Assembly (NCBI GenBank): GCA_039680175.1 | Contig: JBDKTO010000074.1 | Coordinates: 124,001 to 188,000, forward strand | Source of the DNA: Veillonellales bacterium | GTDB taxonomy: Bacteria > Bacillota > Negativicutes > JAAYSF01 | DNA length: 64,000 bases | Direction of reading: 5' to 3' | Shown here: one piece after another, positions 1 to 64,000 of the stretch | Layout of the letters: each line of letters opens with the position of its first letter | Numbering within the stretch: position 1 is the stretch's first letter | Notes under the pieces: generated by a model | What the model was told of the DNA's origin: nothing | Seen by the model: the letters and a program-made list of their open reading frames with translations, nothing else | The model's database searches: none | Made by a program: the position numbers and the translations under genes

Positions 1-2
1 AA

Positions 3-3000
3 TATACATCCGGGGGCGGGACGACGACCCAGCAAAAAGATTATTTCACCGCCGCGATCACCGGTGATCCGGCAACAGATACCGCGTATACGGCCGACCA
101 TGTACTGAACAGCGGGACGTACGGCTTTACGTTGAATAGAACGAGCGTGGCTGTAACGGGCGGCGCGGCGGTCAATGCGGCGCAGCATGATGTTACGGTC
201 GACGCGACCGGCAAGGCTCTGAGCCTGAAGGGCGATATGGGAGGAATATCGGCGGCAGCGGGCAAAACCGTCGCCGTGACGGCCGGAACTCTTGCTGTTG
301 ACGGCGGCACGGGAGCCGGCATCGCCGGCGCCGGGACAGTCACGCTCAGCAGCGATAATGACATCGCCGTCGCCGGCAGCACCGGTATCGATACCAGCGG
401 CACGGTTACGATTAACGGCAGCGCCGCTGTCACCGGCAGCGCCGGAACCGGCATCAGCACCAGCGGCACGGGCAGCGTGACCGTGGGCGGCGGCACCGTT
501 ACCGGGAAAGTAGCGGCCAACGGCGGCAGTATCCGGATCGGCGACGCTGCCGGCAGCTATACGGCGGCGATTACCGGCGATATCAGCGCGGCGGACGGGG
601 CGGCGGTGACCGCCTACCTCTGGGGCAGTGACTCCGGGGTGACGGGCAATGTAAGCGGCGCCGGGGCGGTGGATCTGGAACTGAAGAACGGCGCAGTCTG
701 GACCGGTCAGAGCAGCAGCAGTAACCTGCAGCTGGGGTTGAGCAACAACGGCACCTGGAAGAATACGGGTGTTAGTACTGTGAAAACGCTGACAGGCGAC
801 AAAGGCATCATCGACATGACAGGTAAAGACGCCGGGAACGTAACGATTGGCAGCTACAGCGGCACGGAGACGGCGTGGTATAACCATGATCAGACAACGC
901 CGACGACCATTCTCGGGGGCAATCTCACCATCGGCAGCGCGGCTGCTTCAGCGGCGATTACGCTAAGAACGGATGCTACGGGGCTCAATGTCAGTTCGAC
1001 GGCTGTGGCGGATAAGAAGCTGGTGAACGATACCTTAAACGCCATGGCAGGCAAACTTTACTACACCGCATCTACAAGCGGCGAACAAAATCTTTCCGGC
1101 ACGGTGGAAATTGCCGAAGCCTTGACATCACAGTCAGCCAGCAAGAGCGGCGCAATTGATTTCACGGCGAACGGACAGGGCGAATACACTCCGGGCGGCA
1201 AGGAAGAACAATCCCAGGACAGCTTTGCGACGGCGATTACCGGTGACGGAACAACCGATACGGAATATGTCAACGCCCATGTATGGAAAGAATTGTCCTA
1301 TAAGTTCACGAAAAGCGCGACAACCGTTGCGGTAACCGGCAAGTCGGCGGTGAATGCGGCATCACAAGATGTATTGATCGACGCCGGCAGCAACGCGCTG
1401 AGCCTGAAGAGCGATACGGCCGGTATTTCGGCCGGGCAGGACAAGACGGTAACCGTAACGGCGGGTACTCTTGCCATTGATGCCGGCGGCGGCACCGGCA
1501 TCGCCGCTTTGGGGAACGTCACGGTCAACGGTACCGCGAATATAACGGCGGGAACGAACGGGACGGCAATCCGGACAGTTGGTCTGGGCAGCGTGGCCCT
1601 GAGCGACGGGACGATCAGCGGGAAGCTGGACGCCGCCGGCGGCACGATCAGCCTCAATGCGGGCAACAGCAGCAAAGCAGTGGTGATGAACGGCGACGTG
1701 GGTACGACTGCCGGCGCCACGGTCACCGCAAACCTGAACGGGAGCAGTTCCGCTCTGACCGGCAGCGTGAGCGGCACCGGCAGCACGAACCTGAACCTGA
1801 GCAACGGCGCAGCCTGGACCGGCAATGCCAGCGGCACCGGCGCTGTGGACGCGGAATTGAGCAGCAACTCGGTCTGGAGCGGTCAGAGCACCGGAGGCAA
1901 TCTGACATTAGGACTGAACGCCAGTACCTGGAACAATACGGGCGCCAGCAGCGTGAACAGCCTGAAAGGGACTGCGGCTGTCGTGGACATGACGAACAGC
2001 GCAGCCGGGGCAGTGAATATCGGCAGCTACAGCGGCGATACAACCTTCATCTATAAGCATGCCGCCGGAGCGAATTACCAGACGACGGTATCCGGCGGCG
2101 ACGTGACCATCGGCAGTGCCGCGGCGGGCAGCAAGGTAACAATGCAGACTGACAGCGACGGCGTGCTGATGAATGACGAAGACAGCATCAATTCGGTACT
2201 GAACGCCCTTGCCGGCAAGCTGTATTACACAGCGTATACGACAGGTGAAAAGAATCTGTCGGGGTATGTAAAGATTGCCGAGGGACTGACGGCAAGCTCC
2301 GCTGTAAAACAGACCGGCAGCATCGCCTTCAGCGATACTACCGGCCAGGGAAGCCTGCAAAACGGGAGCGTGACCCCGGGACCGCAATATCCGGCAGGGC
2401 AGACCACGGATACCTTCACACAGGCCATGACCGGCGATGCCCATGCCGACAAAATCTATCTGCAGGCGGGAGTATTGAAAGACGGCACCTATACCCTGAC
2501 GAAGAACCCGACAAGCATCACGGTCAGCGGCGCCAATGCGACGATTGACGGGCAGTCGGCTTCGGCGGCGATTGCCGCGGCAGCTAATGACGTAACAGTC
2601 AACGCGGCGGGAATGACACTGAATCTGGCGGGGACATCCGACGCGAGCACGGAAGGAGCCGGAATCTACGCGGCGAACGGTAAGACGGTGAGCGTGACGG
2701 CAGATACCGTGACACTGAATCCGGCCGGCACAGGCACGACGACGGGTATCGTGGCAGACGGCAATGTAACCATTGCCGGCAATGCGAATATAACGGCGGG
2801 AACCGGGATTGAAGCCGGACAGAACGGCAAGGTAACCATTAACGGCACTGCCAATATTACCGCGGCCGGGACAGCGGTATCCGCCGCCTCCGGGGCGACT
2901 GTGGCCCTGAGCGACGGTACCATTAAAGGGAATCTGGCAGCCGGCGGCGGCACGATTACCGTTAATGCGGCAAATACCAATAAAGCGGTCGCCATCACGG

Positions 3001-4565
3001 GCAATCTCGTGGCGAGCGGCGGCGGCAAGATCACCGTTACATTAAACGGCAATGGCTCTTCCCTGACGGGACAGGTAAAACACGACAGCGGCGATGTAAC
3101 GCTGAATCTGTCGAACGGCGCGCTGTGGACAGTCCCCGGCGACAAGCTAATGCAGAGCAGACTGCTGGCCGCCGCCGCAACGGGGGGCACTTTAACCCTG
3201 AACGGCGGGACTAGCCAAGGCAGCGCCGGTTATGTGATGAATAATAGCAGTGCAGACCTGAAGATAGATAATTTCAGCGGACATATGGTTGTTATGTACG
3301 AACACAGCAATGACGGCAGCAGCGCTTCGGATTATACGGCAGGAAATACGGTGATTCAGCAGGCGGCTGCCGGATCAGGGATTACGCTTTCGACCGAGAG
3401 CGAAGGACTCGATATGTCCAGCAATGACACCATCTCCAAGACACTGGGTCTATTGACAAGCAAGCTGTATTACGCAAATGCAGCAAGCGACAAGAACCTG
3501 ACCGGCAATGTACAGATTGCCGAGGGCTTGACAGTGTCCTCCGCAGCCAAACAAGTGGGTACCGTAAACTTTGAAAACACAACAGGACAGGGCAGTTACG
3601 CAAGCGGCAGCATAACCCCGGGAGTAGGTGCCGACATCGTCTATGGGCCGAAAGAAACGGCGATGATGCGAGGTGCCAAGAGTGCAATGACGACGTCGAT
3701 GCTGACCTGGAGGGCAAACACATCAGATATGACGGAACGTCTTGGCGATCTGCGCTACGGTGCGGAAGAAGGTATTTGGGCACGTACTTTTGGCGGAAAA
3801 GTTAAGTACGATGCGAAGAATACCTACTTCAAAAATAGTTTCTGGGGAGTACAGATAGGTGCCGATCATAAGTTGAACTCCGGCTGGTATGTCGGCGGAG
3901 GAGTTGATTATATAGACGGCAACTCCAGCTATGAAATGGGCGGCAGCGGCGATCCTAAACTATATACAGCGAGTGTTTACGGAACGAAGCTAAATGCGGA
4001 CGGACAGTATGTCGATATTGTTTTGAAAACGGGTCAGGTCAAGAATGATTATACGGTTTATAATGACATGGGCCATAAGCTGAAAGGAAATTATAACAGC
4101 TGGGGTACCGGATTGTCAGCTGAGTACGGAAAACGCTTTACCAAAGCCAACAGCTATATTGAACCGCAAATACAGATGACAGTCAGTCGTCTGAACGGAG
4201 CCGATTATAATGCCACCAGTGATTTCAGCGGCGGCAAGCAGATGCATGTATCCCAGGACGGCATGACAAGTTTGATCGGCCGACTTGGAATAACCGCCGG
4301 TAAGACTACGCAGCGGAGTAGTATGTATGCGAAATTAGGTTTGCTGCATGAATTTTCCGGTAATACCAAGAGTACCTTCAGCGCAGCAAACGAACCGACC
4401 AGTTCGATCGGCCAGAATTTTAAGGATACCTGGGCAGAACTGGCACTGGGAGGTACTTACCGTTTGAGCTCAGCCAGCATGATGTATGGAGATCTTGTGA
4501 AGAGCTTCGGCGGAGATTATAACTTGCAGTACAAGGTGAATGCCGGTATTCGCTTCACCTTCTGA
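3..4565 (+). CDS. Large repetitive autotransporter (type Va), 5' end outside window
   Basis: The frame is open to the left edge, so start and signal peptide are missing; an internal TTG at 132 is not a credible start because in-frame residues upstream match the later repeats. About 1520 residues are visible. The passenger consists of three tandem units of about 395 residues (period 1179 then 1191 nt, measured from the repeated ITGD/MTGD motif at 57, 1236 and 2427), rich in Gly, Thr, Ala, Asn and Ser, as expected for a beta-helix. From about 3640 a helical linker leads into a roughly 280-residue autotransporter barrel ending in the aromatic terminal strand NAGIRFTF. Role: a self-displayed surface protein; the ligand is unknown. 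A strong hairpin follows the stop, then a Skp-like chaperone gene. The GC-rich repeats could recombine and vary in number. Confidence 0.9.
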   Translation, partial: YTSGGGTTTQQKDYFTAAITGDPATDTAYTADHVLNSGTYGFTLNRTSVAVTGGAAVNAAQHDVTVDATGKALSLKGDMGGISAAAGKTVAVTAGTLAVDGGTGAGIAGAGTVTLSSDNDIAVAGSTGIDTSGTVTINGSAAVTGSAGTGISTSGTGSVTVGGGTVTGKVAANGGSIRIGDAAGSYTAAITGDISAADGAAVTAYLWGSDSGVTGNVSGAGAVDLELKNGAVWTGQSSSSNLQLGLSNNGTWKNTGVSTVKTLTGDKGIIDMTGKDAGNVTIGSYSGTETAWYNHDQTTPTTILGGNLTIGSAAASAAITLRTDATGLNVSSTAVADKKLVNDTLNAMAGKLYYTASTSGEQNLSGTVEIAEALTSQSASKSGAIDFTANGQGEYTPGGKEEQSQDSFATAITGDGTTDTEYVNAHVWKELSYKFTKSATTVAVTGKSAVNAASQDVLIDAGSNALSLKSDTAGISAGQDKTVTVTAGTLAIDAGGGTGIAALGNVTVNGTANITAGTNGTAIRTVGLGSVALSDGTISGKLDAAGGTISLNAGNSSKAVVMNGDVGTTAGATVTANLNGSSSALTGSVSGTGSTNLNLSNGAAWTGNASGTGAVDAELSSNSVWSGQSTGGNLTLGLNASTWNNTGASSVNSLKGTAAVVDMTNSAAGAVNIGSYSGDTTFIYKHAAGANYQTTVSGGDVTIGSAAAGSKVTMQTDSDGVLMNDEDSINSVLNALAGKLYYTAYTTGEKNLSGYVKIAEGLTASSAVKQTGSIAFSDTTGQGSLQNGSVTPGPQYPAGQTTDTFTQAMTGDAHADKIYLQAGVLKDGTYTLTKNPTSITVSGANATIDGQSASAAIAAAANDVTVNAAGMTLNLAGTSDASTEGAGIYAANGKTVSVTADTVTLNPAGTGTTTGIVADGNVTIAGNANITAGTGIEAGQNGKVTINGTANITAAGTAVSAASGATVALSDGTIKGNLAAGGGTITVNAANTNKAVAITGNLVASGGGKITVTLNGNGSSLTGQVKHDSGDVTLNLSNGALWTVPGDKLMQSRLLAAAATGGTLTLNGGTSQGSAGYVMNNSSADLKIDNFSGHMVVMYEHSNDGSSASDYTAGNTVIQQAAAGSGITLSTESEGLDMSSNDTISKTLGLLTSKLYYANAASDKNLTGNVQIAEGLTVSSAAKQVGTVNFENTTGQGSYASGSITPGVGADIVYGPKETAMMRGAKSAMTTSMLTWRANTSDMTERLGDLRYGAEEGIWARTFGGKVKYDAKNTYFKNSFWGVQIGADHKLNSGWYVGGGVDYIDGNSSYEMGGSGDPKLYTASVYGTKLNADGQYVDIVLKTGQVKNDYTVYNDMGHKLKGNYNSWGTGLSAEYGKRFTKANSYIEPQIQMTVSRLNGADYNATSDFSGGKQMHVSQDGMTSLIGRLGITAGKTTQRSSMYAKLGLLHEFSGNTKSTFSAANEPTSSIGQNFKDTWAELALGGTYRLSSASMMYGDLVKSFGGDYNLQYKVNAGIRFTF

Positions 4566-4592
4566 CAGTGATTGAAAATTAATATGGTTGCT

Positions 4593-4627
4593 GTGGATTT
4601 GCTGCATGTTTCATGCGGCAAATCCAC
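4593..4627 (+). terminator. Strong hairpin after the autotransporter
   Basis: A 16-bp stem (4593-4608 with 4612-4627, one G-T wobble) closes on a 3-nt loop. No good T-run follows, so it may be a leaky terminator or an mRNA 3'-end stabiliser between the autotransporter and the chaperone gene. Confidence 0.6.
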
Positions 4628-4746
4628 AACATTAAATTTGAAATGGGGGTTAGCGTGGAAAACAATAAAACAGGTAGTAACAATAAAAATTGATCTGAAA
4701 TTTATAGCAACAGCGGTAGCAACGAAGACAAAATGGAGGGTAAGAG

Positions 4747-5175
4747 ATGAATATGAAAATAGGAAAAAGGATAAGAGTGCTGTTTCTCGCAGTCGCTGTT
4801 ACGATGCTGGGAACAGTTAGTGAAGTCAGTGCTGCAGGTCAAGGGTATGTAAACATGAATGCGGTTATTACGGCTTCCCCTGATTTTCAGCAAGTAGGGA
4901 AAAGTATATTGGAGGAACAGGCACGGCTGCAGCAAGAGTTCAATGAAAAATCGAAAGAAATGACTGATCAGGAGAAAATGGAACTGAAAAAAACATTAAG
5001 TCAACAATTGGCCGAAACACAGCAGAAGCTGCTTCAGCCCGTTCAGGAAAAACTAAAACAAGCCATTAAAAACGCAGCAAAAGCAAAGGATATAGATTTT
5101 GTGGTGCCGTCGGAATCCGTATTGTATGGCGGAGTTGATTTGACAGCAGATGTACAGGCAAACATGAAAAAATAA
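4747..5175 (+). CDS. Skp/OmpH-like periplasmic chaperone
   Basis: 142 residues. Residues 1-30 form a signal peptide (basic N-terminus, hydrophobic core, cut near VSAAG). Then comes the OmpH pattern: a short strand, a long charged Gln/Glu/Lys-rich helical hairpin (about residues 45-110), and the closing YGG.DLT segment. Family role: a trimeric holdase that keeps unfolded outer-membrane proteins soluble in the periplasm. The start has a clear GGAGGG ribosome site 7-12 nt upstream. It lies directly behind an autotransporter, a likely client. A paralog at 8695 sits ahead of the autotransporter-receptor fusion. The family call is firm; the client is inferred. Confidence 0.88.
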   Translation: MNMKIGKRIRVLFLAVAVTMLGTVSEVSAAGQGYVNMNAVITASPDFQQVGKSILEEQARLQQEFNEKSKEMTDQEKMELKKTLSQQLAETQQKLLQPVQEKLKQAIKNAAKAKDIDFVVPSESVLYGGVDLTADVQANMKK

Positions 5176-5263
5176 TGAAATCTTGCGTATGCGTGTCATT
5201 GCTATTTGTATGAAAAGAATATGACAGGGAAATATTTTTGAATTTTACAGGAGGATTTTTGCA

Positions 5264-5728
5264 ATGAGTGAAAAAGAACAAGAAAATTCTGTGGCCGAAG
5301 AAAAAGTTCAGGCATTCCAAAAACATCTGACAGAAAATGAAATTAGTGGCTTTGATTTTAGGGATTTAGACAATGACATGCATGCCTATGTATTTCGCAG
5401 CAATCTTCCCATTCAGGGACAGAATCTTCCTTTTATGGTTCTTTTGGATGACAGCGTGTATACAATCATTCAGGTGCAGACAGCATCGAACATTGTGACA
5501 GCTGAGAAAAAACAGGAAATATGCTGTTATCTCAATGATTTGAATGAACGGTATCGTATGTTGAAATACCATGTGGATTCGACCGGCAGTCTTTTTCTTA
5601 CCTGCTGCATTCCCGCCGGAACGCCTGACTTTGAACCAGCCTTAATCATTGCGATCTTAAATCAGATTCAAGGTCATTTGAATGATGTGTATCCGGAAAT
5701 CATGGGGAAAATATGGAATAGAGGATAA
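5264..5728 (+). CDS. YbjN-like (type III secretion chaperone-like) small protein
   Basis: 154 residues, no signal peptide, so cytoplasmic. The start follows an AGGAGG site at about 5249. The sequence alternates beta strands around LPFMVLLDDSVYTIIQVQ with a C-terminal helix ending in YPEIMGKIW. It is clearly related to the protein at 15892 (shared pattern of an F-R-(S/T)-NL strand, a (L/V)-DDS(V/L)Y-TIQV core, LN-ER/VNERNR, and a YP-IM..IW tail). This length and layout fit the YbjN / type III secretion chaperone-like fold, which binds client polypeptides; that assignment is inference from pattern. Both copies lie near an autotransporter and a Skp-like gene, suggesting a role in handling surface proteins before export. 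Confidence 0.6.
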   Translation: MSEKEQENSVAEEKVQAFQKHLTENEISGFDFRDLDNDMHAYVFRSNLPIQGQNLPFMVLLDDSVYTIIQVQTASNIVTAEKKQEICCYLNDLNERYRMLKYHVDSTGSLFLTCCIPAGTPDFEPALIIAILNQIQGHLNDVYPEIMGKIWNRG

Positions 5729-5832
5729 TTCTAAGCCCCCGGCTACGCAGCAGGAGACATACACCGGCGAGAGTTGCAGAAAAAATGGGTAAAGACGCAG
5801 GCTAAAGCAAGAATGTCGCCTGTGCGAGCCAT

Positions 5833-5870
5833 AAAAACGGCTGATTGTTCTTATGCAATCAGCCGTTTTT
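5833..5870 (+). terminator. Bidirectional intrinsic terminator
   Basis: A perfect 15-bp stem (5833-5847 with 5856-5870) around an 8-nt loop, with A5 on the 5' side and T5 on the 3' side. It closes the autotransporter-chaperone-YbjN group and would work in both directions. Confidence 0.9.
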
Positions 5871-6035
5871 ATGGAATCGGGCTATAGCTTGTTTTAGCAG
5901 GCAGTTTAATTCCTTATATTGGGCGTTATGGTGAATAGAGAGTCTGCCCCAGGGCGGGATATGTTTGCCTGGAATAGAGGCGTTCTCATTGATACTCTGT
6001 GCAAATTTTTCAATCGATCAAGAAAAGCCGGTGCG

Positions 6036-6114
6036 AGATTGCTTCGTCGTACCTCCTCGCAACGACAAATCACCCGTTTTGTCATCGCGAGGAGCGACAG
6101 CGACGCGGCGATCT
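6036..6114. repeat. REP-like interspersed palindrome
   Basis: Two arms (6036-6066 and 6081-6114) are imperfect reverse complements built around CTCCTCGCAACGAC and GTCATCGCGAGGAGCG, ending in the AGATT.../...GATCT boundaries. This resembles a widespread family of interspersed bacterial palindromes with arms beginning GTCATTGCGAGGAGC. Only one copy was seen in the window. It is non-coding; whether it is still mobile cannot be told. Confidence 0.7.
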
Positions 6115-6257
6115 GTGGCTCCATATGGAGGTGCTATTGTTCAATTTGCGTCATAAAAATGCTGCAAATGGCAAGAAAGGAAATATTTCACAACATCCCT
6201 CATGTGAGGGATGTACAAAATAACTTTATTGGAATATTATTATAAGTAAAGCTATTT

Positions 6258-6286
6258 TTGTTAATTTTTCTACAAAAAGGTCGATA
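6258..6286 (+). promoter_or_regulatory. Candidate promoter of riboswitch 1
   Basis: TTGTTA (6258-6263), 17 nt, TCGATA (6281-6286). The sequence just after it (GTGAAAAATTTCATAT) recurs after the promoters of riboswitches 5 and 6, supporting this placement although the hexamers are weak. Confidence 0.45.
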
Positions 6287-6310
6287 AAAAGTGAAAAATT
6301 TCATATAGTG

Positions 6311-6502
6311 ATGCAGGTGCCCTTTGGGGCTTAATAGGGAAGCCGGTTGAAGACCGGCGCGGTCCCGCCACTGTAATGACGAGCGATCCTCAGAATGATG
6401 CCACTGGAACGAAAGTTTTGGGAAGGCCGGGGAAAGCGATGAATCAAAGCCAGGAGAACTGCCTGCAGGACAATCGCCGCTTGACCTACGAACGATGGGG
6501 AG
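6311..6502 (+). promoter_or_regulatory. Cobalamin riboswitch 1
   Basis: Shows the full conserved core: GCAGGTGCC opening, GGGAAGCCGG, CGGTCCCGCCACTGTAA, and the B12 box AGCCAGGAGAACTGCCTG at 6448-6465, closed by a GACCT...GGGG segment. A terminator follows at 6554, so corrinoid binding probably stops transcription before the 179-aa gene at 6737. Confidence 0.95.
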
Positions 6503-6553
6503 GAGATTACGAAACTGCAAATAGGATTATTCCTTATAGGCAGATTGAGTATG

Positions 6554-6585
6554 CGCTCCCGGACCACCGGGAGCGTTTTGTCTTT
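6554..6585 (+). terminator. Riboswitch 1 expression-platform terminator
   Basis: A 9-bp GC-rich stem (6554-6562 with 6567-6575), 4-nt loop, then TTTTGTCTTT. Its place between riboswitch 1 and the downstream gene is that of a ligand-controlled terminator. Confidence 0.85.
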
Positions 6586-6736
6586 CCCGGCGGGATTTCC
6601 CTATGACCCCATCGTGACAGACAGCCGGAGGAGTTGAAGCCTTTTTTCCCGGCAATATGCGGGTTTATACCGGCAGCTTAAAAAAATCTGCCAGAAGGCC
6701 GGTGAACAATTTTAGAAAACGGAGGAGCGGTCGGTA

Positions 6737-7276
6737 ATGAGGCTAATGATAAATAAAAAAACAAAGCTTGGTTTCGTGGTTCTTGGCATGATTATTTGTT
6801 TAGCGGCTGCGGTTAGCGGCAGTCATTACAGCAGCCGGCCCGGCAAAGCGTTTACTTCCGAAAAAAGCGCTCTGATTTACCTGCAGTCTCAATGGGAAGC
6901 TTTAATCAAATCAACCGAGACAGCCTGGGATACGAGCTGGAATGCCTCTATCCGATCTAAGCCTTCCAATAAAGTAGTACGGCAGAAGCTGCAGCTGAGT
7001 TTGTCCGATTTGCGAAAAGCAGAAAAAGAATTGCGGCTCCTTTTTGAAAATCATTATTCCGAATTTTCTCCGGCTAAGCAAGCAGTATTAAAGCAGATTC
7101 TTGCCAATTCTTTAGCTGCCGTGCAGAAGAGAGAAGCGGCAATAGAAACAGTCCTAACGATTCAGGATGACAGCCGCTATCTTTTTGACATTATGAAGAA
7201 TATGCCGGATATCAGTTTGCAAGCCGATAATTATCTTAAAGCTGCGTCAGAACAATGGGAGCTGCTGGAAAACTGA
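6737..7276 (+). CDS. Unknown membrane-anchored or secreted protein under B12 control
   Basis: 179 residues, not recognised. A basic start is followed by one hydrophobic segment (about residues 11-29), a signal peptide or membrane anchor. The rest is mostly helical, with LSDLRKAEKELR-type charged repeats, and should lie outside the inner membrane. An upstream GGAGGAG site supports the start. It is the only gene between riboswitch 1 and riboswitch 2, so it should be made when corrinoid is scarce. A part in corrinoid capture is plausible but only from context. Confidence 0.75.
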   Translation: MRLMINKKTKLGFVVLGMIICLAAAVSGSHYSSRPGKAFTSEKSALIYLQSQWEALIKSTETAWDTSWNASIRSKPSNKVVRQKLQLSLSDLRKAEKELRLLFENHYSEFSPAKQAVLKQILANSLAAVQKREAAIETVLTIQDDSRYLFDIMKNMPDISLQADNYLKAASEQWELLEN

Positions 7277-7289
7277 AGACAATGAGATG

Positions 7290-7315
7290 TGAAGCATGAT
7301 TTGCGTCCCCTTGCT
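7290..7315. repeat. Intergenic repeat, copy 1
   Basis: A 26-nt segment containing TTTGCGTCCCCTTGCT that recurs almost exactly near 18477-18504, again just behind a gene of this B12-linked region. Function unknown. Confidence 0.55.
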
Positions 7316-7432
7316 TTTAGAAGAAAATAGATAAAAGTGTCGAAAAAAGCAGAAGGAAAATGGTCGACATTATTAACCAATTATGCTAAAATTAACTAAA
7401 CAAAGGAAATAAATGAAAAATAAATAGAATTT

Positions 7433-7632
7433 TGGTACAGGTGCCCGCAAGGGCCTAACAGAGAAGCCGGTGTAATTCCGGCACGGTCCCGCCACTGTAA
7501 GGGGGAGCAAAGCCATGATATGCCACTGGGAGCAAAGATTCCCGGGAAGGTTTGGCAAGAGCGATGATCCGGAGCCAGGAGAACTGCCTGTATGACAATC
7601 ACCGTTGACCTGCGAGCGATAGGGAGGGGGAT
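7433..7632 (+). promoter_or_regulatory. Cobalamin riboswitch 2 (first of three in series)
   Basis: Conserved blocks: ACAGGTGCCC, GAGAAGCCGGTG, CGGTCCCGCCACTGTAA, B12 box AGCCAGGAGAACTGCCTG at 7573-7590, then GACCTGCGAG...GGGAGG. A terminator follows at once and no gene comes before the next riboswitch. Confidence 0.95.
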
Positions 7633-7677
7633 TTCGATGCAGTTATTGCATTTTATCCGGCGGATTTACCGGATTAC

Positions 7678-7724
7678 AAGAAGCCTCTCTGGATTATCAT
7701 CACAGGGAGGTTTCTTTTGTTTTA
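7678..7724 (+). terminator. Riboswitch 2 terminator
   Basis: A 14-bp stem with two G-T pairs (7678-7691 with 7703-7716), an 11-nt loop, then TTGTTTTA. This is the likely expression platform of riboswitch 2. Confidence 0.8.
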
Positions 7725-7729
7725 TCCGC

Positions 7730-7785
7730 CAGGAAGCTGTCAGGCGGCCTAAGCCCGTGTAAGCTTGATGGCGGGCAGCTTCCTG
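7730..7785 (+). other. Perfect inverted repeat between riboswitches 2 and 3
   Basis: CAGGAAGCTG at 7730-7739 pairs perfectly with CAGCTTCCTG at 7776-7785. It could be an RNA helix insulating neighbouring riboswitches or an operator. A possible -35 (TTGAAA, 7787) follows, but no good -10 was found. Confidence 0.4.
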
Positions 7786-7825
7786 ATTGAAATAGCTGAT
7801 TTTACAAAATTTCATACGAAATCAG

Positions 7826-8060
7826 GTATCCGGCATCAGGCCGGATTTAAAAGGGAAGTCCGGTGTGATTCCGGCGCTGTCTCGCAACTGTGAAGGAGAG
7901 CCATGTTTCTGCCAGCCTCTTACCAAGGAGAAATGCGGCGATGCTCCCAAGTCAGGGTACTGCCTGGTTTCCAGTGTTTCATCCGGCGATACGCCATATT
8001 TCCGCCGGATGAGACACTCACATCCGTACAGCCTGCGATGGACAGGTCTGGGACTAAGAA
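7826..8060 (+). promoter_or_regulatory. Cobalamin riboswitch 3 (variant, second of three in series)
   Basis: Same core in divergent form: GGGAAGTCCGGTGTGATTCC, then GCTGTCTCGCAACTGTGAAG instead of the usual GGTCCCGCCACTGTAA, and a B12 box variant AGTCAGGGTACTGCCTGG at about 7951-7968, with a long peripheral hairpin after it. The GTGTGATTCCGGC / CAACTGTGA wording is typical of classical AdoCbl-type elements, so its ligand preference may differ from its neighbours. No gene lies between it and riboswitch 4. Confidence 0.88.
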
Positions 8061-8190
8061 CACTTGCAGGCAGAGGATAGCTTTGTGTTATAACATGGCT
8101 GCAGGTTTGTTAGGTGAAAAAATTCACCTAACAGCCAGAGTGGTTCTTGACCCGGCATTGGCAGCAGGCGGCTTTAGCAAAAAGGTAAAG

Positions 8191-8232
8191 CGTCGATTGT
8201 TCCGCCAGGACGGAATAGTCGGCGTTTTTTTT
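8191..8232 (+). terminator. Riboswitch 3 terminator
   Basis: A 14-bp stem with three G-T wobbles (8191-8204 with 8211-8224), 6-nt loop, then T8: a textbook intrinsic terminator. Confidence 0.9.
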
Positions 8233-8254
8233 ACTCGCGATTAACTGCATAGCG

Positions 8255-8455
8255 TTGGGATAGGTGCCCGAAAGGGCTTAATAGGGAAGCCGGTTGAAGG
8301 CCGGCGCGGTCCCGCCACTGTAACGGGGAGCGAATCCGCAAGGATGTGTCACTGAAGCGTACGCTTTGGGAAGGCGCGGGAGAGCGAAGAACCGGAGCCA
8401 GGAGAACTGCCTGTCTGACAATCACCGTTTGACCTGCGAGGTATGGGGAGGAGAT
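8255..8455 (+). promoter_or_regulatory. Cobalamin riboswitch 4 (third of three in series)
   Basis: Conserved blocks ATAGGTGCCC, GGGAAGCCGGTTG, CGGTCCCGCCACTGTAA and B12 box AGCCAGGAGAACTGCCTG at 8396-8413, ending GACCTGCGAGG..GGGGAGG. It lies closest to the operon that starts with the Skp-like gene at 8695. Confidence 0.95.
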
Positions 8456-8495
8456 TACGCGAAAATCAAGGACGGTTTCCGTCCGGACAGCGTAA

Positions 8496-8520
8496 GCACT
8501 CCCAACAAGGGAGCTTTTTT
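8496..8520 (+). terminator. Riboswitch 4 terminator
   Basis: Short hairpin (CTCCC 8499-8503 with GGGAG 8509-8513, extended by one pair across a bulge) followed by T6. Weak stem but good T-run, correctly placed for riboswitch 4. Confidence 0.7.
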
Positions 8521-8694
8521 AATATATCAGAAAGTAATAAGGATCTTTTCACCAAGTGCTATGAGCCATGAGCCGAAAAGACCGTGCTAGCAGTTTTTCT
8601 TATTCACTCGTTTTATTCCCGGTTTAGCGGCGTACAAGCCGTACTTGTCCATAAGAACGCAAATCAATAACTATGCTGAGAAAGAGGAAATGGA

Positions 8695-9120
8695 ATGAAA
8701 AAAATAACAGGAAGCTTTTCAGTACTGATCGCCGTATTTTTCCTATGGGGTATTCTGACCCCTGCGACGGCCCTGGCCGCCGCTGTCGGCTGTGTCGACC
8801 GGCAGCAGGTCTTCAGCAGCTACCCCGGCATCCAGGCTCTCATGCAGCAGATTCAGAGCCTGCGGGAAGCGGCGCAAAAGGACTACGACGACCGGGGCAA
8901 GGATCTGCCGGAGGCGGAGCGCAAAGCCCTGAACGACACCATCGCCCGGGAGGAAGCCCAGAAGGAAGACGAGCTGATGAACCCGGTGGGTGACAAAATC
9001 GAAGCGTCCATCAAGGCTGTGGCCGGGGAAAAGGGCTTGACCGTAATCATCGACGCAGGAATTGTGGTCTATGGCGGAGCCGGTATCACCGCCGATGTGA
9101 TCGCTAAAGTAAAGCAATAA
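8695..9120 (+). CDS. Skp/OmpH-like periplasmic chaperone
   Basis: 141 residues. Signal peptide over residues 1-29 (Lys start, hydrophobic core, cut near ALAAA). The mature part is the OmpH pattern: VDRQQVF..YP, a charged helical hairpin (about 45-105), and the end motif VVYGGAGITADVI. Expected role: holding outer-membrane proteins unfolded in the periplasm. It is the first gene after the three stacked cobalamin riboswitches and precedes the very large barrel fusion at 10773, which would need such help. It is a paralog of the protein at 4747, but with GC-richer codons. Confidence 0.9.
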   Translation: MKKITGSFSVLIAVFFLWGILTPATALAAAVGCVDRQQVFSSYPGIQALMQQIQSLREAAQKDYDDRGKDLPEAERKALNDTIAREEAQKEDELMNPVGDKIEASIKAVAGEKGLTVIIDAGIVVYGGAGITADVIAKVKQ

Positions 9121-9211
9121 GCGGCGGCGACAGTATAACCTTAGCCTGTTCGTCCTGCCCGGACGCGGTAACGGCGCCCGGACAGGCTGCGATAGGAATT
9201 CTTCCAAGGAG

Positions 9212-9283
9212 GTGAGTTTTTTTCCCATGGACAGTAAGGAAGAGACCTCAGCAGCCGCCAGGCTGTTGATGGTCGCAAGGTAG
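9212..9283 (+). CDS. Possible small ORF (23 or 18 codons)
   Basis: GTG at 9212 or ATG at 9227, both stopping at TAG 9281-9283. The near-perfect Shine-Dalgarno AAGGAGGTGAG at 9206-9216 overlaps the GTG, so the ATG, 11 nt further on, is the likelier start (18 residues beginning MDSKEETSAAARLL). It is too short to recognise. Such a strong ribosome site 100 nt ahead of the next gene suggests a leader peptide, a small protein, or the remnant of a lost gene. Confidence 0.3.
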   Translation: MSFFPMDSKEETSAAARLLMVAR

Positions 9284-9314
9284 GAAAAACAAAAATTAGG
9301 GAGAGGTGTTTAGA

Positions 9315-10700
9315 ATGGCAAGCTCAACAGTAATCGCGACTTTTTACAATTTCGGAGAGACTTCTTTGGACAAAGGGCGGATACGCTTACTTACTTCTGA
9401 TAGTACTAGCAGCCCGGCATATACTCCGGCACCTGGCAGCGGTACGAGTATTGACAATACGGATCTTATTGCTTTTTATTTCAACGGTGGAAATAACTCA
9501 GGCTTACGAGTTCTGGTAGTGGAAAGAGAGTATGACAGCAGTTATAATCAGTTGCCTTGCTACATTTCCGTATACAATCCAAGCTCTTGGACTGCTACAG
9601 TAGCAAGAGATAACAACTATACTTATAGTGGTACCAGCCAAAAAATACTGAATGTGTATGGTATCCTGTCGCCGAGTGGCGGTACTTTTTACGGCACAGA
9701 CTATTCTACCGGCCGAGTTTTCAAGATGACGCACAGCATCAGCGGTTCTACCGAATCGTTGTCTCTTGCCAGCGATTACTATCCATTTGCGGCGACGGAA
9801 GCAGGCGCATCGGTTTATAGTGTAGCTCTCGCGCTGATTGACAGTTATCTTTATGCCATAGCCCAACAGTATACCAAGTCTGGCTCAGGGACTTCGCCGA
9901 GCGATTACACTTATTATGGCAGCATCATTGCCAAACTCAATCCAGCCAGCTTGGGTACGGCGGTTGCCACTACCGATGATGCGGCTCCGAACGCCTTTGA
10001 TATTCAGGTATATGACGGCAATCTTTATGTAACGGCACTGGGCGGTCCGCAGTGGTATGGCGATCCCGATGATCCGTCAACAATCAAATGGAATTACGAA
10101 TCGCGTATTCAAAAGGTCACGACAAGCCTTGTTGTTACCAATCTTGTCCGTCCGGCGGATGACACGGAAACCGGAAAAACCGATGATAAATTCGACATCC
10201 GCTCCCTGGCGATTCTTTCCGACGGAACGGCCTATATTTTGACCGGCTCCTATGACCAAAATTATTCGATGAACGGCCGTTTCTGGAAAACCACGATGGC
10301 AAAAATTAACGGGTTGAGCGATGGTTTGATAACAGATATTACAATTCCGGTTCCTAGACAAGTTGTACCGCCGATATCTTCGGCGTCTGGCTATTTGTGG
10401 GTAGCCTTGCCGGCGGATGATCTCAGCCGGGCTTGGGGGATGCTGGGTGATAATCTCGGGGTTTACGCAACGTCTCTTTCCGGCAGCACAATTGGTGCTG
10501 CTGCGGCCTCAGGTGGCGGATGGACCGCTGGTACTCCTTCCTTTAACGCTATTTCTCTGGCCGAGCCGGCTACAACATTTGCCAAAGAACTCACTGTGCG
10601 CACCTTGCGCGGCTACGTGCATCCGGTTATGGCCTCCGGCGAGGGTATTCCGACAGAAGAAAGAAAGAAATTTATTCAAGCTCATTTTGAAAAGAAATAA
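9315..10700 (+). CDS. Unknown propeller-like protein without signal peptide
   Basis: 461 residues from ATG 9315, chosen over an in-frame GTG at 9306 because GGGAGAGGTG is then well placed. Not recognised. It has no signal peptide or membrane segment. It is rich in Ser, Thr, Tyr and Gly, with repeated strand-like stretches such as GGTFYGTDYSTGRVFKM, SYLYAIAQQY, DGNLYVTALGG and DGTAYILTGSYD, the kind of pattern seen in beta-propellers. The C-terminus changes to a charged helical tail (TEERKKFIQAHFEKK). It lies between the Skp-like gene and the receptor fusion in the B12-controlled operon. Whether it stays in the cytoplasm or leaves by an unusual route is open. Confidence 0.8.
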   Translation: MASSTVIATFYNFGETSLDKGRIRLLTSDSTSSPAYTPAPGSGTSIDNTDLIAFYFNGGNNSGLRVLVVEREYDSSYNQLPCYISVYNPSSWTATVARDNNYTYSGTSQKILNVYGILSPSGGTFYGTDYSTGRVFKMTHSISGSTESLSLASDYYPFAATEAGASVYSVALALIDSYLYAIAQQYTKSGSGTSPSDYTYYGSIIAKLNPASLGTAVATTDDAAPNAFDIQVYDGNLYVTALGGPQWYGDPDDPSTIKWNYESRIQKVTTSLVVTNLVRPADDTETGKTDDKFDIRSLAILSDGTAYILTGSYDQNYSMNGRFWKTTMAKINGLSDGLITDITIPVPRQVVPPISSASGYLWVALPADDLSRAWGMLGDNLGVYATSLSGSTIGAAAASGGGWTAGTPSFNAISLAEPATTFAKELTVRTLRGYVHPVMASGEGIPTEERKKFIQAHFEKK

Positions 10701-10710
10701 TTGACAGAAC

Positions 10711-10747
10711 TTAGAAGAAGGGGCGGTAACTTCGCCCCTTCTTCTAA
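10711..10747 (+). other. Perfect 15-bp intergenic hairpin
   Basis: TTAGAAGAAGGGGCG (10711-10725) pairs perfectly with 10733-10747 across a 7-nt loop, without a T-run. It probably protects or punctuates mRNA between the 9315 gene and the fusion gene, or attenuates downstream expression. Confidence 0.6.
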
Positions 10748-10772
10748 AGTATGCATCTGGGAGGGTGCCTTT

Positions 10773-13700
10773 TTGCAAAGAAAAAAACAGCGTAAAAAAC
10801 CTATAGCGTGGAGCCTTAGAGCCTGTTCACTGGCGCTTTTGCTTACTACTTCGTATACATTGCCGCTGTATGCGTCTCAAACAGTTAATAATGAAAATGT
10901 TGATAGGACCATGGTCGGGAAAGCGGGGGATACCCACACCATATCCGGTACTGTGACAACCTATGCCACAGACACTCAGGATGGTGATTTAGATGCTGTG
11001 AATATGTATGCGGGCGAATATCAATCTGCCATAACCTTGCTCACCGGCAGTGTCTGGCGTCCGCTTGACGCGGCAGATTCAGCGGTTGTGAATGTTTATT
11101 CCTCCTTTCGAATGGAGTCGGGTTCCATGGTTGATCTGGCCTATAAATACAGCGCGGACAATGGCTATGTCGACAATATAGCGGCAGGATATACAACATG
11201 GCCAGTAGGGAGTACTGTGGGATCTGAGAAGGCTCCTTACCGTCAAATGAATATCACAAACGGCAAGTTTGGCGATGATCTTACCTTCCGCATCAATCTG
11301 GGCACACACCTTTCCACGCTTAACCCAGCAGGGACAAAATATGTTTACCGGGGTGGCTGTAGCGATTCCGTTACCCTGAAGAATCCAAGCCATATTGACG
11401 GTGTAACAACTTCGAATATTAAACTGGAATATGTACTGAATAAAAATTTTGCGGCAGGCTACAATTCAAATTTCTCCTGGTCAACTGTCGCCGATACAAC
11501 GCTTAAAGGCGAAGTTGCCAATGTTTTTGGTATTACGAATGCTACCAAGAATCAAAGCCTAATGGACTCATTCCAAGTTACCGGGGAGGCAACCAATCAA
11601 GTTGACGGCGCTCTCAATAAGTATGATATTTCTACGGAACTGGTACAAACAACCAGTACTGCTAAAAGTAAATATTACAGTGTTACTTGGACAGCGCAAA
11701 AATCAAACTCTCTTTCCCAGGGAGCTTACTCTACCGCCAATGCAGCCCTTGCGACCCGCAATTTATGGCGGATTGAGGACGGCCTGTTCTGGAAGCGCGG
11801 CGACGACCGGCGGTTTGCCAACCGCGGCATTGCCAAGGACGATTTCAGTGACCGGGAAGGCGTGTGGACCAATACCTGGCGGGGAAAATACACTTATGAC
11901 GGCGTGCAGAACTCCAGCTTTGGCCAGATGTACAGCGGCATCCAGGTCGGCTATGACAAGCTGCGGGACCGGGAACTGCTGGGCGGCAAGGTCTATACCG
12001 GACTGTTTTTCAGCAAAATGACCGCCGATGCTGATTTCAACGCCCAGAATACCGGCGGCGCTGCCTACAACAGCGGCAAAGGCGATCTGGACAGCACCGG
12101 CCTCGGCGCTTATATGCTCTGGGAAGGCAAAAAAGGACACTATCTGGATGCCATGGTGCGCTGGAGCAAAATCGACAATGGCTATACGTATACCGATTCC
12201 TTCGGCGACAGCTACCGGAAGGATTTTGACGCCAAAACCTACGGCATCGGCGCCCGTTACGGTTTGCGCATTGATAAAGGCAACGGCTGGTTTATGGAAC
12301 CGCAGGTCGGCCTTTCCTACGGCATAATGCGCTCCTTTAATTTCCGTATGGACAACAGTTTAAAGTATTCCCAGGACCAGATGGACATGCTGATCGGCCG
12401 CGCCGGACTGTCCGTCGGCAAGAGCTACGGGCAGGGCGATCACACTGGCGAAGCGTATCTCAAGCTGACCGCCAATCATGACTTCATGGACGGCGGCAAC
12501 GCCATGATGTACGCCATGCAGAACAGTACAAATCCAAGCCTGAATGACGTCGTTCTGGCCTCGCAAAAGGTGGACACCCTGGCCGGCAAGGACACCTGGT
12601 ATGACGTGACGCTGGGCAGCAATTTCAAGCTGGGCGACAGCCGGGACGGCTGGCTGGAAGCCAATAAATCTTTCAGCGGCAAGGTCAACACCGACTGGCA
12701 GATTAACGGCGGTGTCGCCTGGCATTGGGGCGGTCCATCCAAAGTCAAAAAGGCGGCAGCGGTGAATACGGCTGTGCAGAGTCCGCTTGCGGACACCGCG
12801 AAGGAAGGCGCTGCCGTTGACAAAGGTGCAACCCCCAATTTGCCTGAGGGCAATGGTTCAGCGCCGCAGACGAATGCAGCCAACGGTGATAATGGCAATA
12901 TGAACATTGCCGGCGCGGCTGAACCCATATCGCCCGGCGGCACCAATGCCACCGGGACAGCCGGTACGCTGCCGCCGGGCAGTACGGGTGAGTTTACGTT
13001 CGCTCCGGTAGTGGTCGAAGCCGCCCGGCCGGACTGGGAGAAAAAACTCTCGCCGGGAACGGTCTCCGTCATTGAGGTGCCGAAATACGCCGGCGAGCAT
13101 AAGACATTGGCCGATCTGCTGCAAACGGTGCCCGGCGTTTATATCGACCGGATCTCCGGCGGCGGCACCGGCCATTATTCGACGGTGCGGGTGCGCGGCT
13201 CCTCGGCCAGCGAGGTCAATATCTACATGGACGGCGTTTTAGTGAATACCGGCAGCGAGCAGGCGGTCAACCTGGAAAACCTCAATATCGACAATGTGGA
13301 GCGCATCGAAGTCTATCGCGGCTATATCCCGGCCCGGTTTGCCGGGGCGGCCATGGGCGGTGCGATCAACATCGTGACGAAAAAACCGGATAAAACCGGC
13401 GGCAAGGTCAGCTGCGGCCTGCGGTCCTTCGGCGGCCAGAAATACAATTTGGAGACGACCGCTCCGGCCGGCGACGGCAGCCTGCTGCTGGCGGTTAACC
13501 GTGACCAGGCCAAAGGAGATTTTAAATATAATAAAATTGTGGATACGTATGATGTCATAAAATGGGGAATTGTAAATGGAAAGCAAGTTCCAGTAGAAAC
13601 CTATCCGCTGACACGCTGGCGCCAGAACAACGGCTATGAGGATAACAACATCCTGGCCAAATGGCAGGATAAAAACTGGTTTGTGAAGCTGAACTATATC

Positions 13701-15095
13701 AATAATAAGACCCATACGCCGGGCAGCGTGAACGGCTACCTGATCGATGTGCCGGACAGTATGCTGCCGCCAGAGATCACAACTGCTAGTAAAGCGTTGC
13801 GTGCCGGCACGATTGATACGGAGAAAACCGAGCTGTCCTTCGGCCGCCGCCAGCAAAGCGGCAATGTGGAATGGGGTTGGAAGCTGGATGCCATTCACCA
13901 GAATAAAGACGCGTTATATTTGCGGTACGATAACGGCAACAGGGACATTGCCTTTGGAACCAATACCTTCCGCAACAATACCTATAACGCATCCGTTGAC
14001 GGCACCTGGAAGATGGGGGAAAGCCACCTGCTGGAATTCCTGGCCACCGCCAGCAAGGAAACCATGAAGGTGCGCTTTACCGCCGACGATGCCTGGAGCA
14101 CGAACTGGGGCAAGAAATTTGAGCAGTATTTCCTGCCGAAATACAATATGAGCAATTACTACCTCCAGCTCCAGGATACGATGAAACTGGACGATGCCGG
14201 CAGTCTGACCTTTACGCCCCTGGTGCGGGCCCAAAAATCCGATATCGGCATTGACGTGAAAGAAGGCGAAGGCTGGCTGTACAGCTATAACCTGGGCCTG
14301 AAGAAAAAGTGGAATGATCAATGGACCACCTGGGCCACCTATGGTACTTATAACAAACTGCCGAGTTGGTATGAACTGTTTGGCGATGGTGTCAATCTTG
14401 TGTCAAAATGGCATGAATATAACAGCATCGCTGAATGGAGTCCGGAAACGTCTGCGGAGCATGGGAAAAATTGGGATGTATCCGTTAACCGGACCGGAAA
14501 GATGTTCGGATCGGACAGCGATACCACCCTGACGTATTTCCACCGCAACTCGGAAAATCTGATGACGACTATGTTTAACCCCCTATACGGGGCAACCTGG
14601 TATGCGAATTACGGTGCCGGAAAGATTCAGGGGGTCGAGCTTAGCAGCAAAATGCATTGGGAAAAATTTGACTTTACGCTAAGCACGACATGGCAGGATT
14701 CTCTTACTACGAAAGGATATACCGCTTATGCGAATATGAGCATGACCAGCTGGCAGGGGCAGCCCTTCCCCTGGACGCCGGAGTGGACGGTCAACGCTCG
14801 TCTGGATTACCGTTTCCCCGGCAATAAGTTCAGCGTCTTCGGTGAATACAACTGGACGGATGAGCTAAGCTGGTACAATGGTTCGGGTTCAAGGTACTAC
14901 TATGAAGCCATGGGGCTCTTCAATATCGGTATGAAGTATTCATTCAATAAGCAGTATAAACTGATTGCCGGTGTGAATGACATCGCCAACAAGGGGCCGA
15001 AACAATGTGTTGTTTACAGTGACAGCAATAGAAAAAATGTTGCCTATCCGCAGCAGGGCCGTACCTATTATATGACGGTGGAATATACATTCTGA
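10773..15095 (+). CDS. Two-barrel fusion: autotransporter plus TonB-dependent receptor
   Basis: 1440 residues from TTG 10773; GGGAGGGTG lies 6 nt upstream, and starting further up would put a hairpin inside the gene. Order: signal peptide (about 1-37, KKQRKK then a hydrophobic core); passenger (about 38-330); a complete autotransporter barrel (about 335-655, ending GGVAWHWGG); a 90-residue Ala/Gly/Pro/Asn linker; a TonB-box-like stretch (FAPVVVEA, about 745); a plug domain with VRVRGSSASEVNIYMDG and MGGAINIVTKKP; and a roughly 550-residue receptor barrel ending in an aromatic strand (YYMTVEYTF). The frame is continuous. An autotransporter barrel ends in the periplasm, so the linker and TonB box would be correctly placed. 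Cobalamin riboswitch control suggests corrinoid or cobalt capture. I know of no standard family with this architecture. Confidence 0.9.
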   Translation: MQRKKQRKKPIAWSLRACSLALLLTTSYTLPLYASQTVNNENVDRTMVGKAGDTHTISGTVTTYATDTQDGDLDAVNMYAGEYQSAITLLTGSVWRPLDAADSAVVNVYSSFRMESGSMVDLAYKYSADNGYVDNIAAGYTTWPVGSTVGSEKAPYRQMNITNGKFGDDLTFRINLGTHLSTLNPAGTKYVYRGGCSDSVTLKNPSHIDGVTTSNIKLEYVLNKNFAAGYNSNFSWSTVADTTLKGEVANVFGITNATKNQSLMDSFQVTGEATNQVDGALNKYDISTELVQTTSTAKSKYYSVTWTAQKSNSLSQGAYSTANAALATRNLWRIEDGLFWKRGDDRRFANRGIAKDDFSDREGVWTNTWRGKYTYDGVQNSSFGQMYSGIQVGYDKLRDRELLGGKVYTGLFFSKMTADADFNAQNTGGAAYNSGKGDLDSTGLGAYMLWEGKKGHYLDAMVRWSKIDNGYTYTDSFGDSYRKDFDAKTYGIGARYGLRIDKGNGWFMEPQVGLSYGIMRSFNFRMDNSLKYSQDQMDMLIGRAGLSVGKSYGQGDHTGEAYLKLTANHDFMDGGNAMMYAMQNSTNPSLNDVVLASQKVDTLAGKDTWYDVTLGSNFKLGDSRDGWLEANKSFSGKVNTDWQINGGVAWHWGGPSKVKKAAAVNTAVQSPLADTAKEGAAVDKGATPNLPEGNGSAPQTNAANGDNGNMNIAGAAEPISPGGTNATGTAGTLPPGSTGEFTFAPVVVEAARPDWEKKLSPGTVSVIEVPKYAGEHKTLADLLQTVPGVYIDRISGGGTGHYSTVRVRGSSASEVNIYMDGVLVNTGSEQAVNLENLNIDNVERIEVYRGYIPARFAGAAMGGAINIVTKKPDKTGGKVSCGLRSFGGQKYNLETTAPAGDGSLLLAVNRDQAKGDFKYNKIVDTYDVIKWGIVNGKQVPVETYPLTRWRQNNGYEDNNILAKWQDKNWFVKLNYINNKTHTPGSVNGYLIDVPDSMLPPEITTASKALRAGTIDTEKTELSFGRRQQSGNVEWGWKLDAIHQNKDALYLRYDNGNRDIAFGTNTFRNNTYNASVDGTWKMGESHLLEFLATASKETMKVRFTADDAWSTNWGKKFEQYFLPKYNMSNYYLQLQDTMKLDDAGSLTFTPLVRAQKSDIGIDVKEGEGWLYSYNLGLKKKWNDQWTTWATYGTYNKLPSWYELFGDGVNLVSKWHEYNSIAEWSPETSAEHGKNWDVSVNRTGKMFGSDSDTTLTYFHRNSENLMTTMFNPLYGATWYANYGAGKIQGVELSSKMHWEKFDFTLSTTWQDSLTTKGYTAYANMSMTSWQGQPFPWTPEWTVNARLDYRFPGNKFSVFGEYNWTDELSWYNGSGSRYYYEAMGLFNIGMKYSFNKQYKLIAGVNDIANKGPKQCVVYSDSNRKNVAYPQQGRTYYMTVEYTF

Positions 15096-15102
15096 TGATG
15101 GC

Positions 15103-15134
15103 GCCGGGCGGCTGTTGTGTATCCGCCGCCCGGC
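15103..15134 (+). other. Perfect GC hairpin after the fusion gene
   Basis: GCCGGGCGGC (15103-15112) pairs with GCCGCCCGGC (15125-15134), 12-nt loop, no T-run. Likely an mRNA stability or partial termination element inside the operon. Confidence 0.55.
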
Positions 15135-15160
15135 CCAGAATCACTAAGGAGCGACTAAGG

Positions 15161-15754
15161 ATGGATGGGAAACGTAAGTTGTTGATTCTTAAACTGGACC
15201 TTATCGACAGTATGCGGGAAATCGATGCGATCCGGCAAGCAGTTGCGCAGAAAGCCGCTGGTTTGGTAGAAGTGCGTGCTGTCGGCTGCGAAAAACCCGA
15301 GGACATCATAACTGCCGTTGCCGATGACCAGCCGGACTGGGTCCATATCGTCGGCCGCAGCAATGACGAAGCACTGATTTTTTCCGGCGGCAAAAGCGGG
15401 GAAAGTCAGTTTGACCGCATTCGTTTGCTGAAACATTTGCGCCGGGCGGTGCCGGGTCTTGCCTTGCTTACGCTGAACAGCAAGCTGGACAACCGGGATT
15501 TGGGCAATATGGGGCAGCTCCGGACCGTGATCGGCATGCAAGACGGCTACAATCCTTTAGCTTCCCGCCAGTTCATGCCCCGCTTTTACGCCAATATCTG
15601 TCTGGGAATGCCGCTGGCACCGGCCGCAAAAACCGCTATTGAAGGGATGCAGCCGGAAGTGGTTCAGCATGGCGGCATGCCGTCCATGTGCTTCAGCCGC
15701 AGCATTGACCCGGAAACCTTTCTATTTTTGCCAAGAGAAACGGCAGTGAATTAG
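15161..15754 (+). CDS. CHAT-like (caspase-fold) protein with degenerate catalytic sites
   Basis: 197 residues from ATG 15161, chosen for the AAGGAG site 8 nt upstream; an in-frame ATG at 15095 overlaps the fusion stop. No signal peptide. The layout follows single-domain CHAT proteins: KLLILKLDL strand, then WVHIVGRS (61-67) where active members have H-x-x-G-H-G, ALLTLNSK (101-108) where they have L-N-A-C, then VIGMQDG, a helix with FYANICLGMPL, and a short tail. The second His is Arg66 and the Cys position is Lys108, so it should lack protease activity. Perhaps it acts as a sensor or scaffold. The fold assignment is by eye and moderately sure; the degeneracy holds only if it is right. It neighbours a papain-like protease gene. 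Confidence 0.55.
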   Translation: MDGKRKLLILKLDLIDSMREIDAIRQAVAQKAAGLVEVRAVGCEKPEDIITAVADDQPDWVHIVGRSNDEALIFSGGKSGESQFDRIRLLKHLRRAVPGLALLTLNSKLDNRDLGNMGQLRTVIGMQDGYNPLASRQFMPRFYANICLGMPLAPAAKTAIEGMQPEVVQHGGMPSMCFSRSIDPETFLFLPRETAVN

Positions 15755-15787
15755 CAGCGGGCTTGCCGCCTGGCGGCAGGCCATGGG

Positions 15788-15819
15788 ATGACAGGCCCGG
15801 CAACCACCGGGCCTGTCAT
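15788..15819 (+). terminator. Perfect 13-bp hairpin after the CHAT-like gene
   Basis: 15788-15800 pairs with 15807-15819 across a 6-nt loop, followed by ATATTTCT. Weak T-run: partial terminator or RNA-processing hairpin. Confidence 0.6.
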
Positions 15820-15891
15820 ATATTTCTGCCTGCCCGGCAGAGTGATTTACGGTCTAAGCAATATTTTTAACAGAAGAGGAGCAATGACCCG

Positions 15892-16347
15892 ATGGAAAAT
15901 GGCAATATAAAAGCAAACAAGTTTCAGGAATTTTTAACAGCCGGTCGGCTTACCTGCTTTGGCGTACAGGAAATGAACGACGCGGTGCATACCGTACTCT
16001 TTCGCACCAATCTGGAGGTCGGCGGCCAGCAGCTGCCGGTCTTGTTCGTTACCGACGACAGCCTGTATGCGACGATCCAGGTGCGGGTCGTGCCGGCGGC
16101 CGTCCGGGACGGGAACAGCCACAGCGTCCTCACCTTTGTCAATGAACGGAACCGGACCTATAAGAACTTCAAGTATTTTATCGGCGAGGATAATTCCCTG
16201 ATTTTGGATGTCTGTCTGACGGCTGAGCCGGAACAATTCGAACCGCAGCTTGTCAGTCTGACGCTTGACATCATCCTGCGGCACCTGACGGACGAATACC
16301 CGGTGATCATGCGTACAATCTGGGCCGGGGAAATCCCGCAGAGCTGA
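15892..16347 (+). CDS. YbjN-like (type III secretion chaperone-like) small protein
   Basis: 151 residues, no signal peptide. The AGAGGAGC site about 9 nt upstream supports ATG 15892. It is a paralog of the protein at 5264, sharing VLFRTNLEVGGQQLPVLFV..DSLYATIQVR, the VNERNRTYKNFKY segment and the YPVIMRTIW tail. It ends 18 nt before the papain-like gene, so the two are probably co-translated. By fold analogy it may bind a partner polypeptide, with the protease or the surface proteins as candidates; this is inference. Confidence 0.6.
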   Translation: MENGNIKANKFQEFLTAGRLTCFGVQEMNDAVHTVLFRTNLEVGGQQLPVLFVTDDSLYATIQVRVVPAAVRDGNSHSVLTFVNERNRTYKNFKYFIGEDNSLILDVCLTAEPEQFEPQLVSLTLDIILRHLTDEYPVIMRTIWAGEIPQS

Positions 16348-16365
16348 AAAAATGGAGGTATTGCG

Positions 16366-17262
16366 ATGAAGCAGCATGTCATTCTTTCCGACAACAGAAA
16401 GGTAGGGACCGGCTGGCGGCCGCCCCTGCCGGATTTGCGCGACTATAACGAGTGTCATCCCAAGCTGCAGGAAGCCATAAAGAAGCTGGGGATCGATCCG
16501 GATGCCCCTTTGCCGGCCAAGACCGACCTGCGCCAGTGGTGCTCCCCCGTTCAGGACTAGGGGCAGCTGGGCGCCTGTACCGCCCACGCGGCGGCGGGCA
16601 TTGTCGAATATTTCGAGAATCGCTCCTTTTCCCGGACTGTGACCGCCTCGCGGCTGTTCATCTACAAGAATGCCCGCAGCCTGGAGGGCGCGGCCGGCGA
16701 CAGCGGCACGTACATCCGGGATACCATGGGGGCGCTGGCCCTCTGCGGCGTGCCGCCGGAAAAATACTGGCCCTATACCGACAAAGACCCGGATTTTGAT
16801 AAGGAACCGACCGCCTTCGTCTATGCCATCGCCGACAATTATGAGGCGCTGCAGTATTTCCGCCATGACGCCGCCAGCGTCAATCCAACGCCGGCCGATG
16901 TGCTGGCGAGCGTGAAAAAGTATCTGGCTGCCGGTGTGCCGTCCATGTTCGGCTTTTACGGCTTCAACTCCATGGACGCATCCGATGTTCCCGGCGGCAT
17001 TCCCGCCCCCGGCCCGGACGAGCAAGCCAGCTGGGGCCACGCCGTGGCCGCTTTCGGCTATGACGACGCACTCAAGATCAAAAATACCCAGTATAACCGG
17101 GAAACCACCGGCGCCCTCCTTATCCGCAACTCCTGGGGCAGCGATTGGGGCGACCATGGGTACGGCTGGCTGCCCTATGAATACGTTCTGAACAAGCTGG
17201 CCACGGATTTCTGGTCGCTTTTAAACATGGACTGGGTCGCCGCCGACCAGTTCGGCGTGTAG
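16366..17262 (+). pseudogene. Papain-family (C1A) protease frame cut by an in-frame TAG
   Basis: ATG 16366 after GGAGG. The frame reads 64 codons, meets TAG at 16558-16560, then continues cleanly to the normal stop at 17262. The TAG occupies codon 65 in the context PVQD-stop-GQLGACTAHA; papain-like enzymes have the oxyanion-hole Gln here, six residues before the catalytic Cys (codon 71). One C-to-T change would turn CAG into TAG. Downstream the catalytic His (WGHAVAAFGYD, codon 225) and Asn (IRNSWGSDWG, codon 255) are intact, so decay, if any, is recent. No signal peptide or usual propeptide is seen. Options: a fresh nonsense mutation, a sequencing error, or readthrough. Restart at GTG 16639 would lose the Cys. 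TAG also ends this gene and the 15161 gene, so general recoding is unlikely. Confidence 0.85.
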
Positions 17263-17282
17263 AGAACCGAGGAGGGATAAGC

Positions 17283-18410
17283 ATGAGTTTGATCGACTGG
17301 TTTACCAATTTGTTTGTGAAGGAATCGAAGCACTATGTCTTTGCGCCGGCTGCATCCGACGTGGAAAAGATTGAGTTTCAGGAAGGGCAGCACTACTTCC
17401 GCCTGCGGCTGGCGGAAATGTTCTTAAAAGACGATCGTAAATTATTCCGCAGCTATGTTCCCGTTGTTTCTTCGGTCGCAGCGCTGCAATTCGGCTCTAA
17501 TGATGCCCAGCAATTGCCCGGCTTGGCCGGTCCGCTGGCGCTGAATTTGAATGAAAGCTCCCTGGGACATGGCGTGGAGCTGAATTACGCCCTGACCAAT
17601 CTGGTGCCCTATCGCGGCGGCAATGTGTCCATCAGCGCCGCCTTACTGGCCTATGTCAATAAAGACTATTTGCAGTCATTCCTAAGTCTCGCCAGCAGCA
17701 TTTCCAGCCTGCTGACCATCGGCCAGCTGTCAACCACCCTTAAGGTGGTTGACAGCACGGTAAACGGCATTCAGGACCTGCTGGACGGCGGGGACAAAGA
17801 CATCCGCCTGGTGTTTCACAATGAATATTCCGGTACGGACAGCCTGGGCGGCGTGTCCCTCACAAGCGGCTATTTTGCCGTCGTTGGCGCTGATGCCGGC
17901 AAATTTCAGCCGGAAAAACTGTTCGTCAAAAACTCGCAGCTTTGTTTCGGCGACGAGCAGTCATCGGCCAAGCCGCTCACCGGCTACGACTATATGCTGT
18001 TCAGCGTGGAAGCGGCGCTGTACCGGGACGACTTCCGCTATTTCACCGAATACAACAGTTTGCTTTATACCGCCATTGAAAAGGGCATGACGAATAAAAG
18101 CGAAGGCGACGCCGTTATCCAGGCGGCTATGCTGGCCGTATTCAAATCGGCTGATCTGACCTATGTCGATAAAACCCGGGTAGCGGCCGCGCTGAAACAA
18201 GAGTATGAAGAACGGCTCGCCGTCCTGCAGGACAAGGGGATCAAAGCCGCGGCCGGCATGACAAGCGAGTGGCTGAACGACCGGGCGCTGGCGATTGATC
18301 CGGAAGGGGTATGGCGGCAGATTTCGCCGCTTTTGGCTGAAAACGAGCCGGATGACGCGGCCATCGCCGGCAGGATTCTCGGCATGATCGGGAATGGTGA
18401 AATAGTCTGA
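17283..18410 (+). CDS. Unknown 375-aa protein
   Basis: Not recognised. GAGGAGGG lies 8 nt ahead of ATG 17283, 20 nt after the protease frame. No signal peptide. A beta-rich N-terminal half (HYFRLRLAEMFL, YVPVVSSVAALQF, and LVPYRGGNVSISAALLAYV, the most striking segment) leads to a hydrophobic helical stretch at about 130-165 (SFLSLASSISSLLTIGQL), then strands (DIRLVFHNEY, GYFAVVGAD) and a helical C-terminal half. Tight coupling to the papain-like frame suggests a partner, inhibitor or substrate of the protease. Confidence 0.8.
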   Translation: MSLIDWFTNLFVKESKHYVFAPAASDVEKIEFQEGQHYFRLRLAEMFLKDDRKLFRSYVPVVSSVAALQFGSNDAQQLPGLAGPLALNLNESSLGHGVELNYALTNLVPYRGGNVSISAALLAYVNKDYLQSFLSLASSISSLLTIGQLSTTLKVVDSTVNGIQDLLDGGDKDIRLVFHNEYSGTDSLGGVSLTSGYFAVVGADAGKFQPEKLFVKNSQLCFGDEQSSAKPLTGYDYMLFSVEAALYRDDFRYFTEYNSLLYTAIEKGMTNKSEGDAVIQAAMLAVFKSADLTYVDKTRVAAALKQEYEERLAVLQDKGIKAAAGMTSEWLNDRALAIDPEGVWRQISPLLAENEPDDAAIAGRILGMIGNGEIV

Positions 18411-18476
18411 TTCATGCACCGGCTATGCGACGGAGTCTGATGATGCTTCGCCAGAAGAGCAGTGAAAATGAAATGC

Positions 18477-18519
18477 GAAGCATTATTTGCGTCCCCTTGC
18501 TCCTGCGTCCCCTTGCTCC
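18477..18519. repeat. Intergenic repeat, copy 2, with 16-bp tandem duplication
   Basis: The 7290-7315 sequence recurs, and TGCGTCCCCTTGCTCC is present twice head to tail (18488-18503 and 18504-18519). It is non-coding, between the 17283 gene and the next receptor gene. Confidence 0.6.
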
Positions 18520-18632
18520 TACAAAATAGAAAACGACAGAGGGGTAGAGAAGTATCGCATAGGATGAGAAAGTGACGACAAATGCATAAAGAGGTACAAG
18601 GATTATATAAAAAATTATTAAAGGGGCTTAGG

Positions 18633-21515
18633 ATGAATAAAAAACGGTATTTAGAGAAGAAAATAGCTATTGCGCTGCTTTTGGGGCTAACCTGCGTAGG
18701 CTCAAATGCCTATGCGGAAGAAGACGGCACTCAGAATACGGCTGAACCAAAATATACACTGGAAGCAATAACGGTCGAGGCGAAACGGCCGGACTGGGAG
18801 AGCAAGCTGTCGCCCGGTACGGTGACGATTATCAGGCCTGACGATTATCAAGGCGAACAGAAAACATTGCCGGAACTCCTAAAGCAGGTACCGGGCGTGC
18901 ACGTGCGCGAGCTTAACGGCAAAGGCCAGTATACCACCGTCAGCGTGCGCGGTTCCACGGCAGCGCAGGTAGGCGTATTTGTAGACGGAGTGCTGTTCAA
19001 CCTTGGCGGGGATGCTGCGGCGGATATTTCCACGATTCCGGTCCAGAATGTCGAGCGCATCGAAGTGTACCGCGGTTATATTCCGGCGCGGTTCGGCGGT
19101 ACCTTCATGGGCGGCGTGATTAATATCGTGACGAAGAGGCCGACGAAAGAGAATGTGCAGGCCAGCATCGGCCAAAGTTCCTTCGGCGGTTATAAGGGAA
19201 GTCTGCAGGTGGATGCTCCCTTGGGAAAAGGCAGCCTGATGGTGGGCGTCAATCACGAACAAAGTGACGGAGATTTCAAATACAAGAACTTTTCATATGA
19301 TATTGATAAAAACTATCAACAATACATGATGACAGCTGCAAGCTATCAACAAAACACGATAAGTGAATACAATTCCGCTATGAAAAAGCTGGGTATTTAT
19401 GATGAAAATGGTAATGTGCAAAAGTTGAAGCCAATTATATCTTCAGGAACAACAGCGGCAGATTATAAAAAGAACTATGAAGACAATTTTACGCTCCTGA
19501 AGACGGCTTGGGATAAGTATGATTCAAAAATAGAAGCTATATTGGCAGACAATGATGCTTTATTGTTAAAAGGCATCCAAAATAATAAATATTTTACAAA
19601 TTATGATAATATAAATGCTCTTTATGATACTTCAGCAGTGAATCAGGCAAAGATGTATCAAAGTCTTGTTTCAGGGAATAAATTTAGAGTTAGTCTGTAT
19701 ACACTTAATCAGGCTGGCTACACGGTAACCGATTATAGCAGCTACATCAATGCCTATAACAGCTACAAGCAGACCAATTTTACCAGTATACAGGATATAC
19801 TTGGCAATGATTGGAAAGACGGTACGCATGGAGCTGCTTTTAAGGATTTTCTGGAACGCTGGAAAGGCGACTCAGGGTTACGGCAAATAGAACAGCTTAA
19901 GGAAACCTATGAATTTGCCAAAAAATATTACGGTATGGCCGGCGAGGCATCAACGTCTGAACGTTGGCGTAAAGCGAATGACTATAAGAATACGGATGCC
20001 ATTATCAAATGGCAGGATGACCATTGGCTGGCCAAGGCTACCTGGAAACAAATAGAGAGGCATCTGCCATATCCTTACAACAACAATTATGGTGATTTGC
20101 CTAGTGTAGATACGAACGCTGAATTTAATGATATTTTAGATATTTATTATCACCGCAATCAAAAACTGACAGCCAAAGAAGCGTTGCTGGGAAGGCGCGA
20201 TACGGCAGGCAACCTGGAATGGGGCTGGAGCGTAAACTATCTGGACCAGAATAAAGACTATTATGTAGACAACTGGCAGTGGATAGACCAGAATGCAGGT
20301 GCTGTTCTCAATACCTACGCAGCCAACAGTCTGTGGAGCAAATTCGACAGCCGCCGTTTAGGCGTCAAGTTCGACGGCAGCTATAAGGCCGGCGACAAAC
20401 ATTTAATAGAGTTCTTACTAGACGGGTCCAAAGAAAAAATGGATATCGACGGCTGGCGCATGTTTGACTATAAAAATTCCAGCCAAGATACCAGAAAAAG
20501 ATGGCGCAACTACTATGAACAAAAAATTTTTAATGCCCAAGTGCAGGATACCATCACTCTGAATGAAAAGAAAGACTTTTGGCTGACGCCGAGCGTCCGC
20601 TACAACAGGTCAACTATCTTGGGGCGCAGCGACAGGTATGATGCGGCAAACGATCCCCAGAAGGTAAAATGGTTCCATAAAGAAGACGTGCAAACAAATG
20701 ATAAAGCGACATGGCAAATGGCTTTGAAAAAGAAGGTGAGTGACAACCTGACTATCAGGGCAACGGGCGGCACCTATTACAGACTGCTGAACATGTACGA
20801 AATCGCCGGTGACGGCGCGGGCATCTGGCCGATGCCGAATGTTGGCGGTACGGACAGCGTATTTCCATTGCCGGAAGAAGGGAGCCAGTGGGATTTGAGC
20901 GCCATTTGGGATGGCAAGGCTTTGGGGGCTGACAGCGCAAAATTCCAGCTGACCTATTTCGGACGGGATTCCGACCATCTGCTGCAATTGATGAGCCGGC
21001 ATTTCTTCTTCTTCTACACGAATGCGGCCAAGGCAAAAGTCAACGGCCTAGAAATGCAGGCGGATATGTCCTGGCAGAAATGGGACCTTAACCTGCAGGC
21101 AACCTATACGAAGCCCAGTCATGTAAGCTACGACATGACTTGTCTGCCAGGTTATGACAAAAATACGACTTCCGGTTATCTGACGTATATACCGGAGTGG
21201 GAAGGCACAGTGCGCGTAACTTACCGTCCGAATACAAGCTGGAGCCTATTTACGCAGCTGCGTTATGTAGCCGATATGTACACTGACCCGATACCGCTTA
21301 CTACAGGAGCAACTGAAAACCAGTCTTCCTTAACGGTTTGGGATCTGGGGGTCAAACACAAAATAGATAAATCATTCCAATTGTCAATGGGCGTCAACGA
21401 TATATTTAACAAAGCAATTGACATGTATAAGAAAACTTATGAAGGCGAAGCGGTCAATATCCAGTACCCGATCCAAGGCCGTACTTACTATGCTACTTTG
21501 CAGTATAAATTCTGA
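18633..21515 (+). CDS. TonB-dependent receptor with large extracellular-loop insertion
   Basis: 960 residues from ATG 18633; the in-frame ATG 18582 has a poor ribosome site and would spoil the signal peptide. Signal peptide about 1-30, TonB-box-like YTLEAITVEA, plug with VSVRGSTAAQVGVFVDG and MGGVINIVTKRP, barrel ending YYATLQYKF. It shares the unusual RPDWE(S/K)KLSPGTV motif and YRGYIPARF with the receptor half of the fusion at 10773, so both belong to one subfamily. Residues about 221-450 (nt 19293-19980) form an AT-rich, Tyr/Asn/Lys-rich, mostly helical insert where the fusion has only about 30 residues; it should project from the cell surface. Ligand unknown; corrinoid is a guess from context. 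Confidence 0.9.
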   Translation: MNKKRYLEKKIAIALLLGLTCVGSNAYAEEDGTQNTAEPKYTLEAITVEAKRPDWESKLSPGTVTIIRPDDYQGEQKTLPELLKQVPGVHVRELNGKGQYTTVSVRGSTAAQVGVFVDGVLFNLGGDAAADISTIPVQNVERIEVYRGYIPARFGGTFMGGVINIVTKRPTKENVQASIGQSSFGGYKGSLQVDAPLGKGSLMVGVNHEQSDGDFKYKNFSYDIDKNYQQYMMTAASYQQNTISEYNSAMKKLGIYDENGNVQKLKPIISSGTTAADYKKNYEDNFTLLKTAWDKYDSKIEAILADNDALLLKGIQNNKYFTNYDNINALYDTSAVNQAKMYQSLVSGNKFRVSLYTLNQAGYTVTDYSSYINAYNSYKQTNFTSIQDILGNDWKDGTHGAAFKDFLERWKGDSGLRQIEQLKETYEFAKKYYGMAGEASTSERWRKANDYKNTDAIIKWQDDHWLAKATWKQIERHLPYPYNNNYGDLPSVDTNAEFNDILDIYYHRNQKLTAKEALLGRRDTAGNLEWGWSVNYLDQNKDYYVDNWQWIDQNAGAVLNTYAANSLWSKFDSRRLGVKFDGSYKAGDKHLIEFLLDGSKEKMDIDGWRMFDYKNSSQDTRKRWRNYYEQKIFNAQVQDTITLNEKKDFWLTPSVRYNRSTILGRSDRYDAANDPQKVKWFHKEDVQTNDKATWQMALKKKVSDNLTIRATGGTYYRLLNMYEIAGDGAGIWPMPNVGGTDSVFPLPEEGSQWDLSAIWDGKALGADSAKFQLTYFGRDSDHLLQLMSRHFFFFYTNAAKAKVNGLEMQADMSWQKWDLNLQATYTKPSHVSYDMTCLPGYDKNTTSGYLTYIPEWEGTVRVTYRPNTSWSLFTQLRYVADMYTDPIPLTTGATENQSSLTVWDLGVKHKIDKSFQLSMGVNDIFNKAIDMYKKTYEGEAVNIQYPIQGRTYYATLQYKF

Positions 21516-21606
21516 TTTGAATGCGGTTTGATAAAAGCTATGGCGAGCTGAGTTTGAGAAGCTTATTGTTGCAGCTGCCAGAGAATCGTTTGTTAAGGAG
21601 CGGAAA

Positions 21607-22140
21607 ATGAAAAAAATAATAATCGTATTCTTAATGCTGTTGTGCATAGTTCCATCTTTTTCGGTCCAAGCAGCCGAAAATGCGGGAGAGCCTGGAACTA
21701 AAATTTGGGAGATGGAAGTTTCCCGGGAGAAAAAACTGACTCCGGCGGAGGAGGAGAGGGCGCGCTGGGCAGCAGTGTTTGCTAATGACATTGGTATCTA
21801 TATGTTTGATTGCAAATCCCTAGTAATGGTTGAAAATAAGGGAAATGCTGTCAATGTTCTTGCGAGAACAATATTTAACAATCCCGAGGTCGTAAGTCGG
21901 TTGAATGAACAGTACAAAGCAAAACTTAAGGCCGATGATAAGGTTGGTTTCAGTGACATGGAGATGACATTTAATGTTGACAAAAGGCAGTATGCTGTGA
22001 CAGAAACTAAACTCTACAGTGCTCAAGGAGTTTTGCTGGAAGATATAAAGACAAAAAAAATAGTATTCAAAGAGGTACCGGTTAAGACTTTTGCTGACTC
22101 TTTGTACGAAGTGACGAAAAGTTTTGCACGCAATCAGTAA
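21607..22140 (+). CDS. Unknown secreted protein
   Basis: 177 residues. Clear signal peptide (about 1-23, cut near VQAAE). The mature protein is small and mixed alpha/beta; the second half (MEMTFNVDKRQYAVTETKLYS) reads like a beta sheet. An AAGGAGCGG site precedes ATG 21607. Not recognised; it probably lies in the periplasm. It follows the receptor gene by 91 nt and may be its last operon partner. Confidence 0.75.
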   Translation: MKKIIIVFLMLLCIVPSFSVQAAENAGEPGTKIWEMEVSREKKLTPAEEERARWAAVFANDIGIYMFDCKSLVMVENKGNAVNVLARTIFNNPEVVSRLNEQYKAKLKADDKVGFSDMEMTFNVDKRQYAVTETKLYSAQGVLLEDIKTKKIVFKEVPVKTFADSLYEVTKSFARNQ

Positions 22141-22202
22141 TAAACGAGTTTTGTTTGTAGCGGCTGCCTGATTGATTAATAATACGAGAAATACTTTTGA
22201 CA

Positions 22203-22232
22203 TATCATTGCCTCCCCGCTTTGGCAATGATA
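22203..22232. promoter_or_regulatory. Perfect inverted repeat after a TTGACA box
   Basis: TATCATTGCC (22203-22212) and GGCAATGATA (22223-22232) are perfect 10-bp arms. They start right after TTGACA (22197-22202). This is operator-like for the coiled-coil gene at 22264, or an RNA hairpin; no good -10 lies 17 nt from the TTGACA. Confidence 0.5.
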
Positions 22233-22263
22233 AAATGAAATCAGGGGAAACAGGAGGTGCAGC

Positions 22264-22755
22264 ATGAACAGCGAAGACTTCCAAAAGCTTGTGCTTGAAC
22301 AGCTTACCGGCTTGACAAACGGCCAAACGCAATTAAAAGCAGAGGTTTCCGGCCTGAAGGAAGCAGTCACCGGTATTAAGGGAGAGGTTTCCAGCCTCAA
22401 AGAAGAGGTTGCCGGTATCAAAGGAGAGGTTTCCGGCCTCAAGGAAGAGGTCGCCGGTATCAAGGGAGAGGTTTCCGACCTCAAGGAAGAGGTCGCCGGT
22501 ATCCGCAGTCGGCAGGATGAAAGCAGCGCTTTCATTAAAGCACTGCTGCATAATACAGAGGTGGCCAACGCGAAGATCGACCACCTTGCCGCCGATACAT
22601 TGAGCAAGGATGCGGTTGCCAATTTAGCTGGCAAAGAGGATATTGCTCAGCTTGCCACTAAACAGGATATTGTCGAATTGAATGCCAAAATTGATCTTTT
22701 GAATAACCGCCTGTTAAATCAGGAAAAGGATATTTACCTGCTGAAGAAAGCGTAA
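22264..22755 (+). CDS. Coiled-coil protein with 14-residue repeats
   Basis: 163 residues, no signal peptide; GGAGG about 7 nt upstream. Four near-identical 14-residue units (G-I-K-G-E-V-S-x-L-K-E-E-V-A, about residues 27-82) are coded by 42-bp DNA repeats and form two heptads each, giving a long coiled coil. A helical C-terminal part with KEDIAQLATKQDIVELNAKID follows. Such proteins occur widely in Firmicutes and phages; no specific function is known to me. Repeat number probably varies between strains. Confidence 0.75.
   Translation: MNSEDFQKLVLEQLTGLTNGQTQLKAEVSGLKEAVTGIKGEVSSLKEEVAGIKGEVSGLKEEVAGIKGEVSDLKEEVAGIRSRQDESSAFIKALLHNTEVANAKIDHLAADTLSKDAVANLAGKEDIAQLATKQDIVELNAKIDLLNNRLLNQEKDIYLLKKA
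22342..22509. repeat. 42-bp tandem repeat, four units
   Basis: Units begin GAGGTTTCC at 22342, 22384, 22426 and 22468 with few mismatches. They lie in frame inside the coiled-coil gene, so copy changes preserve the frame. Confidence 0.9.
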
Positions 22756-22849
22756 TCGCGATATATACGCCGTACTTCCTTATTGTCGATGGAGACGGAA
22801 AAATCCGCTTTTGCGGTGTAAGGGAGATGGTGTGATTTGTAACGCTTTA

Positions 22850-22858
22850 TGCTATAAT
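22850..22858 (+). promoter_or_regulatory. Extended -10 promoter of the toxin-antitoxin pair
   Basis: TGCTATAAT (22850-22858), an extended -10 with a perfect TATAAT hexamer, about 30 nt ahead of the antitoxin start. No convincing -35 was found, which fits an extended -10 promoter. Confidence 0.6.
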
Positions 22859-22889
22859 ATGCATACAAAGCAGTATGGGAGTGATGACG

Positions 22890-23090
22890 ATGCTGGCGGT
22901 GAAAAGAAAGCTCATAAACATTATCCGGTATATGCCTGAGGAAAAACTCAACCGGCTAGTAAAAATTGCCGACGAAATGGATGATGAACTGACACCGGAA
23001 GAAATCGCCGCGATCAAAGAAGGAGAAGCGCAAATCGCCCGCGGGGAGACTATTTCTTTGAGCGAACTGCGTAAACGATATGATGTATGA
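22890..23090 (+). CDS. RelB/Phd-like antitoxin
   Basis: 66 residues from ATG 22890; GGGAGTG lies 6 nt upstream, and earlier in-frame ATGs at 22875 and 22884 fit worse. Short, charged, with ELTPEEIAAIKEGEAQIARGE in the middle and ISLSELRKRYDV at the end, a common C-terminal toxin-wrapping segment of RelB-type antitoxins. It overlaps the toxin gene by 11 nt. Expected role: neutralise the toxin and repress the shared promoter. Confidence 0.8.
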   Translation: MLAVKRKLINIIRYMPEEKLNRLVKIADEMDDELTPEEIAAIKEGEAQIARGETISLSELRKRYDV

Positions 23091-23346
23091 TGTGGAGTTG
23101 TCGCGGAATGCAGAACATTGTATGGACCGCCTTGACCAGGTAACGCCCAAAAGAATGATTCTCGCCTTAGACCGGTTGGTTAAGGATCCGTTCATGGCCC
23201 CTAACGTAAAGCCCCTGAAAGGTCAGGCAGACCACTACCGGCTGCGGGTAGGTGATTGGCGCATCATCTACCGTATCCAGGAAGAGCGCCTGCTGATTTC
23301 TGTTATCTCGATTATTGGTTCCCGCGGGGACGTATATAAAAAATAG
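23080..23346 (+). CDS. RelE/ParE-like toxin
   Basis: 88 residues; the start overlaps the antitoxin end. The sequence follows the RelE fold: YDVELSRNAEHCMDRL helix region, PNVKPLKGQADHYRLRVGDWRIIYRI in the middle sheet and a final strand (LLISVISIIGSRGDVYKK). The L-K-G...YRLR-G-WRI-Y pattern is diagnostic. RelE-type members cut mRNA on the ribosome; catalytic details cannot be proven here. Confidence 0.88.
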   Translation: MMYDVELSRNAEHCMDRLDQVTPKRMILALDRLVKDPFMAPNVKPLKGQADHYRLRVGDWRIIYRIQEERLLISVISIIGSRGDVYKK

Positions 23347-23440
23347 CCTGATGCCCGGCACCGGAGCCGTCAAGCCGGGGATTCCGGGTAAATATTTAAT
23401 CCCCTTCTCAGCCATAATAAATAGCTGGGGAGGGGATCGC

Positions 23441-24040
23441 TTGTTTGACTGGATTATTGACTTTTTAAGCAGTCTGGGATTGCCGGGGGTGTTTGCCGGA
23501 GTTTTTTTAGAAGCAATAGGACTTCCTTTTCCCGGCAGTGTGCTGGTGGCTTTTGCCGGCTTTTTATCCAGGCAGGGGGAGTTTAGTATTATTGCCGCCT
23601 GGCTGGTTTCTCTGCTTGGCTATCTGCTGGGCTCCCTTTCTGCCTTTCTGCTGGGGCGCCGTATGGGAGAACCTTTTATAAAGCGATGGGGGAGATATAT
23701 TAGATTAAACCCGGAACGCATCGGCAAGGCACAGAAACTTTTGCAGAAATCGGCGCCGCTGTATGTGATCGGCGGTCGCTTTCTGCCAACGATCGGCAAT
23801 GTGACTCCCTATATAGCCGGCATCAGCGGTATTTCTATTGTCAATTTTCTTATCTACGACATGATACATGCAATTCTTTGGCTGACTGTATTTTTAAGTG
23901 CCGGAGCCGTGATGGGCAGCAACTGGCAAATAATCACAGCTAACCCATGGCTTAAGTGGGCTGCCCTCGGCGGCGGTTTATTGATATTGGTTTATGTGGT
24001 TAGGGATTTATTTTCTGCGGGCAGTAAAAATAAGGAATGA
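23441..24040 (+). CDS. DedA family membrane protein
   Basis: 199 residues from TTG 23441 with GGGGAGGGG 6 nt upstream; the frame is open further upstream but without a ribosome site. Four to five hydrophobic segments with family marks: LEAIGLPFPGS near the N-terminus, GYLLGSLSAFLLGRRMGEP, and the GGRFLPTIGNVTPYIAGISG signature (F/Y-R-F-x-P-x-x-R/G type). DedA proteins act in undecaprenyl-phosphate or phospholipid recycling across the inner membrane. It is unlinked in theme to its neighbours. Confidence 0.88.
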   Translation: MFDWIIDFLSSLGLPGVFAGVFLEAIGLPFPGSVLVAFAGFLSRQGEFSIIAAWLVSLLGYLLGSLSAFLLGRRMGEPFIKRWGRYIRLNPERIGKAQKLLQKSAPLYVIGGRFLPTIGNVTPYIAGISGISIVNFLIYDMIHAILWLTVFLSAGAVMGSNWQIITANPWLKWAALGGGLLILVYVVRDLFSAGSKNKE

Positions 24041-24074
24041 ATTTGACAAAAATTAGTATAAAATTAGGTTTTTC

Positions 24075-24103
24075 TTGACAAAGAAGATTTTTTCTTTTAG
24101 GAT
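24075..24103 (+). promoter_or_regulatory. Promoter of riboswitch 5
   Basis: TTGACA (24075-24080), 17 nt, TAGGAT (24098-24103). The transcript leader GTGAAAAATTTCATAT follows, as for riboswitches 1 and 6. Confidence 0.65.
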
Positions 24104-24131
24104 TATATGTAAAAGTGAAAAATTTCATATA

Positions 24132-24332
24132 TTGGTACAGGTGCCCAATAGGGCTTAATAGGGAAGTCCGGTGCGAAGCCGGCGCGGTCCCGCCACTGTA
24201 ATGGAGAGCAATCCCCGGGATATACCACTGGAACGAAAGTTTTGGGAAGGTAGGGGAAAAGCGATGATCCGGAGCCAGGAGAACTGCCTGTATGTCGATC
24301 ACCGTTATGACCTGCGATGGATGGGGAGGGGA
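24132..24332 (+). promoter_or_regulatory. Cobalamin riboswitch 5
   Basis: ACAGGTGCCC, GGGAAGTCCGGTG, CGGTCCCGCCACTGTAA and B12 box AGCCAGGAGAACTGCCTG at 24273-24290, ending GACCTGCGAT..GGGGAGG. A terminator follows at 24374. It controls the BtuB-like receptor and cobN. Confidence 0.95.
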
Positions 24333-24373
24333 TTTGCACAGCAGTTTAGCCTTTTTTAGTTGTGCTCATTTCG

Positions 24374-24401
24374 TCCCGGCGTTTTTAACGCCGGGATTTT
24401 T
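24374..24401 (+). terminator. Riboswitch 5 terminator
   Basis: TCCCGGCG (24374-24381) pairs with CGCCGGGA (24389-24396), then a T-run. Same position and shape as the terminator of riboswitch 6. Confidence 0.88.
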
Positions 24402-24497
24402 ACTAAAGTTTTGTTACAAAACCGTCCTTCGTTTGAATAGAAGGGAGGTTTATTTTTTTCGCTTTATTGAAATTTATTTCGTACAGGGAGGTACTCT

Positions 24498-26420
24498 ATG
24501 ATGCTTAAACAGAAAATGAAGTCAAAACCGCAAACACGGCTTGCGGCCCTGCTTATGGCCGCGCTTATGGTTTCCGGTACGGCTTATGCCGAAACAGCCA
24601 ATACGAATGAATCCCGGGAGTTTTCATTCGATCAAATGGTTATTACCGCCCAGCGGTATGAAAAGCGGGATTTGGACACACCGGCCATGGTGAAGGTGTA
24701 TACGGAGGAACAGCTGAAAAATACAGGCGCCAATACAGTGATTGAGGCCTTAAAATTCAGCGAGGGACTTATTTATAATTCCCAGGGACCCAATGGACAA
24801 TCCATATCGACAATGACCAGCAAGGTCGTTATCCGGGGACAGGAAAAAGGAACATTGATTCTGATTGACGGTGTGCCGATGAATCTTAGAGGCTTATACA
24901 GTTTGGAAGATATGCCTGTTGACGATGTGGAAAAGATTGAGGTCATGAAAGGCGGCGGAGCTGTTCTTTATGGCAGCGATGCCACCGGCGGGGTCATCAA
25001 TATTATTACCAAGAAGAAACGCACCGATTCTGTTAAGTTTTCCGGCGGCAGTGATGATAAGCAAAAACACAGTCTCAGTTTGCAGGCCGGTAAATTAGGC
25101 TTTGGCTATAACTATGACAAACTGGGGAAAGTGGATAGGTACGGCGAAGGCTTCGATAAAAAGACAGGTGCTCTTACTTCCTATTCCGACTTAAAAAAAA
25201 GTGAAAAAAATATGACCAGCTGGAACTACCAGTTTGATAAAAACTGGTCGGTTTCCCAGCTTTACAGTACGGACAGATATGGCTACCAGACGACCAGCTG
25301 TAAAACCGGAAAACTGACTACCGACAATGATTATGATACAACGCAGGACCGGCTGTTTTTGCGCTATGATTCTCCGGCTGTAAAAGGGACGATTTACAAT
25401 AATTATCGTACGATCCGAAGCAGCAAGCTGGGGTCTGCCAGCTGGGCGCAAAGCGAGGATAAAACTCAGGGACTTGATTTGCAAAAAGAATTTTCTTTTG
25501 GCACCGACAAACTGATTTTTGGCGGCAGTGCCCAGAAAGAATTTTACAATAGCGGGACAGCCGGGACAAAAGAATATGACCGGATGGTCTATTCGGTATT
25601 TACCAACTGGAATCATCCTTTAAGTGATATGACCAATATTACCCTGTCGGCCAGAGAAACATGGACCGGCAGCGAGGAAAACGACCATAATTACAGTAAG
25701 TTTACGCCGCAGGTTCAGTTATTGCGTAAGCTTGACAAGGAAACAAGCGCCTATGCCAGTGTGGGACAATCTTTTATTATGCCGACATTTGCCCAATTGT
25801 ACGGACAGACAACCCAAGTAAAAGGAGATCCCAATATTAAGCCGCAAACCGGAACGCATTATGAGATCGGCCTTAAAAAAATTAACGAAAGCCATGCCTG
25901 GCGGCTAGCTGCTTTTCATTATAAAATCGATGATTTTATCAGCACCAACACAAGCGATCCGAACCAGTGGTATACGGAAAATGAAAATCAAAAAGATACT
26001 GGCGTGGAATTGTCCTGCGACATCAACGGGACAAACGGCTGGAGCTTCAACTGGGGAGTTACCTGGCAGAACCTGCAGGTACAATCATCCAGTGTTAAGC
26101 AAAATACTCCCTGGGTCAATAAATACGGCAAATGGCTGGTGAACGGCGGTGTCAACTATAGCAAGGATAAATGGACGGCCAGCTTGATGGGCAATTATCT
26201 GGCGGACAGAACCCTGGAAAACAATTATAATCCGAAAGGCGTGAAGCCTATGTTTCTGACCTCTATGCGATTGGCCTATAAACCGGTAAAAGAGCAGGAA
26301 GTCTATCTGACTATCGATAATTTGCTGGACCGCAGGGATGTTACCACTCACTCTTCAGCCACTTCCGCCTATTACACGCCGGAACGCTCGTTTGAACTGG
26401 GGTATCGTTTCATTTTTTAA
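24498..26420 (+). CDS. BtuB-like TonB-dependent outer-membrane receptor
   Basis: 640 residues; start after AGGGAGG. Signal peptide about 1-31 (cut near AYAE), TonB box FDQMVITAQR, plug with VVIRGQEKGTLILIDGVPMN and LYGSDATGGVINIITKK, then a 22-strand-type barrel with the terminal aromatic strand FELGYRFIF. The size is typical of BtuB-type receptors. Role: TonB-driven uptake of a corrinoid or cobalt complex across the outer membrane. It is the first gene behind riboswitch 5 and is followed by cobN; the energising ExbB-ExbD-TonB are encoded at 38.8-40.6 kb. Confidence 0.9.
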   Translation: MMLKQKMKSKPQTRLAALLMAALMVSGTAYAETANTNESREFSFDQMVITAQRYEKRDLDTPAMVKVYTEEQLKNTGANTVIEALKFSEGLIYNSQGPNGQSISTMTSKVVIRGQEKGTLILIDGVPMNLRGLYSLEDMPVDDVEKIEVMKGGGAVLYGSDATGGVINIITKKKRTDSVKFSGGSDDKQKHSLSLQAGKLGFGYNYDKLGKVDRYGEGFDKKTGALTSYSDLKKSEKNMTSWNYQFDKNWSVSQLYSTDRYGYQTTSCKTGKLTTDNDYDTTQDRLFLRYDSPAVKGTIYNNYRTIRSSKLGSASWAQSEDKTQGLDLQKEFSFGTDKLIFGGSAQKEFYNSGTAGTKEYDRMVYSVFTNWNHPLSDMTNITLSARETWTGSEENDHNYSKFTPQVQLLRKLDKETSAYASVGQSFIMPTFAQLYGQTTQVKGDPNIKPQTGTHYEIGLKKINESHAWRLAAFHYKIDDFISTNTSDPNQWYTENENQKDTGVELSCDINGTNGWSFNWGVTWQNLQVQSSSVKQNTPWVNKYGKWLVNGGVNYSKDKWTASLMGNYLADRTLENNYNPKGVKPMFLTSMRLAYKPVKEQEVYLTIDNLLDRRDVTTHSSATSAYYTPERSFELGYRFIF

Positions 26421-26598
26421 TGAACCAGGCGCCGGAACCGTCAAGCTGCAGGTTCAGAGTATGAAAGGGCTGCAGCGTTTCCCTATGGCCTACACTGACG
26501 AGTGTTAATGCAGGCATAAATTTTTCTAGCAGCAGGTACTCAGTTTTTGCGGGGCGGTAAGACTGCCGGAAGTTATTCGTGAAACTGGAGGGGAGAAT

Positions 26599-29500
26599 AT
26601 GGCCCGTGTCGTTTTTTTGACCAATATGGAGCGTCAATTTACGATGATGGAGCAGGCACGGAAACAGTTGGAAGCAGAAAGAAAGCTGCAAACCGGCAGC
26701 CAGGTTGTTTTCTTGAATGGAAATAGTATCTGGGAACCGGAGCATGCGGCTGTCTTAGAAAATAGCGACATCGTTTTATTTTCATGGATGGGTGTCAGCT
26801 ATGATATTCGGTTTTTAAAGCAGACAATGAAATTTTTGCGAAAAAAAGGAATTAGGCATGTTATGCTGGCTGCCGCTGCCAATCCGGAAGATTCGCTGCA
26901 GGGAGTTTCTTTGGAAGAACAGGTGATGATGCGCACTTATTTATTGTACAGCGGCAGGGAGAATTACCGGAATTTCTGGCTGTGGCTGGCGGCGGAATTT
27001 TGCGGCGAAGACTGTGAATATCAGCCGCCGCAGCAATTATTATGGAATGGCATTTTTCATCCCCGGGCCGGCGAACCGATTGTTAATATTGCACAATATC
27101 AGGAACAGTTTATCAAACCGGACCGTCCGACAATCGGTATTTTGTTTTCCCGGGACGAATGGGTCTGGGGCGATTTGGCATATCAGACAGCATTGGCGGA
27201 GGAAATCGAACGTCAGGGCATGAATGTGATCGCAGCGTTCAGCCATTGGGCGCGCAATGCCGAACAGAAAATTTCCGGTGTGGATGATACGGTGAAAGCG
27301 TATTTTTATCAGGATGGAATGCAGCTCATTGATGTGCTGATCAATACGTTTAAATTTTCCCTTACCGTCGGCAGGCCGGTGGATCAAAAATTTTTGCGTC
27401 AGCTGGACGTGCCGATTTTGCAGGCTTATGGCTTGCTGCGTCCTTGTGCGGAATGGGAAAACAGCAGCGAAGGCATGACGCCGACGGAAATTTCTCATAC
27501 GATTTCCATGCCTGAATTTGACGGTGTTATTCATGCGGTACCGGTTGCCAGCAAAGAGAATTTCCCCGATGGGACGAAAAGATACATGCCTATTAGGGAG
27601 CGGCTGGGGCTGGTAGTACGTAAAGCCGGCAAGTGGGCCCGATTGCGCTGCAAAGCCAACAGCGAGAAAAAAATCGCCATTATTTTTCATAATTATCCGG
27701 CGACAAATTCCAATATCGGCAGTGCCCAGGGCATGGATTCACCGGCAAGCATTCGCCTGCTGCTGGAGCGTATGGCCGGGCGGGGATATAAAGTGGATCA
27801 TATCCCGGCCGACAGCCAGGCTTTCATGAATGATTTGCTGGCGGCAGCCACGAACGACCGGCGTTATTTAACCGAACAGCAAATCGAACAGGCTGCCGGC
27901 AAAGTAAGCGATGCCCAATACCGTGAATGGGTTGACAACATTGCACCGGAAAACCGGGAGCAGTTGACCAGGGATTGGGGCGAGCCGCCCGGCGATGTGT
28001 TTCATTACGACGGGCAGCTATTAGTCCCCGGCAGGCTGAACGGCAATATTTTCATCACGGTGCAGCCGCCCCGGGGATTCGGCGAGGATCCCGGGAAAAT
28101 ACTGCATTCGCCGGATTGCGCTCCCACCCATCATTATCTGGCTTATTATCATTGGATCCGGGATGTCTGGCAGGCGGACGCCGTGGTTCATGTGGGAACC
28201 CACGGGTCATTGGAATGGCTTCCCGGCAAGGGAGCGGGTCTGTCCTGCCGCTGCTACCCTGATTTGTCCATTGGCGATCTTCCTAATGTGTATCCCTATC
28301 TGATTACGATTGTCGGCGAGGGACTGCAGGCCAAGCGGCGGGGAGCCGCCTGCCTTATTGGCCATTTGCCGCCGCCGATGAGTCACGCCGACACGTATGA
28401 AGAGATGGCGGAGCTGGAAAAGCTGCTGGACGAATATGTTCATTTTAAGGTGAATCAACCGGGTAATCTGGACGTGGTGATGGAGCAAATCCGCGGCAAG
28501 GCCGCGGCGCTGAATCTGACGGAGGATATTCCGGAACAGGCGGATCAGTCTTTTGACGACTATGTACAGCGATTGCATGTTTATATTACGGATATTAAAA
28601 ATATGACAATCCGGGTTGGTCTGCATGTGCTGGGCTGTCCGCCGGAAGGAGAAGTGTTGGAAGAATATTTGCTGGCGCTTACCCGCATGGACAACGGGGA
28701 TGTTCCCTCCATGCCGAAAGCACTTGCCGCCGCTTACGGCTGCGACTATTATCAACTGCTGGAGCAAAGCGGCACCCTGCTGCCGGACGGCAGCAAGACC
28801 GGCGGAGCATTGCTGGACGAAATCAGGGGGCAGTGCCGTGAAATTATCGGGCTGCTGGCTGAGAACAATTTTGCCGTGGAACAGGCGGGGCGTATTTTGG
28901 ATTTGCCCTGGATAAAACAGTTTACGCCGCAGATTGCAGAGCAATTGCTGCAGACAGGACGTTATATTTGCCAGACGGTGGTGCCGAATCTGCAAAAGAC
29001 CGAGCAGGAGATTACCAATCTGCTGGCAGCCCTGGGAAGCCGCTATGTTGAACCGAGCCCGGCTGGAGCGATTACCGGCGGGATGGCCGATATTCTGCCG
29101 ACAGGCCGCAATTTTTACGGCATTGATCCCCGGACGCTGCCTTCGCCGTCGGCCTGGGAAATCGGCAAGACGCTGGGCGACAATGTGATTGGACGGTATA
29201 TTGAAGAGGAAGGCGGTTATCCGGAAAACATCGGCATGGTAGTATGGTGCGGTGCCAATATGCGCAGTCACGGTCAATGCATTGCCGAATTTTTGTATTT
29301 GCTGGGGATCCGACCGGTATGGCAGCGAGGCAGTCTGCGGGTCGTGAATTTGGAGGTTATTCCCCTTGCCGAACTGAAACGGCCGCGAATTGATGTGACG
29401 GCCCGCATCAGCGGTCTGGTGAGGGACGCCCTGCCGACAGCCGTGGAGTGGATGGACAAAGCGGCTATCATGGCTGCGGAACTGGAGGAAAGCTCGGACA

Positions 29501-30318
29501 GCAACTATGTGCGCAAGCATGCGCTGGAAGACGCCGGCGAATTGGAAAAACAAGGGGCAGATAAATCTCAGGCATGGGAGCAGGCCTGCTACCGGGTGTT
29601 CGGCTGCCCGCCGGGAACCTACGGCGCCGGCGTGGGGCATATGCTGGAGGCCAAAAATTGGGAAACAGTGGATGATCTGGCCCAGGTTTATGTGCGCTGG
29701 GGGGCCCATGCCTATGGCAGCAAGGTCAGCGGGAGTTTTGTACCGGCCTTGTTTACCCGACGTTTGAGCAGCCTGGATGTTACGATTAAAAATGAGGATA
29801 ACCGGGAAGTGCATATGCTGAATTCCGATGATTTTAACGCCTATCACGGCGGCATGATCGCCGCGGTGCGCAGTTTTAGAGGGAAGGCGCCCCGTTCTTA
29901 TTGCGGCGACAGTTCCGATCGGCAGCATGTGGAGCTCAGAAGTCTGGAAGAAGAATTCAAGCGCATATTCCGCGGCGAGGTGATGAATCCGAAATACATC
30001 GAAGGCATGAAGCAGCACGGTTATAAAGGAGCGGCGGATTTGGCCGGTACGGTGGCCCATTGCTATGACTGGGACGCGACCAGCGAAGTGATGGAAAACT
30101 GGATGTATGACGGATTGGCAAAAAAATATGCTCTTGATGAAAAGATGCGGGAATGGCTGCAGGAAGTCAATCCCTGGGCACTGCAGCGAATTGTGGAAAA
30201 ACTGCTGGAAGCCTCCCAGCGGAATATGTGGCAGGCTGACGAGCAGACACTGCAGGAACTGCAGCAGCTTTATCTTTCAATTGAAGGCGAGCTGGAGGAA
30301 CGGGGCGACGGAAAATAA
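26599..30318 (+). CDS. cobN: CobN-type cobaltochelatase large subunit (set 1)
   Basis: 1239 residues, cytoplasmic, start after GGAGGGGAG. A member of the CobN/ChlH family: HVGTHGSLEWLPGKGAGLS (about 530-550), ADILPTGRNFYGIDP (about 830), RPRIDVTARISGLVRDALP (about 930) and YVRKHALED, all at the usual places, near the family's 1200-1400-residue length. Established role: the subunit that binds the tetrapyrrole and inserts Co2+ together with an AAA+ motor pair; here ChlI (34923) and ChlD (35967) lie in the next B12-regulated operon. It is co-transcribed with the receptor. Whether it acts on a biosynthetic intermediate or on an imported tetrapyrrole is open; anaerobes often insert cobalt with CbiK or CbiX instead. 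Confidence 0.92.
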   Translation: MARVVFLTNMERQFTMMEQARKQLEAERKLQTGSQVVFLNGNSIWEPEHAAVLENSDIVLFSWMGVSYDIRFLKQTMKFLRKKGIRHVMLAAAANPEDSLQGVSLEEQVMMRTYLLYSGRENYRNFWLWLAAEFCGEDCEYQPPQQLLWNGIFHPRAGEPIVNIAQYQEQFIKPDRPTIGILFSRDEWVWGDLAYQTALAEEIERQGMNVIAAFSHWARNAEQKISGVDDTVKAYFYQDGMQLIDVLINTFKFSLTVGRPVDQKFLRQLDVPILQAYGLLRPCAEWENSSEGMTPTEISHTISMPEFDGVIHAVPVASKENFPDGTKRYMPIRERLGLVVRKAGKWARLRCKANSEKKIAIIFHNYPATNSNIGSAQGMDSPASIRLLLERMAGRGYKVDHIPADSQAFMNDLLAAATNDRRYLTEQQIEQAAGKVSDAQYREWVDNIAPENREQLTRDWGEPPGDVFHYDGQLLVPGRLNGNIFITVQPPRGFGEDPGKILHSPDCAPTHHYLAYYHWIRDVWQADAVVHVGTHGSLEWLPGKGAGLSCRCYPDLSIGDLPNVYPYLITIVGEGLQAKRRGAACLIGHLPPPMSHADTYEEMAELEKLLDEYVHFKVNQPGNLDVVMEQIRGKAAALNLTEDIPEQADQSFDDYVQRLHVYITDIKNMTIRVGLHVLGCPPEGEVLEEYLLALTRMDNGDVPSMPKALAAAYGCDYYQLLEQSGTLLPDGSKTGGALLDEIRGQCREIIGLLAENNFAVEQAGRILDLPWIKQFTPQIAEQLLQTGRYICQTVVPNLQKTEQEITNLLAALGSRYVEPSPAGAITGGMADILPTGRNFYGIDPRTLPSPSAWEIGKTLGDNVIGRYIEEEGGYPENIGMVVWCGANMRSHGQCIAEFLYLLGIRPVWQRGSLRVVNLEVIPLAELKRPRIDVTARISGLVRDALPTAVEWMDKAAIMAAELEESSDSNYVRKHALEDAGELEKQGADKSQAWEQACYRVFGCPPGTYGAGVGHMLEAKNWETVDDLAQVYVRWGAHAYGSKVSGSFVPALFTRRLSSLDVTIKNEDNREVHMLNSDDFNAYHGGMIAAVRSFRGKAPRSYCGDSSDRQHVELRSLEEEFKRIFRGEVMNPKYIEGMKQHGYKGAADLAGTVAHCYDWDATSEVMENWMYDGLAKKYALDEKMREWLQEVNPWALQRIVEKLLEASQRNMWQADEQTLQELQQLYLSIEGELEERGDGK

Positions 30319-30372
30319 AACGATAAGGAAATAGTGCCTTGGAGTATGAATTGTCAGATTTTATTTGCTGCC

Positions 30373-30401
30373 TTGACAATAGTGACGGTATCAGGTACTA
30401 T
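30373..30401 (+). promoter_or_regulatory. Promoter of riboswitch 6
   Basis: TTGACA (30373-30378), exactly 17 nt, TACTAT (30396-30401): a strong housekeeping-type promoter for the CbiC-to-CobO operon. Confidence 0.75.
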
Positions 30402-30429
30402 GATGCCATAAAGTGAAAAGTTTCATAAG

Positions 30430-30630
30430 TTGGTACAGGTGCCTAATAGGGCTTAATAGGGAAGTCCGGTAAGAGTCCGGTGCGGTCCCGCCACTGTAAT
30501 GGAGAGCAATCCTGTAAAGTATGCCACTGAAACGGAAGTTTTGGGAAGGCTGAGGAAAGCGATGATCCAAAGCCAGGAGAACTGCCTGTACAGCAATCAC
30601 CGTTATTACCTGCGAGGTATGGGGAGGGGA
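30430..30630 (+). promoter_or_regulatory. Cobalamin riboswitch 6
   Basis: ACAGGTGCCT, GGGAAGTCCGGTAAG, CGGTCCCGCCACTGTAA and B12 box AGCCAGGAGAACTGCCTG at 30571-30588, ending ACCTGCGAGG..GGGGAGG. It is very similar to riboswitch 5 along its whole length, including the flanks, so the two are recent duplicates. Confidence 0.95.
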
Positions 30631-30670
30631 TTTGCATAGCAATATATATTTTGCGATTGTGCTGATTTCG

Positions 30671-30701
30671 TCCCGGTGTATTTGTATACGCCGGGATTTT
30701 T
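30671..30701 (+). terminator. Riboswitch 6 terminator
   Basis: TCCCGGTGTAT (30671-30681) pairs with 30686-30696 (one G-T), followed by T5. Probable ligand-controlled terminator. Confidence 0.88.
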
Positions 30702-30730
30702 AGCAGAGATGTTTATATGTTGCAGTGCTT

Positions 30731-30770
30731 ATTTTTTCTCCTGCCGTACGGCAGGAGCTTATTTTTTGTC
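30731..30770 (+). terminator. Second hairpin before cbiC
   Basis: The perfect 20-bp palindrome at 30738-30757 (arms CTCCTGCC/GGCAGGAG around GTAC) is flanked by two near-copies of CTTATTTTTT, the second giving a T6 run. A second terminator in line after riboswitch 6. Confidence 0.7.
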
Positions 30771-30853
30771 TGTATAAGAAGTATGGTTGAGAGGTAAAAA
30801 GGATAAGCGGTATTTTATGCCGGTTATCCGCAATATAAGGAGGAAAAATAGAA

Positions 30854-31477
30854 ATGAACTATATTACAGACCCGGGAATGATTGAAACGAAAAGCATGAA
30901 GATTATTTCAACTTATTTGGAAGGGTTAAGTCTGCCGCCGGATAAAACAAAAGTTTTTTCCCGCATCATCCACGCCGCCGGTGATCCGGATTATGCCAAT
31001 CATATCAGGATTCACCCCGATGCCATCCAGGATGGCTGTGCGGCTTTGGCGGGAGGCAGCGATATTTACTGTGACGTTGAAATGGTGCGAACCGGTATCA
31101 ATAAGCGGGAATTGGGACGGTACGGCGGAAATATCCATTGCCTGATTGCCGATGATGCCATTGCCCGGATAGCAAAGGACGCGGGTATTACCCGATCCAT
31201 GGCTGCGATGAGACAATTCGGCGATCACATGGATGGCGCGGTTGTTGCCATCGGCAATGCGCCTACGGCGCTATTTGAACTTTTGAAAATAATGGCGGAG
31301 ACCAGTATCCGGCCGGCGCTGATTGTCGGCATTCCCGTAGGATTTGTCGGTGCCGCCGAATCGAAGTCCCTGTTGGAAACAACGTCAAAAGTTCCTTATA
31401 TTACGGTACAGGGCAGCAAGGGCGGCAGCCCTATTGCGGCAGCCGTTATCAATGCGCTGCTGTATATGATGAGATAA
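30854..31477 (+). CDS. cbiC: Precorrin-8X / cobalt-precorrin-8 methylmutase
   Basis: 207 residues; AAGGAGG ahead of the start. Family marks: IHAAGDPDYANHIRI (with the catalytic His, about residue 40), the DVEMVRTGI segment, and the C-terminal VGIPVGFVGAAESK and GSKGGSPIAAA loops. It moves the C-11 methyl group to C-12, forming hydrogenobyrinic or cobyrinic acid. It stands alone here, with no other corrin-ring genes nearby, but heads the operon carrying the CobN partners ChlI and ChlD. The product of the CobH version is on the route to the CobN substrate. Confidence 0.93.
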   Translation: MNYITDPGMIETKSMKIISTYLEGLSLPPDKTKVFSRIIHAAGDPDYANHIRIHPDAIQDGCAALAGGSDIYCDVEMVRTGINKRELGRYGGNIHCLIADDAIARIAKDAGITRSMAAMRQFGDHMDGAVVAIGNAPTALFELLKIMAETSIRPALIVGIPVGFVGAAESKSLLETTSKVPYITVQGSKGGSPIAAAVINALLYMMR

Positions 31478-31498
31478 AGGAAACGAAAGGATAAATTT

Positions 31499-32536
31499 AT
31501 GGCAGTTAAGAGACATAATAGAGCAGTTTTTCTCCTACTGGGACTGCTGCTGCTGGCTGTGACTATTTTATCTTTGGCCTGCGGACAGGTGTATGTTCCG
31601 GCCCAGGCAATACTGGGTGTGCTGGGACAGCAGCTGCATATTTCTCCTGCGGCGGGAAGCGCTTTGACGCCGGAGCAGACGGCTGTTATCTGGCACATCC
31701 GGCTGCCCCGCACTCTGGTGGGATTGATGGTAGGCGCGGCTCTGGCCGTATCAGGGGCGGTTCTGCAGGGAGTATTCGGTAATCCCCTGGCGGATCCGGG
31801 GGTCATCGGCGTATCCAGCGGCGCGGCATTGGGAGCAGTGATTGCTATTGCCCTGGGATTTACGGCAAACGGTATTTTTTATATGCCCTTGTTTGCTTTT
31901 ACCGGCGCGCTGCTGGCAGTGGCGATGACGGTTTTGCTGTCAATGAAAAACGGCAAGATACCGGTTATGGTATTGCTGCTGTCAGGTATTGCCGTCAGCA
32001 TGCTGCTGAGTGCTTTGACTTCCGGTGTGCTGACATTTATGAATGAAAACCGGCTGCGGGAGTATTTGTTCTGGATGGTAGGCGGTCTGGATTACCGCCG
32101 CTGGGAACATGTCTATCTGGCGATTGGTCCGGTTGCTGCCGGGATATCGGTTTGCTGTCTGCTGGCCAGGCACCTGAATATTTTAGTGCTGGGGGATCAG
32201 GAAGCCCGGTCGGTGGGAATGCCGGTAGCCGCTTTGCGGCTGATCTTGCTGTTGGTTACGGCGGTGACTACGGCTACGGCTGTCTGCGTAAGCGGAACTA
32301 TTGGGTTCGTTGGTTTGATTGTGCCGCATATTATGCGCCTTTTAATCGGTCCGGAGCACCGGACGTTAATACCGGCCTGCGCACTGGCAGGAGGGCTGTT
32401 TTTAGTCGGCTGCGATACGCTGGGGCGGCTTTTGATTCCCCCGGCGGAAGTCCGGGTCGGCATCATGACGGCACTGACCGGTGCGCCTTACTTTTTGTAT
32501 TTGCTGCACCGGGTGCAGAAGAAGGGCGGTTTCTGA
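31499..32536 (+). CDS. btuC: BtuC-like ABC permease (FecCD family)
   Basis: 345 residues, about ten hydrophobic segments. Family marks: RLPRTLVGLMVGAALAVSGA, GNPLADPGVIGVSSGAALGA, VCVSGTIGFVGLIVPHIMR and the closing PAEVRVGIMTALTGAPYFLYLL. Inner-membrane part of a corrinoid (or siderophore-type) importer. It overlaps the ATPase gene by 1 nt. No BtuF-type binding protein is encoded in the window. Confidence 0.88.
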   Translation: MAVKRHNRAVFLLLGLLLLAVTILSLACGQVYVPAQAILGVLGQQLHISPAAGSALTPEQTAVIWHIRLPRTLVGLMVGAALAVSGAVLQGVFGNPLADPGVIGVSSGAALGAVIAIALGFTANGIFYMPLFAFTGALLAVAMTVLLSMKNGKIPVMVLLLSGIAVSMLLSALTSGVLTFMNENRLREYLFWMVGGLDYRRWEHVYLAIGPVAAGISVCCLLARHLNILVLGDQEARSVGMPVAALRLILLLVTAVTTATAVCVSGTIGFVGLIVPHIMRLLIGPEHRTLIPACALAGGLFLVGCDTLGRLLIPPAEVRVGIMTALTGAPYFLYLLHRVQKKGGF

Positions 32537-33783
32537 TGAGCGGGATACAGCAGGAATCATTGGCGGTAGAACATGTGACGATCGCTATCGGAGAGAAAAC
32601 AATCCTGGAAGATGTTTCTTTTTTTGCCGGAGCAGGAGAATTTATTGGCATTATCGGCCCTAACGGAGCGGGGAAAAGTACACTGCTGCGGGGATTGCGC
32701 GGCATGCAGCCTGTTACGGCCGGCGATATCAGAGTTTTTCAGCAGCCGGTCGGTGCTTTTGGGGATAAGCAAATGGCTCGTATGATTGCCTATATGCAGC
32801 AGGAAGTCAATGTGGGATTCGGCTTTACTGCTATGGAAGTGGTGCTGGCGGGACGCTATCCCTATTTAAAATGGTGGCAGAACGAAAGCAAGGAAGATTA
32901 CCGGATTGCTCAGAGATATATGACCTTTACCGGTGTGGAAAAACTGGCGGATCAGCCGGTGCAGCAGGTTTCCGGCGGGGAGCGGCAGCGGATTCTGCTG
33001 GCTAAGGTGCTGGCCCAGGAAACGCCGCTGATCTTTCTGGATGAGCCAACCGCCAGCCTGGATTTGGTGTACCAGGAAGAAATATTCCGTTATTGTCAGA
33101 CAATGTGTGAACAGGGGAAGACCATTCTGATTATTGCTCATGATCTTAAATTAGCGGCGAAATTCTGTTCTCGGCTGATTTTGCTGGCAAAAGGAACGGT
33201 GGTTGCCGACGGAGTGCCGCCGGAAGTGATTACGGTGGAAAATCTGGAACGGGCTTACGGTTTGCATGCGGCCGTATTTATGAATAAGATAACGGGTAAC
33301 TTGGATATTCACACCTATGCGGCAGCTGGGGTGTCGACGCTGCAGAAAAAAGTACATATCATTGGCGGCGGCGGCGCTTCAGGCGATATTATCCGGGTGC
33401 TGCACGAGCGAGGATATCAGCTGAGCGGCGGGGTTTTTCAGCAGGGGGATACGGATGCCGATGTGGCGGACGCGTTTGAGCTGGATAGTCTGACGGGACC
33501 GCCATTCTGCGGAATTGATGCTGCTCTGGCCAAAGCGAACCGGGAGAAGATAATAGCCGCTGACTGGACGGTACTCGGCAGCCTTTGCTTTGGCGAGCAG
33601 AATCTGGATAACCTGGCGGCGGCTTTTTCCGCTGCCAAATTGATTGTGATTGAGGATTTACCGGTGGAAGAACGGGATTTTACCGGCGGCAAAGCAGCGC
33701 AATTGTATCGCGATCTGGTTTGTCAGCCGCAGGTAACGGTTATGACTACGGAAGAATTTCTGAACAAATTGGCCGACGGTTGA
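32536..33783 (+). CDS. btuD: BtuD-like ABC ATPase with C-terminal extension
   Basis: 415 residues from ATG 32536, which overlaps the permease stop; a longer open frame upstream only shadows btuC. Walker A GPNGAGKST (about 37-45), signature VSGGERQR, Walker B LIFLDEPTASLD and H-loop AHD make a full FecE/BtuD ATPase over 1-255. Residues about 275-415 (from VHIIGGGGASGDII) form an extra domain that looks like a Rossmann-type nucleotide-binding fold. Similar extensions are seen on some cobalamin ABC ATPases. It should power BtuC. Confidence 0.88.
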   Translation: MSGIQQESLAVEHVTIAIGEKTILEDVSFFAGAGEFIGIIGPNGAGKSTLLRGLRGMQPVTAGDIRVFQQPVGAFGDKQMARMIAYMQQEVNVGFGFTAMEVVLAGRYPYLKWWQNESKEDYRIAQRYMTFTGVEKLADQPVQQVSGGERQRILLAKVLAQETPLIFLDEPTASLDLVYQEEIFRYCQTMCEQGKTILIIAHDLKLAAKFCSRLILLAKGTVVADGVPPEVITVENLERAYGLHAAVFMNKITGNLDIHTYAAAGVSTLQKKVHIIGGGGASGDIIRVLHERGYQLSGGVFQQGDTDADVADAFELDSLTGPPFCGIDAALAKANREKIIAADWTVLGSLCFGEQNLDNLAAAFSAAKLIVIEDLPVEERDFTGGKAAQLYRDLVCQPQVTVMTTEEFLNKLADG

Positions 33784-33809
33784 TCAGAAAACCGGGAGGG
33801 GGAAAAGCT

Positions 33810-34889
33810 ATGGGTCAGCTGGAGGCTGCGGTGGGCGGCTGCGCTAAAGGTTTAAAAATGCTGGTGCTCAGTCTGACGGGACAGTGCAATTTTGCCTGCC
33901 GGTATTGTTATGCCCATCGACATCCCCGGGAGGTTATGAGTCTGGATACGGCTGTCCGGGCAGTTGACCTTGCCGCTGCCGGAGGCTTGCCTTTTGTTTT
34001 GCAGTTCAGCGGCGGCGAGCCGATGCTGGCCTTTGAAGTGCTGCGGGGTACGGCCGAATATGTGCGGGAGCAGCGTATACCGGCCATCATGCAGGTGCAG
34101 ACGAATGCTTCCCTGCTGAGCCCGGATAAGGCTGCTTATTTGCAGGAGGCCCGGGTGGGAATCGGCATTAGTCTGGACGGCAGACCTGATGTGAATGACG
34201 GACTGCGGCGTTTTCCCTCCGGGGAAGGAACCTGCCGCAGAATATTGCAGGGCGCTTCCCAGCTGGCGGCACAAGGTGTGGAGATCGGCATCACCTGCGT
34301 GGTGACGGATGATAATGCACAACAATTGGCCGGAGCCGTGGAAATGGCATATTATCTGGGGAATGTCCGCCGCCTTGGCTTTGATTTGCTGCGGGCTCAG
34401 GGCCGGGGCTGCGGCTTAAAAGCGCCCGGGAGGGAGCAGTTGGCGCAGGGACTGCTGGCTGCTCTCCGGACCGCCGAACGGCTGCAGCGATGTACGGGAA
34501 AAAAGTTGCTGTTTTCTCAGCTGGAACGGGTGGAAATATTGGACAAGGGCAAACTGGAAGGCTTTGGCCATTGTCATGCGATGAACGGGGAAGCGGCGTT
34601 TGTTGATGCCAGGGGAAACTTATACGCTTGCTCTTCCCTGGTGGGAGATGAGACGTTCCGGCTGGGGGACGTGAAGACCGGCATTGATCCGGGACGGCAG
34701 AAAGCAGTGATTGCTTTGATTCAGGGCAGTATGGATTTTTGCCGCCAATGCAGCTGCTTTTCTCTCTGCGGCGGGGGCTGCTTTTCCCGCTGGTACGGTT
34801 CCGGCTGCCAAGGAAAAGCTTATGACGTGGAATGCGCACTGAAGCAGGTGTTTATTCAGTGGTACCGGGAACATCAAAATATTAAATAA
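33810..34889 (+). CDS. Radical SAM/SPASM enzyme of the B12 operon
   Basis: 359 residues from ATG 33810 with GGGAGGGGG upstream. The radical SAM cluster motif C-N-F-A-C-R-Y-C is at about residues 29-36, followed by FSGGEP and SLDGRPDVNDGLR. The C-terminal part has a Cys-rich SPASM-type region (about 250-345: GHCHAMNGEA...ACSS, CRQCSCFSLCGGGCFSRWYGSGC) that should hold extra 4Fe-4S clusters. Relatives usually modify peptides or mature other enzymes. No obvious peptide substrate gene is adjacent; its place between btuD and chlI suggests maturation of an operon product or a tetrapyrrole step. Confidence 0.85.
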   Translation: MGQLEAAVGGCAKGLKMLVLSLTGQCNFACRYCYAHRHPREVMSLDTAVRAVDLAAAGGLPFVLQFSGGEPMLAFEVLRGTAEYVREQRIPAIMQVQTNASLLSPDKAAYLQEARVGIGISLDGRPDVNDGLRRFPSGEGTCRRILQGASQLAAQGVEIGITCVVTDDNAQQLAGAVEMAYYLGNVRRLGFDLLRAQGRGCGLKAPGREQLAQGLLAALRTAERLQRCTGKKLLFSQLERVEILDKGKLEGFGHCHAMNGEAAFVDARGNLYACSSLVGDETFRLGDVKTGIDPGRQKAVIALIQGSMDFCRQCSCFSLCGGGCFSRWYGSGCQGKAYDVECALKQVFIQWYREHQNIK

Positions 34890-34922
34890 AGCAATTTGCC
34901 GATAAGAAATGGAGCGAAGAAA

Positions 34923-35945
34923 ATGAAACGTACAGCTGTCTATCCTTTTACCGCCATCGTTGGTCAGGAAGATATGAAACTGGCGCTGATATTAAATGTA
35001 ATCAACCCTTCTTTAGGCGGAGTCTTAATAAAGGGCGAAAAAGGAACGGCTAAATCCACGGCCGTCCGGGCTTTGGCCGATCTGCTGCCGGCTATGGAAG
35101 CAGTGAAAGACTGTCCCTTTCACTGCGATCCCCAGGATACCAACCGCATGTGTGAAAAATGCCTGTCGAAAGAATCCCAGTCTTTGGCGACTCAGTCGAT
35201 TAAAATGCGGGTGGTTGAATTGCCGGTCAGCGCCACAGAGGATCGGGTGGTCGGCACTCTGGATATTGAACATGCCATTCAATATGGTGAGAAAAAGTTT
35301 GAACCGGGACTGCTAGCGGAAGCCAACCGTAATATTCTTTATGTGGACGAAATTAATCTGCTGGACGACCATGTGGTGGATGTTCTGCTGGATGCGGCCG
35401 CCATGGGAGTGAATACGGTGGAGCGGGAAGGCGTGTCCTATTCCCATCCGGCACGGTTTGTGCTGGTGGGAACAATGAATCCGGAAGAAGGGGATATCCG
35501 GCCCCAGTTGCTGGACCGTTTTGGCTTGTCCGTTACGGTGGCCGGCGAAAATGAGACGGAAAAACGGGTTGAGGTCGTAAAACGGCGGTTAGCCTATGAA
35601 CAGGATGATGACAGCTTTTTGGCTCAATATCAAGCGGAACAGACAGAACTGGCCCAAAAAATTATGCAGGCCAGCCGGCTGGTGCCGCAAGTCACCATTG
35701 ACGACGATTTGCTGGTGCGGGTGGCCCAGATGGCGATTGCCCTGGATGTGGACGGCCACCGGGCCGATATTACGGTAATCAAAACGGCGCTGACCCTGGC
35801 AGCCTTTGACGGACGGGATCAAGCCGGCCTGGAGGATGTAAAACAGGCGGCCTGGCTGGCGCTGCCGCACCGTATGCGGCGCCGTCCCTTTGAAGAGGGA
35901 GCCCTTGACCGGGCCAAAATAGAAGAACTGCTTAACGAAAAATAA
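34923..35945 (+). CDS. ChlI/BchI-type AAA+ chelatase subunit
   Basis: 340 residues from ATG 34923 (GGAGCGAAG upstream). Walker [10 protein letters not shown] (about residues 38-46), Walker [17 protein letters not shown], the [20 protein letters not shown] sensor segment and a C-terminal helical lid. A Cys-rich insert (C-P-F-H-C...M-C-E-K-C, about 66-84) may bind zinc or an iron-sulfur cluster. Role: ATPase motor that works with a ChlD subunit and CobN for metal insertion. It is followed 22 nt later by the ChlD gene. Confidence 0.9.
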
Positions 35946-35966
35946 ATTGTTGGGGGAAAATAAAAC

Positions 35967-37862
35967 ATGGCACACCGGATGTTGTTTCCGTTTACGGCAA
36001 TTGTCGGCCAGGAACAGGTGAAGCGGGCGTTATGTATTGCGCTGGTGAACCGGAAGGCGGGAGGCGTGCTGATTGCCGGGGAAAAAGGAACGGCCAAGTC
36101 GACTTTGGTACGGGGACTGGCCGAGTCCGTTCCGGATACGGATTTGGTGGAAGTGCCGCTGAATGCGACCGAGGATATGCTGTTTGGCAGTCTGGATCTG
36201 CAATATGCCGTTATGAATGGACAGCGGCGTTTTTCACCCGGGCTTTTAGCCAGGGCTGACGGCAATCTGCTATACATTGATGAAATTAATCTGCTGCGCC
36301 GGGATTTGCTTACAGCCATTCTGGATACGGCCGCATCAGGGGTAAATGTGGTAGAGCGGGAGGGAATTTCTTATCACCATGCCACCTGCTATACTGTGAT
36401 TGGAACGATGAATCCGGAAGAAGGAATTTTGCCGCCGCAGATTCTGGATCGCTTTGGCTTGTATGCATCAGTCGGCAAAGAAAATAAAATCGCGGATAGG
36501 GTTGCCGTTATGCGGCACATCCTGGAATATGAGCGACAGCCGGATTTATTTTGCAATCAGTACCGGGAGGAAAGCAACAGCCTGTCCCGGCAAATTATGC
36601 AAGCCAGAACCCTTCTGGGAAAAGTCGAAGTATCGGATGCCATGATTCAGCTGGCGGCTTCCCTGTGTTCACAAGCCCATTGCGCCGGACACCGGGCGGA
36701 GCTGTTTATGCTGGAAGCGGCCAAGGCGATTGCCGCCTTGGCGGAGAGAGACTATTTGCTGCCGACGGACATTGAAGAGGCGGCTTTATATATCCTGCCT
36801 CACCGTATGCGTCAGGAACAGCAGACGCCGCCGCCGCCGCCGGAACCGCCGCAGGATGATCAACAAGAGTCGCCGCCGCCGGACGAGGATGATCAGGAAA
36901 ATCCGGAACCGCCGCCGCCGGAACAGCAGGAGGGTGAAAGCCGGCAGGAGCCGCCTTCCCAGGAACAGCAGGAAGATCAGCAGCCGCCTGATCCCTCAAG
37001 CCGGCCGGACAGCCCGGCGGAGGAGAAAACCGCTGATATCGACAGAAATTTTCCGCTTATGCATATGCAGTTGTCTCTGCCTCAGGACCGGCAGGTGCGC
37101 CGCGGCAGCGGCAAGCGCAGTCTTACCCGCACCGATATCCGTCAGGGACGGTATGTGCGCGCCGGTTTTCCTCACGGCCCGGCGACGGATATTGCCTTTG
37201 ACGCGACGCTCCGGGCCGCTGCTCCTTATCAACGGTCCAGAAAAGGGGGAAAGTGCCGGATTACGGTTTTACCGGAAGATTTTCGGCAGAAAGTCCGGGA
37301 AAAGCGCATCGGCAATACTTTTCTGTTTGTTGTGGATGCCAGCGGCTCCATGGGAGCGAGGGAGCGGATGCGGGCGGTAAAAGGCGCTGTTTTTTCCCTG
37401 CTGCAGGATGCTTATCAGAAAAGGGATCAGGTGGGCATGATCGCCTTCCGGCGCAGTACGGCGGAAGTGCTGCTGCCCATTACCCGCAGCGTGGATTTGG
37501 CGGAAAAATGTTTGCAGCAGCTGCCCACCGGCGGCAAAACACCGCTGGCGGAAGGATTGTCGACAGCCCTCGCCGTGCTGACGACGATGCGCCGCAAAGA
37601 AAAAGAGATGCAGCCGGTTTTGATTCTTGTGACCGACGGCCGGGCCAACAGCGGCAAAAATGGGGATGCTGTTGCCGATGCTTTGCAGGAGGCGGTCAAA
37701 ATCCGTCGGACCGGGGTTCAAAGTGTTGTGATTGATACGGAAACGGATTTTATTAAATTGGGAGTGGCCAGATCCGTTGCCAGGGAAATGGCAGCCACTT
37801 ACTTTTCGCTGCAGGAATTATCCGGTACACGGATTCTCAATATTGTTAAAAATAGTTTATAA
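35967..37862 (+). CDS. ChlD-type chelatase subunit (AAA+ plus VWA)
   Basis: 631 residues. N-terminal AAA+ domain with an intact Walker A (GEKGTAKST, about 37-45) and LLYIDEINLL; a very Pro/Gln/Glu-rich linker at about 285-355; then a VWA domain with the MIDAS motif DASGSMGARER near residue 456 and the TDGRANSGKNGD loop. It lacks the Cys-rich insert of its ChlI neighbour. Role: metal-dependent bridge between the ChlI motor and CobN. The linker DNA contains CCGCCG runs that could slip. Confidence 0.9.
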   Translation: MAHRMLFPFTAIVGQEQVKRALCIALVNRKAGGVLIAGEKGTAKSTLVRGLAESVPDTDLVEVPLNATEDMLFGSLDLQYAVMNGQRRFSPGLLARADGNLLYIDEINLLRRDLLTAILDTAASGVNVVEREGISYHHATCYTVIGTMNPEEGILPPQILDRFGLYASVGKENKIADRVAVMRHILEYERQPDLFCNQYREESNSLSRQIMQARTLLGKVEVSDAMIQLAASLCSQAHCAGHRAELFMLEAAKAIAALAERDYLLPTDIEEAALYILPHRMRQEQQTPPPPPEPPQDDQQESPPPDEDDQENPEPPPPEQQEGESRQEPPSQEQQEDQQPPDPSSRPDSPAEEKTADIDRNFPLMHMQLSLPQDRQVRRGSGKRSLTRTDIRQGRYVRAGFPHGPATDIAFDATLRAAAPYQRSRKGGKCRITVLPEDFRQKVREKRIGNTFLFVVDASGSMGARERMRAVKGAVFSLLQDAYQKRDQVGMIAFRRSTAEVLLPITRSVDLAEKCLQQLPTGGKTPLAEGLSTALAVLTTMRRKEKEMQPVLILVTDGRANSGKNGDAVADALQEAVKIRRTGVQSVVIDTETDFIKLGVARSVAREMAATYFSLQELSGTRILNIVKNSL

Positions 37863-37901
37863 TATCATTATAGTGAATAAGGCTTGGGAGAAGATAGAGC
37901 A

Positions 37902-38741
37902 ATGATTCATATCGACGGGTTGGTAAAAAAGTTTGACGCCCATGTGGCAGTAGATCATCTGACACTGGATATCAGGGAAGGCGAAATTTTCGGGTTGCTG
38001 GGACCGAACGGGGCGGGGAAAACAACGACGATCCGGATGCTGACCATGCTGACCCGGCCTACGGCGGGAACCCTGGTGCTCAACGGCTGGCAGCCGGCAC
38101 AAGACGAACAGAAAATCAAGGGGATTTTGGGAATTGTACCCCAGCATTTTAATCTGGATATCGATCTGACTGTATGGGAAAATCTGGAGTTGCACGGCCG
38201 GCTGCGGCATATCCCGCTGGCGGAACGGCGCCGGCGGACTGACGAATTGCTGGAATATGTGGAGCTGGATGACCGGCGGGATGATAAGGTGCAGAATTTA
38301 TCCGGGGGAATGAAGCGGCGGCTGATGATTGCCCGGGCACTGCTCCACCGGCCGAAGATTTTGTTTCTTGACGAACCGACGGTGGGACTGGATCCGCAGG
38401 TGCGGCGCCGGCTGTGGGATTTGATCCGCCGGATGCATACGGAAAATTATACGGTTCTGCTGACAACTCATTATATTGAAGAAGCCGAAAGTTTATGTAA
38501 CCGGGTCGCCATTATGGATAAAGGGAAATTGATTGCCCTGGACAGCCCCGAGGCCCTTTGCCGCCGGGTCGGTGAGTATGTTGTGGAATGGACGGCTGAT
38601 GCTGCCGGTGCTACCCGCTTTTTTCATAGCCGACAGGACGGGGCGAATTTTGCCGGAACATTACACACTACCGCCACGATTCGAAAATCAAACCTGGAAG
38701 ACATTTTTGTTGAGCTGACAGGACGAAAAGTAAACGGGTAA
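37902..38741 (+). CDS. ABC-2 type exporter ATPase
   Basis: 279 residues from ATG 37902 (GGAGAAG upstream). Walker A GPNGAGKTT, signature LSGGMKRRL, Walker B ILFLDEPTVGLDP and H-loop TTHY, with the C-terminal tail (SNLEDIFVELTGR) typical of the CcmA/DrrA type. Its partner permease is at 40659, beyond the ExbB-ExbD-TonB genes. Exporters of this type move lipids, polysaccharides, drugs or cofactors; the substrate is unknown. B12 control hints at efflux or placement of something tied to corrinoid uptake. Confidence 0.88.
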   Translation: MIHIDGLVKKFDAHVAVDHLTLDIREGEIFGLLGPNGAGKTTTIRMLTMLTRPTAGTLVLNGWQPAQDEQKIKGILGIVPQHFNLDIDLTVWENLELHGRLRHIPLAERRRRTDELLEYVELDDRRDDKVQNLSGGMKRRLMIARALLHRPKILFLDEPTVGLDPQVRRRLWDLIRRMHTENYTVLLTTHYIEEAESLCNRVAIMDKGKLIALDSPEALCRRVGEYVVEWTADAAGATRFFHSRQDGANFAGTLHTTATIRKSNLEDIFVELTGRKVNG

Positions 38742-38825
38742 GGGGCAGATTCAGGCATGTATGCGGCTGCTGCTGCCGGTAGTGGCTTATTATTTTGTAA
38801 AATAAGTAAGGGGTAGGGGATAAAA

Positions 38826-39464
38826 ATGGATTTTATGATACAGTCTTTTCATGTTTTTCAAAAAGGCGGACCGGTAATGTACTTGCTGCTGCTCGGTTCG
38901 CTGTTTGTAGTAGCGATTGCGGTGGAGCGCTTCTTTTATTATAAAAAGGCCAATACCGACATGCAGCAGCTGTTGCCGGAATTAACGCCGCTATTAGAGC
39001 GGGGCAGCTGGGACAACGCCATGGAAGTATGCCGCCGGACAGGCGGCGTTGTATCCATGGTGGCAGGCAAGGGGATCCAATGTTATCAGCAGGGAAATGA
39101 TGATTGTGTGGAAACCGTGCTGGAGGGAGAGGCTTCGCTGACGGCGTCCCGCCTGCGTGAGAATCTCAATTATTTGGATACCATTGTTACTATGGCGCCT
39201 CTGGTCGGTTTGTTGGGCACCGTCATCGGCATGATCAATTCTTTCAGTGTGATGAATGTAAAAAGCGGCCAGCCCATGGCGATTACCGGCGGCGTCGGAG
39301 AAGCCTTGGTAGCTACTGCATCCGGCCTTGTTGTGGCTATCCTGGCCATGGCGGCTTATAGTTATTTTACCCATCGGCTGGATCAGATCATTACCGACAT
39401 TGAGCAGATTTGCACGATGCTGGTCGTACCGGTGAAACGGGGGAAGAAATATGAAACTGCGTAG
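38826..39464 (+). CDS. exbB: ExbB-like proton channel subunit
   Basis: 212 residues, three membrane segments (about 20-40, 115-140, 155-185). The marks TMAPLVGLLGTVIGMINSF and GGVGEALVATASGLVVAI are typical of MotA/TolQ/ExbB proteins. It uses the proton motive force with ExbD to energise TonB. It overlaps exbD by 14 nt. It should serve the BtuB-like receptors of this window. Confidence 0.92.
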   Translation: MDFMIQSFHVFQKGGPVMYLLLLGSLFVVAIAVERFFYYKKANTDMQQLLPELTPLLERGSWDNAMEVCRRTGGVVSMVAGKGIQCYQQGNDDCVETVLEGEASLTASRLRENLNYLDTIVTMAPLVGLLGTVIGMINSFSVMNVKSGQPMAITGGVGEALVATASGLVVAILAMAAYSYFTHRLDQIITDIEQICTMLVVPVKRGKKYETA

Positions 39465-39861
39465 TTTGCGCCTGGAACGTCAGCCAAAGCTGATGATTAT
39501 TCCGATGATTGATATTATCTTTTTCTTGTTGGTTTTTTTTATGATGAGCACTCTCTATATGGTGGAGCAGAAAACCATTCCGGTGAATTTGCCTCAGGTT
39601 TCTTCCGCCCGCAATGATACGCCCCGCAGCGTTTCCGTTACCGTGACCCAGGACGGCCAGATTTTGTTCGAACAGGAAAAAGTTCCCATGGAACTGCTGC
39701 GCAAGCGGGTTCAGATTGAGATGGCGAAGCAAAGTGATTTGGTTTTTGTCCTGCGTTCCGACAAAGAGGCCGCCTATGGCAAGGTGGTGGCAGTTTTGGA
39801 TGAACTGAAGCTGGCGGGCGTTCAGCATGTTTCAATTGCAACAGAAAGGAAGGCGCAGTAA
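39451..39861 (+). CDS. exbD: ExbD-like proton channel subunit
   Basis: 136 residues. A single N-terminal membrane segment (LMIIPMIDIIFFLLVFFMM, about 15-33) contains the conserved Asp that relays protons (MIDIIF). A periplasmic domain with VFVLRSDKEAAYGKVVAVLDELKLAG follows. It is translationally coupled to exbB and tonB (5-nt gap). Confidence 0.92.
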   Translation: MKLRSLRLERQPKLMIIPMIDIIFFLLVFFMMSTLYMVEQKTIPVNLPQVSSARNDTPRSVSVTVTQDGQILFEQEKVPMELLRKRVQIEMAKQSDLVFVLRSDKEAAYGKVVAVLDELKLAGVQHVSIATERKAQ

Positions 39862-39866
39862 GGACG

Positions 39867-40604
39867 ATGACGTTTCCAAAGCGTTGGCGCAAGGCAATAA
39901 CGATTTCTTTGCTGCTCCATGGCATCTTTTTAATCAGCCTTGGCTGGGTAGCGGCAAAAGTATTTCAGGAGAAAGAGCTGCCGGAGCAGTATATAGAACT
40001 GGATCTGGCAGATACGCCTGCACTCCCGGGAGATGCCGCGGGTACGCCGCCAGCCGGCAGTCCCGCACAGGCAGCCAGCATGACGGGAGCGAGTGCTCCG
40101 GCATCATCGGCGGCTGTTCAGCACCATGTTCCGGTTGTTACGGCTTCAGCCGCCAGTATGTCGGTGCTGGCAGTTGAACCCGGCAGCGGTTCCTCCTCCG
40201 GCGGCAGCGAAGCTTCTGCCGGAGGCAATGGCAATGGCAGTGCGGCTTCGACAGGCGGCAGTGGCGGCACCGCCGGCAGCGGCAACGGTGGCGGGGGAAC
40301 CGGCGGAAGAAGCGGGGGAGGCGGCGTTATTGCTCCCGGCATTTTATCCAGGACGCAGCCGGCTTATCCGGAACGGGCCAGACAAGCCGGCTGGGAAGGA
40401 ACGGTTGTTCTTAAAATTCAGATTCTGGAAAATGGCACTCCGGGATCTGTCAGTGTGTACCGCTCAAGCGGTTATGATGCCCTTGATGATGCGGCGGTGG
40501 CTGCGGTGCAGCATTGGCAATTTGTCCCGGCCCGGGAAAGAGATTCCGGTCAGGCTATTGTTTGTTATACGACAATGCCGGTACGTTTCCGGCTGGATTC
40601 CTGA
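39867..40604 (+). CDS. tonB: TonB protein with Gly/Ser-rich spacer
   Basis: 245 residues. N-terminal membrane anchor with SLLLHGIFLISLGW (the usual S...H pattern, about residues 14-28), a long periplasmic spacer, and a C-terminal TonB domain (about 160-245) with QPAYPERARQAGWEGTVVLKIQI, SGYDALDDAAVAAVQHWQFVPA. The spacer is Ala/Ser/Gly-rich, with Gly repeats at about 110-155, in place of the usual Pro-Glu/Pro-Lys rod. It passes energy to the TonB boxes of the receptors. Confidence 0.92.
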   Translation: MTFPKRWRKAITISLLLHGIFLISLGWVAAKVFQEKELPEQYIELDLADTPALPGDAAGTPPAGSPAQAASMTGASAPASSAAVQHHVPVVTASAASMSVLAVEPGSGSSSGGSEASAGGNGNGSAASTGGSGGTAGSGNGGGGTGGRSGGGGVIAPGILSRTQPAYPERARQAGWEGTVVLKIQILENGTPGSVSVYRSSGYDALDDAAVAAVQHWQFVPARERDSGQAIVCYTTMPVRFRLDS

Positions 40605-40658
40605 TTGTCTGCACGCAGACGATAGCAGGAACGAAGGGAAAGAAGAGGGATTCGGCAG

Positions 40659-41399
40659 ATGCTTTACGATATTTGGACTGTATTCTGGCGGGACTGGATT
40701 GTACTAAGCCGCAGAATGAAAACTTTTATTTTTTCCCGGATGGTGGCGCCGGTGATGTATCTGGTTGCTTTTGGCTGGGGCGTGGGACGGAATATCCCGG
40801 TAAATCAGGGGAATTATCTGGATTTTATTGTTCCGGGGATCATTGCCCTTAATTCGATGACTATCAGTTTCAATGCCGTGGGAACTCCGCTGAATATGAG
40901 CCGGCTCTATCATAAAACGTTGGAAGAATATTTGGTGGCGCCGATTCGCTCCGTCTCCTTTGTCATCGGTAAAATTTTAGCCGGTGCCGTGAGAGGGTTG
41001 ATTTCTTCAGCTGTTATTATCCTGCTGGCTTATTTGTTTGGTGCCAGTTTTCACATGAGCATGACCTTTTTACTGGTGATTACATTGAATTGCATTGTAT
41101 TTGCCGCTTTGGGATTTGTAGCTGCCATGCTGGTGAATTCCCATGAGGAAATGGGAAATTTCAGTACCTATGTGCTGCTCCCCATGTCTTTTTTATGCGC
41201 GACCTTTTTTAGTACCGACAGACTGCCGGTGCTGGTCCGCTGGCTATTGGAACTGCTGCCGCTGACACATGCCAGCTATGCGCTGCGGGCTTTAGCTACC
41301 GGTCTGGAAGTGCCGGGAATCTCCTGGCTGGTTTTATTGGTTTATGCGGCTGTCTTATCGGCCGCCAGCGTCTGGACAATGGAAAAAGTGCGGGAATAA
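40659..41399 (+). CDS. ABC-2 type exporter permease
   Basis: 246 residues, about six membrane segments, with the ABC-2 signature region (SFLCATFFSTDRLPVLVRWLLELLPLTHASYALRAL) near the C-terminus. It belongs with the ATPase at 37902. The pair encloses the TonB system genes, so all are probably made together. Substrate unknown. Confidence 0.88.
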   Translation: MLYDIWTVFWRDWIVLSRRMKTFIFSRMVAPVMYLVAFGWGVGRNIPVNQGNYLDFIVPGIIALNSMTISFNAVGTPLNMSRLYHKTLEEYLVAPIRSVSFVIGKILAGAVRGLISSAVIILLAYLFGASFHMSMTFLLVITLNCIVFAALGFVAAMLVNSHEEMGNFSTYVLLPMSFLCATFFSTDRLPVLVRWLLELLPLTHASYALRALATGLEVPGISWLVLLVYAAVLSAASVWTMEKVRE

Positions 41400-41443
41400 C
41401 CATTGGAGAATGCAAGATAACAGAGATGAAGGAGAAGGATAAT

Positions 41444-41980
41444 ATGGCGGAAAGACAAGGATTGATTATTGTTCACACCGGCAGCGGGAAAGGCAAGACG
41501 ACGGCGGCTCTGGGCATGGGACTGCGGGCCTGGGGGCAGGGGTTCAAAGTGCTGGTACTGCAATTTATTAAAGGCAACTGGAAATATGGTGAACTGATGG
41601 CAGCGGAAAAGCTGGGGCCGAATTTTGTAATCCGGCAAATGGGAGAAGGCTTTGTCAAGCACTCCCGAAATGATGCTGCCATGGACGATCATCAAAGCGC
41701 AGCCGGCGATGCCCTGCAGGCGGCGCGGCAGGAGATCCTGTCGGGAAAGTGGGACATGATTATCCTGGATGAAATCAATTATGCCGTTAAATTCGGCTTG
41801 GTTTCTTTGGAGAATGTGCTTGCATTACTGCAAGCCAAGCCACCTTTTTTGCATTTGGTACTCACCGGACGGGATGCCGCTCCGGCAATTATTGACCGGG
41901 CGGATTTGGTAACGGAAATGAAAGAGATCAAGCATCCGTATAAAAAAGGGATTAAGGCGCAGCAGGGTGTTGAATTTTAA
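41444..41980 (+). CDS. cobO: Corrinoid adenosyltransferase (CobO/BtuR type)
   Basis: 178 residues from ATG 41444 (AAGGAGAAGG upstream). P-loop GSGKGKTTAALGMGLRAWGQG near the start, VLQFIKGNWKYGE, and DMIILDEINYAVKFG are diagnostic of the CobA/CobO/BtuR family, which transfers adenosyl from ATP to Co(I) corrinoid. It ends the B12-regulated operon and would convert imported or newly made corrinoid to the coenzyme form sensed by the riboswitches. Confidence 0.95.
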   Translation: MAERQGLIIVHTGSGKGKTTAALGMGLRAWGQGFKVLVLQFIKGNWKYGELMAAEKLGPNFVIRQMGEGFVKHSRNDAAMDDHQSAAGDALQAARQEILSGKWDMIILDEINYAVKFGLVSLENVLALLQAKPPFLHLVLTGRDAAPAIIDRADLVTEMKEIKHPYKKGIKAQQGVEF

Positions 41981-42099
41981 AAAAAAACAAATAGTATCTG
42001 TTCATTAGCGAATTGTTTTGTTTCTTTTTCATTACAGGACGAATGATACGTGTTCAGTAGATAAATTCGAAGCTGTATTTGTGATTTAGCTGATAAGGG

Positions 42100-42129
42100 T
42101 TGACGGTTACATAAAAATTGTGGGATAAT
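42100..42129 (+). promoter_or_regulatory. Promoter of the Nik-like operon
   Basis: TTGACG (42100-42105), 18 nt, GATAAT (42124-42129). Both hexamers and the spacing are kept in the second copy at 48501-48530. Confidence 0.7.
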
Positions 42130-42141
42130 ATCTTTATAATA

Positions 42142-42159
42142 TATTGCAAGAATGCAATA
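42142..42159. promoter_or_regulatory. Operator-like palindrome TATTGCA-N4-TGCAATA
   Basis: A perfect 7-4-7 palindrome 12 nt past the -10, conserved in the second copy at 48542-48559. A second small palindrome, GTTGCAAC (42186-42193), is also kept. This fits a repressor site overlapping the start of transcription, or an RNA hairpin. The regulator is unknown. Confidence 0.5.
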
Positions 42160-42220
42160 GCTTCACAGATTTATCCCGATGATTTGTTGCAACTTTTAAA
42201 AATAGCATACCGTACAATAG

Positions 42221-42277
42221 AGCCATGAAGGTTTAGCTCACCTAGAAAGGTGGGTTATTTCTTTATGGCTTTTTTTA
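42221..42277 (+). terminator. Attenuator-like two-stem terminator, copy 1
   Basis: Outer stem AGCCATGAAG / CTTTATGGCT (42221-42230 with 42261-42270) encloses an inner hairpin (42236-42255), followed by T7. It lies between the promoter and the Nik-like genes, so transcription must read through it under some condition. Confidence 0.75.
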
Positions 42278-42286
42278 ATAAAAGGC

Positions 42287-42392
42287 CTTATTGGCGATTG
42301 CCACCCTGAGCGGAGGAGGCGGAGCAGGTACTTCAGCCGATCTGCAGGGGATATTTACTAAGAATAACTGGTTACGGTTGAGAAAGTGAGCA
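42287..42392 (+). pseudogene. Broken 5' end of the propeller lipoprotein gene
   Basis: Reads LAIATLSGGGGAGTSADLQG-IFTKN in the frame that matches LVIATLSGGCGADASADMQG in the intact gene at 48708, then diverges and stops within 30 nt. The lipobox Cys is Gly. It has no start codon. A relic of the duplication that placed the Nik-like operon here. Confidence 0.85.
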
Positions 42393-42395
42393 GAT

Positions 42396-43331
42396 ATGAA
42401 AAAATTTAAATTTATTTTAAAACGATTATTACAAATAATCCCCATGCTGATCATAGTTACTATTTTAGCCTTTGCCTTAAGTAATATATCATCTGGTGAT
42501 GTGGCGGAGATAACGCTACGCAGCCAAGGATTGGAAGTTACTGATAAAAGCATTGCAGCAGTACGGGAAGAGCTGGGGTTGAATGCGCCGCTTCCAGTTC
42601 AGTATGGTAACTGGCTGAAGAAAGCAGTTTCACTTGATTTTGGGATGTCTTTCCAAACTAAAAAGCCCGTTGCCGATGAAATACTCTCAAGATTCCCCGC
42701 GACTCTTAAGCTGGCGATAGCGGCAATGTCTATTTCCGTTCTGCTGGCTGTACCGATAGCGCTTATTTCAGCTCGCTACAAAGATTCGTTTCTTGACCAC
42801 TTTTTCAGAATTGTGACTACTGCCGGCGTGACAATGCCGGATTTTTGGCTAGGTTTAATACTTCTATATATTTTTGCAGTTCAGTTGAAACTGGTTCCGG
42901 TTATTTCCGGCAGCAAACTTCAGAACATATTGCTGCCGGCATTTACACTTAGCGTTCAACACGCCGCCATATACATAAGAATTTTAAGAAATAATCTCAT
43001 TGAAATTAGTCATTACGATTATGTGCTGGCGGCAAGAGCAAGAGGGCTTAGCAAAAATGCAGCATTGCTGAAACATGGATTGAAAAATGCGGTACTTCCC
43101 TGTATAACATTGATTGGAGTAGACTTTGGCAAATTATTAGCAGGACAGTTTGCCTGTGAAACCATTTTTTCCTGGAACGGGATAGGGAAATTTGCGGTTG
43201 ACAGTATTAGACTTAAAGATTTACCGGTTATTCAAGGCTATATAGTGATTGTTGCGATAACTTATATTACCATCAATCTTTTGCTGGATATTCTATATCT
43301 TTATCTTGATCCTAAAATACAAATTGAATAA
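42396..43331 (+). CDS. Nik/Opp-type ABC permease 1
   Basis: 311 residues, six membrane segments. Family marks: an N-terminal hydrophobic helix then FALSNISSGDVAE, DFGMSFQTKKPVADEI, and the inner-loop motif YDYVLAARARGLSKNAALLKHGLKNA (EAA loop) that docks on the ATPase. NikB/OppB-type subunit of a nickel, metallophore or peptide importer. First gene of an AT-richer operon between the two leader copies. Confidence 0.88.
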   Translation: MKKFKFILKRLLQIIPMLIIVTILAFALSNISSGDVAEITLRSQGLEVTDKSIAAVREELGLNAPLPVQYGNWLKKAVSLDFGMSFQTKKPVADEILSRFPATLKLAIAAMSISVLLAVPIALISARYKDSFLDHFFRIVTTAGVTMPDFWLGLILLYIFAVQLKLVPVISGSKLQNILLPAFTLSVQHAAIYIRILRNNLIEISHYDYVLAARARGLSKNAALLKHGLKNAVLPCITLIGVDFGKLLAGQFACETIFSWNGIGKFAVDSIRLKDLPVIQGYIVIVAITYITINLLLDILYLYLDPKIQIE

Positions 43332-43360
43332 TCGTTTTGTTTGAGAGGAAGGGTCATAGT

Positions 43361-44230
43361 TTGAGAGACAGCATATTTTCTAAATTAAAGAAACAAAAAC
43401 TGGCGCTACTGGGCTTAAGCATCATAGGTGTTTTTATATTTGCGGGTATTTTTGCATCGACCGTGTCTCCTCACGATCCCTATGCGGTTGATCTCACCAA
43501 AAAATTACTTAACCCTTGTGCTGAATTCCCGCTGGGAACAGATCAACTTGGCCGCTGTATCTTGTCACGATTGATCTATGGAATCAGAACAAGTCTTTCC
43601 ACCGCAATTTTTGCCACGGTCATGATGCTGGTAATCGGCGTGCCTCTCGGCATTATTGCGGGTTATGTGGGCGGATGGCTTGATAATGTCATCATGCGTT
43701 TGGCTGATATCGCGTCAACCTTTCCGTCAGGTCTATTGGCCTTAGCTATTGTGGGCGTGCTGGGACCCAGTATCGTTAATATTATGATTGTTTTCATTTT
43801 AATTTGGTGGGCCCCTTTTGCCCGAATCGTACGCAGCATGGTTATTAAACTTAAAGAAAAGGACTTTGTAATGGCAGCCATTGCTGCCGGCAGCAGTCAT
43901 ACATCCATTATTTTAAAGCATATTACCTTGAATGCGATTTCTCCGATCATAGTATTGTCCACTCTTAGAATTGCTGCCGTTATTATGCATGTTGCCGGCT
44001 TTTCGTTTATTGGGCTTGGTTCACAACCGCCCATTGCCGATTGGGGCGTTATGTTGAGCGACAGCAGGCAGTACTTGACCTCTCATCCACTAATGCTGCT
44101 TTGGCCTGGGATGACCATCATGTTGGTCGTGTTTGCCTTTAATGTGCTAGGGGAGGGATTGAACGATGCACTTATCCCGTCTTCGGCCAATATGGCGGCA
44201 GTAAAGGAGGGTGACGGCCAACATGGCTGA
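43361..44230 (+). CDS. Nik/Opp-type ABC permease 2
   Basis: 289 residues from TTG 43361 (AGAGGAAGGG upstream; an earlier in-frame TTG at 43337 has no ribosome site). Family marks: SPHDPYAVDLTKKLLNP near the start, FPLGTDQLGRCILSRLIYG, EAA loop KDFVMAAIAAGSSHTSIILKH, and FSFIGLGSQPPIADWG. A NikC/OppC-type partner of the previous permease. Overlaps the next gene slightly. Confidence 0.88.
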   Translation: MRDSIFSKLKKQKLALLGLSIIGVFIFAGIFASTVSPHDPYAVDLTKKLLNPCAEFPLGTDQLGRCILSRLIYGIRTSLSTAIFATVMMLVIGVPLGIIAGYVGGWLDNVIMRLADIASTFPSGLLALAIVGVLGPSIVNIMIVFILIWWAPFARIVRSMVIKLKEKDFVMAAIAAGSSHTSIILKHITLNAISPIIVLSTLRIAAVIMHVAGFSFIGLGSQPPIADWGVMLSDSRQYLTSHPLMLLWPGMTIMLVVFAFNVLGEGLNDALIPSSANMAAVKEGDGQHG

Positions 44231-45008
44231 GCAGCCGATTCTATCCATAAAAAATCTAAAGACCTATTTTTATTTAGCAGAGCGAACGGTAAAAGCTGTA
44301 GACGGGGTTAACCTTGATGTATATAAAGGCAGAGTAACCGCAATCGTCGGCGGATCGGGCAGTGGAAAGTCGGTTATGTCTTTGTCGATCCTTAATCTGA
44401 TCGATCCACCGGGAAAAATTGTTGACGGGGAAATATGGTTTAACGGGGTTAACCTTAGAATTTTACGGGAACAACAGCTTTTGACAATAAGAGGAAAAGA
44501 AATATCTATGATTTTTCAAGACCCGATCAGTGCGATGAACCCTGTTCTTAAGATAAAAAGCCATCTGTTCGAGGTGATCCACAGCCATAGTAGAGCGATA
44601 AGCAATAAAGAGGCTTTATGTATGTCTAGGGATGTGCTAGCCCGTGTCGGTTTAAAAAGTGTCGATAAAATTCTGGAAAGGTATCCTTTTGAATTAAGCG
44701 GTGGTATGTGCCAGCGGGTTATGGTAGCGATGGGGGTGCTTGCTCATTCCCAGGTTTTGATTGCCGACGAGCCGACTTCATCGCTGGATTTGACAACACA
44801 AGTTGCAATACTGGAGGAATTGCTGCGATTAAGGAATGAAGGCATGGCTGTTATTTTAATAACTCATGATTTAGGAGTGGTTGCTCAAATGGCAGATGAC
44901 GTATATGTGTTAAAGGATGGAAAGATAGTAGACAGCGGCACCGTCTATGACGTGTTCGAATCGCCCAAGCATGAGTATACAAAATCGCTGCTTGCGTCAA
45001 TTTTTTAA
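44223..45008 (+). CDS. Nik/Opp-type ABC ATPase 1
   Basis: 261 residues from ATG 44223; an in-frame GTG at 44211 touches the AAGGAGG site and is less likely. Walker A GGSGSGKSV, Q-loop MIFQDPISAMNPV, signature LSGGMCQRV, Walker B LIADEPTSSLD, H-loop THD. NikD/OppD-type. The C-terminal tail is short. Confidence 0.88.
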   Translation: MAEQPILSIKNLKTYFYLAERTVKAVDGVNLDVYKGRVTAIVGGSGSGKSVMSLSILNLIDPPGKIVDGEIWFNGVNLRILREQQLLTIRGKEISMIFQDPISAMNPVLKIKSHLFEVIHSHSRAISNKEALCMSRDVLARVGLKSVDKILERYPFELSGGMCQRVMVAMGVLAHSQVLIADEPTSSLDLTTQVAILEELLRLRNEGMAVILITHDLGVVAQMADDVYVLKDGKIVDSGTVYDVFESPKHEYTKSLLASIF

Positions 45009-45016
45009 CCGGGGAA

Positions 45017-45973
45017 ATGGGTGAAAACGTGAATTTATTTGAAATAAAAGGCCTTTGTAAATGTTATAACAATAAAGCTACGCCGAAGGTATATGCCGTA
45101 AATAATATAAATTTAACCATCAAAAAGGGCGAAATTTTGGGACTTGTCGGCGAATCGGGTTGCGGTAAAAGCACTTTGGGAAAAATGTTGTTAAAGCTGG
45201 AGCAGCCGAGCAAGGGAAGAATCATTTTTAATCAGCAGGATATAACAGAGTATTCCTTTAATCAAATGCGAAAAATCAGAAACAAGATGCAGATGATCTT
45301 CCAAGGGAATGCCAATGCCTTTAATCCATATTTTACGGTAGAGCAAATTATTAGTGAACCCCTTAATAATTACAACTGGGAAACGAAAGCGAAAAAGCGG
45401 GAAAGAATCATTGCCATGCTGGAAAAAGTAGGGCTCAACCAAACCTATCTGACCCGATACTGTCATGAAATGTCCGGCGGACAAAGGCAAAGAGTAGGTA
45501 TTGCCAGGGCTTTGATTCTGAATCCGGAATTTGTTGTATGCGACGAAGCCGTTTCCAGCATTGATTATGCCATGAAAAGTCAGATATTAACGCTGCTAAC
45601 CGACTTAAAGCGACAGTTTGGTCTTACATATTTGTTTATTTCTCATGATATCGCTACCGTCAATAAGTTATGTGACAGGGTTGTTGTCATGTATCTTGGC
45701 AATATTGTGGAAATGATTCCCAGCGTCAATAACAAAGTACAGCACCCCTATACAAAAGCGCTGCTGGCTGCAACTCTTATTCCCAATCCGAGGCAAAGAG
45801 TGAAAAAGAGGGTGCTGTTTAAAGATACTGAAGAATTGAAAATACCGGAGAAAGGATGTGCTTTTCAAAATCGCTGCCTCTATGCCCAGGCAGTTTGCAA
45901 AGTTGAACAGCCGCTCTTAGTGCCGAAGAATAACGAGCATTATATTGCCTGCCATTTATGTCATAATAATTAA
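45017..45973 (+). CDS. Nik/Opp-type ABC ATPase 2
   Basis: 318 residues. Walker A GESGCGKST, MIFQGNANAFNPY, signature MSGGQRQRVGIARAL, FVVCDEAVSSIDYAMKSQIL, SHD. Its C-terminal extension carries the oligopeptide/nickel ATPase tail with four Cys (CAFQNRCLYAQAVC ... YIACHL), the usual FeS-type site in OppD/DppF proteins. NikE/OppF-type. Walker B has Ala-Val for the more common Pro-Thr. Confidence 0.88.
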   Translation: MGENVNLFEIKGLCKCYNNKATPKVYAVNNINLTIKKGEILGLVGESGCGKSTLGKMLLKLEQPSKGRIIFNQQDITEYSFNQMRKIRNKMQMIFQGNANAFNPYFTVEQIISEPLNNYNWETKAKKRERIIAMLEKVGLNQTYLTRYCHEMSGGQRQRVGIARALILNPEFVVCDEAVSSIDYAMKSQILTLLTDLKRQFGLTYLFISHDIATVNKLCDRVVVMYLGNIVEMIPSVNNKVQHPYTKALLAATLIPNPRQRVKKRVLFKDTEELKIPEKGCAFQNRCLYAQAVCKVEQPLLVPKNNEHYIACHLCHNN

Positions 45974-45995
45974 ATATTTGCGAGGAGAGAAGAAA

Positions 45996-47615
45996 ATGAA
46001 AAGAAACTTTATTACAACTACTATTGTATTGCTGCTTTGCACATGTTTATTTCTTACCGGCTGCAGTAAAAGTAATTCAACAGCAAGTAATTCGAATGAG
46101 CAAAAAGGTAAGGAAATTGTTGTGGCGATCTACCGCGATGGCGCTATTGATAAATTGGACGCCGCAAGTTATAATGGTCCGCATTTTTTATATAAGATGC
46201 TTTACGAAGGATTGGTGGAAGATGGCGGTGGCGGGAAGATACTGCCGCAGCTTGCCACCAGCTGGGATATTTCGTCGGATGGAAGAACCTATACTTTTAA
46301 GCTCCGCCAAGGAGTAAAATTTTCTGATGGTACCGATTTCAATGCGACAGCGGTTATTTTCAATTTAAAGAGATGGGTCAACAATGATAAAAATTCCATT
46401 TTGTCAGCGAATAACGTCGAGAGTATGGAAGCAGTCGATGACTATACCGTCAAAATTGTGTTTAAAGATGGTGCTTATCCCATTTTGTCGGAGCTGACAT
46501 ATCCGCGGCCTGTACGCTTTTTGAGTCCCGCTTCTATTGCCAAAACGGCAGAAAATGATAACAGCAAATTTACAAAACCCGTCGGCACAGGCCCGTGGAT
46601 GGTGGCGTCCTATATAAAAGATCAGGAATTTACACTTGTACCCAATCCCTACTACTGGGGTGAAAAGCCTAAAGTGAGTAAAATCACCTTTAAGGTAATA
46701 ACAGACGCTCAGGCAAGAGCTTTAGCCCTGGAAAGCGGCGAAGTTGATATTATCGGCGGGGATCTTATCGGCAAGATCCCGATGGAGAATCTGACAGAGC
46801 TGAAAGACGCGGGTAAATTCGGCATATATACCAAAGGAACAATGTGTTCTTACTTTATTGCTTTCAACCAGAATGTAGAAGCTTTTCAAGATAAAAACGT
46901 GCGTTTGGCCATGAACTATGCCATTAACAAACCAAGTATTGTCACAAACCTGTTTGATAATATCGGTTCTTGCGCGAACGGTTTGTATCAGCCAGGAGTT
47001 CCTTATACTAGCAATGAGAACAATTACGGTTTTTCTAATGATAAGGAAAAAGCAAAGCAATTATTGGATGCTGCCGGCTATACAGATACAGACGGTGACG
47101 GCATTCGCGAAAAGGACGGAAAGAAGCTGGAGTTTAACTTTTTATTAACAACAGGGGAATTCCCTGAATGGAAGCAGCTGGCAGAATTTATTCAGTCTGA
47201 GTTTGAAAGTATTGGCATAAAAGTAAATCTTAACATTCTGGATAAAAATGGCTACGAAGAGGCAACAATGAATACAAAGGCCTTCGATATAGCCTTGATG
47301 CGAACATCTTCCGATTCATGGGTGCCTCACGGCTCATTGCTTGAAATGTTTTCCATCCAATCTAACAGCAAAGCAAAGGTCTGGTATGATAAAAGGCTTT
47401 ACAGCAACATTATAAAAACATTACATACTTTTGACGCAACAGAAAGGCAAATGAGTTACGATACGGTATTCGATTTTATTAGTGAAGAAGCGCTCACAAT
47501 TCCTATTTACTATCCAATTACCGCTTTTGCCGTTAATACCGATAAAATAAAAGGATTTGAAATTGGTGTTAATAACTATGCACCCATTGAATGGCAAAAG
47601 CTTGATGTAAAATAA
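45996..47615 (+). CDS. Nickel/oligopeptide-type binding lipoprotein
   Basis: 539 residues from ATG 45996 (GAGGAGAGA upstream). Lipoprotein signal with lipobox FLTGC (Cys about 22). SBP_bac_5 family layout: LYKMLYEGLVED, LATSWDISSDGRTYTFKLRQGVKFSDGT, VGTGPWMVASY, NPYYWGEKPKVSKITFKVI, and a C-terminal ISEEALTIPIYYP. The early DKLDAASYNGP stretch is closer to NikA/CntA than to peptide binders. It delivers nickel, cobalt or a metal-chelate to the permease pair. The choice among these is inference. Confidence 0.88.
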   Translation: MKRNFITTTIVLLLCTCLFLTGCSKSNSTASNSNEQKGKEIVVAIYRDGAIDKLDAASYNGPHFLYKMLYEGLVEDGGGGKILPQLATSWDISSDGRTYTFKLRQGVKFSDGTDFNATAVIFNLKRWVNNDKNSILSANNVESMEAVDDYTVKIVFKDGAYPILSELTYPRPVRFLSPASIAKTAENDNSKFTKPVGTGPWMVASYIKDQEFTLVPNPYYWGEKPKVSKITFKVITDAQARALALESGEVDIIGGDLIGKIPMENLTELKDAGKFGIYTKGTMCSYFIAFNQNVEAFQDKNVRLAMNYAINKPSIVTNLFDNIGSCANGLYQPGVPYTSNENNYGFSNDKEKAKQLLDAAGYTDTDGDGIREKDGKKLEFNFLLTTGEFPEWKQLAEFIQSEFESIGIKVNLNILDKNGYEEATMNTKAFDIALMRTSSDSWVPHGSLLEMFSIQSNSKAKVWYDKRLYSNIIKTLHTFDATERQMSYDTVFDFISEEALTIPIYYPITAFAVNTDKIKGFEIGVNNYAPIEWQKLDVK

Positions 47616-47679
47616 CGGCTCAGTAACGCTGCCATTTGCGTGAAAATCAGCAGAATTGGGAAAGCAGAGGTGGATATAA

Positions 47680-48423
47680 ATGAATTGCGAGCAACAACTT
47701 GTAACAAATTGGACGGACGGCTCCTGCAACTATAGCAATATAATCAAGAAAGAATTAAACAGCTTTAAAAAGCAGGCATGGACTGATATTATTCTTAAAA
47801 ATGCTGGAAAAACCAAAAGAATGGATATTCTTGACGTGGGTACCGGACCGGGGTTTTTCGCAATACTCATGTCACAGGCGGGTCATAATGTGACGGCTAT
47901 TGATTATACCGAGTCAATGATCAATGAAGCAAGAGCAAATGCAAAAAATGCAGGCATAATTGCCGATTTCAGAGTGGCTGATGGACAGAATCTGGAATTC
48001 GGCAACGACAGCTTTGATCTTATTATTAGCAGGAACGTTACCTGGACTCTACTTGATACCCGCAAAGCATATGATGAATGGAAAAGAGTGCTGCGACCTG
48101 ACGGTAAAATTATCGTATTTGATTCTAATTGGAATATAAGGTTATTCAATGAAGAATACATGAAAAAATATCGGGAGGATGAACATGAGTACAAAGACTT
48201 ATTTGGCGAAGAACCCCCTCAATATACTGAGAAAATGATAAGCTTTAGGAAAAATATGCCTATGTGCCAAAGGCTCAGACCGCAATGGGATTTAAGTACA
48301 CTTATAGAACTTGGCTATAAAAAAATCTATTGTGAAATGGATATAGGAGATAGGGTCTACGACGAAAAAGAAAAGATCATAAATCGTTCTACGCCTATGT
48401 TTATGTTGGTTATCGAAAAGTAA
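47680..48423 (+). CDS. SAM-dependent class I methyltransferase
   Basis: 247 residues, cytoplasmic. SAM-binding motif ILDVGTGPGFFAILMSQAGHNVTAID (about 47-72), post-motif DFRVADGQNLEF and the Rossmann strand FDLIISRNVTWTL; UbiE/small-molecule type. It is the last gene of the Nik-like cassette, with the same AT-richer composition. It may modify a metallophore or tetrapyrrole handled by the importer; the substrate cannot be read from the sequence. Confidence 0.85.
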   Translation: MNCEQQLVTNWTDGSCNYSNIIKKELNSFKKQAWTDIILKNAGKTKRMDILDVGTGPGFFAILMSQAGHNVTAIDYTESMINEARANAKNAGIIADFRVADGQNLEFGNDSFDLIISRNVTWTLLDTRKAYDEWKRVLRPDGKIIVFDSNWNIRLFNEEYMKKYREDEHEYKDLFGEEPPQYTEKMISFRKNMPMCQRLRPQWDLSTLIELGYKKIYCEMDIGDRVYDEKEKIINRSTPMFMLVIEK

Positions 48424-48500
48424 CTGTTGTGGATGAAATCAATAAAACCTTTTCATTGTATATCAGCTCAATCCGTCTGTTGTGATTTAGCTGATAAGGG

Positions 48501-48530
48501 TTGACGGTTACATAAAAATTGTGGGATAAT
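48501..48530 (+). promoter_or_regulatory. Promoter of the propeller/ECF/CobN2 operon
   Basis: TTGACG (48501-48506), 18 nt, GATAAT (48525-48530). Identical to the Nik operon promoter. The palindrome TATTGCA-N4-TGCAATA follows at 48542-48559. Confidence 0.7.
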
Positions 48531-48621
48531 ATTTTTATAATTATTGCAAGAATGCAATAGCTTCGCAGATTTATCCCGATGTTTCGTTGCAACCTTTAAA
48601 AATAGCATACTGTACAAATAG

Positions 48622-48676
48622 AGCCATGAAGGTTTAGCTCACCTAGAAAGGTGGGTTATTTCTTTATGGCTTTTTT
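48622..48676 (+). terminator. Attenuator-like two-stem terminator, copy 2
   Basis: Same structure as at 42221 (outer stem AGCCATGAAG / CTTTATGGC, inner hairpin, T6). It stands directly ahead of the propeller gene. Confidence 0.75.
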
Positions 48677-48707
48677 GATAAATGGTTTTATTGTGGTACC
48701 AAAGGAG

Positions 48708-50429
48708 ATGTTTGCCGTCATAGATTTATTAAAGTTGAAGTTACTGAGAAGCAGCTTGGTGCTCCTTTTATTGGTGATTGCCACTTTAAGCGGAGGATGC
48801 GGAGCAGATGCATCAGCCGATATGCAGGGGATATTTACTAAGAATGGCATTATGCTCATGAATGCCGTCAAACCGGGTGACATTCCGCAAGAGATAGTTG
48901 TGCGGGTCAATGGCGAGAGTAAAGAAATTCAGTGGCAGATCATGGGTGGGAAAAATTTGATTCTGGCGGAATTTTGGGAGCCATGGCAAAATTATGAAAT
49001 TGAGATAAATGGCCGGAAGTGGAACGGCACGGCTCCCCTTACTCCTACAGCGGCGGTACTGGCTACTGGAGAGCTGGGGAAATTGGACGAAACGCCTTCC
49101 TTAAAAGAGTGGTCGCCGGTGGTTTATGAAGATGTGGCGGTTTCTCCTGATGGCCGATTTATCGGGATCGCGTCCTTTGATCATAAGATATACCTATATG
49201 ATAATACCGGGAAAAAATTGTGGGATTACGGGATACCGGATGGAGTAGGGGTAGCCATTGCTTTTGCCCGCGACGGGTTGTCACTGTTTGTGGGAGAATC
49301 CAGTCCGGAAGCCAATTGTTATGCCTTTGATACCTTATCTGGGGAAAAACTGTGGCAGTATAGTTTTTCCGGGGACATCGGCAGTGACAGTACGCCGAAA
49401 TGGAACAACCGGCCTAAAATTACCAGTATCGCTGTTATGGGGAATCAGGTTGTTGCTAGTGCGGAATATACGCAGCGGGTGACAGAACGTTTAGCTGGAA
49501 AGGCAGTTGTAAAATATGTGACCAATTGTCTGATCCGGGCATTTGACAGCAGGACGGGAAGCAGTAATTGGCGTTATCCTCAGGCGGAAACGATGGATAC
49601 AGGAGTATCCCGGCTGACTTTTTCCGCCGATGGCAGCAAGCTGGCGTTTGCCAATCACTCCTGGAGTAAAGGCCAGCGTTATTTGGATGGCAGTATCCGG
49701 ATTTTGGACGGAGCTACTGGTGGTGTATTAGGTATTCACCAGTTAGAAGAACCAAAAGATGGTCAATGCAATTATATCGGCATCTTTGATGGGATTCATA
49801 TCTCGCCTAATGGCCGTTACCTGGCCGTTGTGACTGCGGATAATCGGGGAATGCTGTTTGATATCAGTCATATTACCATTGAAAACTCCGAGCAAGGTGC
49901 CAGCACCGAATTTCCTTTGTTATGGCTTCGGCAGATTAGTAATGTCCAGCGCATCGGCGGTGTGCCTGTCTATGCTTACGGGAATACGGCTCACACGACA
50001 GATGACGGACAGGTTCTCTTTATGACCGGTGCTACTTTTTTGGCCGACAAAACGGCTACCTCCGGAGCACCGCCCTTTGTACATCCCGATTCAACGACTT
50101 TGTTTTTTTATCGCAGCAATGGTGAATTAATCTGGAAATGGCAGTCTGACGGGGGTATCGGCAAGCTGAGATTTTCCGGAGATGGCCGTTATTTGGTCTT
50201 ACCGATTTACCATAACTATATTACCCGGAAAAAAGATAAAGCCGGTCTATATTGTTTCGATTTAACAGCGGCACAGGGGAAAAATCTGCTATGGTTTTAT
50301 CCTTTGGAAGGGATAGCGGTAACAACGGGAATTGCCGAAAACGGAACAACGGTTGCCGGAGTGGAAGTGCCGGTCCGGCAGTCCGATGATACACTGCTGG
50401 GAACACACCGGCTTCATATTTTACAGTAA
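48708..50429 (+). CDS. Extracytoplasmic beta-propeller lipoprotein-like protein
   Basis: About 573 residues from ATG 48708. AAAGGAG abuts this ATG, so the start is uncertain; in-frame ATGs further up would overlap the terminator. Hydrophobic signal with a lipobox-like LSGGC. Then WD40/PQQ-type repeats: YEDVAVSPDGRFIGIASFDHKIYLYDNTGKKLWDY, LSGEKLWQY, LTFSADGSKLAFA, IHISPNGRYLAVVT, KLRFSGDGRYLVLP. It should sit outside the inner membrane as a binding or scaffold protein for the ECF transporter encoded next. Confidence 0.8.
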   Translation: MFAVIDLLKLKLLRSSLVLLLLVIATLSGGCGADASADMQGIFTKNGIMLMNAVKPGDIPQEIVVRVNGESKEIQWQIMGGKNLILAEFWEPWQNYEIEINGRKWNGTAPLTPTAAVLATGELGKLDETPSLKEWSPVVYEDVAVSPDGRFIGIASFDHKIYLYDNTGKKLWDYGIPDGVGVAIAFARDGLSLFVGESSPEANCYAFDTLSGEKLWQYSFSGDIGSDSTPKWNNRPKITSIAVMGNQVVASAEYTQRVTERLAGKAVVKYVTNCLIRAFDSRTGSSNWRYPQAETMDTGVSRLTFSADGSKLAFANHSWSKGQRYLDGSIRILDGATGGVLGIHQLEEPKDGQCNYIGIFDGIHISPNGRYLAVVTADNRGMLFDISHITIENSEQGASTEFPLLWLRQISNVQRIGGVPVYAYGNTAHTTDDGQVLFMTGATFLADKTATSGAPPFVHPDSTTLFFYRSNGELIWKWQSDGGIGKLRFSGDGRYLVLPIYHNYITRKKDKAGLYCFDLTAAQGKNLLWFYPLEGIAVTTGIAENGTTVAGVEVPVRQSDDTLLGTHRLHILQ

Positions 50430-50451
50430 GGCTTGATTGGAGAAGCAGGGC

Positions 50452-52320
50452 ATGAATAGATTCCGTTGGTGCCTACTGATACTGCTGGTGATTTTAGCGG
50501 TAAGTGGCTTTATTTATGAAAATAATCGACTGCGTGTAACGGGACATGTTGAATTCGGCAACCAGGGAATGGAAATTATACTGGACCGGAAACAAGAAGT
50601 CAAAACCGTCATAGTAAAAAATGAGCTTGACCAGCCGTTGACAATTGTCTCCCTGGGGGTGGGAAGCTGGAGCAAGCTACCGGTATTTATCTCGTGGGAG
50701 CCGGATAAAAGATACATAGTTGAATTGTTGCTGGCTGATGGCCGACGTGAAATGATTGCGGCTGACAGTCCGGAAGTTTCACCGGAAAAGGTGTTTTTTT
50801 CCCTGCAGGCACCCTATGGCTTGAACCAGGAAAATAGCAGCGGTATGGTACCGGCCGATACTGTATTCACCGCCAATCTTCTTTTAACCATGAATGATGA
50901 TTTACCGGTCAACGCAGTGCTGGATGTGGTACTACCGACTGAATTGCAAATTACAGAAATACCGGATGGCATGAGATTGGAGCTGCAAAAAGGTGAACAG
51001 CACTTAGTCGGGCAGCGGCGACTGTCGGCGAAGCATGAGCACTGGAGCGTGCAACTGCAAGTAAGGAGCGGACAGCCGGGCGGCAGACCGGTAATTCAGG
51101 CTTTTGTTCACTTGGATAATGGCCGCGAGAAGTGGAATGTGGCCAAGCAAAGCACCTTGCAGGTTGCTTCCATAGAGGCTATCGGCAGTAAGATTAAAAT
51201 TTTGTCGGTGAAACTGCCGGTCAATTCCAGCGGCGTTGTTGATCCCAAATATCGTACCGGCAATCTGGTCTATGTTCCGCCGGGGAAATTGGCTTTGCTT
51301 ACCGGGCCGCAGTCCGGCGTTCGTCTTGATGATGATCCTTTCAGTTATACGAACATTCAGATCGGCAACGACGGGGACGAGCAGATATTGGTGATGGTTA
51401 CGGGAAAAATGCTTGATGCGTCAACCGGCGCCTTGGCACCGACTTTTTTATCGCCGCCGCACAAAAATGCCGGTTTGGGATACAGCTATGGGCTTGCTGC
51501 GATTCCGCCCCATAGCAGCAGCAATATTGTTTTACCGCTTTATTTAAACGAAAATAACGTGCTGCCGGGGAACTATATTTTACAAACGGAGGCTTCCCTG
51601 TTTGGAATAGAACGGAACATCACGGCTGAAAGAACGACAGTCAATCTGATTACCCGCAATGATCGTCCGCTTCTGGTTACCTGTATCATGGCGCTGACGG
51701 CACTGACTGGCATCGGCTGGCTGCTGTGGCGCCGGGAAAAAGTTTTGGCCGCTTATTCCACCAAGGAACTGGTATTGATTTCATTATTTGGAACTGTCAC
51801 CTTTGTTGTGGTCAATTTGCCGCAAACATTGCTGTGGGATATCGCTCATGTAGTCTTTGGACCGTTTAGTTTTTTATTTACCGGCTTTTTCAGCCAGACA
51901 GTTTTTTACGCGCTGGTAGTTGCTTTGGCAGTTGTGCTGCCCCGCACCGGTGTGGTCACCTTGATGCTGCTTGTTCGTTTCATTTTAAACGGATTCATTT
52001 TTGGACATTTTACCCCGGTGCTGCTTTTGTCTTACACAATGCTGGCAATTTGTCTTGAAGGAGCCTTATATGCTGCCGGAGTTACCCGCAAGGCTGTTGT
52101 TAACGGCAAGGGCCGGATAGCGCTGGTTGCCTGCGCCTGCGGCGGAGTGGATGTTGTTACTGCGTATATGAATTTCATGGCGTATCTGACACTGTATCGG
52201 CTGTATTATGCGGAATGGTATATTTACGCCGTTATGTTCGCCGGTTTTGTTTATACTGTCGCAGGTGCCTTTGCCGGGTGCCGGCTGGGCAATACATTAA
52301 AAAGCACGGCAATGGATTGA
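50452..52320 (+). CDS. ECF-type S component fused to a large extracytoplasmic domain
   Basis: 622 residues from ATG 50452. One N-terminal membrane helix (about 5-22), about 385 residues outside the membrane (strand-rich; VLPTELQITEIPDGMRL, VYVPPGKLALLTGPQ), a helix at about 408-425, then a six-helix membrane domain (about 435-615) beginning TKELVLISLFGTVTFVVV. That part resembles small ECF S components such as YkoE. It is followed by a double ATPase and EcfT, the YkoEDC order. Substrate unknown; chelatase genes downstream suggest a metal complex or tetrapyrrole. S components are normally about 200 residues, so the outside domain is unusual. Confidence 0.7.
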   Translation: MNRFRWCLLILLVILAVSGFIYENNRLRVTGHVEFGNQGMEIILDRKQEVKTVIVKNELDQPLTIVSLGVGSWSKLPVFISWEPDKRYIVELLLADGRREMIAADSPEVSPEKVFFSLQAPYGLNQENSSGMVPADTVFTANLLLTMNDDLPVNAVLDVVLPTELQITEIPDGMRLELQKGEQHLVGQRRLSAKHEHWSVQLQVRSGQPGGRPVIQAFVHLDNGREKWNVAKQSTLQVASIEAIGSKIKILSVKLPVNSSGVVDPKYRTGNLVYVPPGKLALLTGPQSGVRLDDDPFSYTNIQIGNDGDEQILVMVTGKMLDASTGALAPTFLSPPHKNAGLGYSYGLAAIPPHSSSNIVLPLYLNENNVLPGNYILQTEASLFGIERNITAERTTVNLITRNDRPLLVTCIMALTALTGIGWLLWRREKVLAAYSTKELVLISLFGTVTFVVVNLPQTLLWDIAHVVFGPFSFLFTGFFSQTVFYALVVALAVVLPRTGVVTLMLLVRFILNGFIFGHFTPVLLLSYTMLAICLEGALYAAGVTRKAVVNGKGRIALVACACGGVDVVTAYMNFMAYLTLYRLYYAEWYIYAVMFAGFVYTVAGAFAGCRLGNTLKSTAMD

Positions 52321-52330
52321 AGGAGTAAGT

Positions 52331-53989
52331 ATGATTGCCTTTACTAACTTTAGTTTTTGGTATCCTGGCAGAGCGAATGCGACTTTGCGTCAAATTGATT
52401 TTGCAGTGGGGCCGGGTGAGTTTGTACTGTTGACCGGACCAACCGGCTGCGGGAAAAGTACACTGCTGAAATGCTTGAACGGTGTTATCCCCCATTTATC
52501 CGGCGGAAAATGTGAGGGCGAAATCTTCATCCATGGGCAGGACACACGGACGTTCACTATGGGCGAATTGTCGGCAGAGGTCGGCTTGGTGCAGCAAAGC
52601 CCCGATGATCAGATTTTTGCTACCTGCATACAGGATGAAGTTGCATTTGGTCCGGAAAACCTTTGTCTGGACCGGGATAAAATTGAGGAACAGGTAACGT
52701 GGGCCTTAAAGGCAGTGGAATTGGACGGCTACCGGCAAAGAAGCACGAATGCTCTATCCGGCGGACAAAAACAACGCTTGGCGCTTGCTGCTATGCTATC
52801 ATTGAATCCCCGGATTCTTGCCTTGGATGAACCGGTCAGCCAGCTTGACCCGCAGGGCGCTGACGAAGTTATGGCAGTCATTCGCAATTTAAATAAAAAA
52901 TACGGTGTCACGGTGGTAATGGTTGAACACCGGATTCATGAGGTAGCCCAATTTGTCGACCGAATGGTGGTCATGGAAAACGGACGAATTGCTTACGATG
53001 CTCCGGTACGGGAAGCCATGCTGCATGCCGATGAATTTGTTGCGATGGGACTGCGGCTGCCGGAGACAGTGGAAATCAGCCGGCGGTTTCATAAGCACTG
53101 CGCCGCTTTGACCGTGCAGGAGACGGTTGATTTGCTGAAATCGGGCTGCCCGAGACAGCGGGGCCTGCCGGCAGAGTGTTCCGAAGACGCAAAGGGGGAA
53201 CCGGCTGTTGTTGCAATCGAAGATTTATTTTACCGTTACGGAAAACAGGACCAGCCGGCCTTATGCGGGGTCAACCTAAAGGTTCGGCAGGGAGAGAAAG
53301 TAGCTGTTATGGGCCGTAACGGTTCCGGCAAGTCGACCTTGCTGGCGCATATGGCCGGTATGATCGTACCGCAGCAGGGAGTGGTAACGATAGCCGGACA
53401 GCTGATTCGGCGCAGGCTTTCCTTACCGTTAGGTACGGTTGGCTTGGTGATGCAAAATCCGGATTTAATGCTGTTTCACCGGAGTGTCCGTCAGGAAGTA
53501 ATTTTTGGTCTGGAAAATCTAAAACTGGAAGAAAAGATACGGACAGAGCGATACAGTAAAGCAATGGAAGGATTCGCCTTGACCGCGCTGCAAGCCGACC
53601 CCCCGCTGTCCCTTAGCCGGGGACAGCGTCTGCGGACGGCCACTGCGGCTGTTGCGGCGATGAACCCCAGCGTTATCTTTTTGGATGAACCGACCACCGG
53701 GCAGGATCAGGATCATATCGACAGTATGATGACGTCACTGCTGGAGCAGGCGGAAACTGTGGTGTTTTGTACCCATGATGTTGAGACTGTCATTCGCTAT
53801 GCAAGCCGCGTCGTTGTAATGGAACAGGGACGGATCGTCGCCGATGAGATTCCGCGCAAGATTTTTGCCGATGAACCGTTTTTGCTCCGCTATGGTCTAC
53901 GACCGACTCAGTCCTGGCTGGTAGGCAGAACTCTGGGGTTGGAAGATGTATTCACGCCGGGGGAACTGGAAAGAAGGTGGTCTTGCTGA
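52331..53989 (+). CDS. ECF transporter double ATPase
   Basis: 552 residues. Two ABC domains: Walker A GPTGCGKST with LSGGQKQRL and ILALDEPVSQLDP (1-265), then Walker A GRNGSGKST with a modified signature LSRGQRLR and VIFLDEPTTGQDQ (about 295-535). YkoD-like fusion of EcfA and EcfA'. Ends overlapping the EcfT gene by 13 nt. It powers the transporter with the S component at 50452. Confidence 0.9.
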   Translation: MIAFTNFSFWYPGRANATLRQIDFAVGPGEFVLLTGPTGCGKSTLLKCLNGVIPHLSGGKCEGEIFIHGQDTRTFTMGELSAEVGLVQQSPDDQIFATCIQDEVAFGPENLCLDRDKIEEQVTWALKAVELDGYRQRSTNALSGGQKQRLALAAMLSLNPRILALDEPVSQLDPQGADEVMAVIRNLNKKYGVTVVMVEHRIHEVAQFVDRMVVMENGRIAYDAPVREAMLHADEFVAMGLRLPETVEISRRFHKHCAALTVQETVDLLKSGCPRQRGLPAECSEDAKGEPAVVAIEDLFYRYGKQDQPALCGVNLKVRQGEKVAVMGRNGSGKSTLLAHMAGMIVPQQGVVTIAGQLIRRRLSLPLGTVGLVMQNPDLMLFHRSVRQEVIFGLENLKLEEKIRTERYSKAMEGFALTALQADPPLSLSRGQRLRTATAAVAAMNPSVIFLDEPTTGQDQDHIDSMMTSLLEQAETVVFCTHDVETVIRYASRVVVMEQGRIVADEIPRKIFADEPFLLRYGLRPTQSWLVGRTLGLEDVFTPGELERRWSC

Positions 53990-54846
53990 AGTGGCAGGAT
54001 GTTACTTATAGTGAAGCCGATCAAACAATTCTTCACCGGCTGGATCCCAGAGTAAAGATTATCGTATTATTGGCAACCGGCTTTTTTATTGTATTGCTGG
54101 ACAATCCCAAGATATTGGGAAGCTTGTTGACTTTCGGCATAGCGGGAATGATTGTTTCCCGGTTGTCGCCGCTTAAATTGAAGATTGCCGTCGTTATGAT
54201 TGCCTTAGGCCTTTGGGGCTCCGTGTTTAGTCAGGCTTTATTTTATGAGCAGGTACCGCGAACAGCCGTGCTGACAGTCATTTCACCCCAGATGCCGGTG
54301 TTAGGGCCATTGACGAAGGGGTTGTATATCTATCAGGAAGGGGTCATTCATGGACTGAAACAGGGACTCCGGCTGACAACCATGACAACGTTAGGCCTTT
54401 TGGTCTGCTGGACGACAGATACCAGGCTGCTGCTGCTGGGAATGGTAAAAATGCGGCTGCCTTATAGCTTGTCCTTCATGGCGGTTACGGCTGTAAAGTT
54501 TATCCCTGCGCTTCTGCAGGAATCCATGCAGGTGATGACTGCCTCTCGAATGCGCGGCGGCAAACGATTCGGCATTTCCTTGCTGATCCCCATTTTGGCC
54601 AATTGTATCCGGCGCTCGGGGACGCTGGCGGTGGCGGTGGAAAGCAGGGCGTTTCGCTGCTATAATCAGCGTACCTATTTAGAAGAGCTGAGTTTTTCCC
54701 GCGGGGAAAAATGGTTGCTTGTCGGCTATATGCTGCTGACAGTTCTTATTACTTTCAGTAAAGTAAGCTATTGGCTCTATCAATATGGAATTTATTATCA
54801 CCCCGGGCTGCGAACAGTTTATGAATTTACCAGAGTTTGTCTGTAA
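53977..54846 (+). CDS. ECF transporter T component
   Basis: About 289 residues; GTG 53977 or TTG 53983 are both possible starts. Four to five membrane segments and the cytoplasmic coupling motif SRMRGGKRFG / ESRAFRCYNQRTY near the C-terminal half (Ala/Ser-Arg-Gly type helices that dock on the ATPases). YkoC/CbiQ family. Confidence 0.88.
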   Translation: MVLLKWQDVTYSEADQTILHRLDPRVKIIVLLATGFFIVLLDNPKILGSLLTFGIAGMIVSRLSPLKLKIAVVMIALGLWGSVFSQALFYEQVPRTAVLTVISPQMPVLGPLTKGLYIYQEGVIHGLKQGLRLTTMTTLGLLVCWTTDTRLLLLGMVKMRLPYSLSFMAVTAVKFIPALLQESMQVMTASRMRGGKRFGISLLIPILANCIRRSGTLAVAVESRAFRCYNQRTYLEELSFSRGEKWLLVGYMLLTVLITFSKVSYWLYQYGIYYHPGLRTVYEFTRVCL

Positions 54847-54887
54847 ATAAATTTCGCTGCTTTCAGTGAATTTATAGGAGGAAAAGG

Positions 54888-57800
54888 ATGAAAATCGGTT
54901 CAATTATGTGGGCGAGTTATATGCCGACTCTAACCGAGGCCGTGGATGCTGTCGAAGAAATAGAACTTAACATGTGCAGCACCCATGATTTGGCGGACCC
55001 CGATTACCGGGAAAAATTCTTAGACTATTTAAGAAATCAAGCGGATGTGCTGCTGCTGTTTCCGACTGCCGGGAGTACCTGGGATTCTATAGCGGAGTCG
55101 GTTGCAGCGATAGCCGGGCAAAAACCTTCCATTGCTTTCGGGTTTGTGCCGGGATTGATTGCCTGCAATACGGTAAAAGCGGAGATCGCTTTAACGGTAC
55201 AGCAATATTTGACGTTAGGCGGGAAAAGTAACGGTGAAAATGCTTTGTTATATATTTTGCGAGAACTGGCAGGCCGGGATGTGATGGTTCAGCCACCGGA
55301 AGAAGTAGCTTGGCAGGGCATCAGTTATCCGGGCGTTGAGCAATTATACAGCAGCGCAGCCGACTATAGGGAACATTGTCCGGCTTATCGGCCGGGTCGG
55401 CCGACGGTAGGCGTGCTGTATTATCGCAACTTGTGGCTGAATCATAATACGGAGGTCGTTGACGCGATTGTCAGCCGGTTCGAACAGGACGGATATAATG
55501 TGCTGCCCGCCTTCAGCACCGGCAGGAAGAATGTTGAAACCGGTGCGCAAGACAATGCTTATGCGGCAGAAAACTATTTTATGGTGGACGGTAAGCCGGT
55601 TATTGATGCCTTGATTTATCTGCAATCCTATTTTTTTGTGACGCAGGATGGAGGCGGGGATAAGACGGCCGCCGCCATCGGTGATACCCTTTTGCGGCAG
55701 TTGGATGTGCCGGTTCTGAAAGCCATGCTGACTTACAATAAGACGGAAGAGGAATGGCGTGCCGATCCTTATGGCATACCGGGGTCAACTATGGTTATGT
55801 CGGTGGGGATGCCGGAGTGCAGCGGTATAATTGAACCCATAGTGATCGGATCGGTCAATCGGGTGCAAAAGCAAGCGGACAGTGGAACTTTGGAGTATTA
55901 TCGGCCGATTCCTCAGCGAATCCGTTATTTATGCCGTCGGACGGAAAAATGGATTGCTCTCAGACATAAAAAACCGGCAGAACGGAAGGTGGCATTCATT
56001 TTGCATAATAGCCCCTGCCATGGGGTGGAATTAGGGGTAGGCGGAGCGGCTAATTTGGACTCACTGGAAAGTGTATCTCGTATTCTGTCTGCTATGAAGC
56101 AGGCAGGATATTGTATTGATAATCTGCCGACTTCCGGCCAGGAACTGATTAATCGAATTATGGAAACCAAGGCTATTTCCGACTTTCGCTGGACGCCGGT
56201 GGAAGAAATCGCTGCCAAAGGCGGGGTTCTGAAATATTTAAGTACAGAGGATTACCGGCAGTGGTTTGATCAATTTCCGGCCAAGGTACAGACTGCCATG
56301 ATTGAAACTTGGGGAAACCCGCCGGGGGAGGAAAAAGACGGCGTTCCCGCCGCAATGGTCTATAATGGCAAAATTTTAATTACCGGTGTGGAATATGGCA
56401 ATGCGGTAGTTTGCTGTCAGCCGAAAAGAGGCTGTGCCGGGGCTCGGTGCGACGGGCAGGTCTGTAAAATTCTCCATGATCCGGAATGTCCGCCTACCCA
56501 TCAATATGTAGCTACCTATCGTTATTTGGAAGACATCTGGGGAGCGGATATTCTGGTACACGTAGGAACTCACGGCAATTTAGAGTTTTTACCGGGAAAA
56601 TCCGTAGGTTTGTCGGAGTCCTGCTACCCGGAACTGACCCTTGGTACAATTCCCCATCTTTATATCTACAACACGGATAATCCGCCGGAAGGAACGATTG
56701 CCAAACGACGAAGTTACGCTGCCCTTGTAGGACATATGCAGACGGTTATGGTGGAAGCGGAGACGTATGGACAACTGGCGGAAATCGAAAATATGCTGGC
56801 CGAATATGGTAAAACAAAGCAGACGGATCCGGCTCGCAGTCATGAATTGGAACACCTGCTGAGAGAAAAAGCCCAGGAAGCTAAACTGTTGGACGCTGGA
56901 GAAAAGTGTGAGACAGATGTATTCGTGGAGAAACTGCATGGTTTGATTACGCAAATCAAAAGCAGGATGCATCAGGATGGTATGCACATTTTTGATGATA
57001 TTCCCCAAGGTGAGCGACGGGTGAATTTCATCCGGGCCGTACTGAAACATGACACCGGCGAGCAAGGAAATCTAAGCAGAGCGGTTGCTCGCCTAATGGG
57101 GCTGGATTACGATCAGATGCTGGATACGCCTCAGGTATGGAAGGTTGCGTATGGCAAAACGTACGGGGAACTGCTCAATACTGTGAGTCAATATGAGAAA
57201 GAGTTGATTCGGGAATTTATGACCATAAAAATAACAGGAAAATCGGCGGTAAACGATGGTTCGGACATTGACCTGCCGGCAGCAGTACGCAGGATTATGG
57301 GGGATCATTTTGTACAACCGGTGAATTCGGAGCAATTGCAATACTGGCTGGATAAAGTTAAAAAAATTGATGCCGGGTTTACGGCATCCAGGGAAATGGA
57401 CAGTTTGCTGCAGGGCTTTGCCGGCAGCTATTTACCGGCCGGGCCTTCCGGCCTGATTACCAGAGGCCGGGCCGATATTCTGCCGACGGGCCGGAACTTT
57501 TACAGCGCCGACCCGGAAAAAATCCCGACGCAGGCAGCCTGGAAGATCGGTCAAAAGCTGGCAGACGGGCTTCTGGCCAAACATGAAGCCGATACCGGCC
57601 GGCTGCCGGAGAATTGCGGCATGGTGCTGTTTGCTACGGATTGCATGTGGACAGACGGCGAGCAGGTTGCGCAGATATTGGCATTGCTGGGAGTAGAGCC
57701 GCACTGGGCCGACGGGGGACGGGTCAAAGGATTCCGCATCCTATCCCTGCAAGAATTGGGACGACCGCGGGTTGATGTTACGCTGCGGATCGGGGGTGTG

Positions 57801-58760
57801 ACCCGGGACTGCTTCCCGGGTATTGTAGATTATTTGGATGAAGCGATACAAGCGGTAGCGGCGCTGGATGAGCCGGTTGAGCAGAACTATGTTCGCAAGC
57901 ATACGCTGGAGCACTTGGAAAATGACTCGAAGGAATCCTGGGAACAAGCGACGGCCCGCATTTTCGGCAGCCGTCCCAATACCTACGGCGCCGGTGTCAA
58001 TTTAGCGGTACATGCTTCCGCCTGGAAGACGGAACAAGATCTGTCGGATATTTTTATTGCCTGGAGCGGTTATGCTTACGGCAAAAAAAGAGGGGGACAG
58101 GCGGCAGTCGGTCAGTTTAAGCACCAGCTTTCTACTGTTGACCTTACGTATAATAAAGCGGCGACCGATGAGTACGACATTTTTGGCTGCTGTTGTCAGT
58201 TTTCTTATTATGGCGGGTTTACGGCAGCAGCCCGCACGCTCAATAGCCATGAGGTGCAAACCTATTTCGGCGATACCCGTGATCCGGAACGGCCGGCGGT
58301 GACTACGCTGTCGGATGAAATCACAAATATTGTCAGAGTAAAAATTTTAAATCCGGCCTGGATGGAAAGCATGAAGCGCCATGGCTACAAAGGCGCGGGC
58401 GATATGGCAAAAAGGATCGCCCACATTTATGGCTGGGAAGCAACAACCGGTGCAGTGGATGATTGGATTTTTGACGATGTGGCCAAAACCTATGTGCTGG
58501 ATGATGACATGCGGCAATGGTTTGGGGAGAATAACCCTTGGGCTATGGAGGAAATCAACCGGCGCCTGCTGGAAGCGGCGGAGCGCGGTTTATGGCAGGC
58601 CGATCCGGCAGTGCTGCAAGAATTGCAGGAAACCTATATGGAAGCAGAAGGCTGGCTGGAGGAGCGTATGGGGGAGGTGACAGGTGAATTCCAAGGAGGA
58701 TCGGTGGATGTGATAACTGCCGATGATGTGCCTGCCTGGAAAGCCAAGCTGGGAAAATAA
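54888..58760 (+). CDS. CobN-like chelatase large subunit (set 2)
   Basis: 1290 residues; AGGAGG ahead of ATG 54888; no signal peptide. CobN family marks: LVHVGTHGNLEFLPGKSVGLS (about 560-580), ADILPTGRNFYSADP, RPRVDVTLRIGGVTRDCFPG and NYVRKHTLEH. It differs clearly from set 1, with a Cys-rich loop CCQPKRGCAGARCDGQVC at about 505-522 that set 1 lacks. It follows the ECF transporter and precedes a receptor plus ChlD and ChlI genes. Because no cobalamin riboswitch is seen for this operon, the metal or tetrapyrrole may differ from set 1. Confidence 0.88.
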   Translation: MKIGSIMWASYMPTLTEAVDAVEEIELNMCSTHDLADPDYREKFLDYLRNQADVLLLFPTAGSTWDSIAESVAAIAGQKPSIAFGFVPGLIACNTVKAEIALTVQQYLTLGGKSNGENALLYILRELAGRDVMVQPPEEVAWQGISYPGVEQLYSSAADYREHCPAYRPGRPTVGVLYYRNLWLNHNTEVVDAIVSRFEQDGYNVLPAFSTGRKNVETGAQDNAYAAENYFMVDGKPVIDALIYLQSYFFVTQDGGGDKTAAAIGDTLLRQLDVPVLKAMLTYNKTEEEWRADPYGIPGSTMVMSVGMPECSGIIEPIVIGSVNRVQKQADSGTLEYYRPIPQRIRYLCRRTEKWIALRHKKPAERKVAFILHNSPCHGVELGVGGAANLDSLESVSRILSAMKQAGYCIDNLPTSGQELINRIMETKAISDFRWTPVEEIAAKGGVLKYLSTEDYRQWFDQFPAKVQTAMIETWGNPPGEEKDGVPAAMVYNGKILITGVEYGNAVVCCQPKRGCAGARCDGQVCKILHDPECPPTHQYVATYRYLEDIWGADILVHVGTHGNLEFLPGKSVGLSESCYPELTLGTIPHLYIYNTDNPPEGTIAKRRSYAALVGHMQTVMVEAETYGQLAEIENMLAEYGKTKQTDPARSHELEHLLREKAQEAKLLDAGEKCETDVFVEKLHGLITQIKSRMHQDGMHIFDDIPQGERRVNFIRAVLKHDTGEQGNLSRAVARLMGLDYDQMLDTPQVWKVAYGKTYGELLNTVSQYEKELIREFMTIKITGKSAVNDGSDIDLPAAVRRIMGDHFVQPVNSEQLQYWLDKVKKIDAGFTASREMDSLLQGFAGSYLPAGPSGLITRGRADILPTGRNFYSADPEKIPTQAAWKIGQKLADGLLAKHEADTGRLPENCGMVLFATDCMWTDGEQVAQILALLGVEPHWADGGRVKGFRILSLQELGRPRVDVTLRIGGVTRDCFPGIVDYLDEAIQAVAALDEPVEQNYVRKHTLEHLENDSKESWEQATARIFGSRPNTYGAGVNLAVHASAWKTEQDLSDIFIAWSGYAYGKKRGGQAAVGQFKHQLSTVDLTYNKAATDEYDIFGCCCQFSYYGGFTAAARTLNSHEVQTYFGDTRDPERPAVTTLSDEITNIVRVKILNPAWMESMKRHGYKGAGDMAKRIAHIYGWEATTGAVDDWIFDDVAKTYVLDDDMRQWFGENNPWAMEEINRRLLEAAERGLWQADPAVLQELQETYMEAEGWLEERMGEVTGEFQGGSVDVITADDVPAWKAKLGK

Positions 58761-58789
58761 CAGCAGGATAAATTGAGGAGGTTACAGCG

Positions 58790-60946
58790 ATGAAAACCAA
58801 AAGAAAACGAAAAAATCTGCAAGCAGCAATTATTTTATCTTTGATCTTAAGTTCAAGTACAGTTTTTACAGTGGCATATGCCGAAGAAGCACCTGCTTAT
58901 GATTTGGATACGGTAGTAGTCACCGCTACAAAAATTGCTCAACCGGTCAAAGATGTACCGGCCAGTGTGACGGTAATTACGGCGGAAGAACTTAAAAAGA
59001 TGAATGTAACTACGGTGGATCAGGCTTTAGTCCGGGCGGCGGGAGTATATGATTACCGGCCGAAAGGACTGTCATCCGGGGTAACGTCCAATAATATTTC
59101 TCTGCGTGGATTTAATGGAGCTGGTTCCACTTTGGTATTATTGGATGGACAACCGTTGAATCAGGCATATAATGGACTGGTAAGCTGGTCGGCTATTCCG
59201 GTTGAAAGTGTTGAACGCATCGAAGTGGTGAAAGGTTCGGCCTCGGCTTTATATGGCAGCAATGCTATGGGCGGCGTTATCAATATCATTACTAAGAGTC
59301 CGCAAAAGAGCCAGGCTCAGGTATCGGCCCGGTATGAGTCCGATAATACCTGGGTTCGGCGTGTGGGTGTCAGTGATAAATTAAGTGAAAAGTGGAGTTA
59401 CCGCTTTGACTATGAAAAAAAGACAACCGACGGATATCCTACTTCTTTAATAACAAATACGGCTCCGCCCGGTACGCCTTCAACGGATAAGAATGGTAAA
59501 AAAGTTTACATTATTGGCGATACGGGCGACAATAATTGGACTCAGGACAACTGGAACGGTAAGCTGGCCTATGATATTTCCGATAAACGCAAGCTGATAT
59601 TTGATGTGATGCATAACAAATATGATTATGGATATGAGGCGTATCACTATTATTTGTCAGGAAAAGCAACTAACAAAAGCCTGCTGGGTTTACCGGGCGG
59701 TGAAGAAAGCAATGTATATGCTTTAGGCTACAGGGATCAAGGTTCGGGATTGACGATGAATATCGGAGTGAATGATGTATTGCATGAATGGTATATCGGC
59801 TCGGCTCAATCGATAAACGGTGGAACCGGCCATATTTCCGATGCTCCCAGCCGCCGCTGGAATGTGGATGTGCAGCAGGAATTGCAGCCTACAGCAAAAG
59901 ACAGGAGCGTTATCGGCATCAATTACCGGAATGACTGGATTCACAACCAGGAAAGCTATCTTAGCAATTTGTTTAATCATAGCAGCATAACCGGCACTTA
60001 TCCTTATTCCCAGGCAGAGGGTCGTTCCCGGACGCTCGGAATTTTTGGACAGAATGAGCATAAAATGAATGACAAGCTAAGCTTAACCCTGGGGGCCCGG
60101 TATGATTCCTGGAAAAGTTATGACGGTATGAATCAGGACAACCGCAACGGCGTGAAATCTCCTACATATTATTCCGATCGCAGTGATTCGGCATTCAGTC
60201 CGAAAATTGCTTTGCAGTACACAATGGCGGACAAGTCTAATCTGCACTTATCATGGGGGAAATCCTTCCAGGCACCCGATCTTTACACCATGTACCGGTC
60301 ATATGATTCGATTTCCGGCGGGGTGACTACACATTATGAGGGTAATCCGGATTTAAAACCACAGAAGGTTACCAGCATTGAACTGGGCTGGAATAAAAAA
60401 ATCAATGAAAAAACAAATATCAGTGCGGCCTATTTCCATAATGATATTACCAACATTATCTATCAGCAGACATTAAGTCCTACTCTAAAGAAACAACAAA
60501 ATGCCGGTGAAGGTTCTACCAACGGAGTAGAGTTGGAAATCAGCCGTCAGTTTACTGCCAATTGGTCCGGCTTCTTCAATTATACATACCAACGGGCTAC
60601 GATCAGCAGCAATCCGGCTGTTCCGGCATCGGAAGGCAAACTGGTACAGAACGCACCGGAACAGATGCTGAATTTTGGCGTTGATTATCAGAAAAATAAA
60701 TGGCGGGCCAATCTGTCAGGCAGCTATGTCAGCAAGCGTTATACAACGGATGGAAATACCGATATAGTGAACAATGTATATGGCTCCCGCGATCCCTATT
60801 TTATTGCCAATACCAGCGTGGCATATCAGTGGGACAGCAGGAACACAGTTACTTTTGGTGTGAATAACCTGTTTAATCGTCAATATTATAATACCTATGT
60901 GGCGCCGGATCGTTCTTACAGCTTGCAGCTTACCCACAAATTCTAA
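58790..60946 (+). CDS. TonB-dependent outer-membrane receptor (set 2)
   Basis: 718 residues; GAGGAGG ahead of the start. Signal peptide about 1-31, TonB box YDLDTVVVTATK, plug with ISLRGFNGAGSTLVLLDGQPLN and LYGSNAMGGVINIITKSP, barrel ending SLQLTHKF. Closer to the BtuB/FepA-like general type than to the two receptors with the RPDWE motif. It brings in the substrate for the CobN2 set; no tonB gene is encoded next to it, so it probably uses the one at 39867. Confidence 0.9.
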   Translation: MKTKRKRKNLQAAIILSLILSSSTVFTVAYAEEAPAYDLDTVVVTATKIAQPVKDVPASVTVITAEELKKMNVTTVDQALVRAAGVYDYRPKGLSSGVTSNNISLRGFNGAGSTLVLLDGQPLNQAYNGLVSWSAIPVESVERIEVVKGSASALYGSNAMGGVINIITKSPQKSQAQVSARYESDNTWVRRVGVSDKLSEKWSYRFDYEKKTTDGYPTSLITNTAPPGTPSTDKNGKKVYIIGDTGDNNWTQDNWNGKLAYDISDKRKLIFDVMHNKYDYGYEAYHYYLSGKATNKSLLGLPGGEESNVYALGYRDQGSGLTMNIGVNDVLHEWYIGSAQSINGGTGHISDAPSRRWNVDVQQELQPTAKDRSVIGINYRNDWIHNQESYLSNLFNHSSITGTYPYSQAEGRSRTLGIFGQNEHKMNDKLSLTLGARYDSWKSYDGMNQDNRNGVKSPTYYSDRSDSAFSPKIALQYTMADKSNLHLSWGKSFQAPDLYTMYRSYDSISGGVTTHYEGNPDLKPQKVTSIELGWNKKINEKTNISAAYFHNDITNIIYQQTLSPTLKKQQNAGEGSTNGVELEISRQFTANWSGFFNYTYQRATISSNPAVPASEGKLVQNAPEQMLNFGVDYQKNKWRANLSGSYVSKRYTTDGNTDIVNNVYGSRDPYFIANTSVAYQWDSRNTVTFGVNNLFNRQYYNTYVAPDRSYSLQLTHKF

Positions 60947-61002
60947 ATAGCGGAATGCAGGCCGGTATGGCGGAGACGGTTTGCCGGAATTGAGGCGATA
61001 TC

Positions 61003-63006
61003 TTGAACCCAATAAATAAACAGCAGCGAATGATATATCCTTTTTCCGCCTTAATCGGCCAGGAAACCTTGCAGCTGGGGTTGCTGCTTCATGCAGTGAA
61101 TCCCCGGCTGGGCGGTCTATTGATACGCGGTGAAAAGGGAACGGCAAAATCAACGGCAGTTCGTGCTTTGGTTCAGCTTTTGCCGGATATAACGGTTGTC
61201 AGTGATTGCCCCTACCACTGTGATCCGTTGAATTTCGATAAAGCCTGCAAGCAGTGCCGGAGCCGGAAACAGCAGCTATCTATTGCAACGATGCCTGTTC
61301 CGCTTGTTGACCTTCCGGTATCGGCTACGGAAGACCGGGTGGTAGGCAGCATCGATTTTGAGCAGGCCATCAAGGGGGGGCATATGGCCTTTTCTCCCGG
61401 ACTGTTAGGGGAAGCGAACCGGGGAATTATCTATATCGATGAAGTCAATCTTTTGGATGATCATATTGTAGATGTTCTATTGTCAACGGCAGGCTGCGGA
61501 ATCAATGCGGTCGAGCGGGAAGGAATCAGTTTTTCCCACCCCGCCGAATTTATTTTGGTGGGAACAATGAATCCGGAAGAAGGCGATCTGCGGCCACAAT
61601 TACTGGATCGGTTTGCTTTGTGTGTGGATGTGCAGGGAATTGTCGACAGACAGGCCCGGGTTGCGATTATGAAGCGACGGGAAGAATTCGAATTAGATCC
61701 TGCGGGCTTTTGCGCCCGATTCGCTGTCGAACAGAAATTACTAAGGGCGCGTATAAAACAAGCGCAGCAAATATTGCCCCAAGTCCATCTTCCTCAGGCT
61801 TTATACCGGTATATTGGTCAGCTTTGTTCTGAGGCCTTTGCGGCAGGACTGCGTGGCGATATTGTGCTGTCGAAGGCCGCAAAAACTCTCGCGGCCTGGC
61901 GGGACCACCTTGAGGTTACCCGGAAGGATATCGACGATATGGCGCCCTTGGTATTGGCCCATCGTCTTCGGCAGCCGCCGGAAGAAAATCAAACTCCTCA
62001 GACTGAGCAGCAGCCGGAAAAACAGCAAGAGCAAGGCGAGCCGGAAAAACAAAACCGGAAACCGCCCAGTGATCCGCAGGAAAACAGCAAATCTTCCGAC
62101 CAGCGGGAAACCAGCCGCCAGGAAGGAGAAAACTCCGGCAGCGGTGCAAAGCCTTCGACCGAAGTTGTATTTGCCGTAGGAAAACCTTTTGCGGTAACAA
62201 GGATTACTTACAAACAGGATCGCAAGGCGCGGCGGGGATCAGGCCGCCGGTCCCGCACCCAGACTGATTCCAGTATGGGCCGCTATGTAAAAAGCACCGG
62301 CCGCAGGGAGCGAAATGATTTTGCGATTGACGCGACCATCCGGGCAGCGGCGCCGTTTCAAATCAGCCGTTCCTCTCCTGGTGTGGCGATTGCGATAGAA
62401 ACTGCCGATATCCGTGAAAAAATCCGGGAAAAGCGAATCGGCAACTTTATCTTATTTGTTGTTGATGCCAGCGGCTCCATGGGAGCCAGGCAGCGGATGA
62501 TTGAAACAAAAGGAGCGATTCTGTCCCTGCTGCTTGATGCCTATCAAAAGCGGGACAGGGTAGGGATGATTGCCTTTAAGGAAGACCATGCGGAAGTGAT
62601 ATTACCGCCGACCAATAGTGTTGAACTAGCACAGAAGCGGTTGGCTGAATTGCCGATAGGTGGAAAAACTCCTTTGACTGCAGGAATTGGTAAAGCTTAT
62701 GAAGTAGTCATGCAGCACCAAAAGCGAAGTCCCCATATGCGGCCGATTGTTGTACTTTTATCCGACGGTAGGGCGAATGTGGCCTTGAACGGCGGGAAAC
62801 CGCTGGCCGAAGCGTATCAAACGGCAGAAATGCTGCGGGATGAACTGGAAGCAAAGTGTCTGGTGGTTGATACGGAAAAAAAAGGACTGCTTTCTTTTGG
62901 ATTGGCCCAGGAACTTGCCCGTCATCTGGGAGGAGAATGTTATACCATCGATCAGTTAAGAGCGGACAATCTGGCAGGTTTAGTAAGAGGAGCTTTATTA
63001 AGTTAA
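61003..63006 (+). CDS. ChlD-type chelatase subunit (AAA+ plus VWA, set 2)
   Basis: 667 residues from TTG 61003 (GAGGCG upstream). AAA+ domain with Walker [10 protein letters not shown], a Cys-rich insert (C-P-Y-H-C ... C-K-Q-C, about 69-86) that the set 1 ChlD lacks, IIYIDEVNLLDDHIVD, and [18 protein letters not shown]. Then a Gln/Glu/Pro/Lys-rich linker (about 325-385) and a VWA domain with MIDAS DASGSMGARQR near residue 488. The ChlI half is complete, so this protein could act as motor and bridge at once. Confidence 0.9.
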   Translation: MNPINKQQRMIYPFSALIGQETLQLGLLLHAVNPRLGGLLIRGEKGTAKSTAVRALVQLLPDITVVSDCPYHCDPLNFDKACKQCRSRKQQLSIATMPVPLVDLPVSATEDRVVGSIDFEQAIKGGHMAFSPGLLGEANRGIIYIDEVNLLDDHIVDVLLSTAGCGINAVEREGISFSHPAEFILVGTMNPEEGDLRPQLLDRFALCVDVQGIVDRQARVAIMKRREEFELDPAGFCARFAVEQKLLRARIKQAQQILPQVHLPQALYRYIGQLCSEAFAAGLRGDIVLSKAAKTLAAWRDHLEVTRKDIDDMAPLVLAHRLRQPPEENQTPQTEQQPEKQQEQGEPEKQNRKPPSDPQENSKSSDQRETSRQEGENSGSGAKPSTEVVFAVGKPFAVTRITYKQDRKARRGSGRRSRTQTDSSMGRYVKSTGRRERNDFAIDATIRAAAPFQISRSSPGVAIAIETADIREKIREKRIGNFILFVVDASGSMGARQRMIETKGAILSLLLDAYQKRDRVGMIAFKEDHAEVILPPTNSVELAQKRLAELPIGGKTPLTAGIGKAYEVVMQHQKRSPHMRPIVVLLSDGRANVALNGGKPLAEAYQTAEMLRDELEAKCLVVDTEKKGLLSFGLAQELARHLGGECYTIDQLRADNLAGLVRGALLS

Positions 63007-63031
63007 GAGATTTATGGTGGAGGAAAATAGT

Positions 63032-64000
63032 ATGCATAATCATAAACCGGCAGTATATCCCTTTGCTGCCATTGTTGGTCAGGAACAAATGAAACAGGGA
63101 TTGCTATTGAATGTAATTAATCCGCGTCTTTCCGGTATTTTGATTCGAGGCGAAAAAGGAACGGCCAAATCAACGGCAGTACGTGCCTTGGCAGAATTGC
63201 TGCCGGAAATCGAGGTGGTCGCTGATTGTCCTTTTAGTTGTAATCCCGATCAGCCCCAGATGCTTTGTCCGCAATGCCACCAACGCTATGAAGCAGGGAA
63301 AACGCTGCCAAGAGCGAAACGGCCAATGCGGGTAGTCAATTTGCCGGTCTCGGCAACGGAAGATCGGGTGGTAGGTACTCTGGATATTGAATATGCCATT
63401 AAACACGGTGAGAAAAAATTTGAGCCGGGTGTGCTGGCGGAAGCGAACCGGGGAATTCTTTATGTCGATGAAGTAAATTTACTGGATGACCATATTGTCG
63501 ACGTATTGCTTGACGCCGCGGCAATGGGGGTAAATACGGTAGAACGGGAAGGCGTATCTTTTTCCCATCCGGCTCAGTTTATTCTTGTCGGCACGATGAA
63601 TCCGGAAGAAGGAGAATTACGGCCTCAGCTTTTGGATCGATTTGGACTGTGTGTTACGATCGGCGGTATTGGCGACATCGACCAGCGGGTAGAGGTTGTC
63701 AAGCGCCGGACCGCCTTTGAGGAAGATGCGAAAATTTTTGCCCAATTATGGGATAAGGAGCAAAATGATCTGAGAGCGAACATACTGGCCGCTCAGCAAT
63801 TATTGCCCCATGTGGAAGTGACTGACGATATTTTATACCATATTGCCGACATTGCCATTCATATGGAAGTTGACGGCCACCGGGCCGATTTAGTCATGCT
63901 TAAGGCTGCCAAGGCTTTAGCCGCATTAAACGGGTGCCGGCAGGTAGAGCCGAGTCATGTGGAAGAGATTGTCGGACTGGCTCTGATGCATCGTATGCGC
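63032..64000 (+). CDS. ChlI-type AAA+ chelatase subunit (set 2), cut by window end
   Basis: 323 codons visible from ATG 63032 (GGTGGAGGA upstream), open at the right edge. Walker [10 protein letters not shown] (about 37-45), Cys-rich insert (C-P-F-S-C ... C-P-Q-C), ILYVDEVNLLDDHIVD and [20 protein letters not shown]. Very similar to the set 1 ChlI at 34923; probably only the last 15-25 residues are missing. Motor for CobN2 with the ChlD at 61003. Confidence 0.9.
   Translation, partial: MHNHKPAVYPFAAIVGQEQMKQGLLLNVINPRLSGILIRGEKGTAKSTAVRALAELLPEIEVVADCPFSCNPDQPQMLCPQCHQRYEAGKTLPRAKRPMRVVNLPVSATEDRVVGTLDIEYAIKHGEKKFEPGVLAEANRGILYVDEVNLLDDHIVDVLLDAAAMGVNTVEREGVSFSHPAQFILVGTMNPEEGELRPQLLDRFGLCVTIGGIGDIDQRVEVVKRRTAFEEDAKIFAQLWDKEQNDLRANILAAQQLLPHVEVTDDILYHIADIAIHMEVDGHRADLVMLKAAKALAALNGCRQVEPSHVEEIVGLALMHRMR

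Follow-up and report, generated by a model that had tools for sequence, protein, structure and literature searches.

A fixed series of three cobalamin-class riboswitches before an outer-membrane operon of Negativicutes, with a predicted ON unit between two units of OFF design

An outer-membrane operon of a Veillonellales bacterium is preceded by three complete cobalamin-class riboswitches, which we call units 2, 3 and 4. The explanation we favour, with a probability of roughly 0.55, is that one promoter feeds three corrinoid attenuators in a fixed order, where unit 3 would be an ON switch placed between the OFF switches of units 2 and 4. Computation shows the three units with their order and conservation, the single promoter, three conserved and mutually exclusive helices in unit 3 and the different wiring of the canonical units; from these we infer which sign and which ligand unit 3 has, and the logic of the gate. 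The broader proposal, that this is an opposite-sign serial gate made from one riboswitch class, with a three-layer (anti-antiterminator) platform conserved across several Negativicutes families, we consider evenly balanced.

Organisation and relatives of the array

The window, that is the whole stretch of 64,000 nucleotides that was analysed, contains six cobalamin riboswitches on its plus strand according to cmscan, three of them within 7422–8428. All features given here by window position lie on this strand. The three matches to RF00174 are found at 7422–7605 (unit 2, 120.7 bits), 7807–7981 (unit 3, 71.1 bits) and 8245–8428 (unit 4, 110.7 bits), and all exceed the gathering score of 31.5 bits, which was the cut-off for every unit. 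Units 2 and 4 are canonical, full-length matches (model positions 1–189) with a B12 box. Unit 3 also covers model positions 1–189, at more than twice the gathering score.

Each unit has its own intrinsic terminator. The expression platform of unit 2 (7622–7718) includes the L13/antiterminator strand GGGAGG (7622–7627) and a terminator read from the sequence, with the stem 7684–7691/7703–7710 and a U-run at 7711–7718. In unit 4 the platform (8445–8520) includes GGGGAGG (8445–8451), the terminator stem 8499–8503/8509–8513 and a U-run at 8515–8520. The terminator of unit 3 (8187–8232) has an 18-pair stem, 8187–8204/8211–8228, with a U-run at 8225–8232. The first-pass annotation, made from the letters of the DNA, had described three riboswitch-terminator units with no gene between them and had put the terminators at 7678, 8191 and 8496; this layout holds, and the positions are correct to about 10 nt. 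From 7422 to 8695 the ORF list offers no convincing gene. The sole ORF there, 7903–8244, crosses aptamer and platform, and since it runs through the aptamer a coding role for the tail of unit 3 was rejected. As in serial riboswitches, aptamer and platform are repeated before one operon, with neither a promoter nor a convincing gene in between.

In the 13 canonical units of the arrays described below, the L13 strand GGGGAG(G) is complementary to L5, and in the nascent RNA its partner is the terminator's 5' arm, with a probability of 0.76–1.00 (antiterminator probability 0.79 in unit 2 and 1.00 in unit 4). In these models the canonical units are of the OFF design and have the published repressing wiring, that of the Priestia megaterium metE riboswitch (PMC10653944), in which the L13/P13 strand is set against the terminator arm. 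Ligand would lock the L5-L13 kissing loop of units 2 and 4 and withdraw GGGGAG from the antiterminator, the terminator would form and the units would be OFF.

A DNA similarity search found the stretch behind unit 3 in seven further genomes of Negativicutes, which belong to several families and include Anaerospora hongkongensis (G308), a species whose strain DSM 15969 has the array. Aptamer and platform of about 210 nt occur in nine copies in eight genomes, including a second copy in this genome; the sample behind the comparisons of unit 3 is eight distinct sequences, all of one class, with G011 and G028 forming one lineage. A covariance model of the stretch behind unit 3 recovered these nine copies and no other convincing one, and no further copy was found by a class-wide DNA search or by a pattern search of 380 Negativicutes genomes. 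Weak covariance-model matches in G079, G094 and contig C16 of A. hongkongensis were set aside, the cobalamin aptamer being absent there, and the last of them is by sequence an ordinary terminator hairpin. A 37-nt piece of the tail also matches an hsdM gene of contig C61; this is coding sequence, and the match was taken as chance.

All nine copies of the tail lie directly 3' of a low-scoring cobalamin aptamer, and a canonical aptamer comes next in eight arrays. In the seven other genomes unit 3 is upstream of an orthologue of unit 4, which is present in all eight arrays, and before the same outer-membrane operon. In a tree of the aptamers the nine variants fall into one clade (support 100/100). 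A second clade holds unit 2 and its orthologues at the head of the arrays of G034 and G308, and a third, poorly supported at the base, holds the units after the variant. With C for canonical and V for variant, the orders found are C2-V-C4, V-C4 and, in G011 and G028, V-C4-C4. In G006, G032 and G036 related operons come with one or two canonical units but without the variant. We read the array as an inherited set of three different units whose order is fixed, and not as a fresh duplication.

The second copy in this genome, at C74:113347–113521, is its only other low-scoring aptamer. It shares with unit 3 the aptamer and the whole stretch of about 210 nt to the terminator, and its variant is followed by an autotransporter-TonB receptor gene without an intervening canonical unit.

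The variant unit and its platform

The core of unit 3 is divergent, as the first-pass annotation had claimed. L5 is GUCUCG (7879–7884), with UCUCG in place of the usual consensus UCCCG (PMC10653944). The B12 box reads AGTCAGRGTACTGCCTG against the canonical AGCCAGGAGAACTGCCTG, with J6/3 one nucleotide shorter (AGTCAGGGTACTGCCTG at 7950–7966, a pattern present at nine loci). The variant string AGTCAGRGTACTGCCTG occurs at exactly these nine loci and no others in 380 Negativicutes genomes, so that no copy has the altered pocket without the long platform, or the reverse. The score far above the cut-off and the conservation in eight relatives (56–75 bits) mark unit 3 as a specialised variant, not a decayed copy. 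In this class of riboswitch J6/3 lies towards the corrinoid's upper ligand, and another corrinoid is therefore possible as the ligand of unit 3. The earlier suggestion that the unit prefers another cobalamin form is plausible, given a perfectly conserved pocket variant of its own. The conserved change in J6/3 offers a ready test of the determinants of upper-ligand or corrinoid choice.

L5 of unit 3 is complementary to L13, UGGGAC, at 8049–8054. Across the copies, GUCUCG and L13 UGGGAY form 6/6 pairs in seven of nine and 5/6 in the other two, with G-U counted, and a kissing loop between them that includes G-U pairs is predicted from sequence complementarity. At 7974–8017, between P1 and P13, unit 3 of the window has an inserted 15-bp hairpin that is nearly perfect (GTGTTTCATCCGGCG/CGCCGGATGAGACAC); most of this stretch is absent from other genomes.

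The platform of unit 3 is about twice as long as those of its neighbours. P13 (8031–8036/8066–8071) encloses L13, and the pairing GCCUGC/GCAGGC was preferred to a short CCUG/CAGG hairpin for this reason. The competing domain (8031–8169) consists of P_A (8046–8060/8144–8155) and P_T1 (8031–8036/8164–8169). The antiterminator hairpin (8152–8209) pairs 8152–8176 with 8186–8209; an antiterminator formed from GCUUU/AAAGC alone was replaced by this full hairpin, which was found when P13 was locked.

Folding of unit 3 was predicted in the order of synthesis, as nascent RNA, for the nine copies. Just after transcription P13 has a probability of 0.99–1.00 in eight of them and is weak in A. hongkongensis (0.10). 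Before the terminator arm is made, and without ligand, P13 is at 0.00 in all nine copies. Its 5' strand then pairs with 8164–8169 (P_T1) at 0.78–1.00 in every copy, and L13 pairs with 8144–8155 (P_A) at a probability of at least 0.82 in seven copies, 0.63 in G308 and 0.01 in G162. P_A and P_T1 hold the strand 8152–8169, which is the antiterminator strand. With P13/L13 locked, which mimics the kissing loop, the outer helix of the antiterminator became more probable in seven of nine copies; in G034, for example, its probability went from 0.00 to 0.68, and in this genome's second copy from 0.33 to 0.98. The single lineage of G011 and G028 showed no rise under the lock. At equilibrium the full-length RNA has the terminator fold in both states, which means that switching of unit 3 must be kinetic.

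All nine copies share one topology of the antiterminator hairpin (z −0.7 to −3.6), with 96.6% of cells paired against 37–54% when it is slid, and one C-G pair changed to A-U on both sides. In the terminator 97.2% of cells are paired and three pairs are changed on both sides. Over 18 columns each, minor alleles number 23 in the terminator 3' arm and eight in the arm shared with the antiterminator, as expected for an arm with two partners. Compensatory changes were looked for in P_A and P_T1 and none was found, these helices being conserved and invariant.

Unit 3 does not have the wiring of the P. megaterium metE switch, since the partner of its L13 is 8144–8155 and not the terminator arm. In the models the only conserved alternative in unit 3 is the antiterminator, which can form only when other partners occupy L13 and the P13 strand. 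The arrangement has one alternating layer more than that of the canonical units, so that the sign of unit 3 should be reversed, and we predict an ON switch that responds to a corrinoid. Unit 3 must also have an ON state because seven arrays have a promoter upstream and the terminator has 18 pairs, and the operon would otherwise be silent; the argument leaves room for another trigger or leaky termination. Without ligand, the L13 strand GGGAYUAAGAAC would pair with the downstream GUUCUUGACCC and the P13 5' strand GCCUGC with the downstream GCAGGC, the strand CCGGC...GCAGGCNGCUUU would be hidden and the long terminator would end transcription. Once ligand is bound, L13 would stay with P13 and the kissing loop, the freed strand would capture the 5' arm of the terminator, and the conserved antiterminator would form and allow read-through into unit 4. 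Unit 3 had first been taken for a further checkpoint that acts in the same direction as its neighbours and makes repression tighter; we do not favour this, as the structural layer that it has beyond every canonical unit of these arrays predicts activation by ligand.

All three units could nonetheless be OFF for the same corrinoids, giving pseudo-cooperative and sharper repression, with the platform of unit 3 merely longer. B12 uptake genes are as a rule repressed by B12, and every canonical unit examined here has the OFF design. Tandems of the same class are usually read as pseudo-cooperative, and 26 AdoCbl doublets have been reported (PMC9481103). We think this explanation unlikely: the unbound fold with P_A and P_T1, which prevails until the terminator is synthesised, hides the antiterminator strand, so that the unbound state would already terminate, no conserved helix was found by which ligand would close the antiterminator of unit 3, and unit 3 belongs to a separate clade and is not a copy of its neighbours.

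Unit 3 might also be a corrinoid-controlled source of a noncoding RNA of about 430 nt that ends at 8232 and acts in trans, like Rli55 or EutX. Its tail is long, stable, conserved and noncoding (z −5.35), ends in a strong terminator and matches no Rfam family even at permissive E-values. A role in trans is nevertheless improbable, because unit 3 is always found in cis, before the same operon and behind the promoter of that operon, and the second copy in this genome directly precedes the autotransporter-TonB receptor gene. The competing cis helices account for the conserved pieces of the tail. Conservation beyond that of an ordinary platform, as a sign of function in trans, was ruled out, at 74% against 75% in the canonical units over aligned positions.

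The length of the tail, and within it a strongly conserved block of about 50 nt with invariant, partly unpaired positions, could suggest a second aptamer, so that a corrinoid and another ligand would share one terminator. This is distinctly improbable, as the block can be aligned to the P13/L13 region of canonical units (ACCUGCGA...GGGGA) and is explained by P13, L13 and helix P_A, and the searches gave no tail that lacked the variant aptamer.

Promoters and the logic of the series

The array is headed by a promoter at 7364–7392, TCGACA-17-TAAAAT with an extended TG, which matches at 10 of 12 positions and was equalled in none of 100 shuffles. Head promoters with TTGACA or TCGACA and a spacer of 17–18 nt are found before the first unit in seven of the eight arrays; in G011, G028, G160 and G162 their score is equalled by 9–15 of 100 shuffles, with a perfect −35 box. 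A clear promoter is absent from the array of G041, whose variant copy is degenerate (56 bits). The spacers between the units of the arrays have promoter scores at the level of shuffled sequence, and the gap from the U-run of unit 3 to the start of the unit 4 aptamer is 12 nt, the closest spacing of these two units among the arrays. Strong promoters after each terminator, which would make the units independent, did not appear in the promoter scoring. The passage of one transcript through three units, proposed in the first-pass annotation, agrees with these results, and that the units act in series, as three attenuators behind one promoter, is well supported. Independent units, each with its own promoter, are hardly credible: a weak promoter-like site lies within the array (7673–7700, 9/12) and the spacers of G160 and G162 score 9.0, but spacer scores are those of chance whereas the heads carry TTGACA-type promoters, and units 3 and 4 nearly adjoin.

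If the units act in series with unit 3 as an activator, the promoter would drive a leader of canonical unit 2, variant unit 3 and canonical unit 4, followed by the outer-membrane uptake operon, which would be expressed only with unit 3 occupied and units 2 and 4 empty. One ligand bound with different affinities would give a window of corrinoid concentration (present, not replete). A preference of the altered J6/3 of unit 3 for another corrinoid would give 'corrinoid X present AND AdoCbl low'. Either logic makes sense for an outer-membrane uptake operon, in that the receptor would be built if a supply is present and the cell is not replete. The gate would be a band-pass or 'B AND NOT A' gate instead of the 'very tight' one first suggested. 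If unit 3 activates, the array would be a natural ON/OFF series within one class, an RNA-only band-pass or feed-forward control of B12 uptake, and the sign of a riboswitch would be invertible in evolution by insertion of one more competing helix.

Only one activating corrinoid riboswitch is known, the cobT riboswitch of Alkalihalobacillus halodurans, which responds to cobinamide (Procknow et al. 2023, PMC10653944). Unit 3 resembles it in its cobalamin-class aptamer, in the L5-L13 kissing loop that would stabilise P13 once ligand binds and in a predicted antitermination by ligand, activation being a prediction in the case of unit 3. In the cobT switch P13 itself excludes the terminator, whereas in unit 3 P13 would free a separate antiterminator strand, one layer more. 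The cobT switch stands alone before cobT, and unit 3 stands in series with units of repressing design before an outer-membrane operon.

AdoCbl tandems, and triplets of other classes, likewise consist of complete units with terminators before one operon (PMC9481103). That survey reports AdoCbl doublets and no AdoCbl triplets; the array described here is a triplet, as is V-C4-C4 in G011 and G028, and consists of three distinct orthologous units, including one variant, whose order is fixed. The TPP/HMP-PP tandem of the same survey is a NOT A AND B gate, in which the product acts as OFF and a related compound as ON. This is the logic proposed here, but in that tandem the ligands are sensed by unrelated RNA classes, while here both sensors would be of the cobalamin class.

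The operon and its surroundings

The first gene of the operon (8695–9120) encodes an OmpH/Skp-like protein (PF03938). It is followed by a gene for a protein of about 461 residues (9315–10700), which has no Pfam family and of which copies at least 52% identical lie behind the array in five other genomes, and by a gene at 10701–15095 for an autotransporter beta-domain fused to a TonB-dependent receptor (PF03797, PF07715, PF00593). The same order of an OmpH-like protein, a protein of about 460 residues and an autotransporter-TonB receptor fusion of about 1450 residues is found behind the arrays, in a comparison in which the contig of G160 ends early and the second gene of G028 and G034 is a more distant relative.

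The fusion protein has two outer-membrane barrels in one chain of about 1450 residues, PF03797 and then a complete TonB-dependent receptor with plug and barrel, as assigned by Pfam on the window copy (10701–15095). In six other genomes an ORF of 1428–1468 residues is found at the corresponding position after the array, and a further autotransporter-TonB receptor ORF is present at C74:113971–119514 (L018:13971–19514). In A. hongkongensis the operon protein of about 460 residues lies in two frames (G308:C2:162992–164381), which is either a broken gene or a sequencing error.

This 4.1-Mb genome has 15 cobalamin aptamers, 14 of them on contig C74, to which the window belongs. These 14 riboswitches form a corrinoid island of about 140 kb at C74:64926–203880, all on one strand. 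An operator-like palindrome, CCTCANNTGAGGG followed by TTGGAATATT, precedes both paralogous copies of riboswitch 1 and the second variant unit (window 6160–6240, C74:112170–112320 and C74:113200–113270). A gene for a LuxR/GerE-type regulator (C74:112668–113204) adjoins palindrome sites. Window positions 6637–6705 match the interior of this regulator gene at 90% and are a remnant of it, followed by an unrelated ORF of 179 residues (6737–7276) with no Pfam family.

Follow-up and report, generated by a model that had tools for sequence, protein, structure and literature searches.

The operon studied here lies in a 64,000-nucleotide stretch of DNA from a Veillonellales bacterium (the window) and raises the question of what surface receptors and cytosolic proteins with protease folds are doing under common corrinoid control. 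The initial annotation proposed that the system senses occupancy of the receptor and processes a partner protein. The present analysis suggests instead that the operon is probably, when the whole explanation including the protease module is considered, a BtuB/BtuG-like system for corrinoid capture and uptake with a lid that lacks a Sec signal. The uptake core taken by itself is very likely, and the reading of the protease module (CHAT-like, C1 and 375-aa proteins) as quality control or maturation of lid and receptor precursors is tentative and may well be wrong.

Layout and conservation of the operon

All of the genes named in the initial annotation were present in the window. The features were as follows.

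132..4565, plus strand, C-terminal portion of an autotransporter-like ORF of 2970 aa whose start lies before the window (sister system)
4747..5175, plus strand, Skp-like paralogue (sister system)
5264..5728, plus strand, YbjN-like paralogue (sister system)
6298..6480, plus strand, cobalamin riboswitch 1 (Rfam RF00174, 117 bits)
7422..7605, plus strand, cobalamin riboswitch 2 (RF00174, 121 bits)
7807..7981, plus strand, cobalamin riboswitch 3, a weaker short variant (RF00174, 71 bits)
8245..8428, plus strand, cobalamin riboswitch 4, closest to the operon (RF00174, 111 bits)
8499..8525, plus strand, terminator-like hairpin and T run directly 3' of riboswitch 4 (pattern scan)
8695..9120, plus strand, OmpH/Skp-like periplasmic chaperone with a signal peptide (PF03938, E 3e-16)
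9206..9274, plus strand, AAGGAGGTGA and a hairpin, a conserved leader element 5' of the propeller gene
9315..10700, plus strand, BtuG-like beta-propeller with no signal peptide, predicted corrinoid-binding lid
10701..15095, plus strand, autotransporter barrel fused to a TonB plug and receptor barrel, 1464-aa ORF (Pfam)
15161..15754, plus strand, predicted CHAT-like pseudoprotease with Arg in place of the catalytic His and Lys in place of the catalytic Cys
15788..15819, plus strand, 13-bp hairpin with a weak T tail between the CHAT-like and YbjN-like genes (fold of the surrounding region z -5.1)
15892..16347, plus strand, YbjN-like protein that may be a cytosolic chaperone (sub-threshold PF10722 match, E 0.0012)
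16366..17262, plus strand, papain-like C1 peptidase frame broken by TAG (PF00112, E 5e-12 when read through)
16558..16560, plus strand, the in-frame TAG, at the codon of the invariant oxyanion-hole Gln65
17283..18410, plus strand, 375-aa protein, C1-paired, no Pfam family
18582..21515, plus strand, second TonB-dependent receptor, BtuB-like (Pfam plug and barrel)

The four riboswitches upstream of the operon, at 71 to 121 bits, all scored above the RF00174 gathering score, and copies of about 70 bits resembling riboswitch 3 were also found in the riboswitch stacks of relatives. The hairpin at 8499..8525 is a possible expression platform of riboswitch 4. The leader element at 9206..9274 had no Rfam match at E values up to 1, and the 2970-aa ORF of the sister system had no Pfam match.

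The same neighbourhood was conserved, with varying subsets of genes, in 18 Negativicutes loci. The recurring elements were B12 riboswitches, the Skp-like, propeller, CHAT-like, YbjN-like, papain-like (C1) and 375-aa genes, and a receptor gene that was either an autotransporter-TonB fusion or a plain TonB receptor. Among 300 Negativicutes genomes, 11 of the 13 with the 375-aa gene also had C1 (Fisher p 2.5e-11) and 12 of the 13 had a free propeller (p 1.9e-12), p values that are only indicative, the genomes sampled being related. The association of these genes was far beyond chance. The best conserved parts were C1 (69-83% identity) and the 375-aa protein (62-80%), with dN/dS of 0.07-0.14. Consequently, the description of a corrinoid-controlled operon joining surface receptors to cytosolic protease-fold proteins was borne out by the riboswitches and by the conservation of the neighbourhood across genomes, the lack of which the initial annotation had named as grounds for giving it up.

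A BtuG-like propeller beside the receptors

The propeller had been described as signal-less, which was confirmed, but its likeness to BtuG had been missed. A profile of 12 sequences (A3) compared with all PDB sequences gave three matches with E below 0.01, all of them BtuG (8ptf and 8ptd at 2.9e-5 and 8blw at 1e-4); 8BLW is BtuB1G1 (PMC10404256). When the low-confidence structural model of the propeller (mean pLDDT 57.7) was compared with 976 aligned chains, the top 11 were all of BtuG type, which is a seven-bladed propeller, with Z of 24.1 to 22.8 as against 21.3 for the next chain. The net charge of the propeller was negative, -3.3 per 100 aa, which fits the negative B12-binding face of BtuG (PMC10404256). 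Moreover, the gene was linked, as is expected of BtuG, to a btuB-type gene under a B12 riboswitch, and a receptor gene adjoined the propeller gene in nearly all loci. Since the propeller is BtuG-like, the operon most likely serves mainly to capture B12 and take it up, and we infer that the window propeller binds a corrinoid ligand and acts as a lid.

In the fusion ORF, Pfam placed the autotransporter barrel at residues 388-652 (E 1e-32), the TonB plug at 784-888 (E 5e-18) and the receptor barrel at 1031-1426 (E 2e-23), and the signal peptide lies after an internal start. The best NCBIfam match of the second receptor was TIGR01779 (TonB-B12), under its cut-off; this BtuB model scored 78 and 121 bits and did not reach the cut-off of 599.7, while Pfam found a plug plus TonB barrel, as in BtuB. 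The RPDWE motif that had been pointed out in the second receptor was found after the TonB box in both receptors.

The Skp-like gene was also located 5' of the receptor in relatives. The YbjN-like protein scored 19.5 and 21.1 bits and did not reach the PF10722 gathering score of 22, but this sub-threshold match was upheld by conserved orthologues (70-76%). Both YbjN and Skp also accompany giant autotransporters that lack C1 and 375, and for this reason they look like receptor chaperones.

BtuG is a surface lipoprotein that binds corrinoids. No Sec signal, lipobox or lipoprotein export signal was found in the window propeller or in 32 other free copies, and a scan of three frames 5' of 14 signal-less genes found no hidden signal peptide. 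These observations would suit a propeller that remains cytosolic and has a part in the storage, delivery or repair of corrinoids inside the cell, with only its autotransporter-fused and Sec-bearing relatives acting outside. This explanation is nevertheless unlikely, 1) the content of charged residues was 12.5% in the signal-less propellers and 12.3% in the Sec-bearing free relatives as compared with 20-23% in cytosolic proteins, 2) STGNY accounted for 43% of both propeller groups and 24-25% of cytosolic proteins, 3) the propeller is paired with receptor genes in nearly all loci and 4) the signal state interchanges on the tree, switching at least two to three times. Five free copies had a Sec signal immediately 5' of the conserved start, and autotransporters of 1.7-4.7 kaa beside a TonB receptor, most of them accompanied by YbjN and Skp, carried the same propeller as their passenger, at the N-terminus and behind a Sec signal.

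A special role of YbjN in serving the signal-less lid was weakened by its occurrence, with Skp, beside giant Sec-exported autotransporters. Likewise, many signal-less propellers occurred in genomes that had no C1, 375 or CHAT anywhere (for example G017, G018, G032 and G055), so that module is dispensable for lid export, and the idea that signal-less lids require C1 or 375 was rejected, since several genomes carry the lid without either.

In the proposed uptake system, B12 scarcity would allow the riboswitches to switch on the corrinoid-repressed operon. The propeller, as a BtuG-like lid, would bind the corrinoid and pass B12 to the adjacent BtuB-type receptor, in this lineage fused to an autotransporter barrel. 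The Skp-like protein in the periplasm and the YbjN-like protein in the cytosol would serve as chaperones for very large outer-membrane polypeptides. In the most speculative step, the CHAT-like pseudoprotease, C1 and the 375-aa protein would form one cytosolic module, probably one that controls the quality of the signal-less lid and receptor precursors or helps them to mature, in which the 375-aa protein would be the partner or substrate of the C1 protease.

The protease-fold genes

The Pfam match of the CHAT-like protein (E 0.066) was below the cut-off but was upheld by its orthologues. The degenerate catalytic positions reported earlier recurred as the same replacements, GHG to GRS and NVC to NSK, in the window and three orthologues. 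Judged from its sequence, the protein is a conserved pseudoprotease, a predicted pseudoenzyme in most loci; the loci of S. acidovorans and S. ovata, by contrast, contained CHAT with catalytic residues (active).

The papain-like frame proposed initially stood in so far as Peptidase_C1 scored 46.8 bits against a cut-off of 20.7 when the TAG was read as Gln, with codons for Cys71, His225 and Asn255. The frame was not continuous, however; the TAG interrupts it at codon 65, and the open ORF 3' of the TAG encodes 207 aa without the catalytic Cys. In eight relatives (69-83% identical) the frame was continuous with Gln, Cys, His and Asn, and C1 orthologues elsewhere also stand alone, without receptors. 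The same genome has the pyrrolysine (TAG-decoding) machinery, tRNA-Pyl(CUA) and PylS. That a bacterium which uses pyrrolysine should have an amber codon at the position of a catalytic residue was unexpected and is cheap to test.

Neither the CHAT-like nor the 375-aa protein had a sequence relative of solved structure. A known fold for the 375-aa protein was rejected, with no Foldseek match under E 0.08, and its model (pLDDT 62) had no confident match to the gasdermin fold. Further structural comparison of this model returned mostly C2-domain entries at Z near 6, below significance and thus no more than a lead. Distant relatives of the 375-aa protein were encoded directly 5' of CHAT and TPR or FlhA-like genes in Chloroflexi, Ktedonobacteraceae and Verrucomicrobia, and in Pseudanabaena 5' of a caspase in a VMAP-C/MoxR/EAD10 neighbourhood; these are operons of conflict type. 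A phage or plasmid origin of the 375-aa gene was rejected; no relatives occurred in 50,697 phage records and a single plasmid copy was found (Sporomusa termitida pSPTER).

BtuB-type receptors are entry portals for phages and bacteriocins. The module might accordingly guard the receptor as a conflict or defence system, with detection of entry leading to release or cleavage of the 375-aa protein and its protease. The CHAT, TPR, FlhA-like or caspase neighbours of the distant 375-aa relatives and the active CHAT at the loci of S. acidovorans and S. ovata point that way, but the idea is unlikely. No MoxR ATPase, vWA protein or third component was found among the tested proteins of 5264-21515, STAND genes were also absent, PADLOC defence families gave no meaningful match, C1 and 375 evolve slowly rather than diversifying, phage homologues were not found and the CHAT-like protein is a predicted pseudoenzyme in most loci. 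It is less probable still that signal-less lids reach the surface by an undescribed, non-Sec route that is served or policed, under B12 control, by YbjN, CHAT-like, C1 and 375 proteins derived from conflict-system parts; the FlhA-like neighbours of distant 375 relatives provide the link to type III export proteins.

The sensing of receptor occupancy with cleavage of a partner protein as the signal, as first suggested, is improbable. The C1 triad is intact in relatives and C1 is paired with 375 in many loci, but no signalling route was seen: the conserved set includes no transducer, whether transmembrane or periplasmic, corrinoid sensing is already provided by the riboswitch, the CHAT-like protein is a predicted pseudoenzyme, and C1 carries an amber stop codon in the window and is solitary elsewhere. 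Finally, the strong hairpin at 15788-15819, with 13 perfect pairs, may keep YbjN-C1-375 off the riboswitch transcript, but chance adjacency of an unrelated operon is highly improbable, since the arrangement recurs in many genomes, no consensus plus-strand promoter was found from 15006 to 18582, and a riboswitch lies directly 5' of C1-375 in one relative (L053) and of YbjN-375 in another (L047). The two relatives indicate that the cytosolic genes are part of the corrinoid regulon; across the window and relatives, riboswitches precede receptor, propeller, C1-375 and YbjN-375.

Comparison with known systems

BtuG was reported to be exclusive to Bacteroidetes (PMC6143338), and no paper describing such fusions or lids from Negativicutes was found in the open-access literature. 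If the uptake reading is correct, a BtuG-like family across Negativicutes, in three forms (signal-less, Sec-bearing and as the passenger of an autotransporter), would mean that the use of a lid in B12 uptake has evolved or spread beyond the Bacteroidetes. It also raises a testable question, namely by which route a surface-type protein that has no signal could leave the cell. That conflict-type protease partners are linked to a vitamin regulon was unexpected and is likewise cheap to test.

The window C1 resembles bacterial C1A papain-like peptidases such as cysteine protease 3OIS (profile E 2e-39 over 283 positions), with Gln-Cys-His-Asn invariant in its relatives, but its Gln codon is TAG and the gene lies within a receptor operon. 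The CHAT-like protein can be aligned to the active CHAT proteins from the loci of S. acidovorans and S. ovata, but unlike CHAT proteases (PF12770) it lacks the catalytic His and Cys, is smaller and has no repeats. The vWA-MoxR ternary conflict systems (PMC8195603, which cites Kaur et al. 2020) resemble the Pseudanabaena neighbourhood, which has a relative of the 375-aa protein, protease folds of clan CD and a propeller gene, whereas the Negativicutes operons have no MoxR, vWA, VMAP or EAD and are under B12 riboswitch control.

The closest parallel is with BtuB-BtuG of Bacteroides (PMC6143338, PMC10404256), which has in common with the window a B12 riboswitch, a TonB receptor gene adjoining a propeller gene, and a propeller that is of BtuG type by profile and fold (within the confidence of the model noted above) with a negative net charge. 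In contrast, the window lid has no lipobox, lipid anchor or signal peptide, its receptor is fused to an autotransporter barrel, protease-like genes are present, the propeller can be an autotransporter passenger in relatives, and the host belongs to the Negativicutes, Firmicutes with an outer membrane.

Corrinoid control and the conserved neighbourhood

Of the 15 cobalamin riboswitches in the host genome (4.08 Mb, Negativicutes-like), 14 are on contig C74 (JBDKTO010000074.1), and four lie upstream of the operon. Next to full-strength aptamers, the riboswitch stacks repeatedly contain a single shorter, weaker cobalamin aptamer (~70-bit), a pattern that would suit a conserved two-aptamer logic; it occurs at these sites in the window and in extracted loci:

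Window, 7807-7981
Locus L048, 4728
Locus L049, 3337
Locus L052, 17039
Locus L141, 15778
Locus L137, 11430

Pfam confirmed Skp/OmpH, the autotransporter-plug-TonB fusion, Peptidase_C1 and the second receptor, the CHAT and YbjN assignments scored slightly under the cut-off and were upheld by orthologues, and the propeller and the 375-aa protein matched no Pfam family.

Of 300 Negativicutes genomes surveyed, 13 carry the 375-aa family, 27 the close C1 family and about 31 free propellers. The families that the initial annotation had joined in one operon recur together across Negativicutes: the 13 genomes with the 375-aa family included 11 with C1 (Fisher p 2.5e-11) and 12 with a free propeller (Fisher p 1.9e-12), p values that are inflated by the kinship of the genomes. 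The loci read out usually begin with riboswitches and Skp; the propeller and the fusion receptor come next, in no fixed order, and are followed by varying subsets of the CHAT-like, C1, YbjN and 375-aa genes. Hosts include Sporomusa termitida (plasmid pSPTER), S. acidovorans, S. ovata, Sporomusa sp. KB1, a Sporomusaceae MAG and a Megamonas MAG. In the genomes of two loci the cytosolic genes belong to the corrinoid regulon, because riboswitches end just upstream of C1-375 (134 bases, L053) or YbjN-375 (about 150 bases, L047). In the window, the CHAT-like gene is followed by a 13-bp hairpin whose T tail is weak, and no consensus plus-strand promoter was found from the hairpin to the 18582 gene.

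The surroundings include a corrinoid island of ~140 kb (G000:C74 64926-203880; window 24122-63006 plus flanks) with, named by eye, five CobN-like ORFs of ~1240-1290 aa, several chelatase I/D-like ORFs, ABC and ECF-type transporters and TonB/ExbB-like genes. A 179-aa protein of no known family, predicted to be secreted or anchored, is encoded between riboswitches 1 and 2 (6737-7276), and a 177-aa secreted protein (21607-22140), relatives of which adjoin TonB receptor-propeller pairs in several genomes, follows the second receptor. A sister system upstream (locus L176, 1972-16566) consists, in order, of a 1847-aa autotransporter-TonB fusion, a 2970-aa ORF with no Pfam match, and Skp and YbjN paralogues.

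Cysteine-protease partners and an amber codon

The degenerate catalytic positions initially attributed to the CHAT-like protein were borne out, the catalytic His and Cys being absent in the window and in three orthologues (L049, L137, L141); both are present in CHAT of the S. acidovorans and S. ovata loci. C1, which also occurs alone at other loci, is 69-83% identical among the aligned operon loci, with Gln65, Cys71, His225 and Asn255 invariant in relatives, and the 375-aa family is equally conserved. In Ktedonobacteraceae and Chloroflexi, distant 375-aa relatives (22-28%) precede CHAT, TPR and FlhA-like genes; in a Verrucomicrobiales MAG they precede CHAT and TPR, and in Pseudanabaena a caspase in a VMAP-C/MoxR/EAD10 neighbourhood. 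Because its gene pairs with C1, CHAT and caspase genes, the 375-aa protein is a recurrent cysteine-protease partner, whose wider known context is conflict systems. The FlhA-C-like (FHIPEP) proteins lie within CHAT operons of Chloroflexi and Ktedonobacteraceae (L065 7630-9201, L068 3485-9254).

The window C1 frame has TAG (16558-16560) in place of the codon for the invariant oxyanion-hole Gln65, six residues ahead of the catalytic Cys, and no internal stop was found in the other full-length close C1 matches from the 300 genomes. Going by papain, a protein that lacks this Gln would be expected to have weakened catalysis. The dN/dS of the window C1 (0.07-0.14) is the same as that of intact pairs, therefore decay, if any, was recent. 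Since the genome encodes pyrrolysine machinery, with PylS above the cut-off and a tRNA-Pyl with anticodon CTA, the TAG may possibly be read through as pyrrolysine. TAG is the terminal stop of 18 of the 125 ORFs on the contig. The pyrrolysine locus looks complete (L178 6370-13000, G000:C91); ORFs near PylS are presumably PylB, PylC and PylD. Two methyltransferase-like ORFs, divided near 12,330-12,385 of L178 as would be expected of mtmB, we take to be a TAG-split methylamine methyltransferase.

Location of the propeller

No hydrophobic leader was found in the 33 free signal-less propellers, nor one hidden upstream in the 14 examined. Five other free propellers carry a clear Sec signal that ends at the start point of the signal-less copies (for example ...AALA-ATENLFGYTV versus M-SENLFAYTI), and nine form the N-terminal passenger of an autotransporter (1.7-4.7 thousand residues) encoded beside TonB receptors and in most cases also YbjN and Skp. 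The three states are interleaved in the propeller tree, with four changes. Charged residues make up 12.5% of signal-less and 12.3% of Sec-bearing free propellers (cytosolic proteins, 20-23%), and S/T/G/N/Y 43% of both (cytosolic proteins, 24-25%). From these sequence features we infer that the signal-less propeller probably works outside the cell too.

One element combines AAGGAGGTGA, a perfect anti-Shine-Dalgarno match with two copies in 182 kb, with a hairpin (window 9206-9274); of 26 free propeller genes, 14 have this element 83-144 bases upstream. The hairpin is preserved despite sequence change in six loci, and the element has no Rfam family.

Relation to BtuBG

BtuG was the sole match under E 0.01 when a 12-propeller profile was compared with all PDB sequences; 8BLW is BtuB1G1 (PMC10404256). 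When the low-confidence AlphaFold2 model of the propeller (seven sequences, pLDDT 57.7) was aligned with about 1000 candidate chains, the first 11 rows were BtuG-type (Z 24.1-22.8) and the next row scored 21.3. BtuG is reported to be a femtomolar B12 binder exclusive to Bacteroidetes, and its riboswitch-controlled gene adjoins btuB (PMC6143338). This likeness is the best clue to the role of the operon. The receptor-occupancy sensing proposed in the initial annotation found no direct support in the data gathered. Our verdict is that the operon is most likely a BtuB/BtuG-like corrinoid capture system of diderm Firmicutes with a candidate lid, and its three unusual traits are the autotransporter-fused receptor, the signal-less lid and the conflict-type protease partners. 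The window lid lacks a lipobox and so is not filed as BtuG; in this reading the way of working is like that of BtuBG.

Follow-up and report, generated by a model that had tools for sequence, protein, structure and literature searches.

An autotransporter and a TonB-dependent receptor in one open reading frame: a candidate two-barrel system for corrinoid acquisition in Negativicutes

Results

The window, a stretch of 64,000 nucleotides from a Veillonellales bacterium, carries a row of plus-strand genes preceded on the same strand by four cobalamin riboswitches (RF00174). The first lies at 6298–6480 (117.2 bits, E = 9.9e-29), followed by a tandem of three at 7422–7605 (120.7 bits, 1e-29), 7807–7981 (71.1 bits, 1.6e-15), and 8245–8428 (110.7 bits, 7.2e-27), the last being closest to the gene row. 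The row opens with an OmpH/Skp-like periplasmic chaperone with a signal peptide (8695–9120; PF03938, 3e-16; 15 of 30 loci) and a propeller-like protein, here called C0 (9306–10700), that adjoins the fused gene (10773–15095). Downstream are a CHAT (caspase-like) relative without evident catalytic His and Cys (15095–15754; 11 of 30 loci), a YbjN-like protein (15892–16347; Pfam, 0.0012), the C-terminal part of a papain-like (C1) protease (16639–17262), a conserved 375-aa protein of unknown kind with no Pfam match, C8 (17283–18410; 8 of 30 loci), and a stand-alone relative of the fused TonB-dependent receptor (18582–21515). The N-terminal piece of the protease lies in another frame; the protein is intact in other genomes (approximately 299 aa). 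A 161-aa minus-strand frame at 8743–9228, antisense to the OmpH-like gene, was discarded.

The fused gene is a single stop-free frame of 1440 codons running from a TTG at 10773, with GGAGGG immediately 5′ of it, to 15092 (stop codon 15093–15095). It encodes a signal peptide read from the sequence itself (approximately residues 1–36; 10773–10880), a passenger (residues ~37–334; 10881–11774), and an autotransporter beta-barrel (residues ~335–651; 11775–12725) ending in WQINGGVAWHW. The barrel was matched by PF03797 at residues 364–628 (E = 1.1e-32, profile positions 1–252 of 255) and by NCBIfam TIGR01414 at residues 261–652 (4.2e-30). A low-complexity linker follows (residues ~652–739; 12726–12989), 88 residues long, of which 89% are P/A/T/S/Q/G/N/E/D/K, and no hydrophobic stretch was found in it. 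The frame continues with a TonB-box-like PVVVEA (residues 745–750; 13005–13022), a plug (residues 760–864; 13050–13364; PF07715, 4.5e-18, profile 5–107 of 107), and a TonB-dependent receptor barrel (13365–15092; PF00593 at residues 1007–1402, 2e-23, profile 49–434 of 436) with the aromatic-ending C-terminus VEYTF. A first-pass annotation had proposed two different barrels in one polypeptide, joined by a linker of about 90 residues and a TonB-box-like stretch, and these features are all present. The junction, singled out beforehand as the place where a frameshift or stop might separate the halves, contains neither.

Signal peptide, passenger, and PF03797 barrel are those of a type Va autotransporter, and box, plug, barrel, and terminal residues those of a TonB-dependent transporter. 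The autotransporter end motif, however, is not at the extreme C-terminus; as had been claimed, it is internal, ending near residue 651 of 1440. It resembles YKVNAGIRFTF, with which a stand-alone autotransporter of the window actually terminates. The chaperone encoded in the same riboswitch-led row may bear on the folding of a barrel with an internal signal. AlphaFold predictions from three-row alignments, built from the window and related loci, gave a pLDDT of 25 for residues 301–1440 and of 31 for C0, too low to be of use.

The search for the same domain order in other genomes returned approximately 31 intact homologous frames in 23 of 300 sampled Negativicutes genomes, spread over 11 families, each with the two complete barrels. 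Close homologues are fused rather than encoded as separate genes. Identity falls to approximately 27–34% in each barrel. The homologue of Anaerospora hongkongensis (1468 aa) is 86% identical over the autotransporter barrel, 78% over the receptor half, and 48% over the passenger. Sporomusa termitida has three fused copies, one of them on the complete plasmid pSPTER (RefSeq WP_170233416.1, 1776 aa, annotated only as "TonB-dependent receptor"), and an 1847-aa paralogue lies approximately 15 kb upstream on the window's own contig. The sole broken copy found, the second tandem copy at locus L060, is interrupted inside the plug and not in the linker. In a phylum sample of 398 genomes, matches at 1e-40 were found solely within Negativicutes, and S. 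termitida was the only match in a plasmid collection at 80% coverage. The oddness of such a fusion is all that favors an artefact of assembly or a frameshift joining two adjacent genes. We give this explanation practically no credence: the intact frames come from independent genomes and a complete plasmid, which excludes chance or sequencing error, and a second signal peptide-like hydrophobic stretch was found in no linker of any fused copy. An assembly artefact was accordingly rejected, being in practice refuted by the independent fused homologues.

The two halves co-evolve. Their pairwise identities correlate (r = 0.954; none of 2000 permutations was as high), and trees of the autotransporter and receptor halves have their main groups in common. 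The internal end motif is kept in 32 of 32 frames. The linkers vary in sequence and in length (71–149 aa); being of low complexity as well, they should be easy for proteases to attack, and post-insertion cleavage is common among autotransporters. The chain might therefore be a polyprotein, cut in the linker after insertion into an autotransporter and a receptor in equal amounts, so that the fusion would set only stoichiometry and shared regulation. We regard this as unlikely. Inspection by eye found no conserved cleavage motif in the linkers, and operons already provide shared regulation, yet the fusion persists over deep divergence.

The genomic context points to corrinoids. Each of the 31 fused loci is preceded, on its own strand, by one to four cobalamin riboswitches (at least two in 22 loci), and none of 91 is on the other strand. 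Stand-alone relatives of the receptor are also under cobalamin riboswitches. The genome of the window contains 15 in all, 14 of them on the window's contig, and the window's corrinoid cluster includes CobN, CbiC, a FecCD permease, an ABC ATPase, ExbB, and CbiQ. A corrinoid had been suggested earlier as the likely cargo; riboswitches, gene cluster, and BtuG-like neighbor make it a well-supported candidate. TIGR01779 (TonB-B12) matched the receptor half in 10 of 10 members tested and is the best family for that of the window, at a score of 83.3 bits against a curated cut-off of 599.7. In PDB searches the barrel matched ferric enterobactin (siderophore) receptors at least as well as it did BtuB, and the nearby CbiQ and CobN genes indicate cobalt traffic. 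The cargo could then be a siderophore, heme, or a cobalt complex whose import is merely linked to cobalamin status, but given cobalamin riboswitches at every fused locus and at the stand-alone relatives, together with the BtuG-like partner, we find this quite improbable.

That partner, C0, has approximately 450 residues and adjoins the fused gene at 24 of 30 loci; at the remaining six fused loci it is missing nearby. Among the best solved relatives of its profile (A7) were PDB entries 8ptf/8ptd of the YncE family (E = 5.1e-6) and, as a remote, local match over approximately 75 residues, chain B (BtuG1) of 8blw (1.5e-5), the BtuB1G1 structure (PMC10404256); the next hits were designed propellers. 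The signal peptide and lipobox cysteine of BtuG are lacking: 21 of 22 aligned C0 members, including that of the window, have no signal peptide, the copy at locus L080 being the only aligned stand-alone one that does. Internal repeats were dropped as proof of a propeller, the signal being too weak (the best of 45 segment pairs reached E = 8e-4). C0 is also found after stand-alone receptors of the fused-receptor type at loci controlled by cobalamin riboswitches. Moreover, seven giant autotransporter-type frames that adjoin stand-alone receptors of that type carry C0 directly behind their signal peptide, as the leading domain (1e-19 to 1e-40); an autotransporter barrel was found in six, and the seventh is truncated where its contig ends.

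The passenger forms a separate conserved domain, with a WRPxD motif and invariant W, P, D, D, D, and Y. It had no match in Pfam, and the only PDB hit of its profile was an adhesin passenger at an E of 0.12, which carries no weight. The passenger was also compared directly with C0, and kinship was rejected; the two are unrelated. The first-pass annotation had suggested that the displayed passenger could capture the ligand. By homology the best capture candidate is instead C0, and since the passenger is unrelated to C0 and without Pfam or PDB relatives, its capture role is one we infer. Autotransporter passengers are often adhesins, and that single hit would fit. The autotransporter half might serve adhesion, or protect the receptor from phages or bacteriocins, while the receptor half alone imports corrinoid. 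This too we consider a minor possibility, as adhesins change fast, whereas the passenger is a single, conserved domain inherited along with a receptor under corrinoid regulation.

Discussion

We consider it probable, from homology and gene context, that the fused gene encodes one two-barrel outer-membrane polypeptide for the acquisition of corrinoids (vitamin B12-type), which would display a capture or lid module beside a BtuB-like receptor. The single signal peptide would route the whole chain into the periplasm. The N-terminal autotransporter barrel would insert and display its passenger of ~300 residues at the surface, and its own C-terminus would lie in the periplasm, from where the linker, probably disordered, would lead to the TonB box of the BtuB-like receptor. 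The topology first proposed for the chain is in this respect workable. If both barrels fold and stay joined, the fusion would hold the display module next to the pore at 1:1. C0, presumably exported to the surface, and perhaps the passenger too, would capture corrinoid above the receptor as BtuG does over Bacteroides BtuB; TonB/ExbB energy would power import, and plentiful corrinoid would presumably turn the system off through the riboswitches.

Multi-barrel outer-membrane proteins are already a known kind, reportedly surveyed by Solan et al. in 2021. In the literature searched we found no description of an autotransporter paired with a TonB-dependent receptor. Like GfcD (PMC11494523), the fused protein has two barrel domains in one chain and a predicted periplasmic joint, but it joins a type V secretion barrel and its passenger to a TonB-dependent receptor, which would combine outward display and inward import. 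It differs from type Va autotransporters in that approximately 790 residues and a second barrel follow the first. If made as one chain, it would offer a natural way to ask if BAM recognizes a barrel end signal lying inside a polypeptide and can then pass on to a second barrel.

Another close parallel is the Bacteroides BtuB-BtuG(-BtuH) system (PMC6143338, PMC10404256), with which the locus shares cobalamin-riboswitch control, a BtuB-like receptor, an adjoining propeller gene and, as proposed here, a capture module displayed at the surface. BtuG1 is the B12-capture lid of Bacteroides BtuB (PMC10404256), and by BlastP BtuG was found only in Bacteroidetes (PMC6143338). There a lipid anchor holds the capture module, whereas here an autotransporter barrel is covalently joined to the receptor, and C0, unlike BtuG, has no lipobox. 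The BtuG1-BtuH fusion of B. thetaiotaomicron (PMC10404256) likewise places B12-capture modules in one chain, but it unites two surface lipoprotein domains rather than two membrane barrels. If our reading is true, surface B12 capture extends from Bacteroides lipoproteins to diderm Firmicutes with another anchoring device, and a family labelled only "TonB-dependent receptor" in RefSeq gains a likely function. More broadly, we lean towards the view that Negativicutes have, on at least two occasions, brought type V secretion and TonB-dependent import together in a single two-barrel chain displaying a corrinoid-capture domain by its pore, and that BtuG-like propellers form a third module that recombines freely.

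The propeller module occurs in three placements: as a stand-alone protein beside a receptor, beside the fusion, or as the passenger of an autotransporter. Having one set of modules in three arrangements opens the capture hypothesis to direct testing.

A single reading frame with two different barrels

The fused gene (window 10773-15095, + strand) was found to be one uninterrupted frame of 1440 residues, with a GGAGGG motif directly 5' of its TTG start. Pfam matches along it run from a complete autotransporter barrel through a complete plug to a nearly complete TonB-dependent barrel, which bears out the first-pass annotation in its claim of two different barrels in one polypeptide. The autotransporter barrel ends in WQINGGVAWHW, a motif similar to YKVNAGIRFTF, the sequence at which a stand-alone autotransporter of the window actually ends, yet a linker and the second barrel come after it; the folding signal is internal, as had been claimed. 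The linker, put earlier at about 90 residues, has 88, nearly all small and polar, and the anticipated TonB-box-like stretch follows as PVVVEA, ahead of the plug and a barrel with VEYTF at its end. The protein carries a single, N-terminal signal peptide, and a scan of the linker revealed no stretch of hydrophobic residues; by itself, the receptor half could therefore not be exported.

Passengers, the domains ahead of the autotransporter barrel, come in a short (~300 aa) and a long form (~600 aa), which are homologous (hhalign E 5.7e-35) and share the invariant residues W95, P97, D99, D121, D278 and Y284. A variable adhesin was rejected on these grounds; judged by sequence, the passenger is one conserved domain. 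No relatives were found in Pfam or the PDB, and comparison with C0, the protein encoded next to the fused gene, showed the two to be unrelated.

Distribution and age of the fusion

The same domain order, named in the first-pass annotation as a check on the fusion, recurred in 23 genomes from 11 families among the 300 Negativicutes genomes sampled; together they hold about 31 intact fused frames, between 1059 and 3553 aa long. These counts are lower bounds, as scoring was limited to the best few candidates of each genome. On the same contig as the fused gene, ~15 kb upstream, lies a second one (1847 aa). The Anaerospora hongkongensis homologue has 1468 aa, and Sporomusa termitida has three, one of them on a complete plasmid, labelled in RefSeq only as "TonB-dependent receptor". 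Pairwise identities of the autotransporter and receptor halves were correlated at 0.954, a value reached by no permutation, and trees of both halves recovered the same main groups, which argues that the halves travelled together in the main family. The fusion is real and old.

Two very long frames, L082 7658-18316 (-; 3553 aa) and L083 1557-10241 (-; 2895 aa), fell among other autotransporters in the autotransporter tree and joined a different receptor clade in the receptor tree. This placement indicates that they are likely a second, independent fusion, although their long branches call for caution. Cobalamin riboswitches precede these frames too (35 and 97 bits, respectively). At a further locus, L060, a second tandem fused copy (1818-6220, -) has a frame break within the plug and adjoins an intact copy.

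Cobalamin riboswitches and corrinoid genes

Of the six cobalamin riboswitches that Rfam searches identified in the window, four precede the fused gene row (6298-8428): a close tandem of three (7422-8428) and, ahead of the trio, a fourth (6298-6480). All 31 fused loci examined had at least one no more than 4.5 kb away on the strand of the fused gene, and 22 had two or more; opposite-strand riboswitches at fused loci numbered 0 of 91. The whole genome has only 15, with 14 on this contig. Riboswitches of this lineage can work, since cobalamin riboswitches of Sporomusa ovata, including one from btuB2, proved functional when assayed with a reporter (PMC9600662). Elsewhere the window encodes two CobN-type chelatases near TonB-dependent receptors (26599-30318 and 54888-58760), CbiC, CbiQ, a FecCD permease, an ABC ATPase, ExbB and two more receptors. 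The same corrinoid cluster contains a 592-aa protein (48651-50429) with PQQ/WD40-like propeller matches (PF13360, 2.3e-11).

The partner protein C0

C0 (window 9306-10700; ~450 residues) has no Pfam family and no signal peptide. At 24 of 30 loci it directly adjoins the fused gene, on the same strand every time, upstream of most short-passenger copies and downstream of long-passenger ones; in L102-L107 it comes after stand-alone receptors of the same type. A 22-member C0 profile run against all PDB sequences matched YncE-family chains 8ptf, 8ptd and 8blw chain B (E 0.007-0.02), improving to 5e-6 and 1.5e-5 when more distant members were added, with designed propellers next. The 8BLW entry represents BtuB1G1, a complex from Bacteroides thetaiotaomicron (PMC10404256); BtuG is a seven-bladed propeller that caps BtuB and captures B12.

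Seven giant frames of 2200-3900 aa (L095, L096, L097, L098, L099, L100 and L101) also carry the C0 domain, as the first one behind their signal peptide (1e-19 to 1e-40). An autotransporter barrel terminates six of them and the seventh is interrupted by a contig end, which indicates that an autotransporter places C0 at the surface in some genomes. These frames adjoin receptors of this type or lie in arrays of such proteins, several beside a corrinoid-type receptor. There is thus strong indirect evidence that C0 cooperates with the display barrel and the receptor. The C0 gene is in two frames in A. hongkongensis (L057 11493-12888) and in genome G118 (L067 12048-13473), by decay or sequencing error.

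Proposed mechanism

We hypothesize that the autotransporter barrel displays the passenger while its C-terminus remains periplasmic, from where the flexible linker would lead on into the second barrel's TonB box and plug. A corrinoid could then be captured by passenger and C0 and handed to the pore, in the way that BtuG serves BtuB; through the fusion, display module and receptor would be held side by side at 1:1 and exported in one event. B12 surface capture beside BtuB is known from Bacteroides (PMC6143338, PMC10404256). The receptor half scores far below the BtuB cut-off. For BAM, a barrel end signal inside the chain poses a genuine puzzle, with which a Skp/OmpH-like chaperone encoded in the row (8695-9120; present in 15 of 30 loci) may, at a guess, help.

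Outer-membrane proteins with more than one barrel are already known (Solan et al. 2021, as cited in PMC11494523); our literature search found no description of a fusion between an autotransporter and a TonB-dependent receptor. The fused protein combines display with import and recurs over the class, and natural rearrangements of its modules make the idea testable.

Other genes of the riboswitch-led rows

Downstream (window 15095-18410) the row contains CHAT (caspase-like), papain-like protease and YbjN-like genes. Genes of this group, which in other loci includes a subtilase, also lie in the cobalamin-riboswitch-led rows of L068, L072, L064, L102, L106 and L107, and all four kinds of protein apparently have no signal peptides. 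The papain-like protease gene (~16400-17262) seems split across two frames here and is intact (~299 aa) elsewhere.

Follow-up and report, generated by a model that had tools for sequence, protein, structure and literature searches.

An interrupted papain-like protease gene

The window, a 64,000-nucleotide stretch of the draft genome of a Veillonellales bacterium (G000, 4.08 Mb), contains a single-copy gene for a papain-like protease that is interrupted by one in-frame TAG (Table 1). The motif at the stop reads D-(stop)-G-Q-L-G-A-C, and the TAG lies six codons ahead of Cys71. An earlier note on this DNA had placed the TAG at 16558, on the Gln of a D-Q-G-Q-x-G-x-C motif six codons before the catalytic Cys, and frame reading and alignment confirm this placement. 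The note had also described the remaining 233 codons as intact, with Cys, His and Asn in place. This description holds: these codons match Peptidase_C1 (E-value 8.7e-8; 32.9 bits, cut-off 20.7), and the triad of Cys71, His225 and Asn255 is complete, leaving the codon for the oxyanion-hole Gln as the one that reads TAG. Neither the protease nor its neighbors matched NCBIfam. Past the terminal TAG, the next in-frame stop is a TAA at 17278-17280, with five codons between the two.

Table 1. Features at the protease locus (positions in the window)
Feature	Position	Strand	Remarks
Upstream neighbor, 151 aa	15892-16347	+	Weak YbjN-like match, below curated cut-off
Papain-like protease frame	16366-17262	+	298 codons before final TAG; one internal stop
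Codons 1-64 of the frame	16366-16557	+	64-aa product if UAG terminates
In-frame TAG, codon 65	16558-16560	+	Invariant Gln of the family (papain Gln19 position)
Codons 66-298, rest of Peptidase_C1 domain	16561-17259	+	Intact; Pfam PF00112 match
Catalytic Cys71 codon	16576-16578	+	Frame translation and motif
Catalytic His225 codon (GHAV)	17038-17040	+	Role from family knowledge
Catalytic Asn255 codon (RNSWG)	17128-17130	+	Role from family knowledge
Terminal stop of the protease gene, also TAG	17260-17262	+	Frame reading
Conserved neighbor, 375 aa, no family match	17283-18410	+	Beside protease in several relatives, 61-79% identity

The nearest solved chain to the closest relative (L002) is PDB 3ois (E-value 4.8e-35; labeled 'Cysteine protease' in the search), which we take to be xylellain. 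When L002 is aligned with solved structures, its Gln falls on that of the D-Q-G in 3ois and of the N-Q-G in ficin, which is the position of papain Gln19. In papain, Gln19 contributes an oxyanion-hole side chain (PMC4764322). Translation restart downstream of the TAG was considered and rejected. The next long frame begins at 16639, beyond Cys71, so active enzyme could not arise from a restart.

The 375-aa downstream neighbor was found at 11 of 113 loci searched, many of which are too short to hold it. In nine relatives it is 63-79% identical, with many invariant residues. It has no match in Pfam, NCBIfam or PADLOC, and its predicted structure (mean pLDDT 44) gives no usable fold model. Farther upstream, a 219-aa protein (15095-15754) has a sub-threshold, partial match to a CHAT peptidase domain (E-value 0.084). 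It is preceded by a 1464-aa frame (10701-15095) in which an autotransporter beta-domain (residues 388-652) is fused to a TonB-dependent receptor, with the Plug at 784-888 and the barrel at 1031-1426. Related segments (67-76%) sit next to the protease in L003, L021 and L216. Window positions 1-20000 and the segment just upstream in the contig (L181) deviate in composition from the rest of the genome (r = 0.934-0.940; GC content, 0.52-0.53); this region is possibly acquired DNA.

Conservation of the Gln codon and of the frame

Relatives of the protease are spread over many phyla, and 80 loci were kept of 88 relatives found. Some loci from separate searches appear to belong to the same genomes, so the counts that follow are not independent. 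Among 97 aligned family loci, 93 have Gln at the codon-65 column (67 CAG, 26 CAA), and TAG occurs only in the gene described here. The other non-Gln rows are gaps in two fragments (L013 and L095) and a misread R in an end fragment (L096); Gln is therefore present in all 93 relatives that are readable at this position. A motif search found the site in 16 of 17 further loci from the class, all with CAG or CAA, and the seventeenth (L220) has CAG when inspected by eye. A sample of 398 genomes from the phylum added three distant protease copies, none with an internal stop. A motif search for the Gln site found nothing in two relatives from viral contigs (L239 and L240, 46%). Since Gln occupies the site elsewhere, and TAG is one base from CAG, the commoner Gln codon, a single CAG-to-TAG change suffices, as the earlier note had proposed.

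Near-invariant columns were defined as those at least 97% identical in 82 of the 97 loci, a set that excludes this gene, fragments and distant rows. There are 72 such columns. The protease keeps 71 of them and departs only at the TAG, so the frame cannot be one that is open by chance. Between the part after the TAG and the nearest relative, dN is 0.091 and dS is 1.39, and the protease has 13 private residues, against counts of 15 and 16 for the two relatives closest to it. A pseudogene test revealed no further lesion in the 298 codons and no relaxed constraint. Together, the conserved columns, the substitution rates and the private residues argue that there is no decay apart from the stop. The position of the TAG within the gene is not remarkable in itself: a single base change could turn any of 53 sense codons into TAG, and 15 of these codons fall in near-invariant columns. 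Judged from the sequence, the absence of decay is consistent with a recent origin of the stop, or with an earlier one that readthrough might have made tolerable. An equally intact frame would be expected if the gene had died very recently without readthrough, or if the base were an error.

A pyrrolysine system in the same genome

Pyrrolysine (Pyl) is the 22nd amino acid and is read at UAG by decoding machinery that is rare. The search for pyl genes or an amber suppressor tRNA that the earlier note had suggested was positive, because the genome has a complete pyl cluster with a tRNA-Pyl whose anticodon is CTA (CUA in RNA). PylSc, PylSn, PylB, PylC and PylD all score above their NCBIfam cut-offs (PylSc, 375 bits against 178). 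The genes are arranged in the order mtmB, pylT, a methylcobamide-methyltransferase-like gene, pylSc, pylB, pylC, pylD and pylSn, and two corrinoid proteins adjoin the cluster. The mtmB gene (748.6 bits) has exactly one in-frame TAG. The single MTTB-family match in the genome lacks an internal stop, and no dimethylamine methyltransferase was found there. With the complete system present, UAG65 has a decoder, and readthrough is possible.

The pyl cluster is on a different contig from the protease, which has no positional or operon link to methylamine genes. Contamination is an unlikely source of the pyl contig, because its tetranucleotide composition matches that of the genome (r = 0.973-0.979, versus 0.70-0.91 for other species), and this origin was rejected. 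Another amber suppressor tRNA was also sought and rejected: only tRNA-Pyl reads CTA, and 58 of 59 tRNA places found with Rfam lie in stretches with an anticodon named by ARAGORN, the weakest place (C4:23614, 29.5 bits) being the one without an ARAGORN call. The Rfam search missed tRNA-Pyl itself, so odd tRNAs elsewhere could escape detection. Beside the pyl cluster (L129, 18724-19950, minus strand) is a truncated-looking corrinoid activase frame that ends in TAG and runs in-frame into transposase-like sequence, the transposase label having been assigned by eye.

TAG as a stop codon

TAG terminates 124 of 555 long ORFs in a sample covering 22% of the genome. Within the pyl cluster, it is the stop codon of pylB, pylSn and the methyltransferase-like gene. 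With RF1 also present, UAG is a working stop in this organism, and its broad reassignment was rejected in view of the terminal TAGs in the sample. In bacteria generally, pyl is regulated rather than the codon being avoided, and UAG is still a stop (PMC3941956).

PylS was found in 21 of 380 genomes of the class and is absent from the two that carry the nearest protease relatives (G011 and G028). Eight genomes of the class carry PylS as well as the protease. All seven others have a Gln codon at the site and none has TAG. Given this distribution, the ordinary use of TAG as a stop and the presence of RF1, the codon-65 TAG is not a conserved Pyl site. Folding of the RNA 3' of this TAG revealed no unusual structure (z = -0.21); a structured element after the TAG is not required in all Pyl genes. 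GGG directly follows both internal TAGs, in the protease and in mtmB, and follows only 4 of the 124 terminating TAGs. Little weight is given to this similarity, because in each gene GGG specifies a Gly that the protein needs.

A scan of coding likeness for interrupted genes gave 22 TAGs flanked on either side by coding-like sequence. Inspected by eye, all of these except the TAG at 16558 are gene junctions or shadow frames. The sensitivity of the scan is limited, as it missed the known TAG of mtmB. Another pair of frames split by a stop (9306-10700 and 10701-15095) is separated by TAA, not TAG, and the frame at 132-4565 ends in TGA.

Origin and probable fate of codon 65

We consider it probable that an ordinary xylellain-like protease has undergone a recent, lineage-specific change of Gln to UAG, and that the codon is mostly terminated and partly read as Pyl when the pyl genes are on. 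The substitution would have turned an invariant oxyanion-hole Gln codon into UAG in a host with a full pyl system. UAG65 would then be ambiguous, with RF1 presumably releasing most chains after residue 64. Expression of the pyl operon, expected during growth on methylamines by analogy with Acetohalobium, may let tRNA-Pyl decode a fraction of UAG65, yielding a full-length protein in which Pyl would replace Gln19. These expectations are drawn by analogy with two hosts. When an amber codon was introduced in Methanosarcina acetivorans, most of the product was terminated, and 20-30% of the enzyme was full-length and Pyl-bearing (PMC2933860). In Acetohalobium arabaticum, amber suppression occurs only when trimethylamine (TMA) induces pyl (PMC11467909). 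Pyl is far bulkier than Gln, so the Pyl-bearing protein would probably have weak protease activity or none. The UAG is more plausibly an incidental codon that the cell tolerates than a selected regulatory device.

That the gene has simply died by a fresh nonsense mutation, with Pyl readthrough negligible or its product inactive, is unlikely but deserves consideration. TAG is a common, real stop in this genome, and the residue that it replaces is catalytic. The protease is also dispensable, as a copy persists in just 29 of the 380 genomes searched in the class, including this one. Broken copies in other genomes fit such a loss: a 49-aa remnant persists in G025, frames are broken in the Sporomusa acidovorans copy (L087) and in G311 (C49), and L089, L092 and L095 have partial frames. 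On the other side are the UAG decoder encoded by the same genome and the 298 codons free of a second lesion. Alternatively, the true codon might be Gln and the TAG an error of sequencing or assembly, which we regard as quite improbable. The draft assembly comprises 121 contigs with 4.33% contamination listed, and an error would leave the remainder of the gene intact, as observed; however, the protease lies on a long contig (306,621 bases), and inspection by eye of 892,621 sampled bases revealed no in-gene nonsense codon elsewhere except in mtmB, so such consensus errors are not frequent.

Selection might instead have favored recoding, with Pyl at codon 65, or dependence on methylamines, switching the protease on. 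The complete pyl system, the intact codon and gene, the GGG that is shared with mtmB and rare after terminating TAGs, and the tolerance of papain to changes at Gln19, variants of which retain some activity (PMC4764322), are all compatible with this idea. Yet we find it very improbable. TAG is absent from the seven other Pyl-encoding relatives, GGG simply encodes a Gly that each family requires, no special RNA fold follows the TAG, Pyl is much larger than Gln, and the protease and the methylamine genes lie apart. The slimmest chance is given to a natural pyrrolysine protease, in which methylamine-fed cells would read UAG65 as Pyl, the amide or imine of its side chain would serve the oxyanion hole, and activity would track the carbon source. 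Among the readings offered by the earlier note, a fresh nonsense change is the best supported, by the Gln found elsewhere and the lack of other lesions, and the pyl cluster makes readthrough possible. Its suggestion that controlled readthrough produces active protease fares poorly against the seven relatives without TAG, the ordinary use of TAG as a stop, the unremarkable RNA fold and the replacement of the oxyanion-hole Gln.

Relation to known systems

As an incidental amber codon, the codon-65 TAG is, by analogy, most likely comparable to the neutral cases reported for Thermincola potens (PMC3639795). Like the candidates in that organism and the Methanosarcina tRNA-His guanylyltransferase, it is a UAG found in a single species with pylTSBCD, whose relatives have a sense codon. 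In contrast to these neutral codons, the UAG of the protease replaces an invariant Gln of the catalytic site, which makes a harmless replacement less likely. The Pyl methyltransferases encoded by mtmB, mtbB and mttB also have an in-frame TAG, as does mtmB of this genome, but theirs is conserved across species and functional, whereas that of the protease is unique. A Methanosarcina enzyme with a neutral amber codon is reportedly the subject of Heinemann 2009.

The protease resembles xylellain-type bacterial C1A peptidases (PDB 3ois; PMC10380794) in belonging to the papain family and having Cys, His and Asn, and differs in the stop at the Gln19 position. The pyl cluster resembles those of Sporomusa, also of the class Negativicutes, in its pylTScBCDSn order and nearby methylamine methyltransferase (PMC3772150, PMC5609420), and differs in the methylcobamide methyltransferase-like gene between pylT and pylSc. 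Among the papers listed on pyrrolysine together with protease or UAG, none describes a naturally Pyl-containing peptidase in its title or abstract opening.

Incidental Pyl codons are already known from other hosts, and the UAG of the protease is most likely another case. Automatic annotation would probably label the gene a pseudogene and overlook the pyl cluster on another contig. A new in-frame UAG in a bacterium that uses TAG as a stop and has tRNA-Pyl offers a clean natural test of whether suppression rescues a gene or the gene is lost. If Pyl is inserted at this catalytic position, the protease would illustrate the way in which an enzyme can be changed by incidental recoding.
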